Positions 1 to 64,000 of a stretch of 64,000 nucleotides of DNA are shown piece after piece. A program made the position numbers and the translations under genes. The DNA is from a bacterium (GTDB taxonomy: Bacteria > Desulfobacterota > Binatia > HRBIN30 > CADEER01). The stretch spans positions 372,001-436,000 of the forward strand of contig JAHBUY010000005.1 in assembly GCA_019637795.1 (NCBI GenBank), given 5' to 3'. The notes beneath the pieces are model-generated. The model was not told the origin of the DNA. It ran no database searches and saw only the letters and a list, made by a program, of their open reading frames with translations. Each line of letters starts with the position of its first letter. Position 1 is the first letter of the stretch.

Positions 1-108
1 GGCTTCGCCAACGAGCTCGTCGAGCGGATCGCCGTCGAGTCGCTGCGGCGACAGATGGAGGCCATGCTGGCCGATCGCCTGCCGGCCGTCGTGGGAGCGC
101 TCGCGTGA
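1..108 (+). CDS. sufD: SufD, C-terminal end (partial)
   Basis: Only the last 35 codons are in the window, read from base 1 and ending in TGA at 106-108. The tail reads GFANELVERIAVESLR and continues to VGALA, which fits the C-terminus of SufD, where a conserved stretch of the type 'F..E.I..IP.ES.R' ends the protein. SufD works with SufB and SufC as a scaffold complex for iron-sulfur cluster assembly in the cytoplasm. The stop overlaps the GTG start of the next gene (GTGA), so the two are probably translationally coupled. The call depends mostly on the neighbouring sufS and sufU, since the visible part is short. Confidence 0.7.
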   Translation, partial: GFANELVERIAVESLRRQMEAMLADRLPAVVGALA

Positions 109-1364
109 GCCGCGCCGCCACCACCGCCGCTCGCGCCGCCTCCCCGGCGCTCGACGTCGAGCGCCTGCGCGCCGACTTCCCCATCCTCTCCCAGCAGGTG
201 CACGGCAAGCCGCTCGTCTACCTCGACAACGCCGCCTCGGCGCAGAAGCCGCGCCAGGTGATCGACGCCGTCGCCCGCTTCGACGCCACCGACTACAGCA
301 ACATCCACCGCGGCGTGCACGCCCTCAGCCAGCGCGCCACCGCGGCCTTCGAGGCGGCGCGCGACGCGGTGCGCGACTTCCTCAACGCCGCCGACCGCAA
401 GGAGATCATCTTCACCCGCGGCACCACGGAGAGCATCAATCTGGTGGCCCACAGCTACGCCCGCGCGGTGTGCAACCTCGGCGATGAGATCGTCGTCTCG
501 GCGATGGAGCACCACTCCAACATCGTGCCCTGGCAGATGGTCTGCCGCGAGCGCGGCGCCGTGCTGCGCGTCATCCCGATGAACGACGCCGGCGAGCTCG
601 ACCTCGAGGCCTACGCCCGCCTGCTCGGGCCGCGCACCAAACTGGTCTCGGTGGTGCACGTCTCCAACGCCCTCGGCACCGTCAACCCGGTGGCCGAGAT
701 GGTGCGCCTGGCGCACGCCCACGGCATCCCGGTGCTGCTCGACGGCGCCCAGGCGGTGCCGCACCTGCCGGTCGACGTGCAGGCGCTCGACTGCGACTTC
801 TACGCCTTCTCGAGCCACAAGCTGTTCGGCCCCACCGGGGTCGGCGTGCTCTACGGCAAGGCGGCGCTGCTCGACGGCATGCCGCCCTACCAGGGCGGCG
901 GCGAGATGATCAGCGCCGTGACCTTCGAGAAGACCTTCTACAAGGGCCTGCCGGCGAAGTTCGAGGCCGGCACGCCGAACATCACCGGCGTCGTCGGCCT
1001 GGGCGCCGCCATCGCCTACGTCAATGGCATCGGCCTGCCGGCCATGGGCGCCTGGGAGCACGAGCTGCTCGCCTACGCCACCGCCCGCCTCGCCGAGCTG
1101 CCGCAGGTGCGGATCATCGGCACGGCGCACGACAAGGCGAGCGTGCTGTCCTTCGTCATCGAGGGGGTCCATCCGCACGACATCGGCACCATCCTCGACC
1201 GCGACGGCATCGCCGTGCGCGCCGGCCACCACTGCGCGCAACCGGTGATGCAGCGCTTCCGGGTCCCGGCGACGACGCGCGCGTCGTTCGCCTTCTACAA
1301 CACCACGGCGGAGGTCGACGCGCTGGTCGCCGGCGTCCGCTCGGTGATCGAGGTGTTCGCGTGA
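105..1364 (+). CDS. sufS: Cysteine desulfurase SufS
   Basis: The 419-aa product is a PLP-dependent class V aminotransferase-fold enzyme that takes sulfur from cysteine for Fe-S cluster assembly. Visible hallmarks are YLDNAA near residue 40, FTRGTTESIN, the ALGTVNPV/DGAQA segment, SSHKLFGPTGVGVLYG with the PLP lysine, and RAGHHCAQP near residue 375, which carries the catalytic cysteine. Length matches the SufS family (about 405-420 aa). The GTG start is set by the 4-nt overlap with sufD. It is followed by sufU with another 4-nt overlap, a typical SUF operon order. Confidence 0.97.
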   Translation: MSRAATTAARAASPALDVERLRADFPILSQQVHGKPLVYLDNAASAQKPRQVIDAVARFDATDYSNIHRGVHALSQRATAAFEAARDAVRDFLNAADRKEIIFTRGTTESINLVAHSYARAVCNLGDEIVVSAMEHHSNIVPWQMVCRERGAVLRVIPMNDAGELDLEAYARLLGPRTKLVSVVHVSNALGTVNPVAEMVRLAHAHGIPVLLDGAQAVPHLPVDVQALDCDFYAFSSHKLFGPTGVGVLYGKAALLDGMPPYQGGGEMISAVTFEKTFYKGLPAKFEAGTPNITGVVGLGAAIAYVNGIGLPAMGAWEHELLAYATARLAELPQVRIIGTAHDKASVLSFVIEGVHPHDIGTILDRDGIAVRAGHHCAQPVMQRFRVPATTRASFAFYNTTAEVDALVAGVRSVIEVFA

Positions 1365-1807
1365 ACGACGAGCTGCGCGAGCTGTACCAGGACGTCATCA
1401 TCGAGCACAGCAAGCGGCCGCGGAACTTCCACGCCCTCGCGCACGGCACCAAGGCCGAGGGCTACAATCCGCTCTGCGGCGACACCGTCACCGTCTACGT
1501 CGACATGGACGGCGAGCGGGTCAGCGACTGCGCCTTCCAGGGCCACGGCTGCGCCATCTCCACCGCCGCCGCCTCGGTGATGACCGAGACGCTGAAGGGC
1601 AAGACCCGCGCCGAGGCGGACGCGATCTTCAACGAATACCACGATCTGGTCACCGGCCACGGCCACGCCGACCCCGAGCAGCTCGGCAAGCTCGCCGTCT
1701 TCGCGGGCGTGAGCGAATTCCCCGCCCGCGTCAAGTGCGCCACCTTGTGCTGGCACACCGCCCGCGCGGCCCTGGAAGGCAAGGACGAGCCCGTCTCCAC
1801 GGAATGA
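1361..1807 (+). CDS. sufU: SufU-type iron-sulfur cluster assembly / sulfur acceptor protein
   Basis: The 148-aa protein belongs to the SufU/IscU fold family. The three expected cysteine sites are seen: NPLCGD near residue 39, GHGCAIS near 64 and RVKCATLCW near 126. The insertion between the second and third sites (GKTRAEAD to FAGVSEFPARVKC) is typical of SufU rather than IscU. SufU accepts the sulfur from SufS in a zinc-dependent way. The gene starts with GTG inside the end of sufS. The start MNDELRELYQ is the normal family start. Confidence 0.95.
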   Translation: MNDELRELYQDVIIEHSKRPRNFHALAHGTKAEGYNPLCGDTVTVYVDMDGERVSDCAFQGHGCAISTAAASVMTETLKGKTRAEADAIFNEYHDLVTGHGHADPEQLGKLAVFAGVSEFPARVKCATLCWHTARAALEGKDEPVSTE

Positions 1808-1812
1808 CGATG

Positions 1813-1889
1813 GTCACCGCAGGGACGCAGAGACACGGAGGCTGCCCGCCAGCAGGCGCTCTCCGCGACTCCGCGCCGCGGCGGTGAAG
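1813..1889. repeat. Degenerate short copy of the 'cacggag' inverted-repeat element
   Basis: The gap between sufU and the sufT-like gene holds GTCACCGCAGGGACGCAGAG at 1813-1832, running on to CACGGAG at 1840, and an inverted partner at 1861-1889 ending GGCGGTGAAG. Both arms look like worn versions of the arms of the two longer elements at 23876-24040 and 59144-59340. The central part here is only about 20 nt. Confidence 0.5.
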
Positions 1890-1902
1890 GATTGAGTCGA
1901 CA

Positions 1903-2451
1903 ATGCCCTTCGAAGAAGTAACCCTGTCGCGCGACGTCGAGGTGGTCATGATCCCGCAGGGCGTCACGACGACGCTGCGGGCGGGCACGCCGGCGGTGAT
2001 CACCCAGTCGCTCGGCGACAGCTACACGCTGCAGGTGCAGAGCTTCGGCGGGCTGTATCGCCTCTCCGGGGCGAACGCCGACGCCATCGGCAAGACGGCG
2101 GGCGGCGCCGCGCAGGCGCCCGTCGATCCCAACGCGCCGGTGAGCGAGGACCAGGTCTACGCCGAGCTGCGACAGGTGTACGACCCGGAGATCCCGGTCA
2201 ACATCGTCGAGCTCGGGCTGGTCTACGACCTCGCCATCGAGAAGCTGGCGAGCGGCGGCAGCAAGGTGGCGGTGAAGATGACCCTCACGGCTCCGGGCTG
2301 CGGCATGGGCGACATCATCGCCGACGACGCCCGCCGCCGCATCGCCGCGCTCCCCGGGGTCGCCGACGCCGAGGTCCAGGTGGTCTTCGATCCCCCCTGG
2401 AACCAGAGCATGATGAGCGAGGCCGCGAAGCTCGAATTGGGCATGCTGTGA
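1903..2451 (+). CDS. sufT: SufT-like MIP18/DUF59 iron-sulfur assembly protein
   Basis: The 182-aa protein has an N-terminal region of about 75 residues of the SufT type (VMIPQGVTTTLRAGTPAVITQSLGDSYTLQ) and a C-terminal MIP18/DUF59 domain. The latter shows VYDPEIPVNIVELGLVYDL near residue 90 and LTAPGCGMGD near 130, with the conserved cysteine, and ends with the usual VVFDPPWN...MSEAAKLELG. In other bacteria SufT helps mature Fe-S proteins. It lies 95 nt after sufU, with a degenerate repeat in the gap, so it could be part of the same operon. Confidence 0.93.
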   Translation: MPFEEVTLSRDVEVVMIPQGVTTTLRAGTPAVITQSLGDSYTLQVQSFGGLYRLSGANADAIGKTAGGAAQAPVDPNAPVSEDQVYAELRQVYDPEIPVNIVELGLVYDLAIEKLASGGSKVAVKMTLTAPGCGMGDIIADDARRRIAALPGVADAEVQVVFDPPWNQSMMSEAAKLELGML

Positions 2452-3200
2452 CGCCGGCGCCGGCGAGCACTGGATTCGCGGCCCGCGCCGCCGCCGGGTT
2501 CGGCGGCGCGCTGCTGGCGCTCAGCCTCGTGGCCGCGCCGGTTGGCGCCTGCAGTGGCGACTGCGCCAGCCGCGGCGCGGTCGGGGTGACCGACCTGGTG
2601 CTGGCCGTGTCGATCGCCCTCGGCGAGAGCGCGCTCGACCGCTGCGTCGCGGCCGACGCCGACGGCGACGGCCGCGTGTCGGTGGGCGAGTTGGTGGCCG
2701 CCGTCGGGCACGCGCTCGACGGCTGTCCAACCGTGATCGACCAACGCTGGGAGGGTCCGGTCGGCCCCTGCGACAAGCCGAGCATCATCTACCAGATCCG
2801 CGCCCACCAGCCGATCGGACAGGAGTTCACGCCGACCCATCCGCTGCTGGCGGGCGCCGAGGTGTATCTGCGCGCCTCCGCGCCGCCGTACGAGGGCAGC
2901 GTCTCGATGCTCGTCCACGAGGACACCATCGACGGCGCGGTGCTCGGCAGCGCGACCCGGTTCGCCACCTTCCCCCCGTCGGCGGCCGGCTGGCAACGCT
3001 TCCTCTTCCCGACGCCGCTGCCGCTCGAGCCGGGCCGCCGCTACGTCATCGAGCTGACGGCCGAGGACGCGGTCCTCATGTGGCTGACCGATCAGGGCGC
3101 CCCGCCCTGCGACCCGGACGGCTACCGCGGCGGCCAGGGCATCCTGCTCGGCCAGCCGTTCGACAACGACGCCTACTTCCGCACCCTCGCCGTCGAATAG
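2448..3200 (+). CDS. Secreted protein with dockerin-like calcium-binding repeat
   Basis: The 250-aa product starts with GTG overlapping the sufT stop (GTGA). A hydrophobic stretch near residues 12-34 (AGFGGALLALSLVAAPVGA) followed by CSGDC looks like a signal sequence. Residues about 35-85 form two dockerin/EF-hand-like units: VGVTDLVLAVSIALG and DADGDGRVSVGELVAAVGHAL, the second with an intact DxDxDG loop. The rest (about 90-250) is an unrecognised beta-rich domain. A link to SUF function is not expected; the overlap may be incidental. Confidence 0.7.
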   Translation: MTPAPASTGFAARAAAGFGGALLALSLVAAPVGACSGDCASRGAVGVTDLVLAVSIALGESALDRCVAADADGDGRVSVGELVAAVGHALDGCPTVIDQRWEGPVGPCDKPSIIYQIRAHQPIGQEFTPTHPLLAGAEVYLRASAPPYEGSVSMLVHEDTIDGAVLGSATRFATFPPSAAGWQRFLFPTPLPLEPGRRYVIELTAEDAVLMWLTDQGAPPCDPDGYRGGQGILLGQPFDNDAYFRTLAVE

Positions 3201-3276
3201 GCTCCCGCCGCGGCGGGCCCGCCAGCGGATCCCCCATCGCGGTTTGCTCAAAGCCTCACCCCGGCTAGAAGGGGCC

Positions 3277-4230
3277 ATGGTCATGCTGCGGCGGCTCCTC
3301 CTGACGATCGGCTTCGCGACCCTCCTCGGCGGCTGCGGGAGCGACGGGCACCACGGCGGCGGCGCCACCCCGACGCCCACGCCGGTGATCGGACAGGAGC
3401 AACAGCCGTTCGATCTCGGCCTCGCGCTCGCCCTCGGGCGGCTCTGTCTGCAGTCGTACCAGATGCTCACCGACTACGAGCAGGGGACGACGTTCTCCCT
3501 GCCGCCGCCGTACACGTTGCAGGCCCAGTATCTGACCCCCGAGCACTATCCGGGTGAGCCGTTCTCGTCGGAGGTGCCGATCGCCTTCGTCGCCACCAGC
3601 GGCAACGCGATCTACGTCGTCTTCCGCGGCACCAAGACGATCGCGGAATGGATCTCCGACGCGACCTTCACCCAGGTGCCGTACGCGCCGGTGAGCGGCG
3701 GCGGCAAGACGGAGACCGGGTTCACCACCATCTACGAGACCGTCAACACCGCCATCATCGCGGAGGTGAACGGGCTCGCGGCGTCGAGCGGCTACACCAC
3801 GCTGTACGTCACCGGCCACAGCCTCGGCGCCGCCCTCGCCACGCTCGCCGCGCCGGAGCTGGCGCGGGCGACCCGCTTCTCGGCGCCGATCCTCTACAAC
3901 TTCGCCAGCCCGCGCGTCGGCGATCCCGAGTTCGCCTCGCTGGTCGACGCCCTGCCGACGAGCTGGCGCATCGCCAACAGCAACGACGAGGTGCCGAAGC
4001 TGCCGCCGGCGGTGGCCGTGGTCTTCCACGGCGACGACCCCACCTTCTATTTCTACGAGCACATCGACAGCGAATACGGCATCACCTTCGGCCGACCGAT
4101 CCGCGATCTCACCGACCTCGAGGAGGATCACGCGATGTGCAACTACTACGCGACCCTCTGCGACCGGACGGACACCCCGACGGCATGCAAGCGGATGGCC
4201 GGCGGCGCCGACGGCTGCGATCCGGGTTGA
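3277..4230 (+). CDS. Class 3 lipase-like lipoprotein
   Basis: The start [13 protein letters not shown] is chosen because AGAAGGGG lies just upstream and it gives a clean lipoprotein signal with the lipobox LGGC near residue 20, followed by a Thr-Pro linker. The body is an alpha/beta hydrolase of the fungal-lipase-like class 3 family: [14 protein letters not shown] near residue 110, then GHSLGAALA near residue 180 with the nucleophilic serine, and [12 protein letters not shown] after it. A conserved Asp/His pair follows ([20 protein letters not shown]). It probably acts on esters at the cell surface or in the periplasm. The gene converges on the next one. Confidence 0.88.
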
Positions 4231-4251
4231 CGCCGCCCGCGCGCTCCGCGG

Positions 4252-5769
4252 TCATGGATCGCCGCGCACGAGCTTGCGCACCATGACGATCGCCGGGTTG
4301 GCGGGCGGCGGCTCCAGCGGCGCCTCGCGCCAACGCCCGTCGCCGGCGATCGCCGCCAGGATCCGTGCCGTTCGCGGCGCGAACAGCGGCGTCATCGACG
4401 GCACGGTCGCGACGTACAGCGTCGTCCGGTCGCTGTGCGCGAGCGCGTCGAGGAAGGCATCCACCTCGCGGTCGTCGTAGATCGGCTCGTAGAAGGCGTC
4501 GCGCCGACCGTTGGCGAAGGCGACGATCTGGTTGCCGATCCCCCAGGTCGCGGCGACCACCATCGCGTCCGGCTGCGCCGCCAGCCATTGCGCGGCGCGC
4601 GTCTGCGCCGGATCGAAGCGCGGCGCGGTGCGATGGTCGGCGATCGCGGTCATCGTCGTCACCAACGTCGGCAGGCGCAGCAGCACCAGCAGCGCGACCA
4701 GCATCCGCGCCGCGCCCCACCGCCGCGCCGGCCCCGCCGCGAGCACCGCCAGGGCGACGTACTGGAACGGCGTGCCGGCGATCCAGTGGTGCGCGCCGGT
4801 GCGCCGCGGCAGCAGCAGCAGGACGACGAGGATGGCGACGTAGGCGAGCATGAAGCGGCGCGACGCGCGGCGCGCGCAGCCGACGCCGATGGCGACCAGC
4901 GTCAGCAGCGCCTCGCTGCCGATCAGCGGTCGCGGCGCCGGCAGATCGAGCACCCAGCGGCGCACCCAGTCGCCCTGGCCGAGCGAGAGATAGTGGCCGA
5001 GGATCTGCCACCACGGCCGCGCCGTCGGGTCGGTCAGGTCCGAGAGCGAGATCGGCCCCTCGCCCTGCCACCACGTCACCGCGTTGACGATCGCCAGCGG
5101 CGCCCCGCCCAGTGCCAGCCCGAGCACGGCCAGCGCGAGCTGGCGGCGCGGCGCGCCGGCGAGGGCGATCGCCAGCGCCGGCAGCAGCACCACGTTGCTC
5201 AGCTTCTCGTACAGGGCGAACCCGACGATGGCGCCGAGCGCGACCGCGGCCGCCGGCGTCGGTCGGTCGTTCCGCAGCCACACGGCGATGAAGGCGCAGC
5301 GCAGCGCGAACGCCAGCGCCGTCGGCCCCCAGTCGTGGCGCGTGGTGAGCAGCAGGGTCACATCGGTGAGGAGGAGCGCCGCGAAGACCAGCGCCGCCAC
5401 CCCACCCCAGCGCCGGCCGACGGCGCTGCCGCACCAGATCCAACCGGCGACCACGAAGGCGACGCCGAACCAGCGCCAGGCGGCGACCGTGAACGACCAG
5501 CCGCTGGCCTCCAGCACGAGGGCGAAGAGCGCCGACTTGACCGCGCCGCTGTAGCTCATGGTCATCCAGGGCACGCCGCCGAGGACGGCGCGGCAGAAGT
5601 GCCCCGGCCGACCGCCCAGCCAGGCGAAGACCGCCGGCACCTGGTGCGCCTCGTCGTAGTAGAGGCCGGGGGCGGCGAGCTGATGACCCGCGAGCGCCGC
5701 GAAGAGGGCGGACGAGGCGACGGCGATCGCCAGCGACCCGGTGCGCGTCACGCGCCGGCCATACACCAC
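4252..5769 (-). CDS. GT-C/GT39-like polytopic membrane glycosyltransferase
   Basis: The 505-aa protein has many hydrophobic segments and an acidic pair after the first one ([11 protein letters not shown] near residue 40), the place where GT-C glycosyltransferases of the ArnT/PMT-like group keep their catalytic acid. A soluble C-terminal part of about 100 residues follows ([13 protein letters not shown]). It likely moves a sugar from a polyprenyl phosphate to an unknown acceptor at the membrane. It starts (GTG) 24 nt after the sensor kinase gene on the same strand. A GTG at 5751 is an alternative start. The acceptor and sugar cannot be told. Confidence 0.7.
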
Positions 5770-5793
5770 CGGCGCCGCGAGGGCGACGCGCGC

Positions 5794-8895
<3,102 letters not shown>

Positions 8896-9100
8896 CACGC
8901 CCGGCCGATGCACCCGCCATGCCACGTGCCCGGGCTCGACACGGCGCCGCCTCAGCCGATCGCGACCGCGCCGCAGCGACAAACCCCCGTCGACCACACC
9001 GGCCCGGCGTCCGACCGATGCCGGCCCGGGAGGATCCCGCCCTCGCCCGCCCCGCCCTCCTCGCCGGATCCTCTGGTCAGGGCCGGGATACGGGCAAGGG

Positions 9101-9244
9101 GGCTTTGCCCAAGAAAGGTTGCTGGGTTGTTAGTTGTTAGGTTGTTGGTCTCAGAAGCCGTTCAGGCCTAACAACTAACAACCTAGCAACCTAACTAACA
9201 ACCTGGGGCTGCCTCGCGGGAGCAGCGAATTCTTGGGCAAGGCC
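9101..9244. repeat. Nested palindromic intergenic element, copy A
   Basis: The gap of about 390 bases between the kinase and hpnH holds no gene. It contains a nested inverted repeat. Inner arms at 9117-9141 and 9167-9191 pair over 25 positions with one mismatch and are made of GTTGTTAG-like units; outer arms at 9101-9115 and 9230-9244 pair over 15 positions with one mismatch (GGCTTTGCCCAAGAA). A further CTAACTAACAACC follows the inner right arm. It resembles copy B at 21335-21501. In RNA it would fold to a very long hairpin and could end transcription from either side. Confidence 0.8.
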
Positions 9245-9284
9245 GGGCAAGGGCAAAGGGCAGGCGGCGCTCGCGCGACCGGCC

Positions 9285-10292
9285 TCAGGCCGCCGGCCGC
9301 GACAGCATCCAGCGCGCCATCGTCAGGACGTCGCGGGGGCTGTCCTTGAGGCCGCGCATCACCGACGGCTCGAAGCCCGAGTGCATCAGGCAGTTCTGGC
9401 AGCGCGCATCCCGGCGCGATTCCCAGTAGGTCCAGTCGACGCCCTTCCAGAACTCCGACCAGGAGCCGTAATAGCGGTCCTCGATCAGGTAGCAGGGGCC
9501 CTTCCAGCCTTTCGGCGTGCGGGTCGGATTGCCCCACGGCGTGCACGGGTAGTCGCGCCGGCCGGCCGCGAACTGCAGGAACAGCGGCGTCGACGAGATC
9601 GGGTAGCGCTCGGCGAGCGCCAGCACGCGCGCGAACTTGCGGTGGATCTCGTCGCGATACATGAAGTGGTCGCCGGCCAGCTTCTCGTAGCGATAGCCGG
9701 GCGCCAGCAGGATGCCGTCGACGCCGAGGGCTTTGAGCTGGGCGCACATCGCCTCGACCTCGTCCATGTCGGTCTCGCGATAGATGGTGGTGTTCGTGCA
9801 CACCGCGTAGCCGAGCCGCTTGCCCTCGCGGATCATGGCGATCGCCTGGTCGAAGACGCCGGCGCGGCGGACGACGAAATCGTGCGTCTCGCGCAGCCCG
9901 TCGAGGTGGACGTTGATCGCCAGCCGCTTGTGCGGCCGGCCGCGGCGGTAGAAGCGCTCGAGCAGGATGCCGTTGGTGCAGAGGTAGATGTGGCGCTTGC
10001 GGGCGATGATGCCGTCCACCAGCTCCGCCAGCTCGGGGTAGATCGTCGGCTCGCCGCCGCAGATCGACACCACGGGGGCGCCCGCCTCGTCGACGGCGCG
10101 CAGGCTGTCGTCCAGCGACAGGCGGTCTCCGAGATCGCCGCTGTAGCGTTCGGGCGAGCAGCCGACGCACGCCAGGTTGCAGGTGTGCAGCGGTTCGAGC
10201 ATCAGCACGTACGGATAGCGCGCGGCGCCGCGCCACCAGTTGCGCGCCTGCCACTTCAGCATGTCGGTGACGATGTGCAGCGGGAATCGCAT
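9285..10292 (-). CDS. hpnH: Radical SAM adenosylhopane synthase HpnH
   Basis: The start MRFPLHIVTDMLKW is chosen because it is the standard HpnH N-terminus and its ATG shares one base with the stop of hpnE. The product is about 335 aa. The radical SAM cluster motif is seen as CNLACVGC near residue 32, followed by GGEPTIYPEL and a long SPASM-like C-terminal part with further cysteines (CYLIEDRYYGSW, CQNCLMHSGFEP). HpnH joins the 5'-deoxyadenosyl group to diploptene, giving adenosylhopane, the first step to bacteriohopanepolyols. It is the last gene of the hopanoid operon. Confidence 0.96.
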   Translation of the reverse strand: MRFPLHIVTDMLKWQARNWWRGAARYPYVLMLEPLHTCNLACVGCSPERYSGDLGDRLSLDDSLRAVDEAGAPVVSICGGEPTIYPELAELVDGIIARKRHIYLCTNGILLERFYRRGRPHKRLAINVHLDGLRETHDFVVRRAGVFDQAIAMIREGKRLGYAVCTNTTIYRETDMDEVEAMCAQLKALGVDGILLAPGYRYEKLAGDHFMYRDEIHRKFARVLALAERYPISSTPLFLQFAAGRRDYPCTPWGNPTRTPKGWKGPCYLIEDRYYGSWSEFWKGVDWTYWESRRDARCQNCLMHSGFEPSVMRGLKDSPRDVLTMARWMLSRPAA

Positions 10293-11647
10293 CACGGCTC
10301 CTCGGTGGGTCCGCGGCCGAGGGCGAGCGCCGCGGCCCGGTGGCCGCTCATCACCGCGCTCTCGATCGTCGGCGGCAGGCCGGTGGCGGTCCAGTCGCCG
10401 GCCAGCCACAGGTTGGCGAGCGGCGTGGCCGCTCCGGGACGGCGCCGTTCGGTCGCCGGGGTGTTGGAAATCGTCGCCTGTCGCTCCTTCACCACGACGG
10501 CGCGGCGCAGCGTCGCGCCGGCCGCATCGGGGAGGAGCGCCCGCAGGTCATCGAAGATCGTCGCCGCGATGCGCGGGGCCGGCCAGTCGACGATCGCATG
10601 GCCGGCGCTGATCACTGCGCTCAGCCACTGCCCATCGGTCGCGCCGCGCGCCTGCAGCGCGCTGCGGTTGAAGAACCACTGCGCGGTGGTGCCGATGCAG
10701 CCGAGGAACGGCTCCGCCATGACCGGCCGGTCGAGCCACAGGTGCGCCGAGACGATCGGCGAGCCGGCGAAGGTGTCGAGCCCGCGCAGCAGCGGCGCGG
10801 CGCGCAGCGCGTCCGGCAGCAGCGCCGCGAGGGCGCGCGGCGGCACGGCGGCGATGCAGGCGGCGGCGGCGACACGGCGGCCGTCGCGCAGGCGCACGGC
10901 GCGCACCCCGGTCGGACCGAGCGCGAGCCCGGTGACCGCCGCCCGGGTCTCGACCCGCCCGCCGCGGGCGACGATGAACTGCTCCGCCGCGCCGGTGTAC
11001 AGGTCGCTCAGATCGGTGCCCGGGAGCACGAACTGGGCGTCGCGCCGACCGCCGAAGAACGCCCGCGCCAGGACCGCGGCGAAGGGGCGCGCCGCGGCCC
11101 GTTCCGGCAGCTCGTTCAGGGTCGCGACGGCGACCGGGTTCCAGAAGCTCGCCTGCGCCGCCGCCGACTGGCCGAGCGCGCGCAACAGCTCGGCGACCGT
11201 GCAGTCGGCCAGGGAGGCGTCGCCGCGGCGATGGCGGCGCAGGATGGCGACCCCGGCGCGCAGCGCCGCCAGGCGCTCGCCCGGCCGCAGCAGCCGGTAC
11301 CCCAGCACGCCGCCCGCCATGTGCAGCGGTCCGGGCAGGCGGGCGCCGACGATGCGCCCGGCGCCGCGCGTCCGGTCCCGCATCGCCACGCGCAGCCGAT
11401 CCTGGCGGACGACGCGGCCCGCCGTTCCGATGCGCTCGAGAAACGCCAGCGTGTGGGTGTAGCAGCCCAGCATCGCGTGCTGGCCGTTGTCCAGCCGCTC
11501 GCCGCTGGCGGCGTCGGTGAACGAGCGGGCCCGGCCGCCGAGTTGGGGCCCGGCTTCGAGCACCAGCGGGCGCGCCCCGCCGGCCGCCAGCGCCACGCCG
11601 GCGGCGAGACCGGCGAAGCCGCCGCCGATGACGACGATCTCGCTCAC
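10292..11647 (-). CDS. hpnE: Hydroxysqualene dehydroxylase HpnE
   Basis: The gene is read from a GTG that overlaps the stop of the upstream gene (GTGA), giving 451 aa. It starts MSEIVVIGGGFAGLAAG, a clear FAD-binding dinucleotide fold, followed by VLEAGPQLGGRARSF and DNGQHAMLGCYTHTLAFL, typical of HpnE. The C-terminus WLAGDWTATGLPPTIESAV closes the FAD domain. HpnE reduces hydroxysqualene to squalene after HpnC and HpnD. The placement right after hpnCD supports the call. Confidence 0.95.
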   Translation of the reverse strand: MSEIVVIGGGFAGLAAGVALAAGGARPLVLEAGPQLGGRARSFTDAASGERLDNGQHAMLGCYTHTLAFLERIGTAGRVVRQDRLRVAMRDRTRGAGRIVGARLPGPLHMAGGVLGYRLLRPGERLAALRAGVAILRRHRRGDASLADCTVAELLRALGQSAAAQASFWNPVAVATLNELPERAAARPFAAVLARAFFGGRRDAQFVLPGTDLSDLYTGAAEQFIVARGGRVETRAAVTGLALGPTGVRAVRLRDGRRVAAAACIAAVPPRALAALLPDALRAAPLLRGLDTFAGSPIVSAHLWLDRPVMAEPFLGCIGTTAQWFFNRSALQARGATDGQWLSAVISAGHAIVDWPAPRIAATIFDDLRALLPDAAGATLRRAVVVKERQATISNTPATERRRPGAATPLANLWLAGDWTATGLPPTIESAVMSGHRAAALALGRGPTEEP

Positions 11648-13428
11648 GCCTGCAACCCGGCGAGGTGGGCGCGCCCCCAGGCGGCGAGGGCGAGCGTCAC
11701 CTTCTCGTAGCGCGGCAGGGTCACCTTGCCGCCGCCGAAGACGTCGAAGTGCCGGGCTTCGATGCGCCGCAGCAGGCGCTCGTAGATCAGGCGCATGGCC
11801 TCGGCGGGCGCCAGCGCGGCGCGATCCTCGGGCGCCAGGGCGCCGCCGGCGCGCAGGTAGTAGGCGCGCGCCCGGCCGCACTCGAAGGCCAGCAGGGCGC
11901 CGACGCGCGGCGAGTAGCGGCCGGAGAGCAGGTCCGCCTCGCGGCAGTCGAAGCGGCGCAGGTCCTCCAGCGGCAGGTAGAGGCGGCCGCGCGCCGCGTC
12001 CTCGGTCACGTCGCGCAGGATGTTGGTGAGTTGGAACGCGACCCCGAGGTCGACGGCGTAGTCGCGGGCGCTCGGCTGGCGGTAGCCGAAGATCTCGATG
12101 CACAGCAGGCCGACGGTGGCGGCGACGAGGTAGCAGTACTCGTGCAGCTCGTCGAAGGTCGCGTAGCGCCGGCGCGTCAGGTCGAGCTCGACGCCGCGGA
12201 TGAGGTCGAGGAAGCACTGCCGCGGCAGCGGAAAGCGACGCACCGCGTCGGCCAGCGCGCGGCCGATCGGGTGCGTCGGGGCGCCCTCGTAGAGGCGCGT
12301 CAGCTCGTCGCGCCAGCGCCCGAGCAGCGCCGCCGGATCGCGCCGCGCGGCGTCGTCGGCGATGTCGTCGACGAAGCGACAGAAGGCGTAGACGGCGCAC
12401 AGCGCCTCGCGGCGCGGCGGCGGCAGCAGGCGGAAGGCGTAGAAGAAATTGCTCGAGCTGCGGCGCGTCACCTCGGCGCAGTAGGCATAGGCCTCGGCGA
12501 GCTGCGGATCGCGCGCCAGCGGCGGCGTGGCGAGCAGGCGGCGCGGCGGCTCGCGGCGCAGCAGGGCGCGCAGGATCAGCGCGGCCTTCTGGCGCCGCGG
12601 CACCGTCGGGCGGGCGTCGACGACGGCGAAGTCCTGCGCCGCGATGCGGGCCAGGATCGCCAGTCCGCCCCAGGCGAACAGGCGCACCTCGCGCCCCAGG
12701 CGCGGCGCGACGCGGTCGGCGAGCGGCAGGCCGTCGAGCAGATAGCCGCGGGCGCGCGCCACCTCGGCGCGCAGGACGGCTTGCAGCGGCGCGCGCATGG
12801 CGGGCGCCCGCAGTGCCGCCGGATCGACGCCGTGCGCGCGCAGCACGTCGAGGGGCAGATGGACGCGGCCGCGTTCCGCGTCGACGCCGACGTCCTGGCA
12901 GAAGTTCGCGAGCTGCAGGCCGATGCAGAGCTGGTCGGCGAGCGCCTGGCGCGCGGCGTCGGCATGACCGAAGAGCGCCAGCACCAGGTGGCCGACCGGC
13001 GCCGCCGAGTCGCGGCAGTAGTCGATCAGCTCGTCGACGGTCGCGAAGGGCGTGAACGCGGCGTCGCGGCGGAAGGCGCGCAACAGGCGGCGAAACGGCG
13101 CCAGCGGCATGGCGAAGCGCCGCACGGTATCGGCGAGGGCGACGAACACCGGCGTGTCGGCCGTGCCGGCGAAGCAGGCCTCGAGCTGGCGCTCCCAGTC
13201 GTCGAGCCGCGCCAGACGGATCGCCGCCGGCGCCTCGCCCTCGTCGGCGAGGTCGTCGGCGCCGCGCGCGAAGGCGTACAGCGCGGCGAGCGGCCGGCGC
13301 AGATGGCGCGGCAGCAGCCACGAGCCGACGGTGAAGTTCTCGTAGTGCCCCGCCGCCAGGCGGAGGCAGTGCTCGTAGGCGGCCTCGAGCGACGGCGCCG
13401 CGGGCGGCGAGGAGTCCGCTCCGGTCAT
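11644..13428 (-). CDS. hpnCD: Fused HpnC-HpnD squalene-forming synthase
   Basis: A single 594-aa frame holds two squalene/phytoene synthase domains with no stop between them. Residues about 10-280 match HpnC: NFTVGSWLLPRHLR, first Asp motif DDLADE near 58 and second motif DVGVDAERGRVHLP near 179. Residues about 315-594 match HpnD: SSSNFFYAFRLLP, DDIADD near 354 and DVTEDAARGRLYLP near 472. In most hopanoid producers these are separate neighbouring genes: HpnD makes presqualene diphosphate and HpnC converts it to hydroxysqualene. Here both domains keep their Asp motifs. ATG overlaps the stop of shc (ATGA). Two genes with a non-ATG internal start remain possible. Confidence 0.9.
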   Translation of the reverse strand: MTGADSSPPAAPSLEAAYEHCLRLAAGHYENFTVGSWLLPRHLRRPLAALYAFARGADDLADEGEAPAAIRLARLDDWERQLEACFAGTADTPVFVALADTVRRFAMPLAPFRRLLRAFRRDAAFTPFATVDELIDYCRDSAAPVGHLVLALFGHADAARQALADQLCIGLQLANFCQDVGVDAERGRVHLPLDVLRAHGVDPAALRAPAMRAPLQAVLRAEVARARGYLLDGLPLADRVAPRLGREVRLFAWGGLAILARIAAQDFAVVDARPTVPRRQKAALILRALLRREPPRRLLATPPLARDPQLAEAYAYCAEVTRRSSSNFFYAFRLLPPPRREALCAVYAFCRFVDDIADDAARRDPAALLGRWRDELTRLYEGAPTHPIGRALADAVRRFPLPRQCFLDLIRGVELDLTRRRYATFDELHEYCYLVAATVGLLCIEIFGYRQPSARDYAVDLGVAFQLTNILRDVTEDAARGRLYLPLEDLRRFDCREADLLSGRYSPRVGALLAFECGRARAYYLRAGGALAPEDRAALAPAEAMRLIYERLLRRIEARHFDVFGGGKVTLPRYEKVTLALAAWGRAHLAGLQA

Positions 13429-15407
13429 GCCGCCGGTGGCGCCATCGCGCCGCCCAGGCGCTGGCGCGCGCCGCCGAGGGCCATGAGCGGGAAGTAGTTC
13501 CGGTACATGTCGTAGCGCAGGTAGAAGTGGCGCGGAAACCCGGTGCCGGTGAACAGGGTCTCGTCCCACTGCCCGTCGGCGCGCTGCCGCTCGAGCAGGT
13601 AGTCGACGCCGCGCTGCACCGCCGGCGAGACGCCGTCCTCGCCGGCGAGCAGGCCGAGGATCGCCCACGCGGTCTGCGACGGGGTGGAGGCGCCGCGGCC
13701 GGCCAGGCGCTCGTCGTCGTACGACGCCATCGTCTCGCCCCAGCCGCCGTCGGCGTTCTGTCGCGCCCGCAGCCAGGCGACGGCACGGCGGATGTGGGCG
13801 GCGTCGAGGTCGTCGCCGATGGCGCGCAGGCCGGCCAGCGCCGACCAGGTGCCGTAGATGAAATTGCAGCCCCAGCGCCCCCACCAGGCGCCGTCGGCGC
13901 GCTGGCTGCGGAGGAGGAACTCGCGCGCGCGGCGGGCGCGGTTGAAGCGCAGGTCGTGGCCGTAGGCGCCCATCATCTCGAGCAGCCGGCCGGTCAGGTC
14001 CTCGGTCGGCGGGTCGATCATCGCCTCCATGTCGGCGAACGGGATCTGGTTGAGGAAGGCGCGGTCGTTGTCGGTGTCGAAGGCCCCCCAGCCGCCGTTG
14101 CGGCTCTGCATGCCGAGCACCCAGTTGAGGCCGGCGGCGATGGCGCGATCGGCGCGCCGCGGCTCGGCGTGGGCGATGCGCTTGAGCACCATCAGGATGA
14201 CGGCGCTGTCGTCGACATCGGGGTACCAGTCGTTGGCGAATTCGAACGCCCAGCCGCCGGGCTCGAGGTCGGGGTTGTAGACCGACCAGTCGCCGGGGAC
14301 GAGGATCTGGTTGGCGATCAGCCAGTCGGCGGCGCGGCGCAGCGCCGGGTGATCGCCGGGCACGCCGGACTCGAGCAGCGCCTTCGCCATCAGCGCGGTG
14401 TCCCAGGTCGGGGAGACGCAGGGCTGGAAGAAGAGGTGATCGCCGTCGGCCATGACGAAGTCGTCGATCGCCTGCAGCCCCCTGGCGACTGCCGGATGCG
14501 AGTCGGCGTAGCCGAGGGCGCGCAGGGCCATGACGCAGTTCACCATCGGCGGCTGGATGCCGCCCCAGCCGCCGTTCACGTCCTGGCGGTCGAGGATCCA
14601 GCGCTCGGCGCGCGCCAGGGCGCGCCGGCGCAGCGGCTTCCACGGGCTGCGACCGAGCACCTTCAGCGTCCGGTCGAGCGCCAGGAAGGCGTTCCGCCAG
14701 CTCAGCCACTGGCGGCTGCGCGGATAGGCGAGCGCGGCCGCGGTCGGCGGCTCGAGCCACAGCTCCGCGATCTCCTCCTCCGGCGCGATGGCGATGCGCG
14801 GCCGCTTCGCCATCAGGATGGTGAGCGGCACGACGGTCTCGCGCGCCCAACTCGACAGGGCGTAGATGTTGATCGGGCACCACGGCGGCAGGAGCACCAG
14901 CTCGACCGGCATCGCCGGCAGGCCGCTCCACGGGAACTGCCCGAAGTACGCGAGGAAGGTGCGGGTGAAGACGCCTGCCCTGGCGAGGCCGCCGTGGGCG
15001 CGGATGAATTCGCGGGCGCGGGTCAGCGCCGGTTCGTCGGCGGCGAAGCCGGCGAGCTTGAGCGCGAAATAGGCCTCGATGGTATCGCTGAGATGGCCGG
15101 GACCGCCGGCGTACAGCGGCCAGCTCCCGTCGTCGCTCTGGGTCGCCAGCATGTGGTCGACGATGCGGCGATCGATGCGCGTCGGCTGCCGTCCCATGAA
15201 GCGGTTGAGGAACAGGTACTGGGCGTCCATCGAGACGTTGGCCTCGAGCGGCGCGTGCCAGTAGCCCTCGCGGTGCTGTTGGCGCAGGAAGGCGGCCTGG
15301 CTGCGGGCGATGGCGGCGTCGAGGCGCTCCAGCGGCGCCGTCGCGGCGGCGCCGCGCGCGCGGCTAGCGTGGCGCGCGCCGGTGAGCATCGGGCTGGCGT
15401 TGGACAT
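13425..15407 (-). CDS. shc: Squalene-hopene cyclase
   Basis: The 660-aa length is normal for the family. The catalytic acid motif is present as DVDDSAV near residue 398 (family DXDDTA), and several QW repeats are seen: QDVNGGWGGIQPP, QSRNGGWGAFDTDND and QNADGGWGETMASYDD, the last near residue 560. The enzyme cyclises squalene to hopene/diploptene in or at the membrane. It sits between fni and hpnCD. The start (MSNASPML) lies inside the 3' end of fni, overlapping by 44 nt; a second Met at 15389 would still overlap. Also known as hpnF. Confidence 0.97.
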   Translation of the reverse strand: MSNASPMLTGARHASRARGAAATAPLERLDAAIARSQAAFLRQQHREGYWHAPLEANVSMDAQYLFLNRFMGRQPTRIDRRIVDHMLATQSDDGSWPLYAGGPGHLSDTIEAYFALKLAGFAADEPALTRAREFIRAHGGLARAGVFTRTFLAYFGQFPWSGLPAMPVELVLLPPWCPINIYALSSWARETVVPLTILMAKRPRIAIAPEEEIAELWLEPPTAAALAYPRSRQWLSWRNAFLALDRTLKVLGRSPWKPLRRRALARAERWILDRQDVNGGWGGIQPPMVNCVMALRALGYADSHPAVARGLQAIDDFVMADGDHLFFQPCVSPTWDTALMAKALLESGVPGDHPALRRAADWLIANQILVPGDWSVYNPDLEPGGWAFEFANDWYPDVDDSAVILMVLKRIAHAEPRRADRAIAAGLNWVLGMQSRNGGWGAFDTDNDRAFLNQIPFADMEAMIDPPTEDLTGRLLEMMGAYGHDLRFNRARRAREFLLRSQRADGAWWGRWGCNFIYGTWSALAGLRAIGDDLDAAHIRRAVAWLRARQNADGGWGETMASYDDERLAGRGASTPSQTAWAILGLLAGEDGVSPAVQRGVDYLLERQRADGQWDETLFTGTGFPRHFYLRYDMYRNYFPLMALGGARQRLGGAMAPPAA

Positions 15408-16515
15408 CGGGCTCCTCGTCGAGACGTGGGTGGGGCGAGCGGGCGGCGCGTACCCACGCCGCGAGGCGTGGGCCGAGCAGCAGCGGTTGGCGGGCCAGCG
15501 CGCGCAGCGATGCGGCGCCGGTGAGCAGCATGACGGCGCGCAGCTCCTGCCGCCGCGCCTCGAGCCAGGCCGCGGCGGCCGCGATGCCGCCGTCGCCGTA
15601 GGCGCGGAAGACCGGCAGGGCGGCGCCGGCGAGATCAGCGCCGAGCGCCAGCGCCTTCGCGATCTCGACCCCGGTACGGACGCCGCCGCTGGCGATGCGC
15701 TGCAGTCCCAGTCCGTCGAGCATGAGCAGCGACGCGGCGGTCGGGATGCCCCAGCCGGCGAGCGCCTCGCCGAGCGCCTGACCGTCGCGGTCGGCGCGCA
15801 GCGCCTCGACGCGCACCCACGAGGTGCCGCCGGCGCCGGCGACGTCGACGATGCCGACGCCGGCGTCGCGCAGCGCCTCGCCGACGGCGCGCGAGATGCC
15901 GCAGCCGGTCTCCTTGGCGATCACCGGTACCGGCAGCTCGCGGCACAGGCGGCGCAGCGCCGCGAGCCCGCCGCGGAAATCGCGGTCGCCCTCCGGCTGG
16001 ATCAGCTCCTGGGCGGGGTTCAGGTGCAGGCAGACGGCGTCGGCGTCCACCGCCTCGACGAGCGCGGCGACGGCGGCGGTCGACTGTCGTGCCGCCTGCG
16101 TCAGGCCGAGGTTGGCGAGCAGCGGCACCGACGGCGCGACGGCGCGCACCCGGAAGGTGTCGGCAGCGCCCGGGTCGCGTTGCATCACCCGCTGGCTGCC
16201 GAGGCCGAAGGCGACGCCGGCGCGTTCGGCGAGCGCGGCGAGGTCGCGATTGATGCGCCCCGCGTCCTCGGTGCCGCCGGTCATGCCGCTGATCAGCAGC
16301 GGCGTCCGCAGCCGCTTGCCGAGGAAGGTCGTCGAGCAGTCGATCTCCGCCAGCGCCAGCTCCGGCACCGCGTTGTGGATCAGCTCGACCTCCTCGAAGA
16401 GCGTCGTCTTCAGGGCGTGCTCGACCGGCTGGGTGCGGCAGAGGGCCAGGTGCGACTGTTTGCGGTCGCGCAGCGCGGCGCCGACGCCGGCCGAGGTCGT
16501 CCACGCCGTGCTCAT
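15364..16515 (-). CDS. fni: Type 2 isopentenyl-diphosphate delta-isomerase
   Basis: The 383-aa protein is an FMN-dependent TIM-barrel enzyme that interconverts IPP and DMAPP. Seen are RKQSHLALC, LLISGMTGGT near residue 75, FGLGSQRVM, HLNPAQELIQPEGDRDF near 155, VIAKETGCGISR near 185 and a terminal SGGVRTGVEIAKALALGAD phosphate-binding part. A tail of about 25 polar residues (HPRLDEEPDVQRQ) lies beyond the usual end and is where it overlaps shc. The ATG overlaps the stop of mvaD (ATGA). Its place here supplies DMAPP for farnesyl diphosphate and squalene. Confidence 0.96.
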   Translation of the reverse strand: MSTAWTTSAGVGAALRDRKQSHLALCRTQPVEHALKTTLFEEVELIHNAVPELALAEIDCSTTFLGKRLRTPLLISGMTGGTEDAGRINRDLAALAERAGVAFGLGSQRVMQRDPGAADTFRVRAVAPSVPLLANLGLTQAARQSTAAVAALVEAVDADAVCLHLNPAQELIQPEGDRDFRGGLAALRRLCRELPVPVIAKETGCGISRAVGEALRDAGVGIVDVAGAGGTSWVRVEALRADRDGQALGEALAGWGIPTAASLLMLDGLGLQRIASGGVRTGVEIAKALALGADLAGAALPVFRAYGDGGIAAAAAWLEARRQELRAVMLLTGAASLRALARQPLLLGPRLAAWVRAARSPHPRLDEEPDVQRQPDAHRRAPR

Positions 16516-17477
16516 GCCGCCTGCACCACCGTCGCGCCGGCGCCCGGCGCGGCGCAGATGAGCCGCGCGACGCCGGGCGTCTCGACCAGCGCCGCCGCCA
16601 CCGCCGCCGCGGCGTCGGGCGGACAGAGCGCGGTGACGTGCGGTCCGGCGCCGAGGGTGAAGTACACCGCCTGTCCCGCGGCGCGCAGCGCGCGCACCCG
16701 CTCCACGACTGCCACGGTGCCGGGCGCCCAGCCGAGAATCGCCGGCGTCGCCGCCAGCGCGACGGCGCGCGCCTTCAGGCAGTGGTGCTCGATCAACCCG
16801 CCGAGGCGTTCGAGATCGCGCGCGCGCACCGCCGCGCGCGCCGCGTCGAGGTCGTCCTCGTGTCCCTCCAGCCAGGCGGGGAAGAACGGCGATCGCTTCA
16901 GCGCGTGCGCGTCGGCAGGCGGCGCCGTCGCATCGACGACGGCGATCAGCGCCGCCAACGACCAGTGCGCCGGTGGCGCCAGCGGCTCGGCGTAGCAGTC
17001 GGAACCGTCGCCGAGCTCGCCGCCGACGCCTTCCACGAAGCCGCCGAACACGGAGCGCGCCGCCGAGCCGGTGCCGCGCCGCGCCAGCATCGAGAGCTGC
17101 CGGGGCGCCGTCGGCAGCTCGAGGGCGACGCTGCCGGCGAGCGCCAGTGCCGCGAACGTGGCGGCGGTCGCCCCGATGCCGGACGTGCGCCCGGTCGCGA
17201 TCGACACCGCGCAGGGCGTCGTGCGCCCGGCGCATCGGCGCAGGAGGTCGATGAACCCGCGCAGCCGCTCGCCCATCGCCCCGGCGGCTGGGCGATCGTT
17301 CACCGTCAGCTCGTCGTGGCGCAGATCGCGTCGGGCCTGCCAGCGGACCGTGCTCTCCAGCCGATCGAGGGTCAGCGAGAGGCTGCCGGTGTAGGGCAGG
17401 TTCAGGGCCGGTTCCCGCATCCCCCAGGACTGGATCAGGGGAACGTTGCCGTAGGCTCGAGCGACCACTTCTTCCAT
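16512..17477 (-). CDS. mvaD: Diphosphomevalonate decarboxylase
   Basis: The 321-aa product is a GHMP-fold protein with the diphosphomevalonate decarboxylase signature GSAARSVFGGFVEG near residue 135 (family SGSACRSLxGGFVxW) and an N-terminal Y-G dipeptide followed by LP.TGSLSLTLD. It would turn mevalonate diphosphate into IPP with ATP use. The classical mevalonate pathway is uncommon in hopanoid-making bacteria. The other pathway genes are not in the window. Three dyad sites lie within 120 bases upstream, the nearest 2 bases before the ATG. Phosphomevalonate decarboxylase is a close alternative that sequence reading alone cannot exclude. Confidence 0.88.
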   Translation of the reverse strand: MEEVVARAYGNVPLIQSWGMREPALNLPYTGSLSLTLDRLESTVRWQARRDLRHDELTVNDRPAAGAMGERLRGFIDLLRRCAGRTTPCAVSIATGRTSGIGATAATFAALALAGSVALELPTAPRQLSMLARRGTGSAARSVFGGFVEGVGGELGDGSDCYAEPLAPPAHWSLAALIAVVDATAPPADAHALKRSPFFPAWLEGHEDDLDAARAAVRARDLERLGGLIEHHCLKARAVALAATPAILGWAPGTVAVVERVRALRAAGQAVYFTLGAGPHVTALCPPDAAAAVAAALVETPGVARLICAAPGAGATVVQAA

Positions 17478-17596
17478 CCCTAACCTCTCGGTCAGCCAGC
17501 GCGCGCGCCTTGCGGACTGACCAGCTACTAACCGCGCGGTTAGGGCCTTTACGGGAGGGAACCGGGGTCGTCAAGTCGCCTAACCTGAAGGTCAGG
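17478..17596 (-). promoter_or_regulatory. Triple dyad operator in front of the mvaD-hopanoid operon
   Basis: Three 16-bp sites of the form CTAACC-N4-GGTYAG occur at 17480-17495 (CTAACCTCTCGGTCAG), 17528-17543 (CTAACCGCGCGGTTAG, a perfect palindrome) and 17580-17595 (CTAACCTGAAGGTCAG). Spacing is 48 and 52 bases. The first lies just before the mvaD start codon and the last overlaps the end of hpnG. Such spaced dyads are typical for a dimeric repressor such as a TetR-family protein; none is encoded in the window, so the regulator is unknown. Confidence 0.65.
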
Positions 17597-18353
17597 CCAT
17601 GCTCTCATGAAACCAGCAGGCGAAGAACCGGCGGAGGGCGTTCCCCGCGGCCTGCTGCGCCTGGCGCAGCCGCCAGAGCTCGCTGACGGATCCGGGGTGC
17701 CGCAGGACGTGGGCGGCCAGCGCCGCCGGGCGGAGCTGTCCGGATACCGGATCGCCGACGCGGGCCAGCAGCGTCACGTCGTCTTCGGCGGCGTCGATGA
17801 TGGCGCGAATCGACACGAACGGTCGCCCGGCGGCCGCCGCGGCGGCGGCGATCGGCCCCGCCTCCATCTCGACCGCCACGGCGCCGGCGGCCGCGGCGCG
17901 GCGCTTGTCCGCGCGCGAGGCGAGCAGAACCGCGCTGCAGCGAATCGGCCCTTCGTGGATCGTCATGCCGCGGGCAGTCGCCATCGCCAGGAGTCGCGCC
18001 CGGGCCGCCTGGTCGGTGTCGTGCCGGGCATCGTCGGCGTGCACGGCGCTGGCGAGCACGAGATCGCCGGGGCGCAACGGCGGCGCCAGGCCGCCGGCGC
18101 AGCCGGTCGACGCCACCAGGGCGCACGCCGAGAGGTCGACCGCCGCCGCTGCCGCCGCCGCGCGTCGCGGGCCGACGCCGCTGCGCACCACCCACACCTC
18201 GCCGTGGCGCGCCGCGCCGCGCCACGCCGGAACGCGCAGGCCGCGCAGCCGACGCACGCCGCGCAGGGCGCGCAGCACCGGCCGGCATTCCCAACCCAGC
18301 GCCGCGAAGACGACGATCTCTGGAGAGGGGACAGCGCGCGGCACGGCGTCCAC
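17592..18353 (-). CDS. hpnG: Adenosylhopane nucleosidase/phosphorylase HpnG
   Basis: The 253-aa protein belongs to the nucleoside phosphorylase / MTA-SAH nucleosidase superfamily. Seen are VVFAALGWECRPVLRAL at the start, SGVGPRRAAAAA near residue 60, VASTGCAGGLAPPLRPGDLVLAS near 85 and the substrate-contact motif [17 protein letters not shown] near 165. HpnG removes adenine from adenosylhopane after HpnH, giving ribosylhopane. The hopanoid neighbours decide the call; sequence alone would give only the superfamily. It lies 114 nt upstream of mvaD on the same strand, separated by the triple operator. Confidence 0.88.
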   Translation of the reverse strand: MDAVPRAVPSPEIVVFAALGWECRPVLRALRGVRRLRGLRVPAWRGAARHGEVWVVRSGVGPRRAAAAAAAVDLSACALVASTGCAGGLAPPLRPGDLVLASAVHADDARHDTDQAARARLLAMATARGMTIHEGPIRCSAVLLASRADKRRAAAAGAVAVEMEAGPIAAAAAAAGRPFVSIRAIIDAAEDDVTLLARVGDPVSGQLRPAALAAHVLRHPGSVSELWRLRQAQQAAGNALRRFFACWFHESMA

Positions 18354-18504
18354 CGGTTACACCAGACGGCGGCGGCGCGTGAGCCATCCAGCGCGGCCTG
18401 AGCCGTCCACTCGCCGCCTGGCGGCGCCGCTTCGAAAAACGCGATCCGCCGCGCCGGAACTATCTATTGGTCGCATAGCGGGGTCGGCCCTAGCCTCCGG
18501 CGAC

Positions 18505-19455
18505 ATGGAAATCACCTCGATCGCGACGCCGGCGATGTGGCTGGCCTTCACCGGACTCGTGCTCGGGATGTTGGCGCTCGACCTCGGCGTCTTCCATCGC
18601 CATGCCCACGAGGTCCGCCCGCGCGAGGCCGCGACCTGGACGGTCGTCTGGATCACCCTGGCGCTGGCGTTCAACGGTTGGCTGGCGGCGAGCTTCGGCG
18701 CCCAGCGCGGCCTCGAGTTCCTCACCGGCTACCTGATCGAGAAAGCGCTGGCGGTCGACAACATCTTCATCTTCCTGGTCGTCTTCTCGACCTTCAAAGT
18801 GCCCGCCGCCTACCAGCACCGGGTGCTCTTCTGGGGCATTCTCGGCGCGCTGGTGATGCGGGCGCTCTTCATCTTCGCCGGCGCGGCGCTGCTCGCCCGC
18901 TTCCACTGGATCATCTACCTCTTCGGCGCCTTCCTGCTGCTCACCGGCTTCAAGCTCCTGTGGCAGCGCGACGTCGAGCCGCACCCGGAGCACAATCCCC
19001 TCTTCCGCTGGTTCACCCGCCTGGTGCCGTCGGTGCCCGAGTACCACGGCGGCCGCTTCACGGTGCGCCGCGACGGCCGCCGCTTCGTCACCCCGCTGCT
19101 GCTGGTGCTGGTGCTGATCGAGGTCACCGATCTGGTGTTCGCGATCGACTCCATCCCCGCCATCTTCGCCGTCACGAGGGATCCCTTCATCGTCTACACG
19201 TCCAACATCTTCGCCATCCTCGGGCTGCGGGCGATGTTCTTCCTGCTCGCCGGCGCGATGGACCGCTTCCACTACCTGAAGGTCGGTCTCTCCTTCGTGC
19301 TGATGTTCGTCGGCGGCAAGATGGTGCTGGCCGATCTCTACAAGCTGCCGATCTCGGTCTCGCTCGGCGTCATCGCCGGCATCCTGGCGACCGCCATCGC
19401 CGGTTCGCTGCTCCGCGAACGCACCGGCTCCGCGGCCGCGAACACGACCGCCTGA
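18505..19455 (+). CDS. TerC-family membrane protein
   Basis: From MEITSIATPAMWL the product has 316 aa and about nine hydrophobic segments. The family's conserved acidic sites within membrane helices are visible: EKALAVDNIFIFLVVF near residue 80 and DLVFAIDSIPAIFA near residue 210. TerC/Alx proteins are linked to manganese export and to metal and tellurite stress. It is divergent from hpnG with about 150 bases between. I looked for a manganese (yybP-ykoY type) riboswitch there and did not recognise one. Confidence 0.93.
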   Translation: MEITSIATPAMWLAFTGLVLGMLALDLGVFHRHAHEVRPREAATWTVVWITLALAFNGWLAASFGAQRGLEFLTGYLIEKALAVDNIFIFLVVFSTFKVPAAYQHRVLFWGILGALVMRALFIFAGAALLARFHWIIYLFGAFLLLTGFKLLWQRDVEPHPEHNPLFRWFTRLVPSVPEYHGGRFTVRRDGRRFVTPLLLVLVLIEVTDLVFAIDSIPAIFAVTRDPFIVYTSNIFAILGLRAMFFLLAGAMDRFHYLKVGLSFVLMFVGGKMVLADLYKLPISVSLGVIAGILATAIAGSLLRERTGSAAANTTA

Positions 19456-19483
19456 CCGCGCCGGCGCCGGGCGCGGCCGCGCC

Positions 19484-19891
19484 TCAGGCCGGTTCCCAGA
19501 CCGGCAGCGTGACGTCGTCGGTCAACCGCTTGAAGACGACCCGCACCGGCATGCCGATGCGCATCCGATCCGGCGTCGCGCCGACCATGTAGCCGACCAA
19601 CCGCGGCCCTTCCGCGAGCTGCACCAGCACCATGATGTGCGGCAGCAGCTCCTTGAACGCCGGGAGAAACGGCTCGTAGCCCACCACGTACGAGTACACC
19701 TCGCCGCGCCCGCTGGCGTCGATCCACTCGAGCCGTCCGCCCTTCCAGTAGCCGGGCTTCGGCGGCCAGTGCACCTCGCCGGTCTTGCGATCGCGCTGCA
19801 CGCGCAGCCGGCCCTCGCGACAGCCGGCCCAGAAGGGGCCGGTGACCGGATCGCTGACGTCGGGGAGGGGATAGTCGGGATGGAGGGTCAT
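19484..19891 (-). CDS. DUF35 OB-fold protein, partner of thiolase-like protein
   Basis: The 135-aa protein has the two-part layout of the DUF35 family: an N-terminal helix and ribbon (PFWAGCREGRLRVQRDRKTG) followed by an OB-fold (GRGEVYSYVVGYEPF...VGYMVGATPDRMRIGMPVRVVF). The ribbon normally carries four zinc-binding cysteines; here only one Cys is seen, so zinc is likely not bound. Such proteins act with lipid-transfer/thiolase-like partners in acyl-CoA chemistry. The partner lies upstream at 20057-21232 on the same strand with a gap of about 165 bases. Confidence 0.85.
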   Translation of the reverse strand: MTLHPDYPLPDVSDPVTGPFWAGCREGRLRVQRDRKTGEVHWPPKPGYWKGGRLEWIDASGRGEVYSYVVGYEPFLPAFKELLPHIMVLVQLAEGPRLVGYMVGATPDRMRIGMPVRVVFKRLTDDVTLPVWEPA

Positions 19892-20056
19892 GGCGCGGAG
19901 CCCAACCCGAGCGCCGGCCGCTCCCCGGTGACCGCTCGCCGCAGGTGGTGCGCCACCCGCGCGCAGCGCGGAGATGATGCGACTCGCACCATCGCCGTCG
20001 CTGCTCCGTCACCGCGCACTGCTCGACGGTCACCGGTCATCGATCCCCCCCTGCCC

Positions 20057-21232
20057 TCATGCTCCCCGCACCACCATGGCGCTGGTCGCGACGCCGGAGG
20101 CGCCGGTGACCAGCGTCGCGCGACAGTCCGGCACCTGGTTCCACGACGTGCCGCGGATCTGCCGCACGGCTTCGAGGATCAGGTTGAAGCCGTGCACGTA
20201 GGCCTCGGAGAGGCCGCCGCCGGAGGTGAGGACCGGCAGCTCGCCGCCGAGCTCGATGCGGCCGTTCTCGGTGAAGGGCCCGCCCTCGCCGCGGGCGCAG
20301 AAGCCGTAATCCTCGAGGCCCATCACCACCAGCGGCGTGAAGGCGTCGTAGATCTGGGCGCAGTCCATGTCGGCCGGCTTCAGTTGCGAGCGCTGCCACA
20401 GCAGCTCGGCGCAGGCCACCGACGTCGTCTGCATGCCGGGCGTATTGTAGTTCGCCAGGTGCACCGGGTTCGGCCCCGAGGCCTGGGCAATCGCGTGCAC
20501 GAGCACCGGCTTCTGCTTCAGGTCGCGGGCGCGCTCGATCGAGGTGACGACGCAGGCCAGCGCGCCGTCGGTCTCGAGACAGCAGTCGTAGAGGGTCAGC
20601 GGATAGCCGATGACCCGGCCGGCGAGATAGGTCGGCATGTCCAGCGGGCGATCGCGCATCATCGCGTAGGGATTGCGCTGCGCGTGCGTGCGGGCGGCGA
20701 TGGCGACATTGCCGAGCTGCTCGCGCGTCGTCCCGTATTCGTACATGTGGCGGTGCGCCCACATGCCGATCACGTCCACCGGGCGGATCAGGCCCCAGGG
20801 GACGTGCAGCGCCTTGTCGTCGATCACCAGGCCCTTCTCCTGCGACCACGGGCGCGAGGTCTTGGCGCCGCGATTGCGCGCCCGGTGGCAGACGACCACC
20901 TCGGCGAGGCCGCTGGCGATCGCCGCGCAGGCGTGCATGATCGTCGCGCACGAGGCGCCGCCGCCGTACGAGATCTTGTCCCACCAGCGCAGATTCCGCA
21001 CCCCGAGGCGGCGGGCGATCGACACCTCGTGGGTGTGCTCCATCTCGAACATCGACATGCCGTCGACGTCCTCGTTCTCCAGCCCGGCGTCCGCGAGCGC
21101 GAGCTGGATCGCCTCCACCGCGGTATCGCCGATCGGCCGCCCGATGTCCTTGGCGAACGGCAGATGGCCGATGCCGACGATGGCCATGCGGTCCTGGATG
21201 CGGCGGAAGAGGTCGCGGTCGAGCGAATCCAC
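20057..21232 (-). CDS. Thiolase-like (SCP-x type lipid-transfer) protein
   Basis: The 391-aa protein is of the thiolase superfamily, lipid-transfer type: MAIVGIGHLPFAKDIGRPIG near residue 16, YGGGASCATIMHACAAIASG near 90 with the active-site-position cysteine, and LTSGGGLSEAYVHGFN near 350. It probably cleaves or forms C-C bonds of CoA-linked substrates together with the DUF35 protein, as seen in steroid side-chain degradation, but the substrate is unknown. The start is GTG; an ATG at residue 16 (21187) is the alternative. Confidence 0.88.
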   Translation of the reverse strand: MDSLDRDLFRRIQDRMAIVGIGHLPFAKDIGRPIGDTAVEAIQLALADAGLENEDVDGMSMFEMEHTHEVSIARRLGVRNLRWWDKISYGGGASCATIMHACAAIASGLAEVVVCHRARNRGAKTSRPWSQEKGLVIDDKALHVPWGLIRPVDVIGMWAHRHMYEYGTTREQLGNVAIAARTHAQRNPYAMMRDRPLDMPTYLAGRVIGYPLTLYDCCLETDGALACVVTSIERARDLKQKPVLVHAIAQASGPNPVHLANYNTPGMQTTSVACAELLWQRSQLKPADMDCAQIYDAFTPLVVMGLEDYGFCARGEGGPFTENGRIELGGELPVLTSGGGLSEAYVHGFNLILEAVRQIRGTSWNQVPDCRATLVTGASGVATSAMVVRGA

Positions 21233-21334
21233 CTGACCCGTCTAGTCGGGAACCGCCGCTCGGTTCAACCGGCCAAGCGGGCACCCGCCAGCGGCCGGCA
21301 CGCCGTCGATGCCGGAAGGCCGCCTGCGACCGCC

Positions 21335-21501
21335 ACGGGCTTTGCACAGAAAGCCCACGGTCGAACCCAATCAGCGCCGGTCGGTTGTTAGCTGTTGGGC
21401 TGTTCGCTGTTGAGGGCCGCAATTCTCAGGCCCTAACAGCGAACAGCTCAACAGCGTAACAGCCTCACGTGAGACGCGACGGGTTCATGTGCAAAGCCCG
21501 T
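21335..21501. repeat. Nested palindromic intergenic element, copy B
   Basis: The gap between the thiolase and kinase-like genes is filled by a nested inverted repeat. Outer arms at 21335-21348 (ACGGGCTTTGCACA) and 21488-21501 are perfect over 14 bp. Inner arms at 21383-21418 and 21429-21464 pair over about 36 positions with small bulges and consist of GCTGTT-like units; the loop is about 10 nt. Arrangement and unit sequence are like copy A at 9101-9244. Confidence 0.82.
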
Positions 21502-22934
21502 CACGCCGTGTCGACCACCCGGTCGAGCGCCGCGAGCAGATCGACGCCGCTGCTGCGCAGCTCGCGGATGACCCCCGCCTGGTCCGGCGTCACGTGTCCG
21601 AACTGGCCCTCGAGCAGCAGCTCGGCGTAGCCGATGATGACGTCGAGCGGCACCCGGAAGCGGTGCGAGAGGCCGGCGATGAGCTCGGACTTGAGGCGCG
21701 TCGTCTGCGACAGCTCCTCGGCGAGGCGCGCGTTCTCCAGCGCCAGGGCGGCGAGGTCGGCGATGCCCTGGGCGACCTGCGACTGCTCCTCGCCGAACAC
21801 CCGACCGCCGCTCTGCACGCCGGCGACCACCAGGCCGAGCTCGGCGCCGTTGCGATGCAGCGGCACCAGCAGACAGCGGCTGAGGCCGTGCCCGTAGCTG
21901 GCGGGCGGCGCGAAGAGCTCGTTGGCCTCCACCACCACGCCGCCGTGGCCGTTGCGGCGGCTGAACAGCGACACCAGCCGGGTGCGCGGCAGGCGCGCCT
22001 CGCGCGGCGGCGCGGCGTGCTGGCGCAAGGCGCCGTGCGAGGCGACGGGGACGTACACGTCGGTCGCCGGCTGCCACACCCACGCCTGGCCGACGTCGCA
22101 CCCCAGCACCTCGACGATGAGCTGGCAGCAGCCGCGCACCAGGTCCGGGAGCTGCCCCTGGCGCAGCTCGAGCGGCGCCCGCGAGGCGTCGAGGGCGCGC
22201 AGGTCGATGACCCCGTTGATCACCGCCAGCAGCTCGCGCGCGCCCTGGTCCATGCGCCGCAGGGTGTCGAGCTGGTCGCGGTTCAGATAGCCGAACGCGC
22301 CCTCGAGCAGCAGGTCGGTGTAGCCCATGATGACGTGCAGCGGCGTCCGCAGCTCGTAGGACATGCCGGCGACCAGATCGGAGCGGCCGCGGTGCACCTC
22401 GTCGATGGCCGCCAGCAGGCGCTCGTTCTCGCGCGCGATCGCCGGCAGCTTCATCACGAACCAGGCGCCGCGATCGTGCGAGCGGTCGAGCTCGATGCGG
22501 CCGCCGTGCGCCGCGGCGATGGCCTGGGCGCTCGCCAGGTCGGCCTCGAGGCCGCGGTCGGTCAGCGCGACGTCGTCGCGGTTGAGCATCGCCTCGGCGT
22601 CCTCGGCCCGCAGGCGCGGCCCGTCGTTGCCGATGGTGAGGGTCAACCATTCGCCGTCCATGCCGGTGCGGCAGAGGATGAGCCCGCCGCGCCGCGAATG
22701 CTTGACCGCGTGGCGCAGCATGCGGCCGACCCCGAACTCGAGCTGCGCGCGGTCGGCCCAACTGAGCGGCAGGCCGGGATCGAGATCGAGGCCGGTGCCG
22801 AGGCGCTTCACCGCCATCGCCGGCTGATATTGCTCGAGCAGATCGAGCACCACCTTGTTCAGCGATGCCCACTGCGGCAGCAGATGCAGCGTCTCCCGGT
22901 GCTCCACTCCGTACCCCGCGCCCTGAGTCCTCAC
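21501..22934 (-). CDS. Permuted, degenerate histidine-kinase-like protein with GAF domain
   Basis: The 477-aa soluble protein has an unusual order. Residues about 45-155 look like a worn HATPase_c domain (QLEFGVGRMLRHAVKHS, TIGNDGPRL, AAAHGGRIELD...GAWFVMKLP) without the glycine-rich ATP lid. Then comes a HisKA-like helix pair (GMSYELRTPLHVIMGYTDLL, near 185) with Tyr at the phospho-histidine site, a GAF domain (about 255-400), and a second HisKA-like pair (GLSHRFRVPLDVIIGYAELL, near 430). No standard catalytic domain follows. It probably senses or scaffolds rather than phosphorylates. Confidence 0.75.
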   Translation of the reverse strand: MRTQGAGYGVEHRETLHLLPQWASLNKVVLDLLEQYQPAMAVKRLGTGLDLDPGLPLSWADRAQLEFGVGRMLRHAVKHSRRGGLILCRTGMDGEWLTLTIGNDGPRLRAEDAEAMLNRDDVALTDRGLEADLASAQAIAAAHGGRIELDRSHDRGAWFVMKLPAIARENERLLAAIDEVHRGRSDLVAGMSYELRTPLHVIMGYTDLLLEGAFGYLNRDQLDTLRRMDQGARELLAVINGVIDLRALDASRAPLELRQGQLPDLVRGCCQLIVEVLGCDVGQAWVWQPATDVYVPVASHGALRQHAAPPREARLPRTRLVSLFSRRNGHGGVVVEANELFAPPASYGHGLSRCLLVPLHRNGAELGLVVAGVQSGGRVFGEEQSQVAQGIADLAALALENARLAEELSQTTRLKSELIAGLSHRFRVPLDVIIGYAELLLEGQFGHVTPDQAGVIRELRSSGVDLLAALDRVVDTA

Positions 22935-23108
22935 GCCCTCTGGCGCCCGTCACTTCAAGTGACATGCCAGCCGCTGCACGATGCGGCTATCGAGGCTTCA
23001 TGCCGCCGCGGCACTCGCGGCGTCGAGGGATGGACGGTTGCCGGCAGGAAAGTGCGCGCCGCCGGTCACGGCTGACGACACCCCGCGGCCCCTGCTACAA
23101 GCGCCGCC

Positions 23109-23849
23109 ATGCAACGGGTCGCCATGGTCACGGGAGGCGCGTCGGGAATCGGGAGAGCCGTCTGCCGGCGGCTGGCGCGCGACGGCGCCGCCGTCGCCGT
23201 GCTCGATCTCAACCGCGCCGGCGCCGAGGAGACCGCGGCGGCGATCGCCGCCGCCGGCGGCCGGGCGGCGGCGTGGGCGGTCGACGTCGCCGACGGCGAG
23301 GCGGTGCGCGCCGCCGTCGCCGCGGCGCGCGCCGCGCTCGGCGCCGCCGGCATCCTGGTCAACGTCGCCGGCATCGGAGAGATCGCGCTGCTCGCCGACA
23401 TGAGCGATGCGCAGTGGCGGCGCATGCTCGATGTCCACCTCACCGGCACCTTCCACGGCGTGCGGGCGGTGGTCGCCGACATGGTCGCCGCTGGCTGGGG
23501 ACGCATCGTCAACGTCAGCTCGGTCGCCGGCCTGAGCGGCGGCGGCCCCGGGCTGTCGCACTATGCCGCTGCCAAGGGCGGCATCATCGCCTTCAGCAAA
23601 GCGCTGGCGCACGAGCTCGGCCCGGCCGGCATCACCGTCAACGCCGTCGCCCCGGGTCTGATCGACACCCCGATGGTCGCCGCCGCCATGGTCTCTCCCG
23701 AGATCCGCGAGCGCGCCATCGCCGGCGCCCCGGTGCGCCGCATCGGCGTGCCCGACGACATCGCCGCCGCCGTCGCCTATCTGGTGTCCGACGAGGCGTC
23801 GTTCGTCACCGGACAGGTGCTGAGCCCGAACGGCGGCCGGTACATGTGA
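23109..23849 (+). CDS. Short-chain dehydrogenase/reductase
   Basis: The 246-aa protein is a classical SDR: TGGASGIG at residues 8-15 for cofactor binding, NVAGIGE near 92 (family NNAG), the catalytic serine in NVSSVAGLSGGG near 138 and YAAAKGG near 155. An Asp in VLDLNRAG after strand 2 suggests NAD(H). C-terminal SDEASFVTGQVLSPNGG is standard. The substrate is unknown; FabG-like 3-oxoacyl reductases and hydroxysteroid dehydrogenases share this pattern. It is divergent from the kinase-like gene. Confidence 0.92.
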   Translation: MQRVAMVTGGASGIGRAVCRRLARDGAAVAVLDLNRAGAEETAAAIAAAGGRAAAWAVDVADGEAVRAAVAAARAALGAAGILVNVAGIGEIALLADMSDAQWRRMLDVHLTGTFHGVRAVVADMVAAGWGRIVNVSSVAGLSGGGPGLSHYAAAKGGIIAFSKALAHELGPAGITVNAVAPGLIDTPMVAAAMVSPEIRERAIAGAPVRRIGVPDDIAAAVAYLVSDEASFVTGQVLSPNGGRYM

Positions 23850-23875
23850 GAAGGCTGTTGGGGCTTGATGTGACG

Positions 23876-24040
23876 AAAACGCTTCACCACGGAGGCACGG
23901 AGACACGGAGTAACCTGGACAAAAGGGGGTCCGGGGTCGAGATCCCCAACGCCGTCGGCAATGGCCATGGGGATCGCACCCACCCGCCAGTCCGACGCTG
24001 CACCCTCCGTGGCTCCGTGCCTCCGTGGTGAAGGTGTTTT
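23876..24040 (+). repeat. MITE-like inverted-repeat element, copy 1
   Basis: Arms of 29 nt at 23882-23910 (CTTCACCACGGAGGCACGGA...) and 24005-24033 pair with one mismatch, enclosing about 94 bases. The interior is clearly related to the reverse complement of the interior of the copy at 59184-59333 (shared GAGATCCCCAACGCC, CAATGGCCAT and GACGCTGCACC blocks). No ORF is encoded, so any movement would need an enzyme in trans. Confidence 0.85.
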
Positions 24041-24052
24041 GTCGTATCGAGG

Positions 24053-24118
24053 TTCGCTGTCAGGCTGTCAGGGGCCGGAGGTCGGGACCCCTGACAGCCC
24101 AGCAGCGTGACAGCCGAC
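24053..24118. repeat. Short palindromic element, copy C
   Basis: GGCTGTCAGGGG at 24063-24074 pairs perfectly with 24088-24099 around a 13-nt loop; further CTGTCA/TGACAG units lie outside on both sides (24057-24062 and 24102-24115). Unit style is like the inner arms of copies A and B (GCTGTT there, GCTGTCA here), but the outer arms are missing. It lies directly behind the MITE-like element between two convergent SDR genes and could end both transcripts. Confidence 0.6.
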
Positions 24119-24133
24119 TCAAACGTCCTCGCA

Positions 24134-24877
24134 TCACCCGTACCGCCCGCCCGAGACGTGGATCGTTTCGCCGGTGATGTACTCGGCGTCGTCGCTGGCC
24201 AGGAAGGCGGCGACGCCGGCGACGTCCTCGGGCCGGCCAAGGCGCGGGATCGGGAGGGTCGGGGCGACGCGCTCGACCAGGCGGTCGTAGTGCGGCAGCG
24301 AGGTCACGCCGGGGGTGGCGATGATGCCCGGCGCGATGCAGTTGGCGGTGACGCCGAACTTGCCCAGCTCCATCGACAGCGAGCGGGTGAGGCCGATGAC
24401 GCCGGCTTTCGAGGCGGCGTAGTTGACCTGCCCTTTGTTGCCGTAGTGGGCGCGCGAGCTCATGTTGATCACCCGCCCCCAGCCCTTCGCCACCATCAGC
24501 GGCGTCGCGTGCTTGCAGCAGACGAAGGTCGCGCGGAGGTTGAGGTCGAGCACGGCGTCCCAGTCCTCGAGGCGCATGTCCTTGAGCAGCTTGTCGCGCG
24601 TGATGCCGGCGTTGTTGACCAGGATGTCGACGCCGCCGAAGGCCGCGACGGCGCGCGCCACCAGCTCCTGCACCGTCGCCTCGTCGGTGACGCTGCCGAT
24701 CACCGCCGCCGCCCGGCCGCCGGCCTGCTCGATCCGCCCCACCGTCGCCGCCCCGGTGGTGGCGTCCATGTCGTTCAGCATCACCGCTGCGCCCTCGGCC
24801 GCGAAGCGCAGGGCGATCGCCTCGCCCAGCCCGCGCCCGGCGCCGGTGACCACCGCCACTCGTCCGTTCAGTCGCAT
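24134..24877 (-). CDS. FabG-like 3-oxoacyl reductase (SDR)
   Basis: With the start MRLNGRVAVVTGAGRGLG the product has 247 aa. It shows TGAGRGLG for cofactor binding, NNAGITRDKLLKDM near residue 88, the typical FabG signature, NMSSRAHYGNKGQVNYAASKAG with the catalytic Ser, Tyr and Lys, and ITGETIHVSGGRYG at the end. It probably reduces 3-oxoacyl or related thioesters, as ACP or CoA forms. The upstream extension to 24943 lacks family similarity. It converges on the other SDR across the repeat cluster. Confidence 0.92.
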   Translation of the reverse strand: MRLNGRVAVVTGAGRGLGEAIALRFAAEGAAVMLNDMDATTGAATVGRIEQAGGRAAAVIGSVTDEATVQELVARAVAAFGGVDILVNNAGITRDKLLKDMRLEDWDAVLDLNLRATFVCCKHATPLMVAKGWGRVINMSSRAHYGNKGQVNYAASKAGVIGLTRSLSMELGKFGVTANCIAPGIIATPGVTSLPHYDRLVERVAPTLPIPRLGRPEDVAGVAAFLASDDAEYITGETIHVSGGRYG

Positions 24878-24986
24878 GTCGCCTCCGTCGTGTCGGCGGA
24901 CCGTACCGACGCCGGTCGGGACGCGCAAGGCGCGCCGCGGCACGGCGGACGCGCCGCCGGGGGGCCTCCGTCCGTCGCCAGCAGGC

Positions 24987-25334
24987 TCAGCGCGCGGCGC
25001 CGACGAAGCGGCGGGCGCGTTCGACCAGCGCCGCCGCGGCGGTGAAGTCGAGCCCGCCCGGCTCCGCCGCCAGCCGGCGGCGCAGCGCCAGCGCCTCGTC
25101 CAACCACTCGCTGGGCGCCTCCTCGATCTCGGGCAGGGCGGCGTAGGCGGCGGCGACGCGGACGTGGGTGCGCAGCCGCAGCCCGCTCTCGTTCAGCCGC
25201 GCCTTGGCGGCGTAGAGGATGGCATAGAAGGCGCGCCCCGCGGCGATGTCGGCGGCGCCGGCGGTCAGCGCCGCCTCGGCCGCGGCCAGGGCGCGCGTCG
25301 CCTTGGCCAGGAGCGTGTCGGTGCCGGGCCGCAT
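24987..25334 (-). CDS. HEPN-domain protein
   Basis: The 115-aa helical protein has the HEPN-type order: LLAKATRALAAAEAAL, GRAFYAILYAAKARLNESGL near residue 34, LRTHVRVAAAYAAL near 55 and a helix pair at the end. An Arg/His pair is present (R..TH near 55), similar to the region where HEPN RNases keep their Rx4-6H motif, but the spacing here is shorter, so RNase activity is uncertain. It begins 8 bases after the YhaN-like ATPase gene, so it belongs to that operon. No nucleotidyltransferase (MNT) partner lies next to it. Confidence 0.75.
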   Translation of the reverse strand: MRPGTDTLLAKATRALAAAEAALTAGAADIAAGRAFYAILYAAKARLNESGLRLRTHVRVAAAYAALPEIEEAPSEWLDEALALRRRLAAEPGGLDFTAAAALVERARRFVGAAR

Positions 25335-25342
25335 CGGCCGCC

Positions 25343-28300
25343 TCAGAGCTCGACGACGCGGGCCGCGTGGCCGGCGCGGACGAGCAGATCGCGGGTCGAC
25401 GGATGGCAGGTGAAGAACAGCACCTGGTGGCGTTGGGCGACCTCGCCGAGCACCCGCGCCATCGCCGCGGCGCGCTCCGGATCGAGGTTCACCAGCACGT
25501 CGTCCATCACCAGCGGCAGCGCCGTGCCGCGCCGCGCCAGCTCGCCGGCCAGGCCGAGGCGGACCGCCAGGTAGAGCGCCTCGGCGGTGCCGCGGCTGAG
25601 GTCGCCGCCCGCCTGCTTCACCAGGCCGCCGCGCTCGACCACCACCAGCGCCGCCGCGCGTTCGTCCTGGGCGACGCGTTCGTAGCGCTCGCCGGTGACG
25701 GTGGCGAAGGCGCGCGACGCCTCGCGCAGGACCGCCGGCTGCCGCGTGCGCTCGAACTCCTGCTCGGCCTCCTCGACGAAACCGGCCGCCGCGACCAGCA
25801 CCCGCCAGTCGCGCACCGCCTCCTCGAGCTCGGCGGTCAACGCCGCCCACTCGAGCTCCAGCGTCGGCACCTCGTCGGCGCGCTCGAGCGCGGCGCAGGC
25901 GGCGCCGGCGGCGCGCCCGGCCGCGTCCGCGGCGTCCAGCTCGCGCTCGCGCTCGGCGAGCACGGCGTCGGCGTTCGCCGCCAGGACCTCCCATTCGCCG
26001 ACCGCGCCGCGCGCCAGGTCGTCGAACGCCTCCGGCCAGGTGACGCGCTCGGCGACCAGCGCCTCGCGTTCGGCGACCACCCGCTGCAGTTGCTGCCGCC
26101 GCGCCGCCGCCGCCCGCCGCTCCAGCAGGTCCTGCTCGTCGCGCACGCCGCTGCGCGCCAGCACCGCCGTCAGCTCGCGTTCCGCCTGATCGAGCGCCTC
26201 GCTCGCCACCGCGAGGCGAAGCGCGCGCTCGCGCACCTCGGCGTCGAGCGCGGCGCGCCGCTGGCGCAGCGGCGCCTGCTCCTGCAGGCGGGCGCGCAGG
26301 CCGACGATGCGCTCGACCAGCGCCTCGCCGCCGCCGCTGGCGTCGCCGAGGCGCGCCAGCACGGCGCGGGCGCGCGTCTCCCACGCCGCCACCATCGGCT
26401 CGAGCTGGCGCCGTTCGCGCTCCGCGGCATCGTGCGCCAGCAGCGCCTCGTGCGCCGCCTGCAGGCGGGTGACGCGCTCGAGCACCAGCTCCGGATCGAC
26501 CGCGCCGCGGACGCCGGCGCGCTCCACCCAGGCGCGCCACTCGATCTCGCCCTCGTCGCGCGCCGCCTCGGCCGCCAGGCGCTCGGTCTCGCGCGCCGCG
26601 TAGGCCTCCTCGGCGCCGCGCAGGGCCGGCTCGAGGCTGGCGAGCTGGGCGCGCGCGCCGCCGTCGCGCACCCGCGCCGCGTCCTCGGCGTCGAGCCCCG
26701 CGGCCGCGGCGTCGCAGTCGGCCAGAGTCGGCGCGCGCGGCAGGCCGAGGGCCTCGCCGTCGCGCGCGATCTGCTCCGCCAGCTCGGCGGCGGCGTGCCA
26801 GGCCTGATCGCGGCCGCGGCGGGCCGCTTCGAGCTCGCTGCGCAGGACGCGGCGCGCCCGCTCGCGATCGCGACGCCGGCCGAGCGCCGACCGCCGCTGG
26901 CGGCCGACATGGATCGCCCCGGCGGCGAGCGCGACCGCGGCGCTCGCTCCCAGGGTCGCCGCCGGCATGCTGCCCATGGCGCTCCACAGCGTCGCCAGGA
27001 CCGTCGCCGCCGCCAGCAGCGCCAGCAGCGGCGGCAGCCACGCCACCGGCACCGCGTCCCGCTCGGCGTCGAAGGCGCGCAGCACCTGCTCGCGGTCGAA
27101 CACGGTCTGCGCCATGCCCTCGCCCCGCGACCGCTTGTCGAGCATGGCCACGACGGCGCTCCGCAGCGCGTCGAGCGCCTGGCGGCGCGCCTCCACCGCC
27201 TCGGCCGGCAGCGGCGGGCGCGCCGGCAACTGCGCCGTTGCCGCCTCGTACTGCTCGCGCAGCGAATCGCGGTGGCGCTGCGCCGCCTCGGCGCGCAGGG
27301 CGGCGGCGCGGGCGCGCTCGTCGTGGCGCTTCAGCCGCACCTGCCAGTCGCGCACCTGCTCGCGATCGACGCCGAGCCGACCCCACTCGCGCACCGCCGC
27401 CTCGGTTCCGGCGTCGTCGAGTCGCTGCAGGCGGGCGCGCATCGTGGCGGCCGCCTCCTCGGCGCGGGCGCGCGCCGCCGGCAGGGTGGCGAGCTGGAAG
27501 CGGTGCAGCGTCAGATCGCCGCAGAGGGCGTCGATCTCCGGCGCCAGCGCCGCGGCGCCGTCGTCCGGCGGCAGCAGGCCGCGCTGCGCCTCCGCCGCCG
27601 CCTGTTCGGCGCGCAGCGCGTCGAGGGCGCCGCGCGCCGCCAGCAGACGCTCGCGGGCGCGCTGCAGCTCGCCCGCGACCTCGGGCGGCGGCACCGGCAG
27701 GGCGACGATCGCGGCGAGCTCGGTGCGCGCGTTCTGCAGCGCGTCCCACAGTGGCCAGGCGCGCAGCAGCGCCGCGGCGCGCTGGCGGCGCTGCCGCTCG
27801 ACGGCGAGACGCTCGCGCAGCGCGGCCGCGTGGGCGGCGGCGGCCGCCGCCGCCGCGCGCTGCCGCGGATACTCCTCCGCCGCCCGGCGGGCGGCGGCGA
27901 GCCGCGGCCGCAGGGCGTTGAGCGCGGCAATGCATGCGCCGATCTGCGCCGCGCCCGTCTCATCCAGCCGCCGCGCCGCCTGGGCGCGCAGCCGGGTCAG
28001 CGCGGCGCGCGCCGAGCGCCCGGCGCCGGCCAGGCTGGCCGAGAACAGCGCCTCGCTGACCGCCGCCTCGTCGAGGCCGGCGAGCGACTGCAGGTCGTCG
28101 AGGGCGATGGCGAAGACGGCGCGGAACAGCTTCTCGTCGGCGCCGCCGAGCAGCCGCGCCAGATCGGCAGCGCCGCCGAGCGAGCCGTCCGGGCGCGTCA
28201 CCTGCAGCGCGGCGTGGGCGAAATCGCGGGCGATGACGTAGGCGCCGTCGCCGCCCTCGACGCGCAGCCGACCGCGATAGGCGCCGCCGCCGAGCGGCGC

Positions 28301-28480
28301 GTACGACACGCCGGCGCCGTTCGACAGCGGCCCGAAGAGCGAACGGCGGAGGAACTCGAGCAGCGTCGTCTTGCCCGCCTCGTTGGCGCCGTGCACCACC
28401 GTCAGGCCGTCGGGCAGGCGATCGACGGCGCTGTCGCGCAGCGCCCCGAAGCCGTCGATCTCCCAGCCGCGGATCTTCAT
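25343..28480 (-). CDS. YhaN/Rad50-like SMC-type ATPase
   Basis: The 1045-aa protein starts MKIRGWEIDGFGALRD and has Walker A GANEAGKTTLLEF near residue 35. A very long Arg/Glu/Ala-rich coiled-coil region spans about 180-930, broken near 500 by two hydrophobic segments (WLPPLLALLAAATVLATLW and ATLGASAAVALAAGAI), as in YhaN. The C-terminal part has the ABC-type signature LSRGTAEALYLAVRLGLA and Walker B LPLVMDDVLVNLD, then FFTCHPS. Such ATPases pair with an Mre11/SbcD-type nuclease in DNA end handling; here the partner gene (4-nt overlap, ATGA) has lost its metal site. Confidence 0.92.
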   Translation of the reverse strand: MKIRGWEIDGFGALRDSAVDRLPDGLTVVHGANEAGKTTLLEFLRRSLFGPLSNGAGVSYAPLGGGAYRGRLRVEGGDGAYVIARDFAHAALQVTRPDGSLGGAADLARLLGGADEKLFRAVFAIALDDLQSLAGLDEAAVSEALFSASLAGAGRSARAALTRLRAQAARRLDETGAAQIGACIAALNALRPRLAAARRAAEEYPRQRAAAAAAAAHAAALRERLAVERQRRQRAAALLRAWPLWDALQNARTELAAIVALPVPPPEVAGELQRARERLLAARGALDALRAEQAAAEAQRGLLPPDDGAAALAPEIDALCGDLTLHRFQLATLPAARARAEEAAATMRARLQRLDDAGTEAAVREWGRLGVDREQVRDWQVRLKRHDERARAAALRAEAAQRHRDSLREQYEAATAQLPARPPLPAEAVEARRQALDALRSAVVAMLDKRSRGEGMAQTVFDREQVLRAFDAERDAVPVAWLPPLLALLAAATVLATLWSAMGSMPAATLGASAAVALAAGAIHVGRQRRSALGRRRDRERARRVLRSELEAARRGRDQAWHAAAELAEQIARDGEALGLPRAPTLADCDAAAAGLDAEDAARVRDGGARAQLASLEPALRGAEEAYAARETERLAAEAARDEGEIEWRAWVERAGVRGAVDPELVLERVTRLQAAHEALLAHDAAERERRQLEPMVAAWETRARAVLARLGDASGGGEALVERIVGLRARLQEQAPLRQRRAALDAEVRERALRLAVASEALDQAERELTAVLARSGVRDEQDLLERRAAAARRQQLQRVVAEREALVAERVTWPEAFDDLARGAVGEWEVLAANADAVLAERERELDAADAAGRAAGAACAALERADEVPTLELEWAALTAELEEAVRDWRVLVAAAGFVEEAEQEFERTRQPAVLREASRAFATVTGERYERVAQDERAAALVVVERGGLVKQAGGDLSRGTAEALYLAVRLGLAGELARRGTALPLVMDDVLVNLDPERAAAMARVLGEVAQRHQVLFFTCHPSTRDLLVRAGHAARVVEL

Positions 28481-29700
28481 CGGTCGCCGTCGCCGAGCAC
28501 GAGGGCGTCGATCGCCACCGCCGCCGCGTCGTCGAGCAGCGGATCGACGTCGCGCGGATCGAGGGCCGCGCTCCAGGTGTCGCGCAGCGGCTCGAAGCGC
28601 TGCTGCACGAAGCGCAGCGTGCGCTCGGCGTCGCTGGCCAGCACGGCGCGGCGGCGCGCGACCTCGCCCGGCAGGTCGTCGGCGGCGGCCGGCAGCGGGC
28701 CCGGCGGGGCGGCGCGCAGCGCCGCCCACCACAGCAGCGGATCGTCGCGCTCGGCGTCGCGGCGCGCCTCGGCGAGCAGGGCGGCGCGCAGGTCCGGCTG
28801 GCGCGCCAGGCGGGTGACGCGGGCGCGCGACCCGAGCAGCGCCGTCAGCAGCAGCACGTGCTCGGGATGGGCGGCGCGCAGCGCCGCCGCGGCGTCGCGC
28901 AGGCGCTGCCGCAGGGCCGCGCCATCGTCGGCCTCGTCGATCCGCACGACGGCCGCGCGGACGCGATCGAGCGGCTCGAGGCCCACGCGGGCGATGACGC
29001 CATCCTCGACCTCGACCAACGCGGCGCCGCGCGGACCCACGTCCTGCGGGCTGCGCCCCTGCGGCGTCCCGGCGCTCACCAGCCACGGGTCGCGCGCGTG
29101 CTGCACCGCCAGCTCGGCGCCGCCGCCGAGCGCCCAGTAGTCCATGCCGGCGTCGCGCAGCGCGTCGAGCGCGACCCCGCCGCGCCCGACCGGGCTCGGC
29201 AGCAGGGCGATGTGCGGCCCGGCGAGATCGCCTCGGCGCAGCCGGCGGGCCGCCAGCTCGGCCCCCTCCTCCGGATCGATGCCGACGCCGTGCACGGTGG
29301 CGAGATGCGCGCCGTCGCGACGCAGCGGCACGGCGTCCGCGCGTCCGTGGCCGAAGACCACGACGCCGTCGGGCCAGTCGTCGATAGCGGCGAAGCCGTC
29401 CCGCGGATCGCGGGCGGCGAGGGCGATGAAGACGGGGATGCCGTGTTCGACCAGACGGGCGACGCCGTCGCGCAGGCGCACCTGCGCGCGCGCGCCGCGT
29501 TCCAGCCCATCGCACAGGCCGCCGCTGAGCAGCACGGCGGCGACCCGGCGGCTGATCGCGGTCGCCACCAGCGCGTCCCAGGCGTGCAGCGAGGCGTCGC
29601 GCAGCGCCGCCGCCAGCGGCGCCGGCGTCCGGCCGACGCCGGTGAACGGCGCGTCGAGGCGCAGGTCAGCGGCGTGCAGAAACGCGTACCGAGCGGTCAT
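28477..29700 (-). CDS. YhaO/Mre11-like calcineurin-fold protein with lost metal site
   Basis: The 407-aa protein aligns by eye with YhaO/SbcD: FLHAADLRLDAPF at the start, DYWALGGGAEL near residue 175 and SAGTPQGRSPQDVGPRGAALVEV near 195. The metal-binding residues are replaced at every motif: DLH to DLR, GD..D to GGLCD (LLSGGLCDG), GNHD to AARD, LLH to LLP, and GHxH to GGGA. The fold seems kept while catalysis should be gone. It overlaps the ATPase start by 4 nt. It could serve as a DNA-binding or regulatory subunit. The ATG at 29700 is preceded by about 100 bases of non-coding DNA. Confidence 0.85.
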   Translation of the reverse strand: MTARYAFLHAADLRLDAPFTGVGRTPAPLAAALRDASLHAWDALVATAISRRVAAVLLSGGLCDGLERGARAQVRLRDGVARLVEHGIPVFIALAARDPRDGFAAIDDWPDGVVVFGHGRADAVPLRRDGAHLATVHGVGIDPEEGAELAARRLRRGDLAGPHIALLPSPVGRGGVALDALRDAGMDYWALGGGAELAVQHARDPWLVSAGTPQGRSPQDVGPRGAALVEVEDGVIARVGLEPLDRVRAAVVRIDEADDGAALRQRLRDAAAALRAAHPEHVLLLTALLGSRARVTRLARQPDLRAALLAEARRDAERDDPLLWWAALRAAPPGPLPAAADDLPGEVARRRAVLASDAERTLRFVQQRFEPLRDTWSAALDPRDVDPLLDDAAAVAIDALVLGDGDR

Positions 29701-29864
29701 CGCAAGGCGTCATTGAAACCACAGAGCTGGCGGACTTTCGAGCGCTTTCGCATTGACTTCCGCATTCGATCATCCCAACCGGCGAGGCGCCCGGTCAGGT
29801 GATCGAGCAGATGCCTCGCGTCGCGCCCTTGCCCGGCGCGCGGCCGGCTCGATACACACCGGGC

Positions 29865-30671
29865 ATGAGCAGCGAGCAGCGCGGCAACGGCAGGCGGGCG
29901 TGGGTGACGGGCGCCTCGGTGGGGATCGGCGCCGCCTTCGCGCGGCGCCTGGCGCGCGACGGCTACGACCTGGCGCTGGTGGCGCGCCAGGCGCGGCCGC
30001 TCGAGCGGCTGGCGGCCGAATTGGAGGCGGCGCACGGCATCCACGCCCGGGCGGTCGCCGCCGACCTCACCGACGCCGCGGCGCTGCGCGAGGTCGAGCA
30101 CGCGGTGGCGCACGACCCCCACCTCGCGCTGCTGGTCAACAACGCCGGCTTCGGCACCATCGGCGCCTTCGCCACGCTGGACGTCGACCGCGAGGAGAAC
30201 GAGATCCGCCTCAACGTGGTCGCCCTCACGCGCCTCGCCCGCGCCGCGTTGCCGGGCCTGCTGCGGCGCCGGCAGGGCGGCATCATCAACGTCTCCTCGA
30301 TGGCCGGCTTCCAGGCGGCGCCGTTCAACGCCACCTACGGCGCCACCAAGGCGTTCGTGAACAGCTTCACCGAGTCGCTGCACGAAGAGCTGCGCGGCAG
30401 CGGCGTGCGGGTGATGGCGCTCTGCCCGGGCTTCACGCGCACCGAGTTCCAGGAGCGCGCCGGCATCGACGCCAGCGGCATTCCGTCGCTCGCCTGGATG
30501 AGCGCCGAGGCGGTGGTGGAGGCGGCGCTGCAGCGCTATCGGCGCGGCGACGTGGTGTGCGTGCCCGGCTTCGGCAACTGGACGATGAGCGGCCTCGCCG
30601 CCGCGCTGCCGCGGGCGCTGGTCCGGCGCATCATGGGCGCCGCCGCCGGGCGCGTGCTGCAGCATCGATGA
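29865..30671 (+). CDS. Short-chain dehydrogenase, DltE/YqjQ-like group
   Basis: Starting at MSSEQRGNGRRAW the product has 268 aa. TGASVGIGAAFARRLA binds the cofactor; an Arg in LVARQARPLERLAAELE suggests NADP(H). NNAGFGTIG near residue 90, NVSSMAGFQAAPF near 143 and YGATKAFVNSF near 156 give the catalytic set. The C-terminus has a hydrophobic, basic tail (ALPRALVRRIMGAAAGRVLQHR). The substrate is unknown. It is followed after 16 bases by the next dehydrogenase gene, probably one operon. Confidence 0.9.
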   Translation: MSSEQRGNGRRAWVTGASVGIGAAFARRLARDGYDLALVARQARPLERLAAELEAAHGIHARAVAADLTDAAALREVEHAVAHDPHLALLVNNAGFGTIGAFATLDVDREENEIRLNVVALTRLARAALPGLLRRRQGGIINVSSMAGFQAAPFNATYGATKAFVNSFTESLHEELRGSGVRVMALCPGFTRTEFQERAGIDASGIPSLAWMSAEAVVEAALQRYRRGDVVCVPGFGNWTMSGLAAALPRALVRRIMGAAAGRVLQHR

Positions 30672-30687
30672 GAACGGGGAGCGGACC

Positions 30688-31584
30688 ATGGCGCGCGTCG
30701 GAGTGATCGGGCTCGGCAACATCGGTGGAGCGATCGCCGCCAACCTGGTCGCCGACGCGCACGCGGTGACCGTCTTCGACAGCGACCCCACGCGCGGCGA
30801 CCGCCTCGTCGGCGCCGGGGCGCGCAAGGCGGTCGACACCGAGGCGGTGGCGCGCGTGAGCGAGGTGACCTTCACGTCGTTGCCGACGCCGCGGGCCTTC
30901 GAGACCGTCGCCGCCGACTGGCTCACCGCCGCCGAGCCCGGCTCGGTGCTGGTCGATCTGTCGACCAACGCGCCGGCGTTGCTGCGCGCCGTCGGCGCCC
31001 GCCTCGAGGCGGCCGGCCACCATCTCGTCGAGGCGCCGCTCACCGGCGGCGCGCCCGGCGCGCAGGCGCGGACGCTGGTGTTCATGGTCGGCGGTCACGC
31101 CGACGCCGTCGCCACGGTGCAGCCGCTGCTCGCGCGCCTCGGCCGCGCGACGTTCCACGTCGGTCCGCTCGGCCTCGGCAACGTCGCCAAGCTGATCAAC
31201 AGCCTGATGGCCTTCTCGGCGACCTGGGTCTCGCTCGAGGGCCTGGCCGTGGCGGCGAAAGCGGGCATCGACGTGCGGACGATGATCGACATCATCCGCA
31301 GCGGTGGCGCCGGGAACATCTTCACCGATCGCATGGTCGAGGGGATCAACGCGCGCGGCCGCGAGGCGCAGTTCTCCCTGGCGCTCGCCGCCAAGGACGC
31401 GGGACTGCTGCTCGACGTGGCGCGCGAGCACGGCGTCCCGACCCCCGCCGCGGCGCAGATCGCCCAGGCCTTCGTCGCCGCCATCGGCGCCGGCCTCGGC
31501 GACCGCGATTTCACCGACATCGTCGAGCTGATGGAGCGGATGGCCGGCATCGAGCTGCGGATCGGACCGCCGCGCGCGACCTGA
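30688..31584 (+). CDS. 3-hydroxyisobutyrate dehydrogenase-type oxidoreductase
   Basis: The 298-aa protein shows the beta-hydroxyacid dehydrogenase pattern: GVIGLGNIGGAIAANL at the start (NAD(P) fold), DLSTNAPA near 92, EAPLTGGAPGAQARTLVFMVGG near 115 and GNVAKLINSLM with the catalytic lysine near 169, then KDAGLLLDVAREHGV near 235. It likely oxidises a 3-hydroxy acid to its semialdehyde. GGGGAGCGGACC precedes the ATG as ribosome site. Glyoxylate/succinic semialdehyde reductases are close relatives that cannot be excluded. Confidence 0.92.
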   Translation: MARVGVIGLGNIGGAIAANLVADAHAVTVFDSDPTRGDRLVGAGARKAVDTEAVARVSEVTFTSLPTPRAFETVAADWLTAAEPGSVLVDLSTNAPALLRAVGARLEAAGHHLVEAPLTGGAPGAQARTLVFMVGGHADAVATVQPLLARLGRATFHVGPLGLGNVAKLINSLMAFSATWVSLEGLAVAAKAGIDVRTMIDIIRSGGAGNIFTDRMVEGINARGREAQFSLALAAKDAGLLLDVAREHGVPTPAAAQIAQAFVAAIGAGLGDRDFTDIVELMERMAGIELRIGPPRAT

Positions 31585-31640
31585 GCGCGCGCCTCGCCGG
31601 CTCGCCCGCCTCCGCCGGCGCCACGCCGAGCGCAGGCCGC

Positions 31641-31832
31641 CGCATAGGGAATTCCCTAGTCATATGGGGGAAAGTCCCAACTAGACTGCCGTGTAGAGTG
31701 CGGTAGGGTGCTCTCGACACATCCGGCGCCCTAACGGGCGTACCCCCCGGAGCGAAAGGCCGCCCTCTGCTGCCCCAGAGGGCGGTCCCCCCGGGAGCCG
31801 CAACGATCCCGACTGCCGCAGCAATCGGGAAG
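31641..31832 (+). promoter_or_regulatory. Structured leader upstream of large secreted protein
   Basis: The 390 bases between 31585 and 31974 hold no gene but clear structure. TAGGGAATTCCCTA at 31645-31658 is a perfect 14-bp palindrome. A second hairpin pairs 31760-31769 with 31776-31785 (CCGCCCTCTG, 10 bp, loop 6) and a third pairs 31807-31816 with 31821-31830 (9 of 10). The palindrome looks like an operator; the hairpins look like a folded 5' leader. I could not match it to a riboswitch class I know. Confidence 0.5.
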
Positions 31833-31974
31833 CGCAATTCGCCCTAGAGAATGCCCGGCGTCCTTGCTACGAGGAGCGCACTGTCCGGAGCGGGCCGGCA
31901 GTCGATCCCGGGGGGGAGATTCAGGCGGCGACACGCGAGCCGGCGGCTGGCGCGGCGGCGCGGGAGGCGAATCG

Positions 31975-34689
31975 ATGGTCGGTTGGGGTGGCAGAGTCCT
32001 GGTGGGGGTGCTGGCGGTGTGCGCCGTCGGACGGGCCCTGGCGTTGAGCAACCCCAACTCCTTCTGCACCGGCGACCCCTGCGTGATCAGCGCCGACAAG
32101 GCCGCCGATCCCGGCATCGTGCTCGACTTCGGCACCCGCACGGTGGTGCTGCAGAAGCAGATCACCATGTCGCCGCTGCCGGGCGGCGCGCTGAGCAGCC
32201 TGACGATCCGCTGCGGGACCTTTCGCACCACCGGCGACGGCGTCATCAAAGGCAGCCGCTCGAATGGCCCGGGCGGCACCCTCACCATCCAAGCCGTCAA
32301 CGCGATTCAGCTCAATGGCACGACCACCGCCGGCGATATCCGCCTCACCGGCCAGGACGGCGGCACGCTGACCCTGACGACCGGCATCGGCTCCATCTCC
32401 GGCAGCGGCCGCATCAACGTCGCCGCCGACGGCATCATCGCCTCCGCCGGGACGGTGACCATGACCTCGGCCGCCGACGTCGCGTACAGCGGCACCATCT
32501 CGCTCTCGGGCGGCAGCCAGGGCGCCGGCGGCACGCTCGTCATCCAGGCCCCGGGGAACGTCATCCTGAGCGGCTCCCTCGTCCTCACCGGCGGCCAGTC
32601 CGGCGGCGGCTACCTCGACGTCACCGCCGCCGGCGCGTTGACCATCAACAACCTCAACCTGTCCGGCAGCAGCGAGTACGGCGACGCGGGCCTGGCCACC
32701 ATCGACGGCGGCACCGTCACCATCGGCACCCTGACGGGCCTGGGCGGCAGCAGCGGCGGCAACTGCGGCGACGCCGCCGACATCGACATCTTCGCCACCG
32801 GCGACGTCCTGCTGAACGGCCCCATCGACATGCGCGGCCGCGGCCTCGACTGCTCCGGCGGCTTCCTCGACATCGACGCCCGGCGGGTCTTCTTCAACAA
32901 TTCACTGCGGATGAGCGGCGACGGCACGGACGGCGACGGCGGCGATCTCGACGTGTCGGCGCGCACCCTGATCCAGGTCGCCAGCAACGCGGTGATCGAC
33001 CTCCAGGGTGGCACCGGCGGCGCCGGCGATCTGGTGCTGCAGTCGGACGGCGACATCGTCGTCGCCGGCCAACTGCGGGCGAACGGGCGCACCACCACCT
33101 CGCCGGGCGCCACCCTGCTGGAGCTCAACGCCACGGGCAGCCTGACGGTGTCTGGAACCGTCACCGCGAGCGGCGGCAGCGCCCTGGTCGACGGCGGCGG
33201 CGATCTCGGTCTGATCGGCTGCAAGGTCGACACCGCGAGCACCGCGCGGGTGACCGCCACCGGCAACGCCGGCGACATCCGCGTCGAAGCGCACGACAAG
33301 CTGACCCTGCGCGGCGTCTTCCAGGCCGGCTCGGGCGGGATCAGCGTCCGCTACGGCACGCGCGCCGCGCCGCCGACCATCGCCGCCAGCTTCTCGCCGG
33401 CGACCACGCCGGTGCTCGATCCGCTGCTGGCGCCCTGCCGGGTCTGCGAATCCAACGCCGATTGCAACGACGGCAACAGTTGCACCACCGACACCTGCTC
33501 GGCCGACGGCCTGGAATGCCTCTATGCCGTGATCCAGGGCGCCTGCTCCGACGGCAACGCCTGCACCGTCGGCGACGTCTGCGTCGCCGGCGTCTGCGTC
33601 GGCGGCGCGGCCGCCAACTGCGACGACAACAGCCCCTGCACGCTCGACACCTGCCTCCCGGCGAGCGGCTGCCTCCACGTCCCGGTCACCGCCGCCTGCG
33701 ACGACGGCAACACCTGCACCAGCAACGACCGCTGCGTCGCCGGCGTCTGCGTCGGCACGGCGGCGAACTGCAACGACTACAACGTCTGCACCGACGACAC
33801 CTGCAGCGACGAGGGCGGCTGCCTCCACACCAACAACTTCAACGCCTGCAACGACAACAACCCGTGCACGGTGAACGACGGCTGTCTGAACGGGGTGTGC
33901 AGCGGCGTCCCCGCCGTCTGCAACGACAACGATCCCTGCACCATCGACACCTGCGCCCAGTCCGCCGGCTGCCAGTTCGTTCCCATTCCGGGCTGCGCCG
34001 ACACCGATCACGACGGCAAGATCGACGACGTCGACGAGTGCACGACCATCGCCTGGACCTCGCCGCCGACCACGCCGCCGGATCAGTTCCCGGCCAAGTT
34101 CGGCTTCCTCGCCACCAAGCTCTCGGCCCACGACGGCGCGCAGGGCATGCTGATCAAGGGCCTCTTCAACGTCCCGCCGGCGGCGCTGCCGATCGATCCG
34201 GCGAGCAACGGCGTGCACCTCTACGCCGCCGACGCGAGCGGGCCGATCTTCGACCTCAGCGTGCCCGGCGGCGCCGGCTGCATCGCCGGCGACGGCTGGA
34301 CCAGCGGCGGCTCGCCGGCGGCCACGATCTGGAAGTATCGCAACCGCAGCGATGCGCTGCCGCCCGCCTGCGCGCCCGGCTCGGCCCAGGGGGTGAGCTC
34401 GGTGCAGATCAAGGACGGGCGGCAGTCCAGCAAGCGGGCGCTGCAGTTCAAGGTGAAGGCGAAGAGCGCCACCCTCCTGCGCGATCCCGACCTGCCGCTC
34501 ACCCGCATTCAGGTCGACGTCGCGCTCGGCGCGCAGCCGGCGCCGGGTGTGGCCAGCGCCCAGGCGCGCGCCGGTCAGTGCGCCGAGGCCCTGTTCACCG
34601 GCAATCCGATTGCCACCTCGCCCAAGCCCTCGTGCAAGACCAAGCTGAAGGGCAGCGTCCTCGACGGCGCCAACTGCAAGGGGCCGTAG
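31975..34689 (+). CDS. Large secreted protein: beta-helix-like region plus Cys-rich repeats
   Basis: The start MVGWGGRVLVGVLAV is supported by GGGAGG just upstream and a signal peptide ending near ALA-LS (residue 23). Residues about 40-480 are Gly/Thr/Ser-rich with repeating short strand patterns (GGTLTIQAVNAIQLNGTTTAGDI), like a filamentous-haemagglutinin or parallel beta-helix protein. Residues about 490-675 carry repeated units CNDGNSCTTDTC / CDDGNTCTSNDRCVAGVCVG, each with about six cysteines, then DTDHDGKIDDVDEC, a calcium-type loop. The last 200 residues are an unknown domain. It is 904 aa, and probably an exported surface or matrix protein. Confidence 0.82.
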   Translation: MVGWGGRVLVGVLAVCAVGRALALSNPNSFCTGDPCVISADKAADPGIVLDFGTRTVVLQKQITMSPLPGGALSSLTIRCGTFRTTGDGVIKGSRSNGPGGTLTIQAVNAIQLNGTTTAGDIRLTGQDGGTLTLTTGIGSISGSGRINVAADGIIASAGTVTMTSAADVAYSGTISLSGGSQGAGGTLVIQAPGNVILSGSLVLTGGQSGGGYLDVTAAGALTINNLNLSGSSEYGDAGLATIDGGTVTIGTLTGLGGSSGGNCGDAADIDIFATGDVLLNGPIDMRGRGLDCSGGFLDIDARRVFFNNSLRMSGDGTDGDGGDLDVSARTLIQVASNAVIDLQGGTGGAGDLVLQSDGDIVVAGQLRANGRTTTSPGATLLELNATGSLTVSGTVTASGGSALVDGGGDLGLIGCKVDTASTARVTATGNAGDIRVEAHDKLTLRGVFQAGSGGISVRYGTRAAPPTIAASFSPATTPVLDPLLAPCRVCESNADCNDGNSCTTDTCSADGLECLYAVIQGACSDGNACTVGDVCVAGVCVGGAAANCDDNSPCTLDTCLPASGCLHVPVTAACDDGNTCTSNDRCVAGVCVGTAANCNDYNVCTDDTCSDEGGCLHTNNFNACNDNNPCTVNDGCLNGVCSGVPAVCNDNDPCTIDTCAQSAGCQFVPIPGCADTDHDGKIDDVDECTTIAWTSPPTTPPDQFPAKFGFLATKLSAHDGAQGMLIKGLFNVPPAALPIDPASNGVHLYAADASGPIFDLSVPGGAGCIAGDGWTSGGSPAATIWKYRNRSDALPPACAPGSAQGVSSVQIKDGRQSSKRALQFKVKAKSATLLRDPDLPLTRIQVDVALGAQPAPGVASAQARAGQCAEALFTGNPIATSPKPSCKTKLKGSVLDGANCKGP

Positions 34690-34702
34690 GAGCGGCCGGC
34701 GG

Positions 34703-34723
34703 CGGGGGCGAGCGGCGCCCCCG
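34703..34723 (+). terminator. GC hairpin after the large secreted protein gene
   Basis: CGGGGGCG at 34703-34710 pairs perfectly with CGCCCCCG at 34716-34723 across a 5-nt loop, 14 bases behind the stop codon. No T-run follows, so it may not be a strong intrinsic terminator. Confidence 0.4.
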
Positions 34724-34765
34724 CGTCACGCCCGGCCGCATCGGGGGCGTCGCGGTTCGGGGGGT

Positions 34766-35062
34766 CTAGTTCGAGCGCGACGCCGACTTGAGGTCGAGCG
34801 CCACGTTGTGCGAGCGGGCGAAGTCCAGGATCAGCGTGCGCGCCAGCCGGCTCGGACGGAAGCGTCCCTTCTCCCAGCGGCTGACGGTGCCGACGGTGAT
34901 GCCGAGGGCGTGCGCCAGCTCCTCCTGGGTCAGCCCCACCTGCCGTCGCAGGTAGCGGATCACGCCACCCTGCGCCTCGACCTCGGCGTGCGAGGGCGGG
35001 GGCACGGTGTCGGGCGCGGCCGGCCGCGATTCGACGGTGGTCGTACGAGTCTCGTCAGTCAT
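34766..35062 (-). CDS. XRE-family helix-turn-helix regulator
   Basis: From the ATG at 35062, with GAGGTG six bases before it, the product has about 98 aa. After a disordered N-terminus of about 32 residues comes the helix-turn-helix: IRYLRRQVGLTQEELAHALGITVGTVSRWEKGRFRPS, followed by LARTLILDFA. The domain is of the cro/C1 type, with the recognition helix VGTVSRWEKG. It likely binds DNA as a dimer. It converges on the secreted-protein gene. Its target is unknown; the divergent lipoprotein gene after 35293 is a candidate. Confidence 0.88.
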   Translation of the reverse strand: MTDETRTTTVESRPAAPDTVPPPSHAEVEAQGGVIRYLRRQVGLTQEELAHALGITVGTVSRWEKGRFRPSRLARTLILDFARSHNVALDLKSASRSN

Positions 35063-35292
35063 GTGCTTCACCTCGCGTGCGTCCTTCTTCGCTCAGCAAA
35101 GGCAAGATGCATGCCGATTCGCCCACCACTCCGATGGGGAACATGCACAGCCAGGTTCCCCGGTTTCTGCGCCGGCAGGCGCCCCGCGGCCCCGTCGCCA
35201 ATCCCGCGGAATGAAGGAATGCGTCAGCTTTTCGACTGCCGCGTTCCGCCCCCTTGAGACCGGCCCCGTCGGCCGGCTAAAGGCGGCAGGCC

Positions 35293-36219
35293 GTGCGCAC
35301 CGGGGAATCGACAGGTCCTGACATCCGCCTCGTCGCGGCCGCGCTCGTCCTCGCCGGCTGCACCGCGCACATGTCGCCGACCCCGCCCCGTTCGCCCGGC
35401 GAGGTGGCGGTGATCAACGTCGGATCCACGGTCGTCCGCGAGATCGACGGCCAGCACCGCCGCGGCGGCGCCTTCGATGTCTCGGCCTTCGAGGTCGCCC
35501 CGGGTCCGCACCACCTGACGCTGGTCTTCGAGCTGCCGGCGCGCGCGCTGGGGTTGAAGTCGCTCCCCGCCCAGGCCGGCACCGGCGTCTGCGAGCTGAC
35601 GTTCGAGGCCCAGGCCGGGCGGCAGTACTATCTGCTCGCCCGGCCCCTGGGCGACTTCAACAGCCCGCGCTGGTCGGGCGCCTGGGAGGCGTGGATCCGC
35701 GATCCGGCCATCGCCGCCGACGACGACGCCATCGCCCGCTGCCAGGGCACCGCCCCAGCGGCGACGCCGACGCCACTGATCGCCGGCGCCGCGCCTGCCG
35801 CCGCCGCGCCCGCGGCAGGCGCGGCAGAGGCGGTGACCGCCGGTGGGACGCCGGTCGCCACGGCGGCCTTGACCCCGACTCCCCTGCCTCTGCCGGCGGC
35901 GCGCCCGCTGCGCGTCGGCGCCTGGCGGCTCCCCGAGCTGGCCGACGCCGCCGTGGCCGACGTGGCCGCAGCCGCGGCGGCGATCGGCGCCGACTTCGAC
36001 GTCCTGGCCATCAGCCCGGCCCTCGCTCCCGAGCCGCTGCTGTCGGCGCTGGGCGGCGCCTGGGCGGCGGTCGCCAGCGGCGGCGAGACGGTCTTCTATC
36101 GCCGCGATCTGGTGCGGCCGTGCGGCCGAGCGGCGGCGGAGCCGTGCCTGGAGGCGATCGGCGCGCCGGAGGGCGCGCCGCTGCTGTTGCGCCTGCCGCC
36201 CGCGGCGGTGCGGCGATGA
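35293..36219 (+). CDS. Lipoprotein of unknown function
   Basis: The 308-aa product starts with GTG and has a lipobox LVLAGC near residues 18-23. Residues about 35-110 form a PEGA-like small beta domain ([26 protein letters not shown]...[14 protein letters not shown]), followed by a low-complexity Ala/Pro/Thr linker (about 155-200), and then a domain starting [16 protein letters not shown] that faintly resembles endonuclease/exonuclease/phosphatase-fold proteins ([40 protein letters not shown]) but lacks their catalytic residues. The stop overlaps the next start (ATGA). Confidence 0.6.
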
Positions 36220-37688
36220 CCACCCGGTTGCGCCCGATGCTGGCGCTCGCCGCGCTGCTCGCCGCCTGCGGCGGCCTGCGCGGCGGCGTCTCGCCCACGC
36301 CGCCGACGCTCACCCACGGAATGGCGGTCGGCGAGGTCTCCGACACCAGCGCCATCGTCTGGGGCCGCTGCGACCGCGCCGGGTCCCTCCACGTTCGCCT
36401 CGACGGCGAGCGGCAGGCGGAGGTGGCGGTCGACGCCGAGCGCGACTACACGGGCCGCATCGCGCTCGCCGACCTGACCCCGAACACGCGCTACGCCTAT
36501 CGCGCCTGGTGCAGCGCCGACGGCGACAACGCGCGCGGCGACCGCGACGGCGCCGACGGCCACTTCACCACCGCGCCGGCGCCCGACGCGGCGCGGCCGC
36601 TGCGCATCCTGTGGAGCGGCGACCTCGGCGGCCAGAACGTCTGCCGCGACGCGACCCGCGGCTACCCGATCTTCCCGGTGATGGCGGCGCGCCAGGCGGA
36701 TCTCTTCATCGCCCTCGGCGACATGATCTACGGCGACGACGCCTGCCACCCGACCGGCCGCTACGGCAACGCGCAGATTCCGGGTCCGCCGCCGGCGCGC
36801 GATCGCGCCGGCTACTGGGCGCACTGGCGCTACAACCGCGCCGATCCCGGCCAGCAGGCCCTGCTCGCCGGCACGCCGATGGCGGCGGTATGGGACGATC
36901 ACGAGATCGTCAACGATGCCGGTCCGGCGCACGATTCGCCGCCCGGCGAACCCGACGTCCATCTGCTGGCGCCGGCGCTGGCGGCATTCCTCGACTATCA
37001 GCCGCTGCAACCGCCGGCCGCCGATCCCACCCGGCTCTACCGCAGCCAGCGCTGGGGCAAGCACGTCGAGATCTTCCTCCTCGACACCCGCCAGTACCGC
37101 GACCCGAACGGCGCGCCCGACGATCCCGCGGCGCCGAAGAGCCTGCTCGGCCCGCAGCAGCGCCGCTGGCTGGAGGAGGCGATCGGCGCCTCGACCGCGA
37201 CCTGGAAGATCATCGTCGCCAGCGTGCCGCTCGCCATCCCCACCAACGGCGACGGCTTCGCCTCCGGCGACACCGACCGCGGCTTCGAACACGAGGCGGC
37301 GGAGCTGTTCGCGGTGCTGCACCAGCGGGGCGTCCGCAACCCGCTCTGGATCACCACCGACGTCCACTTCGCCACCGGCTTCGTCTACCGGCCGATCGCC
37401 GACGACCCGCAGTGGGAGTCGCGCGAGCTGATCACCGGCCCGCTCAACGCCGGCGTCTTCCCGCAGCAGGCGCTCGACCCCACCTTCCGCCCCGAGCGCC
37501 TCTTCTTCTACGCGCCGCCGAGCGCGGACGGCATCCCCTCGTTCGACGATGCCGTCCGCTGGTTCAACTTCGGCGTCATCGAAGTCCTCGCCAGCGGCCG
37601 CCTCTCGGTCAGCATCGTCAACGGCGAGGGCCAGACGGTGTACCGGATGACGCTGAAGCCGCAGTCGGCCGGCGCGCCGAGCCGCTGA
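36216..37688 (+). CDS. PhoD-like alkaline phosphatase/phosphodiesterase lipoprotein
   Basis: The 490-aa product starts [20 protein letters not shown] with a lipobox-like LLAAC. An N-terminal fibronectin-like domain ([15 protein letters not shown] to [14 protein letters not shown]) is followed by the PhoD metallophosphatase domain: [12 protein letters not shown] near 127, [14 protein letters not shown] near 160, [13 protein letters not shown] near 222, DTRQYRDPN near 285 and [11 protein letters not shown] near 382. These carry metal-binding Asp, Asn and His residues. It probably releases phosphate from organic esters outside the cytoplasm. Coupled to the lipoprotein before it. Confidence 0.9.
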
Positions 37689-37713
37689 GCGCCGCGCCGG
37701 CGAGCGGGCGGAC

Positions 37714-37752
37714 GGCGCCCCGCATCGCGGGCGCGCGGGCTCGGGTTTTTTG
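37714..37752 (+). terminator. Possible intrinsic terminator after phoD-like gene
   Basis: A GC-rich imperfect stem (CCCGC/GCGGG around ATC, 37719-37731 region) is followed by GGCTCGGG and a run of six T at 37746-37751. The stem and T-run are not perfectly spaced, so efficiency is unclear. Confidence 0.4.
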
Positions 37753-37801
37753 TTGTGAGCCGCCCGCCGCGTGCCGTATAGGAGGGAGCAGTGGAGGGGT
37801 G

Positions 37802-39139
37802 ATGGCGGTGGCGGAAGCGCGCAAGACGTTCGTCCTCGACACGAATGTCATCCTGCACGACAGCTCGTGTCTGACCCAGTTCAAGCAGCACGGGATCGTC
37901 ATTCCGATCACCGTCCTCGAGGAGCTGGACCAGTTCAAGAAGGGCAGCCAGTCGATCAACTACCACGCCCGCGAATTCCTGCGCTCGCTCGATGCGCTCG
38001 GCGGCGAGGCGATCTTCGAGCGCGGCGTGGCGATCGGCCCCGGCCACGGCACGGTGCGCATCCAGCTCGAGCGCGAGCTCCATCCCGACCTCGCGTTCAA
38101 CTTCTCGCGCAGCAAGCCCGACGACCTGATCCTCAACTGCGCCTACACGCTGGCGCGCGAGAACACGCGCCGCCGCGTCGTGCTGGTGTCGAAGGACGTC
38201 AACCTGCGCCTGAAGGCGAAGGCCGTCGGCCTGATGAGCGACGACTACCTGACCGACCACGTCAAGGATCTCGCCACCCTGTACACCGGCAAGCGGGAGG
38301 TCAGCGACCTCGACGCGACGGTCATCGACGACCTCTACGCGGGCGGCGCCGTGCCCCCCGAGCACCTGGCGCTGCGGACGCCGCTGATCGCCAACGAGAG
38401 CCTCATCCTGCGCAATCACCAGAAGTCGGCGCTGGCGCGCTTCGATCCCACCGACGGGGTGGTGCGGCGGGTCAACAAGGCGCCGGTGTTCGGCATCTCG
38501 CCGCGCAACGCCGAACAGACCTTCGCCCTCAGCGTGCTCTGCGACCCGGAGATCCCGCTCGTCAGCCTCACCGGCACCGCCGGCACCGGCAAGACGCTGC
38601 TGGCGCTGGCGGCGGCGCTGGAGCAGCGGCGGCTGTACCGGCAGATCTTCCTCGCCCGCCCCATCGTCCCGCTCAGCAACAAGGACATCGGCTACCTGCC
38701 GGGCGAGGTGAAGGCCAAGCTCGACCCCTACATGCAGCCGATCTACGACAACCTGGCGGTCATCATGGGGCAGAACGGCAACGGCGACGGCAAACCCGCG
38801 AGCCAGCAGATCCAGCAGATGCTCGACGACGAGAAGCTCACCGTCTCCGCCCTCCCCTACATTCGCGGCCGCAGCCTCAACCGCATCTACTTCATCGTCG
38901 ACGAGGCGCAGAACCTGACCCCGCACGAAGTGAAGACGATCATCACCCGCGCCGGCGAGGGGACCAAGATCGTGTTCACCGGCGACGTCTTCCAGATCGA
39001 CCACCCCTATCTCGACGCGCAGTCGAACGGCCTCAGCTATCTGATCGAGAAGATGCAGGGGCAGCGTCTCTACGCCCACGTCAATCTCGAGAAGGGCGAG
39101 CGCTCGAAGCTCGCGCACCTGGCGAGCGAGCTGCTCTGA
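37802..39139 (+). CDS. PIN-PhoH family ATPase/nuclease
   Basis: From [16 protein letters not shown] the product has 445 aa, with GGAGGG and GGAGGGG upstream. Residues about 9-150 are a PIN domain with acidic residues in [35 protein letters not shown] and [10 protein letters not shown]. Residues about 215-445 are the PhoH ATPase: [20 protein letters not shown] near 260 (Walker A), [19 protein letters not shown] and [25 protein letters not shown] (Walker B, near 362), then FTGDVFQID. Such proteins act as RNA helicases/RNases in other bacteria. It is transcribed alone. Confidence 0.95.
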
Positions 39140-39150
39140 CGGCGCGCCGA

Positions 39151-40206
39151 TCAGCGCGCCATCAGCTCCTGGGCGCGCGCGAAGAGGCCGAGGGTGATGG
39201 CGTGCAGGAGATCGCCGGTCGCCTTCGGCGCCTTGCCGGCGCAGGCGCGGGCGTGCGTGCCCTCGAGCACGATGCCGAGCTTGAAGCAGGCCATGACGGC
39301 GTACCACTGGATGGCCGAGAGGTCGCGCCGCGAGCCGCGCGCATAGCGCGCCACCACCTCGTCGGTGGTCGGCAGCGCCCCGCCCTCGGCCAGCGCCGCC
39401 GCCGGGCTCGCGAACCCCTCGCTCGGCCAGGTGGCGATCAGCCAGCCGAGGTCGAGCAGCGGATCGCCGATGGTGCACATCTCCCAGTCGACGATCGCCG
39501 CCAGGCGCGGCCCGTCGAGCGCGAACATGAGGTTGGCGAAGTGATAGTCGCCGTGCATGATCCCCGGCGTCCAGCTCGTCGGTCGCTGGCGATCCAGCCA
39601 GGCGGCGACGGCATCGAGACCGGGAATCTGCGGCCCGGGATAGCCGCCGTAGCGGCCGTACGACTCCAGCTCCTTCATCCAGCGGCCGACCTGGCGCTCC
39701 AGGAACCCCTCCGGCTTGCCGAAGTCGGCGAGCCCGACGGCGACATGGTCGACGCGCCCGAGACTGGCCAGCGCGTCGGCGGCCGCGAACCCCATGGCGC
39801 GCCGGATCGCCGGGTCGCCGGCGTGCAGCGGCGGCAGGCCGGTGGAGGGATTGAACCCCTCGACGGGCGCCATGAGGTAGAAGACGGCGCCGCCCATCAC
39901 GGTCTCGTCGGTGCAGCCGGCGATGAAGCGCGGGTGCGGCACGTCGGTGCCGGCGAGCGCCGTCAGCACCCGTTGCTCGCGCCGCAGGACCTCGTTGCTC
40001 GCCGGCCGGAGGTGTTGCGGCCCGCGCCGCAGCACGTAGTCGCCGCCGCCGCGCGTGAAACGCACCAGCACGTTCTGCGTCCCGCCGGCGAGCACCCGCA
40101 CGTCGCCGATCGCGCCCGCCGGCAATCCCCGTTCGTCCATCCAGCGGTCGAGGACGGTGAAATCCACCAGCTCGCGATCGAGGCCGTGATTGTCGTCGTG
40201 CGCCAT
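39151..40206 (-). CDS. APH-type phosphotransferase, ACAD10/11-like
   Basis: The 351-aa protein belongs to the aminoglycoside phosphotransferase/choline kinase fold. Seen are VRFTRGGGDYVLRRGP near residue 50, the catalytic loop GIMHGDYHFANLMF near 222 with Asp and Asn, and AAIVDWEMCTIGDPLLDLGWLIATW near 245. This group (as in the N-terminal part of ACAD10/11) phosphorylates 4-hydroxyacyl-CoA-type substrates and often sits with acyl-CoA dehydrogenases; here none is adjacent, though one is coded at 62580-63731. Its gene converges on the PhoH gene, only 11 bases apart. Confidence 0.9.
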   Translation of the reverse strand: MAHDDNHGLDRELVDFTVLDRWMDERGLPAGAIGDVRVLAGGTQNVLVRFTRGGGDYVLRRGPQHLRPASNEVLRREQRVLTALAGTDVPHPRFIAGCTDETVMGGAVFYLMAPVEGFNPSTGLPPLHAGDPAIRRAMGFAAADALASLGRVDHVAVGLADFGKPEGFLERQVGRWMKELESYGRYGGYPGPQIPGLDAVAAWLDRQRPTSWTPGIMHGDYHFANLMFALDGPRLAAIVDWEMCTIGDPLLDLGWLIATWPSEGFASPAAALAEGGALPTTDEVVARYARGSRRDLSAIQWYAVMACFKLGIVLEGTHARACAGKAPKATGDLLHAITLGLFARAQELMAR

Positions 40207-40295
40207 GCGCGCTCCGCCCTAGTGGCGCGGCGGGCGAAAAGCAACGCGCGCCGATGCGCCGGCGACGGCCAACGCGCCGCGCGTCCACCCCTGCC

Positions 40296-40324
40296 TTGCG
40301 ACGCAAAAACTCGCGTGGTACACG
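40296..40324 (+). promoter_or_regulatory. Likely promoter of tRNA-Arg
   Basis: TTGCGA at 40296-40301 and TACACG at 40319-40324 are spaced by 17 bases. The inferred start lies about 17 bases before the mature tRNA. The -10 box is weak in A/T. Confidence 0.4.
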
Positions 40325-40347
40325 GCCAAGTCCTACCGAACCCGCAC

Positions 40348-40421
40348 GCGCCCATAGCTCAGTTGGATAGAGCGTCTGACTACGAATCAGAAGGTCGCAT
40401 GTTCGAATCATGCTGGGCGCG
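40348..40421 (+). tRNA. tRNA-Arg (anticodon ACG)
   Basis: A full cloverleaf is visible: acceptor GCGCCCA at 40348-40354 pairs with TGGGCGC at 40414-40420; anticodon stem TCTGA/TCAGA with loop CTACGAA, giving anticodon ACG; T-arm GCATG-TTCGAAT-CATGC. The 5' part (to 40377) is chromosomal and the rest lies in the att repeat, so integration kept the gene whole. CCA is not encoded. Confidence 0.95.
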
Positions 40422-40454
40422 CTCTTGGGAGCCCTTGCGGCGCAAGGGCTCCCG
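40378..40454 (+). other. attL (77-bp direct repeat, left)
   Basis: The repeat starts GACTACGAATCAGAAGG in the anticodon arm of tRNA-Arg and ends after the tRNA terminator (GGGCTCCCG). It is identical over 77 bases to 47917-47993. The bases flanking it differ between copies. Confidence 0.93.
40427..40453 (+). terminator. tRNA-Arg terminator within attL
   Basis: GGGAGCCCTTGC at 40427-40438 pairs perfectly with 40442-40453 around a GGC loop (12-bp stem), followed by GGCCTTTCC. The same hairpin is present at 47966-47992 in attR. Confidence 0.7.
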
Positions 40455-40493
40455 GCCTTTCCGCGGGCTGGGGCTCAGCGCCGACGGATTGCC

Positions 40494-40516
40494 TGGGTAA
40501 GCACTAGGTAAGCACC
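40494..40516. repeat. Paired GGTAAGCA motifs near attL (possible integrase arm sites)
   Basis: GGGTAAGCACTAGGTAAGCA carries GGTAAGCA twice, 12 bases apart. The same 20 bases occur at about 47766-47785 close to attR, inside the element, and a changed copy (GGTGAGCACCAGGTAAGCAC) follows attR at about 48029-48050. Placement near both ends fits arm-type binding sites of a tyrosine integrase. Confidence 0.5.
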
Positions 40517-40538
40517 CGGCGCCGTTTCGCGGCCCTCG

Positions 40539-40856
40539 TCAGGCACCGCTCGCGTAGATCGTGACCACCTCAGGCAACGGCCCGCCGCTGGCGGGGGTGA
40601 TGACGGCGCGGAAGGCATAGCGCCCGCCGCGCGCACGCACGATGATGCCGGCGCCGCTGTGCGAGGGGCGCGGCGCCCGCCCGCGGGCGACCAGCTCGTC
40701 GCGAATGGCGGCGCGCGCCTCCTCAAGACTCAGGCCGGGCGCGATGCGGGCACAGAACTGGCGCGCCGCGTGCTCGGTCACGTGCACGCCCCGTTGCCGA
40801 GCGAGCGCCCAGAGCGCCGCCGCCTCGCGGTCGGGCAGCGCGCCGCGCTCCTTCAT
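40539..40856 (-). CDS. Unknown 105-aa element protein
   Basis: The start MKERGALPDREAAAL is set by the 4-nt overlap with the recombinase stop (ATGA). The protein is helical in the first half (VHVTEHAARQFCARIAPGLSLEEARAAIRDEL) and probably beta-rich in the second (IIVRARGGRYAFRAVITP). I do not recognise a family with certainty; the helical-then-strand layout is like small RelE- or phage-associated proteins, without decisive residues. It is the last gene before attL. Confidence 0.6.
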   Translation of the reverse strand: MKERGALPDREAAALWALARQRGVHVTEHAARQFCARIAPGLSLEEARAAIRDELVARGRAPRPSHSGAGIIVRARGGRYAFRAVITPASGGPLPEVVTIYASGA

Positions 40857-41545
40857 GCCGCCTGCCCCGACCGCCGGCGCTGCGCGATGCCGCGCACCGT
40901 CTCGGCCGCCCACGGCCGCCCGGTGCGGGTCGGCACGCCCTCGGCGTTCAGGCGGTCCGCGATGGCCTGGAAGCTGAGGCGCTCGCCGCCCTTCGGCTTG
41001 CGTCGCAGCTTGAGGATGTAGGCGACCACCTCGGCCTCGCCCGGCTTCGCGCCGAACGGCTTGCGGCCCTCGCAGCGGCCTTCAGCGCGGCGCTTGCGGA
41101 CGCGCGCGGCTTTGAGTTTCGAGACGATGACGGCCTTCTCAAACTGTGCCACGGCGCCGAGCACCTGGCGAATCAACGTGCGGGTCGGGTCATCGTCGCC
41201 GGCGGTCAGCTCGGTACCGCTGTCGGCCGCGATCACCTTGACGCCAAGGTCCCGGAACTGGCCAAGGATGACTTCGCCGACCAGCAGGTCGCGCGCCACG
41301 CGGTCGGCGCGCTCGACGATAACCACGCGCACGCCGTTGGAGCGGATGCGCGCCAGCAGCTCGGAGAGCCCTTCGCGGTCCTCCAGCTCTTTCGCGCCGC
41401 TCACGCCCTCGTCGCGGTACTCGCCGACCAGCTCGAAGCCCGCGGCCCGGGCGTAGCGCACGACCGCCTCGCGCTGGCGCGGGAAGCCGTCGCCGTCCAC
41501 CTGCCCCTTGCCCGAAACCCTCAGGTACGCCACCGCCTTTGCCAT
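40853..41545 (-). CDS. Serine recombinase (resolvase/invertase type)
   Basis: From MAKAVAYLRVSGKGQ, with GGAGCG five bases upstream, the product has 230 aa. The nucleophile is Ser11 in LRVSGKGQ; EYRDEGVSGAKELEDREGLSELLARI and VIVERADRVARDLLVGEVIL with conserved arginines follow. After the catalytic domain (to about 140) comes KAARVRKRRAEGRCEGRKPFG and a short helix-turn-helix-like recombinase part (SFQAIADRLNAEGVPTRTGRPW...TVRGIAQR). It is small, not of the large integrase type. It could resolve dimers or invert DNA; its site is unknown. The integrase of the element is a separate protein. Confidence 0.92.
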   Translation of the reverse strand: MAKAVAYLRVSGKGQVDGDGFPRQREAVVRYARAAGFELVGEYRDEGVSGAKELEDREGLSELLARIRSNGVRVVIVERADRVARDLLVGEVILGQFRDLGVKVIAADSGTELTAGDDDPTRTLIRQVLGAVAQFEKAVIVSKLKAARVRKRRAEGRCEGRKPFGAKPGEAEVVAYILKLRRKPKGGERLSFQAIADRLNAEGVPTRTGRPWAAETVRGIAQRRRSGQAA

Positions 41546-41559
41546 CGTCGCTCCCATGC

Positions 41560-41626
41560 GATTCGCTGCGATTCCCCTTCTGTATACGAGCGAATCCTGG
41601 GAGTGTCAACAGTGATTCTGTAGAAT
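41560..41626 (-). promoter_or_regulatory. Dyads upstream of serine recombinase (possible res site/promoter)
   Basis: GATTCGCT at 41560-41567 and its inverse at 41589-41596 flank a GTATAC palindrome (41582-41587); ATTCT/AGAAT at 41615-41619/41622-41626 form another dyad. The segment is richer in A/T than its surroundings. It lies directly before the recombinase gene, where resolvase sites often are. Confidence 0.35.
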
Positions 41627-41726
41627 TATTGCCCCTCGTCGAGCGCTGCAGATGTCGCCGGCCGCCCTGCGACGCTGCGACAGTGCGACCGCTCGCCGGC
41701 GCCGGGTTGCGCCCGGCTGCTCGCGG

Positions 41727-41894
41727 CTACCGCCGCCAGTCCGCGCCGCAGCGTGGGCACTGCGCGGCGATCGGTTCTCGGAACGGCTGCTGTAGCGTCA
41801 GTCCACAACGCCGGCACTGCAGCTCGACGCAGCCACCGCGCACGGTCAGCGCCAGGGCGCCTCCATGGGCGGCCACGCGATCGGGCAGTGTCAT
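41727..41894 (-). CDS. Small zinc-ribbon protein (55 aa)
   Basis: This short gene reads MTLPDRVAAHGGALALTV and has two cysteine pairs, CRRC near residue 27 and CPRC near 46, spaced as in a zinc ribbon, then GADWRR at the end. Its ATG overlaps the stop of the HGG-motif gene (ATGA), as elsewhere in this operon, which supports that it is real. Com-like zinc fingers of phages have a similar size and layout; function is otherwise unknown. Confidence 0.7.
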   Translation of the reverse strand: MTLPDRVAAHGGALALTVRGGCVELQCRRCGLTLQQPFREPIAAQCPRCGADWRR

Positions 41895-42283
41895 GGGCGG
41901 CCACGCCTGGCGGTCGCCCGCAGCGCCTCCACGTCGACGCCAGGCGCCGGAGGCATGCCGCGCCGGAAGTAGCCGAGCAGCGCCCTCGCCGCCTGCCGCT
42001 GCACCACGGCCGCCGCGCTGTATTCGCCGTGCTTCCAGGCATTCTGGTTTCCCAACGGGGCGCCGCTACCGTGCGCGCCGCCGTGCATCCGGCAGCGCCC
42101 CCGGCCGCGCACCCGCGGTGCTCGGCATGGCGTCCCCGTCCGCGTCTGCGCTTCGCAGCGTGGCGCCGTCGACGGGTCGCCAGTGGGATTGCCGTGGCGC
42201 AGCCAGCCGCGCCGTCTGTGGGATGGCGGTGTGTGGGGCCGCGGTCGCGGTGCATGGGGTTGTTCGTCAGCCTTGCTCGTCAT
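41891..42283 (-). CDS. HGG-motif phage-associated protein
   Basis: The 130-aa protein has a low-complexity basic N-terminus (about 40 residues) followed by CEAQTRTGTPCRAPRVRG and CRMHGGAHGSG, then GNQNAWKHGEYSAAAVV. This Cys...Cys...C-x-MHGG...NAWKHG pattern is known from many small proteins of prophages and integrative elements, often near terminase genes; their role is unclear. The start overlaps the upstream gene by 17 bases, so a start further in is possible. Three cysteines and a His could bind zinc. Confidence 0.75.
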   Translation of the reverse strand: MTSKADEQPHAPRPRPHTPPSHRRRGWLRHGNPTGDPSTAPRCEAQTRTGTPCRAPRVRGRGRCRMHGGAHGSGAPLGNQNAWKHGEYSAAAVVQRQAARALLGYFRRGMPPAPGVDVEALRATARRGRP

Positions 42284-42923
42284 CCCCCCGCCCCCTCGGC
42301 GCCACGTTGCCGACGACGGCTTGCCCGCCGGCCTGCACCGTGACGTGCTCGACGCGCACCGTCTGCTGTCCCGTCTGCCCGCGCAGCCGCGCGAGCGCCT
42401 CCAACTGCCGCGTGTAGACGTTCATCAGCTTCGCCGACAGGTTGCTGTACGTCGCCAGGAAGTCGACGCGGTCCGTCTTGAGCGCCCGGCGCGCCATCGA
42501 CAGCGCCAGGTTGTGGGCGGCGACCATTTGCACCGCTAGCATTCCCTCGGCTTCGTCGCGCGGCCCGATACCGGCGAGCAGTGCCATGGCGGTGTTGCAC
42601 TTGTCGGCGAGCGCCGCGCTTTCGGTCGCCAGCGCCGCTTGGCCCATCAGCCACTCGGCCGCCGCTTCCTCGCTGGCGCCGACCGTCCGCGCGACACGCG
42701 CGACGAACAGTGCCGAGCCGGAATCGTCCGCCGGCGACACCGCCTCGCTGCCGTCGGCCTTCTTGGCGGCCTTGAAACGCGGCGGGCGCGGTCGGCTCGC
42801 CTGGCGCGCCGCGAAGGCCTGCACCTCGGCGCGCTCGGCGTCGGTCAAGGGCGGCGGGCACGCTGAGGGGACCGCGGGCGCCAGGTCGGCGCGTCGCGCG
42901 CGCTGCCGCCGTCGAGCGCTCAC
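42267..42923 (-). CDS. Unknown helical element protein (218 aa)
   Basis: The GTG start overlaps the stop of the primase-polymerase-like gene (GTGA). After a basic start come helices (LTDAERAEVQAFAARQA; ASEEAAAEWLMGQAALATESAALADKCNTAMALLAGI) and a segment MLAVQMVAAHNLALSMARRAL...RVDFLATYSNLSAKLMNVYTRQLEALARLRG, ending VRVEHVTVQAGGQAVVGNV. The last part, with a motif of the kind EHV.V..GGQA, is shared by proteins of phages and integrated elements with no known role. It may bind nucleic acid; this is inference. Confidence 0.65.
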   Translation of the reverse strand: MSARRRQRARRADLAPAVPSACPPPLTDAERAEVQAFAARQASRPRPPRFKAAKKADGSEAVSPADDSGSALFVARVARTVGASEEAAAEWLMGQAALATESAALADKCNTAMALLAGIGPRDEAEGMLAVQMVAAHNLALSMARRALKTDRVDFLATYSNLSAKLMNVYTRQLEALARLRGQTGQQTVRVEHVTVQAGGQAVVGNVAPRGRGDDEQG

Positions 42924-43747
42924 CGCCGCGCTCCAGCGCCGCGTAGCATCGCCGTCCGCGGTCCGTGGCTGCTCCGCTCGCAGCAGACACGTAGGGCGCC
43001 GTCCGGGAATGCGATGGCGTACGGTCCGCCGCCGTCGTGCTCCTCGCCCGTCCACGGGCAGCGCCGCAGCGTGTAGACCGTGCCGCCGTGGATGCTCGGC
43101 CGCTCGCGCACAGTATCGCACCGGGCGAGCACCTCGCTCGCCGTCTCGCCGAGCGGGCGCGGCGGTCCCGTGTACGCTGGCGCTGGCCGCGGCGGGCGCA
43201 GCACCGCGGCCAGCGTGCAGGCAGCGGCGGTGCAGTCGGCGAGCGGGCGCAGCTCGCCGAGCGGCGCCCCGGTGAGCGCGAAGAACCGCCGCCCGGCGTA
43301 CAGCTCGACGCCGCGCTCGTCATCCTTCGCCGAGACGCGGAATGCCGGGCCGGCGAGGAAGTATGCCTTGCAGCCCGTCCCTGACGGCGAGCGCTCGACA
43401 TAGGTCGGGAAGTAGCCGAGCAGACGGCGCGCCAGGTCAGACAACGTGCCGTCCTCGGCGCGGCAGCGGTCGAGGTCGAGCCCACCCACGCCCCAGCCGA
43501 GCGCGACGCCGAGCCCGTAGCCGCAGCGCTGCGCGAGCGGCGCGGCGCGCTCGAAGTCGAGCCACCGCCGCTCGTCGTGCCCCGTGACTGGGTAGCCGGC
43601 CGGCGCGCACGGCGACTTGACCGGTTTGCCGCCCGGCTTGCGCGGCGGGAACGTGCGCCAGAGCAGATAGCGGCGCCCGAGCGCCGGGAGCCCAGCCCGG
43701 GCGAGCGCCTCCGCGTCGAAGTCGAGCGCGACCGTCGGCGCCGTCAC
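42920..43747 (-). CDS. Primase-polymerase (bifunctional DNA primase/polymerase N-terminal)-like protein
   Basis: The GTG at 43747 is chosen as start because it overlaps the previous stop (GTGA); this gives 275 aa, with an ATG at 43771 as alternative. Family signs are WRTFPPRKPGGKPVKSP near 30, GLGVALGWGVGGLDLDRCR near 85 with the DxD metal motif, YVERSPSGTGCKAYFLAG near 120 and GVELYAGRRFFALTG near 145. The usual His of the SGTG.H motif is Lys here. No helicase domain is attached; the RepA-like ATPase in the same element may take that part. The C-terminal 80 residues have Cys/His pairs. Confidence 0.78.
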   Translation of the reverse strand: MTAPTVALDFDAEALARAGLPALGRRYLLWRTFPPRKPGGKPVKSPCAPAGYPVTGHDERRWLDFERAAPLAQRCGYGLGVALGWGVGGLDLDRCRAEDGTLSDLARRLLGYFPTYVERSPSGTGCKAYFLAGPAFRVSAKDDERGVELYAGRRFFALTGAPLGELRPLADCTAAACTLAAVLRPPRPAPAYTGPPRPLGETASEVLARCDTVRERPSIHGGTVYTLRRCPWTGEEHDGGGPYAIAFPDGALRVCCERSSHGPRTAMLRGAGARR

Positions 43748-44148
43748 TGGAGCACCCGCGCCGTCGGCCACGTCCGCTTGACCAGGCCGAGCGCCCGCAG
43801 CCCCTCGGCGTCGAGGCGGTGCAGGTACGGCAGCTCGGCGAAGCGCACAACCGGCAGGCCGCTGCGCTCGACGTCGGGATGCTCGGCGAGCACGTCATCG
43901 CCGGCGATCAGCCACAGCTCGCCCCAGCAGGTGCCGCGCAGCAGTACGGCGGCGACGGTGCCGTCAGTTATCGGCTCGGCGCGCAGCGCGGCGAGCAACT
44001 CCGCCTTGTAGCGAGCGAGGGCCTCGCGCGTCTGCTCATCCAGCGCCCCGCGCGGCGCGCGGTAGTGCAATTGGCCAGCGTCGTCGACGTGCAGCCGGAC
44101 GCCGCGGCGGGTGAGCACGTCGAGCAGCTCAGTAGCCGTGCGGTCCAT
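43744..44148 (-). CDS. TubC N-terminal docking domain-like protein
   Basis: The 134-aa protein starts MDRTATELLDVLTRRGVRLHVDDAGQLHYRAPRGALDEQTREALARYKAELLAAL, which matches the helix-strand-strand-helix pattern of the TubC_N docking family. In polyketide/peptide synthases this domain docks modules, but free copies are frequent in phages and integrated elements next to primase genes, where their job is unknown. The second half (WLIAGDDVLAEHPDVERSGLPVVRFAELPYL) is not recognised. It is the first gene of the left operon, behind the operator at 44162-44208. Confidence 0.75.
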   Translation of the reverse strand: MDRTATELLDVLTRRGVRLHVDDAGQLHYRAPRGALDEQTREALARYKAELLAALRAEPITDGTVAAVLLRGTCWGELWLIAGDDVLAEHPDVERSGLPVVRFAELPYLHRLDAEGLRALGLVKRTWPTARVLQ

Positions 44149-44161
44149 CGGTCCTCCGTTT

Positions 44162-44208
44162 AGGTGACCAACTCACCTTGGTCAGCTTAATCGTGGTCAT
44201 CTTAATCG
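44162..44208 (-). promoter_or_regulatory. Operator-like dyad and direct repeats in the element
   Basis: AGGTGA-CCAAC-TCACCT at 44162-44178 is a dyad with perfect 6-bp arms. Directly next to it GGTCAGCTTAATCG (44180-44193) and GGTCATCTTAATCG (44195-44208) repeat with one change, 15 bases apart. The region lies before the left operon and is A/T-richer than the surroundings. It could hold a regulator site or iteron-like replication repeats. Confidence 0.5.
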
Positions 44209-44309
44209 CGCCTCAAAGACATGATGCGTCGTGCACTTACGGGTGCCTGCCGGTGAAATCATCGTTAAGGCGTCCAAGCGTGCGCGCTCGGCCGCCTAAT
44301 CGCCGCGCC

Positions 44310-45443
44310 CTAGGCGATCACGCCTGTCTCTTCGTCGGCGTCGGCGACGGCGCAGCCGGGCAGCGCCATCACCCACTCGCCGCCGCCACGGCGGCCGGGC
44401 AGGCCGGTGCGCCGCGACTGCACGCCGAGCACGCTGCGCGCCCGCCGCAGCGTGCGGGCGCTGATACCGGCGCCGCCCGCCTCGCGCTCGACGGCGCGCG
44501 ATACCGCTTGCCCCTCGGCCAGCCGCTCTCTCAGCCAGTCGACGGCCTCGGCCAGCTCGCTGCGCTGGTCGGCGTCCGGCGCCGCAGCGAGCAGCGCGTC
44601 GGCGGTCAGGTCGCTCGGTCCCGTCCAGCGCACGCGCCCCACGTCAGCACAGCGCCCGTCGCTGAGCGGCACGCGTACCGACTCGATGGCGTATCCGAGC
44701 GTCGGCGCGTGCGGACCGACAGAGAGCTTGATGTGGGCGAGCGCGCGCTGGTCCGCGTCGCTCGGGTCGACACCGGCCAGCAGGACGCTGCGCGCGACGC
44801 CGGCGAGGTCGACGCTGCCGAGCCCGCGGTACAGCGCGCGGTCCGTCCCCGACTTGCGCAGGTGGCGGACGATGACCACCGCGCAGCCGTGCCGCTCGGC
44901 CAGCGCGCCGATACGGCGCAGCACCGGGCGCGTCTGCTCGCCGCGGTGCATGTCGACACCGGCGCCGAGATAGGCGGTCAGGGGATCGACGACCAGCAGC
45001 ACCGCGCCGGTGCGCTCCAGCGCGTCAGCGAGGATGTCGGCATCCTGCATGGTCACGCCGCCGTGCGCCTCGGCGTCGAGGGTGTAGACGCGCGCGCAGT
45101 CGGCGCCCGCTGCATCGAGGCGCGGGCGGATGGTCTGCGCCAGCGCGTCCTCCGCCGTGAGGTAGAGCACCGCGCCCGGCTCGCCTCCCGCTGCGCCGCA
45201 GGGCCACGCCGCGCCCGTGCTCACGCGTGCAGCGAGGTCGAGCGCGATCGTCGTCTTGCCCGCAGCCGGGTCGCCATCAACGAACGTCACCATGCCGCGC
45301 GGGATGCGTCCCGGCCAGAGCCAGTCCACCGGTGCCGGCGCTACGTCGGCCAGGCGCAGTAGCGCAGCGCAGCGCCGCGGGGGCGTGCCGAGCGCCTCGG
45401 CCATGTCGGCCGCCATCGCGTCTGCAGTCGCCGCGCCGATCAT
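44310..45443 (-). CDS. RepA-like AAA (RecA-fold) ATPase
   Basis: The ATG overlaps the stop of the HTH gene (ATGA); the product has 377 aa. Walker A is GDPAAGKTTIALDLA near residue 57, followed by LYLTAEDALAQTIRPRL, Walker B AVLLVVDPLTAYLG near 148 and VIVRHLRKSG near 187. This order is that of the hexameric RepA/AAA_25 group used for plasmid and satellite replication. The C-terminal 100 residues look like a DNA-binding winged helix (ELAEAVDWLRERLAEGQAV...ISARTLRRARSVLGV). With the primase-like protein it could form a replication module. Confidence 0.9.
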   Translation of the reverse strand: MIGAATADAMAADMAEALGTPPRRCAALLRLADVAPAPVDWLWPGRIPRGMVTFVDGDPAAGKTTIALDLAARVSTGAAWPCGAAGGEPGAVLYLTAEDALAQTIRPRLDAAGADCARVYTLDAEAHGGVTMQDADILADALERTGAVLLVVDPLTAYLGAGVDMHRGEQTRPVLRRIGALAERHGCAVVIVRHLRKSGTDRALYRGLGSVDLAGVARSVLLAGVDPSDADQRALAHIKLSVGPHAPTLGYAIESVRVPLSDGRCADVGRVRWTGPSDLTADALLAAAPDADQRSELAEAVDWLRERLAEGQAVSRAVEREAGGAGISARTLRRARSVLGVQSRRTGLPGRRGGGEWVMALPGCAVADADEETGVIA

Positions 45444-45652
45444 CGCGACACCTCGCCGCCGCTGTCGCTGGTAGACGTGCGGCGCTGCGCGTCGAGCCAC
45501 GCGCGCACCTCGGCCGGCTCGTACCGCACCGCGCCGCCGATGCGCACGTACGGCGGGCCTCCGCCGCGCCACCGCCACCCCTGCAGCGTCCGTCGGCTCA
45601 CGCCGAGCAGCGCCGCTACCTCCGACTCGCGCATCATGCGCTCGCCTACCAT
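45440..45652 (-). CDS. AlpA/excisionase-type helix-turn-helix protein
   Basis: The 70-aa protein reads MMRESEVAALLGVSRRTLQGWRWRGGGPPYVRIGGAVRYEPAEVRAWLDAQ in its core, a MerR-like winged helix of the AlpA/Xis family. In P4-type satellites and many islands such a protein regulates excision and replication genes. It lies directly before the RepA-like gene with a 4-nt overlap. The second Met (45637) is another possible start. Confidence 0.9.
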   Translation of the reverse strand: MVGERMMRESEVAALLGVSRRTLQGWRWRGGGPPYVRIGGAVRYEPAEVRAWLDAQRRTSTSDSGGEVSR

Positions 45653-45789
45653 GACCGCCCCTTTCGCGACCGTGTCAGGTCGCAGCTCTGGGTGATGGGC
45701 ACACCACGAGCACTGCGCTCGCGCGTGCGCGACTCATCCTGCGCGGCGGCTGTCTCTCCGCCGCGCCCGGTCAGTCTGAGCTAATGGGG

Positions 45790-45807
45790 CCGCCGCGTGC
45801 GCGGCGG
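45790..45807. terminator. GC hairpin between HTH gene and toxin-antitoxin unit
   Basis: CCGCCGC at 45790-45796 pairs perfectly with GCGGCGG at 45801-45807, loop GTGC. It lies in the 253-base gap (45653-45905) between the toxin stop and the HTH start; nothing else was recognised there. No T-run is seen. Confidence 0.35.
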
Positions 45808-45905
45808 AACGATGATGCGCGCCGCCCATATCACATCGACCCGGACGCGCCTAGAGTGCCGCACTGCGACGCGGCTGGACGCTGGGGGCGGGGCGGCGGC
45901 GCTGC

Positions 45906-46172
45906 TCAGCGATACACCTCGCGGCGATGCGCAACGCGCACCACGAGCACCACGAGCATTTGATCCTCTACGCTGTACACCACGCGATACTCGCCCACCC
46001 GCAGGCGGTAGAGGTCGACGCCGGCAGGCGTGCGGAGCTTCTTGCAGCCGGCGGGGCGCGGCGTCTCGGCCAGCGTTTCAATGGCGGCGACAACGCGCCG
46101 CTGCGCGGGCCGCGGCAGGGCTTCGATTGCCTTGCGCGCGATGGCGCGAATCTCGACCCGATAGGCGGCCAC
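45906..46172 (-). CDS. RelE/ParE-type toxin
   Basis: The 88-aa protein has the RelE superfamily fold pattern: YRVEIRAIARKAIEALPRPAQRRVVAAIETLAETPRP, then CKKLRTPAGVDLYRLRVGEYRVVYSVEDQMLVVLVVRVAHRREVYR. The conserved Arg in YRLRVGEYRVVY and the terminal HRREVYR with Tyr are those of mRNA-cleaving RelE toxins on the ribosome. GTG is the start. It follows its antitoxin gene by 13 bases. In the element it probably serves to keep it in the host. Confidence 0.93.
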   Translation of the reverse strand: MAAYRVEIRAIARKAIEALPRPAQRRVVAAIETLAETPRPAGCKKLRTPAGVDLYRLRVGEYRVVYSVEDQMLVVLVVRVAHRREVYR

Positions 46173-46185
46173 CGCGGGCCCTGCC

Positions 46186-46431
46186 CTACAGGCCGAGCCG
46201 CGCTTTCAATTCCGCGAGCGATACTGTGCCGTCGGAGTCGGCGAGCGCCGCCATGGCGGCGGCGACATCTTCGGCATCTTCGAGCGCTTCGAGAGCGGCC
46301 AAGTCGGCCAGTGGCACCAGCGCGGCCACGGCTTTCCCACCCGACTCGACCAGCACGCGCTCGCCCTTCTCGACGCGGTCGAGGCTGGCGGTCAGTTGCT
46401 CCGGGTCGTGGATGGCGCGCAGCCGCGTCAT
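46186..46431 (-). CDS. Phd/YefM-type antitoxin
   Basis: From MTRLRAIHDPEQL the product has 81 aa. The N-terminal half (ASLDRVEKGERVLVESGGKAVAALVPLADLAALEALEDAED) has the Phd/YefM DNA-binding dimer pattern with the 'G..VAALVPLADL' core; the C-terminal tail (DSDGTVSLAELKARLGL) would wrap the toxin. It is placed before the toxin gene, the common order. The upstream extension to 46506 is in the integrase tail and unlikely. Confidence 0.9.
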   Translation of the reverse strand: MTRLRAIHDPEQLTASLDRVEKGERVLVESGGKAVAALVPLADLAALEALEDAEDVAAAMAALADSDGTVSLAELKARLGL

Positions 46432-46441
46432 GGCGTCGATG

Positions 46442-47710
46442 CTAGCGCCCCCGCGCCCGCTGGCGCAACGGCATTCCGCCCCGGCGGCGGCGCAGCGGGA
46501 CCACACTGCCCGCCGCGTCCGCCGGCGGCTGCATCAGCCGGACGATGCGGGCGCCGACGCGCTCGGCCGCCTCGCGCAGCGGGTCGGCCGCCAGGTGCGC
46601 GTAGCGCGCCGTCGTCGCCGGCTGCGTGTGCCCGAGCAGCGCGCCGATGATGGGCAGGCTCGAGCCCTCGGCGGCCGCGACCGACGCGAACGAATGCCGC
46701 AGGTCGTGCAAGCGCACGTCAGGCAGCTTGGCGCCCGTGCGGATGCGCTGCCAGGCGTGCGGCAGTCCGACCAGGGGCCTCCCCTTCGCCCGGCCGCGGA
46801 GCACCCACGGAGAGTCATCGGCGCGCCCCTCGGCGAGTGCCTGCAGCACCTGCAGTGCGGGCGCGTTCAGGTGCACGGCCTTGGCGCCGGTTTTCGAGTC
46901 GGGCAGGTTCAGGCACTGGTGCTCCCAGTCGACGTGCGCCCACTGGAGCCCGAGCACCTCGCCGCGGCGGGCGCCGGTGAACAGCAGCAGGCGCAGCGCC
47001 GGCACCACCGATGGATGCTCGACGTTCTCGCGCTCGGCTTTGGCCAGCGCCTTGCCCAGCTCGACCAGCTCGGCCGGCGCCAGGAAGCGTTGCCGGCGCT
47101 TCTCCCTGAAGCGCTCGACGTGCCGACAGGGGTTCGAGCCGTCCGGGCGAGCGCCCCACTTCTCGGCCAGGTTCATCATCTTCGAGAGCAGCGCCAGCAT
47201 CCGGTTCGCCGCGTACGGCGTCTTGCGCATCGCCTGGTGCAGCTTGGTCACGTCCTCGCGCGTGATGTCGGCGAGCTTGCGACTCCCGAGCGCCGGCAGG
47301 ATGTGCAGCTTCAAGAGCAGCCGATCATTCACGACTGACGCGGCTTTCTTGTGCGCCTCGGCATGGTGGCTGAGATAGCGCTTGGCGAAGGCGTCGAGCG
47401 AGTCGGCCTGGCGCTGGCGCTGGCGCTCGGTTGCCGGGTCGCCGCCCTCGGCGACGCGCGCGCGCAGCCGGCGCGCCTCGGCGCGAGCGCCCTCGGCCGT
47501 CAGCACGCCGTGTTTCCCGATAGTCACCCGGCGGCTGGTGCCGCTCCCGTTGCGGTACTGCAGCACATAGGACTTGCGCCCGTTCGGCTTCACGCGCATC
47601 CCGAAGCCGGGCACCTCGTCATCCCACAGCACCACGTCGCCGCCGGCGCGCGGCGCCACGGCGTCGGCGGCGCGCTTGGTCAGGTGCACACGCTTGGACG
47701 TGTCGGGCAT
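46442..47710 (-). CDS. int: Tyrosine integrase (DUF4102-type N-terminus)
   Basis: The start MPDTSKRVHLTKRAAD is fixed by GGAGGAG six bases before the ATG; the product has 422 aa. The N-terminal arm-binding domain has LWDDEVPGFGMRVKPNGRKSYVLQYRNG, the P4-type pattern. Then a core-binding SAM-like domain (about 95-190), and the catalytic domain with Arg in TGARRGEVLGLQW near 246, HDLRHSFAS near 337, LGHTQPATTARYAHL with the nucleophile Tyr near 371. Such integrases use tRNA genes as target, which fits tRNA-Arg here. It lies next to attR. Confidence 0.96.
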   Translation of the reverse strand: MPDTSKRVHLTKRAADAVAPRAGGDVVLWDDEVPGFGMRVKPNGRKSYVLQYRNGSGTSRRVTIGKHGVLTAEGARAEARRLRARVAEGGDPATERQRQRQADSLDAFAKRYLSHHAEAHKKAASVVNDRLLLKLHILPALGSRKLADITREDVTKLHQAMRKTPYAANRMLALLSKMMNLAEKWGARPDGSNPCRHVERFREKRRQRFLAPAELVELGKALAKAERENVEHPSVVPALRLLLFTGARRGEVLGLQWAHVDWEHQCLNLPDSKTGAKAVHLNAPALQVLQALAEGRADDSPWVLRGRAKGRPLVGLPHAWQRIRTGAKLPDVRLHDLRHSFASVAAAEGSSLPIIGALLGHTQPATTARYAHLAADPLREAAERVGARIVRLMQPPADAAGSVVPLRRRRGGMPLRQRARGR

Positions 47711-47765
47711 GGCGGCTCCTCCGGGCAAGAATCAGCGGGTTCTAGCCAACAATCAGCGGGTTAGT

Positions 47766-47786
47766 GGGTAAGCACTAGGTAAGCAA
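47766..47786. repeat. Paired GGTAAGCA motifs near attR (possible integrase arm sites)
   Basis: GGGTAAGCACTAGGTAAGCA repeats the motif found near attL (40494-40516) in the same orientation, between the integrase start and attR. The following GGCAGCGTTTCGC is also shared with the left copy (GGCGCCGTTTCGC). Confidence 0.5.
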
Positions 47787-47916
47787 AAGGCAGCGTTTCG
47801 CAGAGTACGCGCACGCACGCATCGCGCCGGCAGATAGCCGCTTTCGCCTTCTGCCACAAGGGCTGGAGCGCGCCGCAGCGGAGCAGAGCGAAGGTGAGCG
47901 AAAACGGGCTACCTGA

Positions 47917-47993
47917 GACTACGAATCAGAAGGTCGCATGTTCGAATCATGCTGGGCGCGCTCTTGGGAGCCCTTGCGGCGCAAGGGCTCCCG
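47917..47993 (+). other. attR (77-bp direct repeat, right) with tRNA-Arg 3' fragment
   Basis: This copy holds only the 3' part of the tRNA (anticodon loop to 3' end) plus the terminator hairpin. The 5' half is missing, so it is not a second tRNA gene. Confidence 0.93.
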
Positions 47994-48085
47994 TCTTCTT
48001 CGCGGGCTCGTGCTCAGCGAGACGCGCCGGGTGAGCACCAGGTAAGCACCCGGCGGCACGTCGCGGACGCCATGCGCCCGCTCGG
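47994..48085. repeat. Degenerate second copy of the element end, outside attR
   Basis: After attR the DNA keeps similarity to the DNA after attL: GCGGGCTCGTGCTCAGCG against GCGGGCTGGGGCTCAGCG, then GGTGAGCACCAGGTAAGCACCCGGCG against GGTAAGCACTAGGTAAGCACCCGGCG. From there to 48287 nothing else was recognised. Confidence 0.6.
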
Positions 48086-48287
48086 CCTCGCGGAATCGAG
48101 TTGGACGAGAACAGGTACGTCGCTCCGCGCGCGCCGGCCCTGTGCCACGCGTACGCGCATCGGGGGAGGGTGCGATGCCTCTGACCTGCCCCCGGCCGCC
48201 GCGCCCGCGTAGCGCGCTCCTCACGGCGCCCACCCCTGGGGCCTGGATCGCTGCGTGACGCCCCTCCTCGGAGCGGTCGACCGCAAC

Positions 48288-49040
48288 CTACTTCAACCGC
48301 GGCCCGCGAACCACGCGCACGTACAACCCACCGTACCCGTATTCCCTGGTGCCGCCCTTCTTGTGCGAGGATGCTCCGCCGTAACTGAAGTAGGTGGCCC
48401 TCGCCATCGTCGCATCGCGCGGGTAGGTGGTCGCCGACCAGTATTCTCCGCTTTGATTGCAGGAGCAGGCTTCGCTGGTGATGTCCGTACACGACGGCCC
48501 GCACCCTGCTGCGTCGAATGCCGAGAAGATATTTCCGCCCCGGCCCTCGTGGCGGCGATGACGGATCTTGCGGAGCTCCTTCCGTGTGGGCAATCGCCAA
48601 TCCGCATGGCCCGCGAAGCTCATCGCGTTCCGTGCCGCCGCGACGGCCCACGCGGTCTTGGGAACCTCGCTGGCCAGAATGCTGTCGGCGACGCACGGCC
48701 CCTCGGCCTCGGCGCATTCATCGCACCCCACCGCTGCCCCCTCCCGCTCGGCCGCACACAGAGCCGCCGCCTCGGACGTTGGTTGGCAGAGCTTCGCCGG
48801 GTTCCCCTCGCACAAGCCGGACCAAGGATAGGCGTTATCCGCGTGCGCCAGGTCCGAGTAGTCGCCCGCGAACCCTTCTCGTCTGATCTTCTTCTCCCAT
48901 TGCAGCCCGTACCGCGTGTCCGTGATGGTGCCGTCATGGTTGTCCACGAATCGCGCGGGGCCCGCCATCGCGATCGTCGGAAGGAACATGATCACCGCTA
49001 GCGATGCCGCGATCGCGACCCCACGTCTGCCGTATTTCAC
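48288..49040 (-). CDS. Secreted DUF1566 (Lcl C-terminal domain) protein
   Basis: The 250-aa protein has a signal peptide MKYGRRGVAIAASLAVIMFLPTIAMAGPA. The body has the DUF1566 pattern: RFVDNHDGTITDTRYGLQWEKK near residue 30, HADWRLPTRKELRKI near 145, then FSAFDAAGCGPSC and GEYWSATTYPRDATMARATYFSYGG and a final VRVVRGPR. This is a sugar-binding-like domain found in many exported proteins of bacteria; ligand unknown. Ten or more cysteines in the middle may form disulfides. It lies in the accessory region behind attR. Confidence 0.85.
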   Translation of the reverse strand: MKYGRRGVAIAASLAVIMFLPTIAMAGPARFVDNHDGTITDTRYGLQWEKKIRREGFAGDYSDLAHADNAYPWSGLCEGNPAKLCQPTSEAAALCAAEREGAAVGCDECAEAEGPCVADSILASEVPKTAWAVAAARNAMSFAGHADWRLPTRKELRKIRHRRHEGRGGNIFSAFDAAGCGPSCTDITSEACSCNQSGEYWSATTYPRDATMARATYFSYGGASSHKKGGTREYGYGGLYVRVVRGPRLK

Positions 49041-49172
49041 AGCCGTCCCCCCTTGGACGGAGCGTCTACTGCATGACCATCAGTCTTCTCAATCGATAAG
49101 AGACATGGTCGTCCCTCGGCCGGGTGTTGCGGTCCACGCCCCTCGGCGCGCGCGGCGCCGCCGCGGATGGCA

Positions 49173-49358
49173 CTACGGGCGCGGCACGCCCAGCGCGTCG
49201 CAGATGCGGCGTGCGAGTCCCTCTTTGATGTCGCGATGCCGCGGGACCGTCGATTGCCGGCCGCTGGCAGCGTGGCGGTACACGGTATGGGCGCCGCCTT
49301 CGCGCACGAATGCGCAGCCGTGCGCTTCGAGGTGGCGAATCAGGTCGACCCGTTTCAC
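49173..49358 (-). CDS. hicA: HicA-type mRNA interferase toxin
   Basis: The 61-aa protein reads MKRVDLIRHLEAHGCAFVREGGAHTVYRHAASGRQSTVPRHRDIKEGLARRICDALGV in its core, the double-stranded-RNA-binding-like HicA fold with the conserved catalytic His in EGGAHTVYRH. The GTG start overlaps the hicB stop (GTGA). HicA cleaves mRNA and is neutralised by HicB. Confidence 0.9.
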   Translation of the reverse strand: MKRVDLIRHLEAHGCAFVREGGAHTVYRHAASGRQSTVPRHRDIKEGLARRICDALGVPRP

Positions 49359-49573
49359 TCGCCGAGATGCAGCGGCTCGCGGATCACCGGCCGGCCGGCA
49401 ATCTCGCGTTCGGCGGCTTCGCGGTTCGTTTCCAGCAGCAGGGCGACCGCGTCGAGCAGGTTGGCGCGTGCCTCTTCGAGCGTCTCGCCCTGCGTGTTGG
49501 CGCCGGGTAGCTCTTCCACGTATGCGATGAACCCGCCTTCCTCCGCGGGCTCGAATACGGCGGTGAGCGTCAT
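49355..49573 (-). CDS. hicB: HicB-type antitoxin
   Basis: From MTLTAVFEPAEEGGFIAYVEELPGANTQGETLEEARANLLDAVALLLE the product has 72 aa. This is the partially worn RNase H-like HicB fold (GGF.AYVEELPG..TQG.T.EEA..NL.DA). A DNA-binding domain at the C-terminus, present in some HicB, is missing; the tail is AEREIAGRPVIREPLHLGE. It is placed before hicA, an order known for a part of the family. The gene lies in the accessory region next to the integrative element. Confidence 0.9.
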   Translation of the reverse strand: MTLTAVFEPAEEGGFIAYVEELPGANTQGETLEEARANLLDAVALLLETNREAAEREIAGRPVIREPLHLGE

Positions 49574-49875
49574 CGCGGGCGAGCCTAGCAGGGCCATCGC
49601 CGGCGCGGCAACACACGACCGCATGCGGCAGCAGGTGCCGAGGGATCCAGCGTGCGCGTGACCTCTTCGCGCGGCCGGCCGCATCCCGAATCCTGGGGCA
49701 ACAGGCGTAACGGGTAACAGGTGGGCGTGCGACGCGGCACTCATGGATCTATTCGTCGTGGGCATGGTCGTGCTCCTCGTCTGCGCGGTGGGCACCGCGA
49801 CCGTCGGCTAACGACGCCGGTTGCATTTCGTCGCGGTGTTCCGTAATCGCGGACCGATTTTTCAGGGGGGAATAT
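49574..49875. other. Intergenic region without recognised gene
   Basis: The 302 bases between hicB and the PEGA lipoprotein gene hold only a 22-codon ORF at 49743-49811 (MDLFVVGMVVLLVCAV), which would be a membrane peptide but has no visible support. A run of T then G (ATTTTTCAGGGGGGAA) precedes the lipoprotein start and contains its ribosome site. Confidence 0.4.
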
Positions 49876-50361
49876 ATGCGCCATGCAGCAGTCGCGACTG
49901 CGTGTGCTGTCATCACCGCCGCCGGGTGCGGGACGCAGACGCTGAGCCTCAAAACCTATCCGCCGGGAGCAAAGGCAACGATCAACGGTAAGTTCGTCGG
50001 CATCACGCCGGTGGACTACCAGCTGCCGGAAGACAGCGGTGCGAAGCAGTACACCTACAAAGTCGAGAAAGAGAACTATGAAGCGGCCGATGGCGTGTTC
50101 ACCCGACGCGTCGCGCCGGGACGCATCGTGGGTGCCGTCTTCACCGCTGGTATCCTGCTCATTTTTCGCAGTGTGACGTACTTCCCGCCTGCGGAAGTCG
50201 AGTTGCAGCCGGTTACCTCCCTGGCGAATAAGGCGCCGGCCGTTGCGCAGGGCTCCGTCGAAGAGCGGCTCAAGAAAATCGAGAGTCTGCACGACAAGGG
50301 GCTTCTGTCGGATCAGGAATACAAGCGACTGCGGAGCGACGTCCTCGACGAGCTGCACTAG
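49876..50361 (+). CDS. Lipoprotein with PEGA and SHOCT domains
   Basis: The 161-aa product starts MRHAAVATACAVITAAGCG, a lipoprotein signal with AAGC as lipobox-like end. Residues about 24-95 form a PEGA domain (LKTYPPGAKATINGKFVGITPVDYQLP). A hydrophobic stretch VGAVFTAGILLIFRSV follows. The C-terminus (SVEERLKKIESLHDKGLLSDQEYKRLRSDVLDEL) is a clear SHOCT helix pair. PEGA domains sit in surface lipoproteins and SHOCT motifs in oligomerising proteins. The codon use is visibly richer in A/T than its neighbours, suggesting transfer. AGGGGGGAA lies before the ATG. Confidence 0.85.
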   Translation: MRHAAVATACAVITAAGCGTQTLSLKTYPPGAKATINGKFVGITPVDYQLPEDSGAKQYTYKVEKENYEAADGVFTRRVAPGRIVGAVFTAGILLIFRSVTYFPPAEVELQPVTSLANKAPAVAQGSVEERLKKIESLHDKGLLSDQEYKRLRSDVLDELH

Positions 50362-50873
50362 CTATCATGGTGCCCACCGTCGGCGCCGGCGTTCGCGTCG
50401 AGCGCCGCGGCGGCAGCGAGCAGCCTGGCGACTGCTTCTTCAATCCTCATTCCCAACGTCACCACCTCCACCTCAACCGGAGGGCGGACGCCCGGCCTGC
50501 CCGCAGGGGGCCGGATGATTACGCGCTCGGCGGGGTACCGCCTCCCAAGGTCGGCGGCTTCGCGCTGGCGCTGCTTGCGGCGCTCGAGCCGCTCCTGCGC
50601 ACGCCGGATGCCGCTGCCCGGGCCTTCGGCCTCCAGCTGCGGCCCGCTGGGCTTCTCGGCGGCGGTGAGCGCGCCGACATCATCCATCTCAGCGCTGTGC
50701 ATCTGCGCGTAGACCTGGCGAATCGTCTCCGCGTCGGCGGCTATGGCGTCGAGCACCTCGACCACCTCCGCCTGGTCCGCGGGCAGCGGCGCCGCCTGGG
50801 TAACTCCAGCACCGACGCGGCGCGCGGCGAGGACGTAGCGTGCCGCTTTCAGTCTCAGCGCCTCTGGTCCAAA
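50358..50873 (-). CDS. Possible phage-type protein without clear start
   Basis: A minus-strand frame reads LKAARYVLAARRVGAGVTQ, PADQAEVVEVLDAIAADAETIRQ, then MDDVGALTAAEKPSG, a basic helix RRAQERLERRKQRQREAADLGRR, and ends EAVARLLAAAAALDANAGADGGHHDS. It looks coding in composition but no ATG or GTG precedes the part that looks like protein; further upstream the frame becomes low-complexity. It may have lost its 5' end or may be a fragment of an older element. I do not recognise a family. The plus-strand reading at 50367-50954 looks worse. Confidence 0.35.
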   Translation of the reverse strand, partial: FGPEALRLKAARYVLAARRVGAGVTQAAPLPADQAEVVEVLDAIAADAETIRQVYAQMHSAEMDDVGALTAAEKPSGPQLEAEGPGSGIRRAQERLERRKQRQREAADLGRRYPAERVIIRPPAGRPGVRPPVEVEVVTLGMRIEEAVARLLAAAAALDANAGADGGHHDS

Positions 50874-50996
50874 AGGCGCGGCACGCCGCAGGGGGCGCGG
50901 GGGGCGGCGACGGCGCGGGCCGCTGATGAGGAGCGGCGTGGCGGGCGCGGTTGACGCGACCGCGGCGGCGGGGCCAGAAATGCCGCGGCGAGTCCG

Positions 50997-52586
50997 ATGA
51001 CGGAGACCACGGTCCAAGCGGCGCCTCCGCGGCCGCGCATCGCGTCCCGCCGGGGTCGTCGGGCATGGTTCGCTGGCGCCGCCCTGCTGCTCGTCGCCTT
51101 CTCGCTCGTCCGCTACGGCGACAGCGTCCGCGGCTTCTTCTTCCTCGACGACTTCTGGCTCGTGCGCGATGCCGCCGCCACGCCGTGGTCGGCATCCGGG
51201 ATCGCGACCCTCTTCCAGCTCAACCCGCGGGCGGGCTTCTACCTCTATCGGCCGTTGACGCAGGCGGCGTACTTCTTCCTCCTGCACGGCCTCTTCGCCA
51301 CCGACGCGAGCGGCTACCATCTCGTGCAGCTCGCCGCCTTCGCCGCCAGCACCGTGCTGGCGCTGGCCATCGCGACGCGCCTCGCGGGATCGCTGCTGCT
51401 GGGCTTCTGCATCGCCCTCCTCTACGCGGCGGCACCGGGCCATGCCGTGGCGGTGTTCTGGGTGGCGGCCTTCACCATGGTCGGCAGCGCGCTGGCGGTC
51501 TTCGCGATGGTGCTGTGCTGGCAGGTCAGCCGGTGGCCCAGGCGCGCCATCGCGGCGACGCTGCTGCAGGGCGTCGCGCTGCTCTGCAGCGAGCACGCGG
51601 CGGTCGGCCCGCTCCTGCTCGTCGTCGTCGCGGCCTTCTCGCCGCGGCCGCAGCCCTGGCGGTCCCTCCTGCGCGACGTCTGCGGCCCCGGCTTGGTGGT
51701 GGTGGCGTACGCCGCGGTGAAGCTGACGTACTACACGGCCGTCGGCTGGCCGACGTATGGCTACGCCATCGCCATCCACCCGCTGCCGCTGCTGATGAAC
51801 ATCGGCCGGTATGCGTGCGCGAGCCTGAACCTGCTCACCCTGGCCGCGCTCTCGCCGGGCGCCGCGACCCTTCTCGGGGTCGGTCTCTGCGCGACGGCCG
51901 TGCTCGCGACCCGGCGGGCGCTGAGCGGACACCCGCGCTGGCGACTGCTCGCCTTCGGCATCGACTTCTTCCTGATCGCCTGCCTGCCGATCGCGCCGCT
52001 GGCGCACCACTACTACGACTATCTGGTCGGCATCGCCGCGTTCGGCGCCGCGACCGCGGCCATCGGCGTGCTGCCGCTGATCGCCCCGCTCCCCGCACGC
52101 GCCGTGCCGGCGCTGGCGGTGGCGACCGTTCTGCTGGTGCTGGTCGTGGACGCCGCGACGGGCGACCGAGCAGCAAGGGACAACAGCGTGCTGAAGCTGG
52201 CGGTCCGCTCGGCCGACGGCAACGCGACGCTGATCGCGAACCTGGCGCGCGTGCGATCGGCTCTCGGACCGGAGGGGGTGGTCTTCGTGTCGCGCAACGA
52301 CCAGACGATCTACGTCGTCGAGCTGGGCGACGCGGGTCGCGTCTTCTTCGATCCCCCGCTCACGGTGCTGCTCTCACCGCCGGCGGCGTCGCGCATCGAT
52401 GCGCAGCACTTCCTCTTGTCGCGTCCCGACGTGCCGCTCGCCGACGACGAGGCGTCGGTGTGGCAACAGCCGCGCTTCGACTGGATCCGCCGCTGGGTGC
52501 CGCTCGCCAACGAATGGTACCGGGGGCGGGGCGACCAGGATGCGACGTCCGACGGCCGCCCTATTCCTCCTCGATCACCGCCTTGA
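50997..52586 (+). CDS. GT-C-like polytopic membrane protein
   Basis: The 529-aa protein has about ten hydrophobic segments. After the first one follows FFFLDDFWLVRDAAATPW near residue 50, the acidic pair at the place used by GT-C glycosyltransferases, and YLYRPLTQAAYF in the first loop, common in the bacterial group of unknown specificity. A C-terminal globular part begins near 410. The sugar donor is probably a polyprenyl-phosphate sugar, by family analogy. The gene's last 26 bases overlap the tail of the converging DUF2252 gene. Confidence 0.72.
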   Translation: MTETTVQAAPPRPRIASRRGRRAWFAGAALLLVAFSLVRYGDSVRGFFFLDDFWLVRDAAATPWSASGIATLFQLNPRAGFYLYRPLTQAAYFFLLHGLFATDASGYHLVQLAAFAASTVLALAIATRLAGSLLLGFCIALLYAAAPGHAVAVFWVAAFTMVGSALAVFAMVLCWQVSRWPRRAIAATLLQGVALLCSEHAAVGPLLLVVVAAFSPRPQPWRSLLRDVCGPGLVVVAYAAVKLTYYTAVGWPTYGYAIAIHPLPLLMNIGRYACASLNLLTLAALSPGAATLLGVGLCATAVLATRRALSGHPRWRLLAFGIDFFLIACLPIAPLAHHYYDYLVGIAAFGAATAAIGVLPLIAPLPARAVPALAVATVLLVLVVDAATGDRAARDNSVLKLAVRSADGNATLIANLARVRSALGPEGVVFVSRNDQTIYVVELGDAGRVFFDPPLTVLLSPPAASRIDAQHFLLSRPDVPLADDEASVWQQPRFDWIRRWVPLANEWYRGRGDQDATSDGRPIPPRSPP

Positions 52587-54003
52587 GGCGGCCGGCGCGT
52601 ACGGCGGCGACCAGGGCGGCGTGATCCCGTTCCGTTTGATCGGCGTAGGCGAGGGCCAGGTCGCCGATCGCCTCGTCGAACGCGTCGGACTTGCCGAGAT
52701 AGCCGCTGATCAGCGCCGCGTCGCCGGATTTGGCGTGGGCGCGCGCCAGCGTGCGGCCGCACAGCTCGGCGTACAGGTGCATCTGGGTCGCGGTCGCCCC
52801 CTCGACCGGCGCCGAGAGCTTCATGTCGCGCAACTGGCGGGCGTAGAAGGAGCGACCGCCGCGGCCGTGCGTCCAGCCGAGGAAGATGTCGCTGGCCGAC
52901 TGCATGAGGCGCTGGCCGGTGACGACGCGCTGGCCGTGGTTCTCGTACGCGCTCTTTCCGGCGTACCGCTCGAGCACCGAGGCGCCCGCCTCCTTGAACT
53001 GCAGCAGCAAGGGGTGGTTCTCGGCGGAGAAGAACAGGCCCACGAAGCAGCGCGTGCCGACGCTGCCGATCCCCACCGCCTTGATCGCCAGATCCTCGAG
53101 GCGGTAGCGGTCGAACAACACCCGGCGCTCCTCCGGCAGGCTGGCCCGATAGGCGGTCATCGCCTCGTGCACGATCTCGTGCAGGCGCCCTTCCTCGAAG
53201 ACGTGAAACAGCACCGGCGGCTGGTCGATCAGCCGCCGCCGACCGCCGACCTCGCCACTGATCTTGGGGTAGAGATAGTCGCCGAGCCGCTCCTGCGCCT
53301 GCGCCACGAGTTGGGCGCGCGCCTTGCGGATCCTCGCGTTCGGCGCCATGGCGATGATCTGCTCGGCATCGAGATGGTCGTACCAGACGTCCAGCGGGCT
53401 CATCTCGGAACATTCGCGCAGGCGGACGCGATAGGCGCGCACGCACTCGGCGGCGGCCGACCTGGCCTGCGCGTCGCTCAGGCGGTTGGCGCGCGCCGCC
53501 ACCGCGAAGCTGATCGCCAGGCGCTTCACGTCCCATTCCCAGGGCGCCGGCAGCGTCTCGTCGAAGTCGTTGATGTCGAAGATCAGGTTGCGCTCCGGCG
53601 TCGCGAACAGCCCGAAATTGAGCAGATGGCAGTCGCCACAGGCCTGGACGCGGACGCCGGTGCTCGGCATGGCGGCGAGGTCGTGCGCCATCAGTCCGGC
53701 GGAACCGCGCAGGAACGTGAACGGCGTGCGCAGCATGCGCCCGTAGCGGATGGGCACCAACTCGGCGAGGCGGTCGCGGTTCGATGCCTCGAGGATCGCG
53801 ATCGGATCGCGGCGCTTCGGCGGCCGCTTCCATTCGCCGTGACTGCGCCGCCGGACGCGATCGCGCAGCGCGGCGCCGTCCGTCAACCGTTGCTCGCGCG
53901 ACCGCATCAGCGCTTGGAACCGGCCCGCCTCGGCGGGGAGATCGTCGTGTTTCCGCCCTGTCTTCCTGTTCACCATCGTGCCACCCGCACCCCGGCGTGC
54001 CAT
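52561..54003 (-). CDS. DUF2252 family protein
   Basis: The 480-aa protein has the pattern of DUF2252: RYGRMLRTPFTFLRGSAGLMAHDLAAMP near residue 90, VQACGDCHLLNFGLFATPERNLIFDINDFDETLPAPWEWDVKRLA near 120, VGIGSVGTRCFVGLFF near 310 and FLGWTHGRGGRSFYARQLRDMK near 370. The GD-H--N-G and DINDFDE parts resemble a kinase catalytic loop and metal site, so a phosphotransferase role is plausible but not shown. A start further in (MVNRKTG, residue 10) is also possible. Tail-to-tail overlap of 26 bases with the membrane protein gene. Confidence 0.9.
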   Translation of the reverse strand: MARRGAGGTMVNRKTGRKHDDLPAEAGRFQALMRSREQRLTDGAALRDRVRRRSHGEWKRPPKRRDPIAILEASNRDRLAELVPIRYGRMLRTPFTFLRGSAGLMAHDLAAMPSTGVRVQACGDCHLLNFGLFATPERNLIFDINDFDETLPAPWEWDVKRLAISFAVAARANRLSDAQARSAAAECVRAYRVRLRECSEMSPLDVWYDHLDAEQIIAMAPNARIRKARAQLVAQAQERLGDYLYPKISGEVGGRRRLIDQPPVLFHVFEEGRLHEIVHEAMTAYRASLPEERRVLFDRYRLEDLAIKAVGIGSVGTRCFVGLFFSAENHPLLLQFKEAGASVLERYAGKSAYENHGQRVVTGQRLMQSASDIFLGWTHGRGGRSFYARQLRDMKLSAPVEGATATQMHLYAELCGRTLARAHAKSGDAALISGYLGKSDAFDEAIGDLALAYADQTERDHAALVAAVRAGRLKAVIEEE

Positions 54004-54131
54004 CCCAACCGAGATCGCCTCCTTTCCGGCACCGATAGCAGTGCCGGACGCGGTTGCTCAGGGGCGCCCGTGGCGCGGGACGGGGCAGCCAGCGGCAGCG
54101 GTTGGCTTTCGCGCTCGGCGCCGCCGCCGGG

Positions 54132-54695
54132 TCAGTCGCGGGCCGGCGCGGTCGGACAACTCAAGGTGACTGCGCCGCCCGGCTGCAACTCGTAGATGTA
54201 GGGATCGCCGCTGACCGGATCGACCGGCGGCACCGTCAGCTCGGCTGGAGAGAGCGCCGCCAGGCTGCTGGGCGGAGCGCCGGTGCGCGCGACGTGCGCG
54301 GCCACGGCCTGCATGATGATCGCGGCCCGGGCGGCGCAGGCATTGTCGGCAATGCTCGGCGGCACCAACACGGGCACCGGCGCGACGTCGCGCTCGCCAC
54401 CCCCAAAGCTCAACAACGCAGCGGCCGCGACCGCCACCGCGGCCAGCAGGACGAGCGCCCACGGCCCCACGCGGCGGCGGCGCGGCGGGGTCTCGTCGAT
54501 GGCGATGGCGACGGGCGGCAGCCGCTCGATCTCGGCGGCCAGCGCCCGAAAGGGATCGGAGGTCGCGAGCGGCATGGCGCCGCCGGCCGGCATCACTTCC
54601 GCGTCCGCTCGCCACGGCGCCGCGCGCCGACGCGCGGCGGGATCGAGAAAGCCTCCATCGGCGGAGCCCTGGGGCCGTTCCGACACCGGCGGCAT
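54132..54695 (-). CDS. Unknown single-pass membrane protein behind the GspE-like gene
   Basis: The 187-aa product has a soluble N-terminus of about 75 residues, a basic stretch PPRRRRVG, one membrane helix (PWALVLLAAVAVAAAALLSF near residue 80) and an outer part with CAARAAIIMQAVAAHVARTGAPPSSLAALSPAELTVPPVDPVSGDPYIYEL. The last part is like the C-terminal loop of GspG/pilin-type proteins (...L..L...P.DP.G.PY.Y). It starts 13 bases after the ATPase gene, so a joint role in a pilus- or secretion-like process can be inferred. N-terminal methylation signal is absent. Confidence 0.6.
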   Translation of the reverse strand: MPPVSERPQGSADGGFLDPAARRRAAPWRADAEVMPAGGAMPLATSDPFRALAAEIERLPPVAIAIDETPPRRRRVGPWALVLLAAVAVAAAALLSFGGGERDVAPVPVLVPPSIADNACAARAAIIMQAVAAHVARTGAPPSSLAALSPAELTVPPVDPVSGDPYIYELQPGGAVTLSCPTAPARD

Positions 54696-54708
54696 CGTCG
54701 GCCAGCCG

Positions 54709-56940
54709 TCACGCCGGCTCCGCTCGCCGGACGTCGTCCGCGGCGTGCTTGGTCAACCACAGGCGGTTGGTGTCGCCGGCGCGTTCGTAGCTCACGGCAT
54801 CGACCGCGGAGCGGATGACGAACGCGCGCACCTCGGGACCGATGTCGCTCGACAGCAGGTCGACGTCGGGCATGCGGGCGCCCGGTCCGGGCCACGCCCA
54901 CGGCGCGCCGCGGTCCCAGACGCAGACCCGGCAGTGCTGCCGCGACACCTCGACCTCGAGGTGGACCTCGCCGCTGGCGTCGCTGTCGGCGGCGAGGGCG
55001 CAGCTCTCGGCGATGGCCAGCTCGAGATCCTGCGCCGCCAGGTCGTCGAGACCGCCGGCGCTGCTCAGCGCCCGCACCGCGGTCGCGAGCAGGGCGCCGC
55101 CGCCGATGGCCTTGCCGGCCTGGATGCTGATGACGCGGTCGTCCGGCGGCGCGGCCGCCGGCGCCGGCGCGGCGACCGTGACGGCTGCCGCCGCGGCGGC
55201 GGCCGGCGTCGTGTCGCACGCCGCACAGGCGCCGCTGCGCTCGTCGAGCTCGGCGCCGCACTCGCGGCAGCGGGCGATCTCGTCCGCCTTGATCACCGCC
55301 GCCACTTCCTCCGGCGTGGCCAGACCGAGGCGGATCTTGTCGAGCGCCACCTGCATCAACGTGCGCGAGCCCTGCCGGCGCAGGAGATCGCGCAGCGCCG
55401 TCTCGCTGCCGCCGTCCTCGATCACCCGTCGGACGTCGTTGGTGGTGCGCAGCAGCTCGTAGACGCCAATGCGCCCCAAATAGCCGGTCTGGCGGCATTT
55501 GACGCATCCCCGTCCGCGGCGCACCGCGCCCGGCTCGAGCGCGGCGGCGAAGCGGAGCGACGCATAGGTCTCGGCGGGCGCCGGCTCGGCGCAGGCGGGG
55601 CAGACCCGCCTGACCAGCCGCTGCGCGATCACCAGCAACAGCGTCGACGCGATCAGCTCCGACTCGATGCCGAGCTTCTGCAGTCGGGTGATGGCGCCGA
55701 TCGAATCGTTGGTGTGCAGCGTCGACAGCACCAGGTGTCCGGTCTGCGCCGCCTGGATGGCGATCTCCGCCGTCTCGCGATCGCGGATCTCGCCGATGAG
55801 GATGACGTCGGGGTCCTGGCGCAGGATGGAGCGGAGCGCGGCCGCGAAGGTCATGCCCTGGCGCTCGCGCACTTCGGTCTGGTTGATCCCCGGCAGGCGG
55901 TACTCGATCGGGTTCTCGACCGTGACGATGTTCAGCGCCGGCGTCTGGATGGCGCGCAGCATGGCGTAGAGCGTCGTCGACTTGCCGCTGCCGGTCGGTC
56001 CGGTGGTGAGGATCAGGCCCTCGGAATGACGCAGCACCTCCTGCAGGGTCGCCAGCTCCGCCGCTTCGAGACCGAGCTCGTCCAGCGTCACCAGGGCGCG
56101 GCGCGCGTCGAGCAGCCGGATCACGACCTTCTCGCCGTACTGCGTCGGCAACGTCGACACCCGGCAGTCGATCGCCCGACCGGCGACCGTCATCGTCAGT
56201 CCGCCGTCCTGCGGCACGCGGCGTTCGGTGATGTCGAGCCGCGCCATCACCTTGAGACGCGCCGTCAGCGGGCCGCGGACGGCGGCGGAGACGCGCGACA
56301 CCTCCTCCAGGGCGCCATCGATGCGGTAGCGGATCGTCAGCCCATCGGCCGTCGGTTCGAGATGGATGTCGCTGGCGCGCTGTGTCACTGCCCGCTCGAT
56401 GAGCAATGCCGCCATCTTGACGATCGGACTCTGCGAGTCCTCGCGGCGCTTGACCGCGACCGTCGCCTCCGCGCCGTCGGCCGGCGCGGGCGACGAGAAC
56501 GCGGCCCGCAGGTCGCTCAACGCCACCGCCGCCGGCTCGATGCGCACGTTGTAGGCGAAGCGCAGTTGGCGGATCAGCTCGTGGTCGAACGGGTTGGTCA
56601 TCGCCAGCAGCATGTGGGTGTCGTCGAGGCCGACGACGGCGGCGAGGTGGCCGGTGAGGATCGCGTCGTCGGTCAGCGACGCCACGTCGGCGCTGCTGCT
56701 GGGATCGACCCGCGGCAGGTGCAGCTCGCGCTGCAGCAGGGTGACCAGCGCGGTCTCGTCGACGAAGCCGTCGTCACACAACGCCTCGACCAGGTGCTGG
56801 TTGCGGTCGCACGCGCTGCGCTCGGCGGCGGCGGCGGTGTCGGCATCGACGAGGCCGTGCTTGAAGAGGAATCGGAGCAGCGCCGTGTCCGCCGCCGACA
56901 GGGAATGGAGCGGCGTCGCCGCGGAGAGGGAGCCAGTCAT
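54709..56940 (-). CDS. GspE/PilB-type ATPase fused to zinc ribbon and RsbW-like ATPase domain
   Basis: From MTGSLSAATPLHSLSA the product has 743 aa. Residues about 15-165 are the MshEN-type N-terminal part; about 190-540 the secretion ATPase with SDIHLEP, Walker A TTGPTGSGKST near 315, DPDVILIGEIRDRETAEIA near 378 and HTNDSIGAITRL. Two CxxC pairs (CPAC, CVKC) near 446 and 482 form the usual zinc site. Then comes an extra zinc ribbon (CRECGAELDERSGACAAC near 555-573), an Ala linker, and a domain like anti-sigma RsbW (AAQDLELAIAESCALAADSD... with EVSRQHCRVCVWDRGAPW). The last part is not usual in GspE/PilB. Confidence 0.9.
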   Translation of the reverse strand: MTGSLSAATPLHSLSAADTALLRFLFKHGLVDADTAAAAERSACDRNQHLVEALCDDGFVDETALVTLLQRELHLPRVDPSSSADVASLTDDAILTGHLAAVVGLDDTHMLLAMTNPFDHELIRQLRFAYNVRIEPAAVALSDLRAAFSSPAPADGAEATVAVKRREDSQSPIVKMAALLIERAVTQRASDIHLEPTADGLTIRYRIDGALEEVSRVSAAVRGPLTARLKVMARLDITERRVPQDGGLTMTVAGRAIDCRVSTLPTQYGEKVVIRLLDARRALVTLDELGLEAAELATLQEVLRHSEGLILTTGPTGSGKSTTLYAMLRAIQTPALNIVTVENPIEYRLPGINQTEVRERQGMTFAAALRSILRQDPDVILIGEIRDRETAEIAIQAAQTGHLVLSTLHTNDSIGAITRLQKLGIESELIASTLLLVIAQRLVRRVCPACAEPAPAETYASLRFAAALEPGAVRRGRGCVKCRQTGYLGRIGVYELLRTTNDVRRVIEDGGSETALRDLLRRQGSRTLMQVALDKIRLGLATPEEVAAVIKADEIARCRECGAELDERSGACAACDTTPAAAAAAAVTVAAPAPAAAPPDDRVISIQAGKAIGGGALLATAVRALSSAGGLDDLAAQDLELAIAESCALAADSDASGEVHLEVEVSRQHCRVCVWDRGAPWAWPGPGARMPDVDLLSSDIGPEVRAFVIRSAVDAVSYERAGDTNRLWLTKHAADDVRRAEPA

Positions 56941-57150
56941 CTGACCGAGCGATGCAGCAGGGGACGTGCCATGTTGCCGCGCAGCGCGGCCGGCGCGCCC
57001 GGCGTCACGCCGCGCCGACGCCGGCGGTGACGCACCAGCCTCGAACCGGACGAAGCGCCGGAAAGCGACAGTTTCGTGGCGATGGCGGTGGTGGCCCGGC
57101 CGCTCCGCTCCCAGGTGCCGCGGCACGCCTGGGCGCCGGGGACGATGGAT

Positions 57151-57882
57151 CTAGCCGAGGTGAGCGCGCAGGAAGCGCACGGCGCGCGGGAAGGCGTCGG
57201 CGGCGGCCTCCGGACGGTAGGCGTCGGGGCGCGCATCATTGAAGAAAGCGTGACCGGCCCCGGGGTAGACGCGCAGGTCGAACAACTTGCCGGCGCGGGT
57301 GAGAATCGCGCGCAGCTCCTCGACGTCGGCCTGCGGGATGAGACCGTCCTCGGCGCCGAACAGGCCGAGGTACGGACAGCCGAGTTGCGGCGCCATCTCG
57401 AGCGGGCTGAGCGGCTTGCGCTCGGTGTGCTCGGCGTAGCGCAGCATGCCGTACCAGCTCACGCAGGCGCGCAGGCGCGGCACGCGGCAGGCGGCCATCA
57501 GCGCGTACTGACCGCCGAGGCAGAAGCCGGTGATGCCGACCGCATCGGCGCGCACCTCGCGGCGCGCCGCCAGCGCGTCCGCCGCCCCGGCCAGGTCGGC
57601 GAGCACGCGCTGATCGGGCAGCGCCGCGATCCAGGCGAACACCGCCGGCATGTCGGCGAGCGTCGGCGCGCCCTCCCGGCTGTACAGATCGATCACGGCG
57701 GTGAAGAACCCCTCCGCCGCGAAGCGCGCCGCGACGTCGAGGTAGTGATCCGACACGCCGCGCACGTCCGGAATGAGGATCAGCCCCGGGAAGGGCCCCT
57801 CCCCGGCGGGCCGGATCGCCGTCAGGTGCACGGCATCGCCATCGCGCTCGAAGGTGATCGGGATGGGGCTGCGTTCGCTCAT
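57151..57882 (-). CDS. Dienelactone hydrolase family protein
   Basis: From MSERSPIPITFERDG the product has 243 aa. The alpha/beta hydrolase has a cysteine nucleophile in GFCLGGQYAL near residue 115, an Asp in GAEDGLIP near 175 and His in GAGHAFFND near 210, the Cys-Asp-His triad of dienelactone hydrolases. PGLILIPDVRGVSDHYLDVAARFAAEGFFTAVIDLYSR near 35 is also standard. It may cleave lactone or ester intermediates of aromatic degradation; substrate not known. The longer start at 57918 adds only basic residues. Confidence 0.93.
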   Translation of the reverse strand: MSERSPIPITFERDGDAVHLTAIRPAGEGPFPGLILIPDVRGVSDHYLDVAARFAAEGFFTAVIDLYSREGAPTLADMPAVFAWIAALPDQRVLADLAGAADALAARREVRADAVGITGFCLGGQYALMAACRVPRLRACVSWYGMLRYAEHTERKPLSPLEMAPQLGCPYLGLFGAEDGLIPQADVEELRAILTRAGKLFDLRVYPGAGHAFFNDARPDAYRPEAAADAFPRAVRFLRAHLG

Positions 57883-57939
57883 GCGCCGCCGCTTACCCGG
57901 TCCGGGCGGCGCCGACAACCGCGGCCGTCGCGGCCGGGC

Positions 57940-59040
57940 TCAGCGCGAGCAGAACGGCTGCAGGTCGATGCTGGTCGCGCCCTCGAGCAGCAGCTCGGCG
58001 ATGAGGCGGGCGGTGATCGGCGCCAGCAGCACGCCGGTGCGGTGGTGGCCGCAGGCGAGCGTGACGTTGTCCCAGCCGCGCAGCGGGCCGAGCAGCGGCC
58101 GGCCGAGGCGGGAGAGCGGGCGCAGGCCCGACCAGACGCGAGTCACCGGCGCGTCGGCGAGCTCCGGCACCATGCGCACGGCGCGGCCGAGCAGCAGCGC
58201 CGCGCCCGCCGCGGTCACCATCTTGGCGCGCGCCCGCGGCGCGCTGGTGCTGCCGATCAGCACCTCGCCGCTCGGCCGCGGCACCAGGCAGGCGTCGCCC
58301 CAGAACATCGGCAGCGCCAGCGGCGCCCGCGGCCGGACGGCCAGCATCTCGCCGCGGTCGGCGCAGACCGGAATCGGCGCCCGCAGCAGCGAGCCCACGG
58401 CGCCGGACCAGGCGCCGGCGGCGATCACCACCCGGCCGACGGGCAGCAGGTCGTCGCCGACGGCCAGCGCTTCCACCCGGCGGCGGCGCGCGACGATGCG
58501 GCGCAGCGGCGTGCCGAGGCGGAACTCGACGCCGCGGCGCGCCGCCGCGACGTGCAGCGCCTCCACCAGTCGCCCGGCGTTGAGCGATGCGTCGTCCGCG
58601 AAGCGCGCCGCCGCCCGCACCGCGGGGTTGATCTCGGGATGGCGGGCGCGCACCGCGTCGCCGTCCAACAGCTCGACCGCGAAACCGCGCTCGCGCTGAC
58701 GGGTCGCGAAGCGGTCGAGCCGCTCGGCCTCGCGACTGGAGAAGGCGAGGTCGAGGACGCCGTTGGCGGCGTACTCGACCTCGATCCCGGTCTCCGCGGC
58801 GAGCGCGGCGGCGAACGGCGCCGCCAGCGCCGCGCTGGCGCGCTTGAGGTCGGCGAGCGCGCCGCGCCGGGCCCGACTGCTGGCCACCGCCAGCATGCCG
58901 GCGGCGGCACCGGAGGCCTCGCCGCCCGGCTCGCCGCGGTCGATGACGACGATGCGCCCGGCGCCGCGACCCGCCAGCTCGCGGGCGATGGCGCAGCCGA
59001 TCACGCCGGCGCCGATGATCGCGATGTCCGCCGCCGCCAT
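57940..59040 (-). CDS. thiO: Glycine oxidase ThiO-like FAD enzyme
   Basis: The 366-aa FAD oxidoreductase of the DAO family begins MAAADIAIIGAGVIGCAIARELAGRG, with VIDRGEPGGEASGAAAGMLA near 35, the pattern of ThiO. VVIAAGAWSGAVGSLL near 210 and ITRVWSGLRPLSRLGRPLLG...NVTLACGHHRTGVLLAPITARLIAELL at the end support it. ThiO makes the imine of glyoxylate from glycine for the thiazole of thiamin. No other thiamin gene is near, so another small amino acid as substrate is possible. It is followed by the hydrolase gene on the same strand after 57 bases. Confidence 0.88.
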   Translation of the reverse strand: MAAADIAIIGAGVIGCAIARELAGRGAGRIVVIDRGEPGGEASGAAAGMLAVASSRARRGALADLKRASAALAAPFAAALAAETGIEVEYAANGVLDLAFSSREAERLDRFATRQRERGFAVELLDGDAVRARHPEINPAVRAAARFADDASLNAGRLVEALHVAAARRGVEFRLGTPLRRIVARRRRVEALAVGDDLLPVGRVVIAAGAWSGAVGSLLRAPIPVCADRGEMLAVRPRAPLALPMFWGDACLVPRPSGEVLIGSTSAPRARAKMVTAAGAALLLGRAVRMVPELADAPVTRVWSGLRPLSRLGRPLLGPLRGWDNVTLACGHHRTGVLLAPITARLIAELLLEGATSIDLQPFCSR

Positions 59041-59143
59041 GCGCTCCCCTTAGCGAGCGGACGCGGCGCGGCCAACCGACCGGCGCCAGACCAGGCAGTC
59101 CGTTGAAGAAGCGGGCCGCGCAGCGAGGGCGAGGGATCAACCT

Positions 59144-59340
59144 CGATGGGAGAAAACACCTTCACCACGATGGGAGAAAACACCTTCACCACGGAGGCAC
59201 GGAGACACGGAGGGTGCAGCGTCGCAATGGCGGGTGGATGCGATCCCTATGGCCATTGCTGATGGCGTTGGGGATCTCGCCCCGAACCCCCTCTTGTCCG
59301 CGTTACTCCGTGTCTCCGTGCCTCCGTGGTGAAATGCTTT
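59144..59340 (-). repeat. MITE-like inverted-repeat element, copy 2, with 24-bp tandem duplication
   Basis: Arms at 59185-59212 and 59306-59333 pair perfectly over 28 bp (CTCCGTGTCTCCGTGCCTCC in the right arm), enclosing about 93 bases similar to copy 1 in reverse. Before the left arm a 24-base unit (CGATGGGAGAAAACACCTTC...) stands twice in tandem at 59144-59167 and 59168-59191. The gap 59041-59423 holds no gene otherwise. Confidence 0.85.
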
Positions 59341-59423
59341 GGTCGGTTGTGTCGAGGATTCGGCAGCGAACCGCCGGCGCGCAAGACCCGGCCGCAGTAG
59401 CCGACCGGTCTTTCAACGGGCTG

Positions 59424-59771
59424 CTACGGCTTGGTCACCTGGAGGCTGTAGCGATACTCGCCGAACGCCAGCGATTCCTGGCCGGTGAACATCTCCGGCT
59501 GCAGGAAGCCCTGCCCGTCGGTGAGGCCGAAGACGTCGTTGGCGGCGACCCGGTCGCCCATCGTCAGGTGGCCGGTGAGCCCGCCGGTGCCGGCGTTGAG
59601 GAGCGTCACCACGAAACGCACCGGCGCGTAGACGACGTTGCCGACGGCGGCCAGGGCCGCGGCGCCGGGGTGGCGGGGCCGATCCTGCTGCGGATCGAGA
59701 TCATGCGCCGACGCGCGGACCGCGCACAGCATGGCACTTGCGGCGAGAACGACGATGAGGCGACGGCGCAT
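59424..59771 (-). CDS. Small exported protein of unknown function
   Basis: From MRRRLIVVLAASAMLCAVRASAHDLD the product has 115 aa with a clear signal peptide cut near ASA-HD. The mature part has a hydrophobic stretch AAALAAVGNVVYAPVRFVVTLLNAGTGGLTGHLTMGD and ends FGEYRYSLQVTKP. The pattern 'GN..Y.P.R......A..GG..G.......A..V...T..G' is common to small exported proteins of deltaproteobacterial type without known role. It is divergent from the MBL-fold gene. Confidence 0.7.
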   Translation of the reverse strand: MRRRLIVVLAASAMLCAVRASAHDLDPQQDRPRHPGAAALAAVGNVVYAPVRFVVTLLNAGTGGLTGHLTMGDRVAANDVFGLTDGQGFLQPEMFTGQESLAFGEYRYSLQVTKP

Positions 59772-59873
59772 GACGGCGGTTCTCCTTCCGCCGCGCAGGA
59801 TAGCCGGCGCGCGTCGCCTGTCAGCACGAAATTTGACCCGCGACCGCCCGGCTGGCAGTGACGGGAGGTTCCG

Positions 59874-60773
59874 ATGCGAGCGACCGACCGCACCTTCGGC
59901 CGGGTCACCGTCCTGGTGGGCGAGAAGACCGGCAAGTACCCCGACGGCAATTCGCTGTGGATCCGCGGCCGCGACGCGGTGGCGGTCGTCGATCCCTCGC
60001 TGAGCGTCGCCCGCCGGGCCGGCGAGCTGGGCGCGGTCGACCTCGTCATCCAGAGCCACGTGCACGAGGATCACGTCGCCGGCCTCTTCCGCTTCCCGAC
60101 GGCGCGCGTCGTCGCGCACCGCGCCGACCTGCCCGGCCTGCACCACCTCGACGGCCTGCTGGCCATCTACGGCTACGCCGACGCCCGCCTGCTGGCGACG
60201 CTGCGCACCTGGGTGGTGGAGGAATTCCACTACGCGGCGCGGCCGGACGCCAGCGCGTACGAGGACGGCGCGGTCTTCGACCTCGGCGGCACGGCGGTGC
60301 GCGCCATCCACCTGCCCGGCCACACCCGTGGCCACTCGGCCCTGCTCGTCGAGCCCGAGGGCGTGCTGTTCCTCGGCGACATCGACCTCAGCAGCTTCGG
60401 GCCGTACTACGGCGACGCCTGGTCCGACCTCGAGGATTTCGAGCGCTCGCTGGCGCGGGTGCGCGAGATCGAGGCCCGCGTCTGGGTGTCGTTCCACCAC
60501 GCCGGCGTCATCGAGGACCGCGCCACCTTCCTCGCCAAGCTCGACCGCTTCGCCGCCCGCATCGGCGAACGCGAGGCCGCGCTGCTCGACCATCTCGCCG
60601 CGCCGCGCACCCTCGAGGAGCTGGTGCGCCACCGCTTCCTCTACCCGCCGCACGCCCAGTTGAGCTATGCCGACGCCGCGGAGCGCCGCACCATCGCGCA
60701 GCACCTCGCCCGCCTGGAGCGCGCCCGACGCGTCGAACGGATTGCCGAGCACACATGGCGACGGATCTCCTGA
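59874..60773 (+). CDS. MBL-fold metallo-hydrolase
   Basis: The 299-aa protein has the metallo-beta-lactamase motifs HVHEDHVAGLF near residue 63, a His in IHLPGHTRGHSALLVEPE near 150, ALLVEPEGVLFLGDIDLSSFG with the bridging Asp near 170, and WVSFHHAGVIEDR near 205. About 65 residues of helical C-terminus follow (REAALLDHLAAPRTLEELVRHRF), like a winged helix, seen in the LACTB2-type hydrolases. GGGAGG lies before the ATG. It probably cleaves a thioester or ester bond; the substrate is unknown. Confidence 0.92.
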   Translation: MRATDRTFGRVTVLVGEKTGKYPDGNSLWIRGRDAVAVVDPSLSVARRAGELGAVDLVIQSHVHEDHVAGLFRFPTARVVAHRADLPGLHHLDGLLAIYGYADARLLATLRTWVVEEFHYAARPDASAYEDGAVFDLGGTAVRAIHLPGHTRGHSALLVEPEGVLFLGDIDLSSFGPYYGDAWSDLEDFERSLARVREIEARVWVSFHHAGVIEDRATFLAKLDRFAARIGEREAALLDHLAAPRTLEELVRHRFLYPPHAQLSYADAAERRTIAQHLARLERARRVERIAEHTWRRIS

Positions 60774-60852
60774 GCACCCACCCGCAAAGGGGCATCGAGG
60801 CGCGCAGCGATGCGGCGCCTGCGGGCGCCCCGGCGCCCCGGCGCGCGGCGTG

Positions 60853-62142
60853 ATGTCGCGAACCTGCGTCATCGTCGGCGCCGGGCCGGCGGGGTTGGCG
60901 GCGGCGCACCGCCTGGCCGCCGCCGGCGTCAAGGTGACCGTGCTCGAGGCGTCGAACGCGATCGGCGGCCGCACGCGCAGCGAGCGGGTCGGCGAGTTCA
61001 CCGTCAACACCGGCGCCAGCTTCCTCACCACCTTCTACGACGCCACCCTGGCGCTGCTGCGGACGCTGGGCATCGGCAGCGAGGCGCCGGCGACCCAACT
61101 CGGCTCGATGGCCACCCCGTTCGGCAAGATCGAGATGGAGCTGAACGCGCCGCGCCGCATCCTGCGCTTCCCGCTGATCAGTCTCGGCGGCAAGCTGCGC
61201 ACCGCCGCGATGTTCGCCGGCGCGGCGCTGCGCCGGCGCGTGCACGTGGCGCGGCCGACCCGCCTCGCCTGGCTCGATCGCGGCGAGACCCTCGAGCAGT
61301 GGGGCCGGCGCACGGTCGGCGACACGGCGTACCAGTACCTGCTGCGCACCGGCGTCGAGCCCTTCTTCTACATCGGCGCCGAGGAGCAGTCGGCGGCGCT
61401 CGGCAAGGCGCTGCTACGCCACGCGCTCGGCTGGCAGCTCCTGGTCGTGCCCGCGGGCATGGGGGCCATCTGCGACGCGCTGGCCGCCGGCATCGAGGTG
61501 CGCACCGGCTGCCAGGCCAGCGGCATCGAGCTGCGCGAGCGGTCGGTGGAGGTGTCCCACGCCGGCGGCGTCGTCGAGGCCGACGCCTGCATCCTCGCCG
61601 CGCCGGCGTCCGCCATCGCCCGACTCGACGGGCCGCTGGCAGCGGAGGACCGCGCCGATGTCGCCGCGGTGCGCACGATGCCCAACGTGGTCCTCTACTT
61701 CGGCTACGAACGCCCGATCACGGTGCAGTATCCGCTGGTCACCCCGGCCGGACCCGGCCGGCACGCGATCGCCCGCGTCCGCACCTGGTCGACGCTCTGC
61801 CCCGCCTACGTCCCCGAGGGCAAGGAACTGCTCGCCATCCAGGCGATGGGCTGGCGCAGCGCCGAGCTGCTCGACCGCGACCCCGGCCGCATCGCCGCGG
61901 CGCTGCGCGGCGACGCCGAGGAGGTGTTCGGCCGCCTCGCCGACCCCGACTGGGTCCGCCTCTATCCGCGTCCCGAGGGCACGGTGATCACCCAGCCCGG
62001 CCACTACCGCCGCATGGCCGCCTTCCTGCGTCGACCGCGCCGCCGGCTGTTCTATGCCGGCGACTGGCTCACCGGCTCGACCATCGAGGGCGCGGTGTGG
62101 TCGGGCGTCACCGCCGCCGACGCGCTGCTGAAGAGCGCCTGA
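60853..62142 (+). CDS. FAD-dependent amine-oxidase/protoporphyrinogen-oxidase-like protein
   Basis: The 429-aa protein starts MSRTCVIVGAGPAGLAAAHRL, then VLEASNAIGGRTRSERVGEF, a standard two-dinucleotide FAD start. TGASFLTTFYDATLALLRTLG continues as in the HemG/HemY-like and flavin amine oxidase families, and FYAGDWLTGSTIEGAVWSGVTAADAL near residue 400 is the C-terminal FAD contact. The substrate cannot be told: carotenoid-, protoporphyrinogen- and amine-type enzymes share this layout. It is 79 bases after the MBL-fold gene and probably co-transcribed with the small membrane protein after it. Confidence 0.85.
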   Translation: MSRTCVIVGAGPAGLAAAHRLAAAGVKVTVLEASNAIGGRTRSERVGEFTVNTGASFLTTFYDATLALLRTLGIGSEAPATQLGSMATPFGKIEMELNAPRRILRFPLISLGGKLRTAAMFAGAALRRRVHVARPTRLAWLDRGETLEQWGRRTVGDTAYQYLLRTGVEPFFYIGAEEQSAALGKALLRHALGWQLLVVPAGMGAICDALAAGIEVRTGCQASGIELRERSVEVSHAGGVVEADACILAAPASAIARLDGPLAAEDRADVAAVRTMPNVVLYFGYERPITVQYPLVTPAGPGRHAIARVRTWSTLCPAYVPEGKELLAIQAMGWRSAELLDRDPGRIAAALRGDAEEVFGRLADPDWVRLYPRPEGTVITQPGHYRRMAAFLRRPRRRLFYAGDWLTGSTIEGAVWSGVTAADALLKSA

Positions 62143-62144
62143 GC

Positions 62145-62549
62145 GTGCCGGCCGTCGCCTACCTGCATCCACTGGCCGGCGCCGCGACGCTGGCGCTGCT
62201 GGTGTACGTCGGGTCCCTCGGCCTGACGCTGCGCACCGCGCGCCGCGACCGCGCCGCCCGCGCCGCGCGGCACGCGCGCTGGGCGCGCATCGCCTACCTC
62301 GCGGTGCTGTTGAGCTGGCTCGGCGGAGCGCTGTCGGTGCTGCTCGACCGCGACGACCTGACCCTCGCGGCGTCGCTGCACTTCCGCACCGGCACCGCGC
62401 TCGCCCTGCTGCTCACCGGCAGCGCGCTCACCGCCCGCGCCATGGCGCGCGGCTCGCGCGCCGCCCGCGACTGGCACCCCTGGCTGGGCGCCGCCGCGGT
62501 GCTCCTGGCCGCCGCGCACGCCGCGTCGGGCCTGCGGCTGACGCCGTGA
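62145..62549 (+). CDS. Small four-helix membrane protein (DUF4079-like)
   Basis: The GTG start lies 2 bases after the stop of the oxidase gene; the product has 134 aa and four hydrophobic segments: PLAGAATLALLVYVGSLGLTL, IAYLAVLLSWLGGALSVLL, HFRTGTALALLLTGSALTA and HPWLGAAAVLLAAAHAASGL. Histidines near the ends of the helices (YLHPL, SLHFRTG, DWHPWLG, AAHAASG) are placed as in haem-binding membrane proteins and DUF4079 members. A role as electron partner for the FAD enzyme is an inference. Confidence 0.65.
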   Translation: MPAVAYLHPLAGAATLALLVYVGSLGLTLRTARRDRAARAARHARWARIAYLAVLLSWLGGALSVLLDRDDLTLAASLHFRTGTALALLLTGSALTARAMARGSRAARDWHPWLGAAAVLLAAAHAASGLRLTP

Positions 62550-62579
62550 TGACGCGGCGCGCCGAGCACGCCGCGCCGC

Positions 62580-63731
62580 TCACGCCCAGGCCGTCTCGAG
62601 ATCGCCCTTCCGCAGGCGGCCGGCGATGACGATCTGCTGGATCTCGCTCGAGCCGTCGTAGACGCGGCCGACGCGCAGGTCGCGCCACAGGCGGTCGATC
62701 ATGTACTCGCCCTTGATGTAGCCGTAGCCGCCGAAGATCTGCATCGCGTCGTCCACGGTCTGCCACGCGCTCTCGGCGGCGAAGTACTTGGCGGTCGAGG
62801 ATTCGCGGATCGACTGCCCGCCCTGATCGAGGATCCACGCCGAACGATAGACGACCAGGCGCGAGGCCTCGGTGCGCGCGCTCATCTGCGCCAGCCGGAA
62901 GGCCAGCGCCTGGTGCTCGATCAGCGGCTTGCCGAAGGTCTTGCGCTGCTCGGCATGCTCGACCGCCAGCTCGAGCGCCTTCTGCGCCGTGCCGACGCAG
63001 CGCGCGCTCAGCGTCGTCCGCCCCTCGGACAGACAGCGCTTGGCGTACTCCATGCCCTTGCCCTCCTCGCCGATCAGGGCGTCGGCGGGGATGCGGGCGT
63101 CCTCGAACACCACCTCGGAGATCTGCGACCCGCGGTGGCCGGTGGTGTCGAAGATCTGGCCGATCGAGACGCCGGGCGAGTCGGCATCGATGATGAACGC
63201 CGAGATGCCGGCCGCGGTGCGGGCGAAGGTCACGAAGTGGTGGGCGCGCGGCGCGTTGGTGATGAAGATCTTGTGGCCGTTGACGCGGTAGCCGTCGCCC
63301 GTGCGCTCGGCGCGGGTCTGCAGGCCGGCGGCGTCGGATCCCGACTGCGGCTCGGTCAGCGCGAACGAGCCGATCCACTCCCCGGTCGCCATCTTCGGCA
63401 GGTAGCGGCGCTTCTGCTCCTCGCTGGCGAAGCGCACGATGCCGACGCAGCCGATGCCGGTGTGGACGCTGATGAAGCTCGCCAGGCCCCACGGCCCGCG
63501 CCCGAGTTGCTCGTGGCAGAGCGTCTTCTGCACCACCGACAGGCCGAGCCCGCCGTACTCCTGCGGGATCGAGAGCCCGAGCAGGCCGACGTCGCGCGCC
63601 CCCTCGATCAGCTCGTGCGGCAGGGTGTCGGTGCGCTCGATCTCCTGCCATCCGGCATTGGCCTTCTCCTCGATGAAGTCGCGCACCGACTGCTGCAACA
63701 GGCGGTCCTCGGCCGAGATGCTGAAATCCAT
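62580..63731 (-). CDS. Acyl-CoA dehydrogenase
   Basis: From MDFSISAEDRLLQQSVRDFIEE the product has 383 aa. Acyl-CoA dehydrogenase signs are GLSIPQEYGGLGLS near 55, IGSFALTEPQSGSDAAGLQTRA near 122 (signature 1), FEDARIPADALIGEEGKGMEYA near 205, the FAD-binding RKTFGKPLIEHQALAFRLAQM near 265 and QIFGGYGYIKGEYMIDRLWRDLRVGRVYDGSSEIQQIVIAGRL near 340. The catalytic Glu position after VYDGSSEIQ differs between subfamilies and cannot be fixed here. Likely oxidises a CoA thioester in fatty or aromatic acid breakdown. Confidence 0.95.
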   Translation of the reverse strand: MDFSISAEDRLLQQSVRDFIEEKANAGWQEIERTDTLPHELIEGARDVGLLGLSIPQEYGGLGLSVVQKTLCHEQLGRGPWGLASFISVHTGIGCVGIVRFASEEQKRRYLPKMATGEWIGSFALTEPQSGSDAAGLQTRAERTGDGYRVNGHKIFITNAPRAHHFVTFARTAAGISAFIIDADSPGVSIGQIFDTTGHRGSQISEVVFEDARIPADALIGEEGKGMEYAKRCLSEGRTTLSARCVGTAQKALELAVEHAEQRKTFGKPLIEHQALAFRLAQMSARTEASRLVVYRSAWILDQGGQSIRESSTAKYFAAESAWQTVDDAMQIFGGYGYIKGEYMIDRLWRDLRVGRVYDGSSEIQQIVIAGRLRKGDLETAWA

Positions 63732-63794
63732 GGCGTCGCTCCTCAGGGAGCACGGGCCTCCCCGCCCGCGTTCCGAACCGGTTCGTTCTGGCAA

Positions 63795-64000
63795 TCGCCC
63801 CGGCCCTTTGCAACACGTCGCGGCGCGCCGCGATGCGCGCCGCGCGCGCGGAGACCGGCGAGGTCGGCGGCGGCGGGCGGACCGCGCGCGCGGCGGCGCT
63901 TCGCGACCGCTGGGGGTGGCTGGCGCCGCGGCGCGGCGGTCAGGGTCGGCAGCGCCGCCGCCGTGGAGCAGCGCCGCCCCGCGGACCGCGATCAGCTCGC
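63795..64000. other. GC-rich end of window without recognised gene
   Basis: The last 206 bases are very rich in CG steps (CGCGCGCGG runs). No start codon with a convincing reading frame is seen; a gene running out of the window cannot be excluded. Confidence 0.3.

Follow-up and report, generated by a model that had tools for sequence, protein, structure and literature searches.

What is left of an Mre11-Rad50-type complex once its nuclease subunit has lost the residues that hold metal, and does a neighboring protein take over as effector? The question is raised by three minus-strand genes of the window, the 64,000-nucleotide stretch of DNA analyzed here. They encode a degenerate Mre11/SbcD/YhaO-like subunit of 407 aa (28477 to 29700), a YhaN/Rad50-like coiled-coil ATPase of 1,045 aa (25343 to 28480; PF13514 AAA_27, 44.6 bits), and a protein of 115 aa (24987 to 25334). 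The original prediction took them to be coupled and the third to be a HEPN protein, and both points held: the first two genes share a 4-base ATGA overlap, the third follows after 8 bases, and its product matches PF05168 (24.9 bits, cut-off 22).

An Mre11-like protein without its metal site

The 407-aa protein alone had no Pfam match. Profile and pairwise searches retrieved YhaO/SbcD-type relatives from the same phylum, Paenibacillus, an actinobacterium, and Mesorhizobium, and Foldseek paired its structure model, of moderate confidence (pLDDT 71), with E. coli SbcD and further Mre11 structures (E = 3e-12). By homology and by its phosphoesterase fold, the protein descends from the Mre11/SbcD/YhaO family. 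The Mre11/SbcD nuclease uses eight ligands spread over motifs I to V, and alignment with intact homologues revealed that seven of the eight are replaced. Motif I (ADLRLD, 29653 to 29670) keeps Asp12, the only remaining ligand, and carries Arg14 where histidine is usual. The aspartate of motif II has become Gly61 (SGG, 29518 to 29526), as it has a glycine in all five degenerate proteins known to us from this analysis. Motif III reads AARD in place of GNHD (29407 to 29418; Asn to Ala96, His to Arg97), motif IV reads ALLP in place of GLLH (29197 to 29208; His to Pro168), and motif V reads LGGGA in place of LGHVH (29116 to 29130), with both histidines exchanged (Gly193 and Ala195). All these motifs lie on the minus strand. 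The predicted loss of metal ligands is therefore real in the alignment, and the idea that the ligands are present but shifted was rejected, since the metal columns themselves are replaced.

Complete sets of eight ligands were found in 31 of 31 membrane-type homologues compared. The ligands are likewise complete in the soluble-type homologues compared and are kept in 40 further loci of the same phylum. Outside the family, about 95 homologues were checked, and the site is kept in all but one remote and marginal Mre11-like match (L054, genome G044, 1024 to 2772), in which motifs I and III are partly degenerate (GDMLIG and GERD). Each of the four sister-genus genomes available (G001 to G004) has an orthologous degenerate gene with the same columns replaced, and the loss is therefore shared and old. 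Seven or eight of the eight ligands are replaced across the five degenerate proteins. The columns lost in all five include 6 of the 8 ligand columns and 4 of the 41 other conserved core columns (Fisher P = 4e-4). Ligand columns are lost far more often than the rest of the conserved core, which marks the active site as the target of the loss; neither general decay nor a shift in the alignment accounts for it.

Descent of the pair and selection on it

The five degenerate pairs group together within the membrane-type family as a single clade (support of 100/99 in the subunit tree and 99 in the ATPase tree). The tree software flagged long branches, and the two halves of the clade, window and sister genus, were left out in turn; whichever was omitted, the other still attached beside the same relatives. 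A long-branch artefact was rejected on these trees, and the common origin of the clade stands because the placement survives the omission of either half.

Pairwise comparisons between sister-genus species (four genomes) gave dN of 0.3 to 0.55 and dS of about 1 to 1.5, values at which synonymous sites are near saturation and dN/dS ratios are rough. The same four genomes have no stop or frameshift in about 1,430 codons, and length is nearly constant. Reading frames are full length in all five genomes carrying the pair, the window genus being represented by one. Even with rough ratios, the uninterrupted frames and constant length argue for selection on the pair, and these codon comparisons indicate that both genes are under purifying selection. 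Within the sister genus, the degenerate ATPases are 50 to 60% identical, against 48 to 51% for the ATPase of an active soluble paralogue, while the Mre11-like subunit evolves faster than its active counterpart (45 to 58% against 66 to 71% identity). That the metal site is lost and both genes are nonetheless selectively kept suggests repurposing as a DNA-holding scaffold.

An intact ATPase with a predicted membrane hairpin

The original prediction that the ATPase keeps its motifs was borne out by alignment: Walker A (GANEAGKT, 28367 to 28390), the ABC signature (LSRGTAE, 25580 to 25600), and Walker B (LPLVMDD, 25499 to 25519), all on the minus strand, are intact, as in YhaN/Rad50-type ABC ATPases. 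The sister-genus proteins have a degenerate Walker A (SDDVDRKD, SSEETRKN, and similar) and no signature, and a Walker B-like PVVMDE remains. The nuclease was lost first, because its loss is common to both genera and that of the ATPase is confined to the sister genus. Judged from these motifs, relatives, window genus, and sister genus mark successive steps in the change from enzyme to pseudoenzyme.

A hydropathy scan predicted a transmembrane hairpin in mid-chain (residues 477 to 525; 26906 to 27052, minus strand). One or two mid-chain hydrophobic segments were found by hydropathy in nearly every membrane-type ATPase, whether degenerate or active, and in none of the soluble type; by this hydropathy measure, the window ATPase belongs with membrane-type YhaN. 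In the Rad50-like architecture, mid-chain corresponds to the apex of the coiled coil, where the zinc hook of Rad50 sits. Since the hydrophobic hairpin falls at this apex, membrane anchoring of the ATPase is likely.

The HEPN gene and the genomic surroundings

Homologues 38 to 48% identical to the window HEPN protein are encoded in the sister genus, in the order SDR, HEPN, histidine kinase, sufTUS. The flanking genes are orthologues of the window SDR (29865 to 30671) and histidine kinase (21501 to 22907), and sister sufT, sufU, and sufS match window positions 1903 to 2451, 1361 to 1807, and 105 to 1364, respectively; for L074 and L076, the contig holds just part of this block. In the window, the degenerate pair lies between SDR and HEPN; its place in the sister genus is a different one, between rph-rdgB and speA, a locus that the window genome possesses without the pair. 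The speA loci of outgroups are not accompanied by rph-rdgB. The pair and the HEPN gene occupy separate loci in the sister genus and therefore moved independently. Adjacency to HEPN was observed in one of the five genomes with a degenerate pair, at no homologous locus outside the window, and beside none of the active membrane-type pairs examined, so that the three genes do not form a conserved cassette. Of the expectation that related genomes would show the same residue losses in the same three-gene order, the losses recur in four of four sister genomes and the order does not, HEPN being elsewhere. The HEPN protein is probably an incidental neighbor that lies outside the complex.

The 115-aa protein lacks the Rx4-6H motif of HEPN RNases and has a single histidine, His57. 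In the HEPN-T branch, an upstream histidine and the basic residue of the motif (Arg) were proposed as an alternative active site (PMC3710099). His57 and Arg85-87 are at matching places, and the protein may therefore be active; its single-sequence structure model is weak. With HEPN-T (PF05168) of the AF0298 type it shares the family match and the His/Arg pattern, but the window gene has no adjacent MNT nucleotidyltransferase with which to form an MNT-HEPN toxin-antitoxin pair: its neighbors are the ATPase and SDR genes, and its status as a component is putative. Two genomes of the same order carry MNT-HEPN pairs, each beside RAMP-type (type III CRISPR-like) genes (L077, 5636 to 6351; L078, 4641 to 5374).

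The defense role that the original prediction allowed for found no counterpart in the surroundings. The neighbors of the three genes encode SDRs, a thiolase, a ChsH2-like protein, a histidine kinase, and a 3-hydroxyisobutyrate dehydrogenase-like protein, a metabolic context. Neither the two small proteins (407 and 115 aa) nor the eight neighbors matched any defense model, and the ATPase gave general ATPase-head matches only (best, mad3, 2e-11), so that no known antiphage system was recognized. Elsewhere in the window, translations inspected by eye resemble an integrated element at 40348 to 47710 (tRNA-Arg, then resolvase, primase-like genes, a RelBE-like pair, and a tyrosine integrase), a HicA/HicB-like toxin-antitoxin pair at 49173 to 49597, and a hopanoid biosynthesis-like run at 9285 to 17477, with a squalene-hopene cyclase-like protein at 13425 to 15407.

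Alternative explanations

The original prediction had combined the three genes into a DNA-end sensor whose effector could be the HEPN protein, acting as an RNase in defense or stress. The 8-base gap does suggest cotranscription with the ATPase gene, and the histidine and arginines are suitably placed for the HEPN-T site, but a gene that has its own synteny apart from the pair in four sister genomes, is missing beside the active pairs examined, lacks Rx4-6H, and has no defense neighbors makes such a sensor very improbable; synteny and neighbors led us to reject HEPN as the effector. That the pair is a pseudogene pair on its way out is very improbable. It would explain the missing catalytic residues and the faster evolution of the Mre11-like subunit, but not why five deeply diverged genomes still have full-length frames, why dN/dS is well below 1, or why the core outside the active site is conserved. 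Decay is already contradicted for the sister genus, and we rejected it on the frames and dN/dS.

Could the dead pair instead bind and regulate an active YhaO-YhaN or SbcCD complex? An active soluble paralogue that has every ligand does exist in the sister genomes (L027 to L030), but in the subunit tree this belongs to the distant soluble type, and neither a second YhaO-YhaN pair nor a soluble active paralogue was found in the window genome, which makes a regulatory subunit unlikely. What that genome does have is a different Mre11-like gene: one run (L119, G000:C1, 6104 to 13787) encodes a SNF2-type helicase, an intact Mre11-like nuclease, and an SMC-like ATPase, the latter two without a PADLOC match. 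A rearranged metal site or a different chemistry might still make the protein an enzyme, and the retained Asp12 and the residues invariant in the degenerate clade (Trp41, Trp206, and Trp376) speak for this. It is very improbable, as no replacement set of His/Asp is conserved at the site in the five proteins and the aspartate changed to Gly61 in five of five is the bridging one.

Proposed working and comparison with known systems

The reading to which we give about even chances has the two proteins form a YhaO-YhaN (Mre11-Rad50-like) complex of the membrane type. Its nuclease would have been off since the family ancestor, and it would be kept for a nonnucleolytic job, as a DNA clamp or tether that is gated by ATP and anchored in the membrane. 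The ATPase heads would be held at the membrane through the transmembrane hairpin at the coiled-coil apex and would close on DNA with ATP, while the Mre11-like subunit would be a structural, DNA-binding base that couples the heads and does not cut; the whole may then act as an ATP-gated clamp on DNA or as a membrane tether. With ATP hydrolysis lost too, the sister-genus complex would be no more than a fixed scaffold. More tentatively, a complex of the Mre11-Rad50 type that gave up nuclease activity first and, in the sister genus, ATPase activity afterward may persist as an enzyme-free membrane-bound scaffold holding DNA or other partners.

The nearest kin in the trees are membrane-type YhaO-YhaN pairs (Paenibacillus L017/L018; phylum loci L120 to L126), which share gene order, overlap, length, Mre11 fold, and a coiled-coil ATPase with a mid-chain hydrophobic hairpin, but keep eight of eight ligands where the window protein has lost seven. 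SbcD-SbcC and Mre11-Rad50 are alike in subunit fold and ABC head motifs; unlike them, the window pair has no metal site, and a predicted membrane hairpin replaces the zinc hook region. Such an evolutionary step has its closest precedent in the B-subunits of eukaryotic DNA polymerases, inactivated calcineurin-like phosphoesterases of the same superfamily that were turned into scaffolds (PMC4996933), although these form a separate lineage and their partner is a polymerase rather than an SMC-like ATPase. In the papers that we searched on pseudo-nuclease Mre11 and membrane YhaN, with many subscription journals outside the coverage, no pair of this kind is described.

The role of Mre11-Rad50 complexes beyond cutting is a long-standing question that is usually approached with mutants. 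Here, evolution seems to have run the experiment in steps, from active relatives to a pair with the nuclease lost and the ATPase intact (window genus) and then to one with both lost (sister genus), with reading frames intact. If true, the scaffold reading would mean that the structural and catalytic roles of an Mre11-Rad50-type complex have come apart in nature. The finding also points to a wide and almost unstudied membrane-type branch of the Mre11-Rad50-like family.
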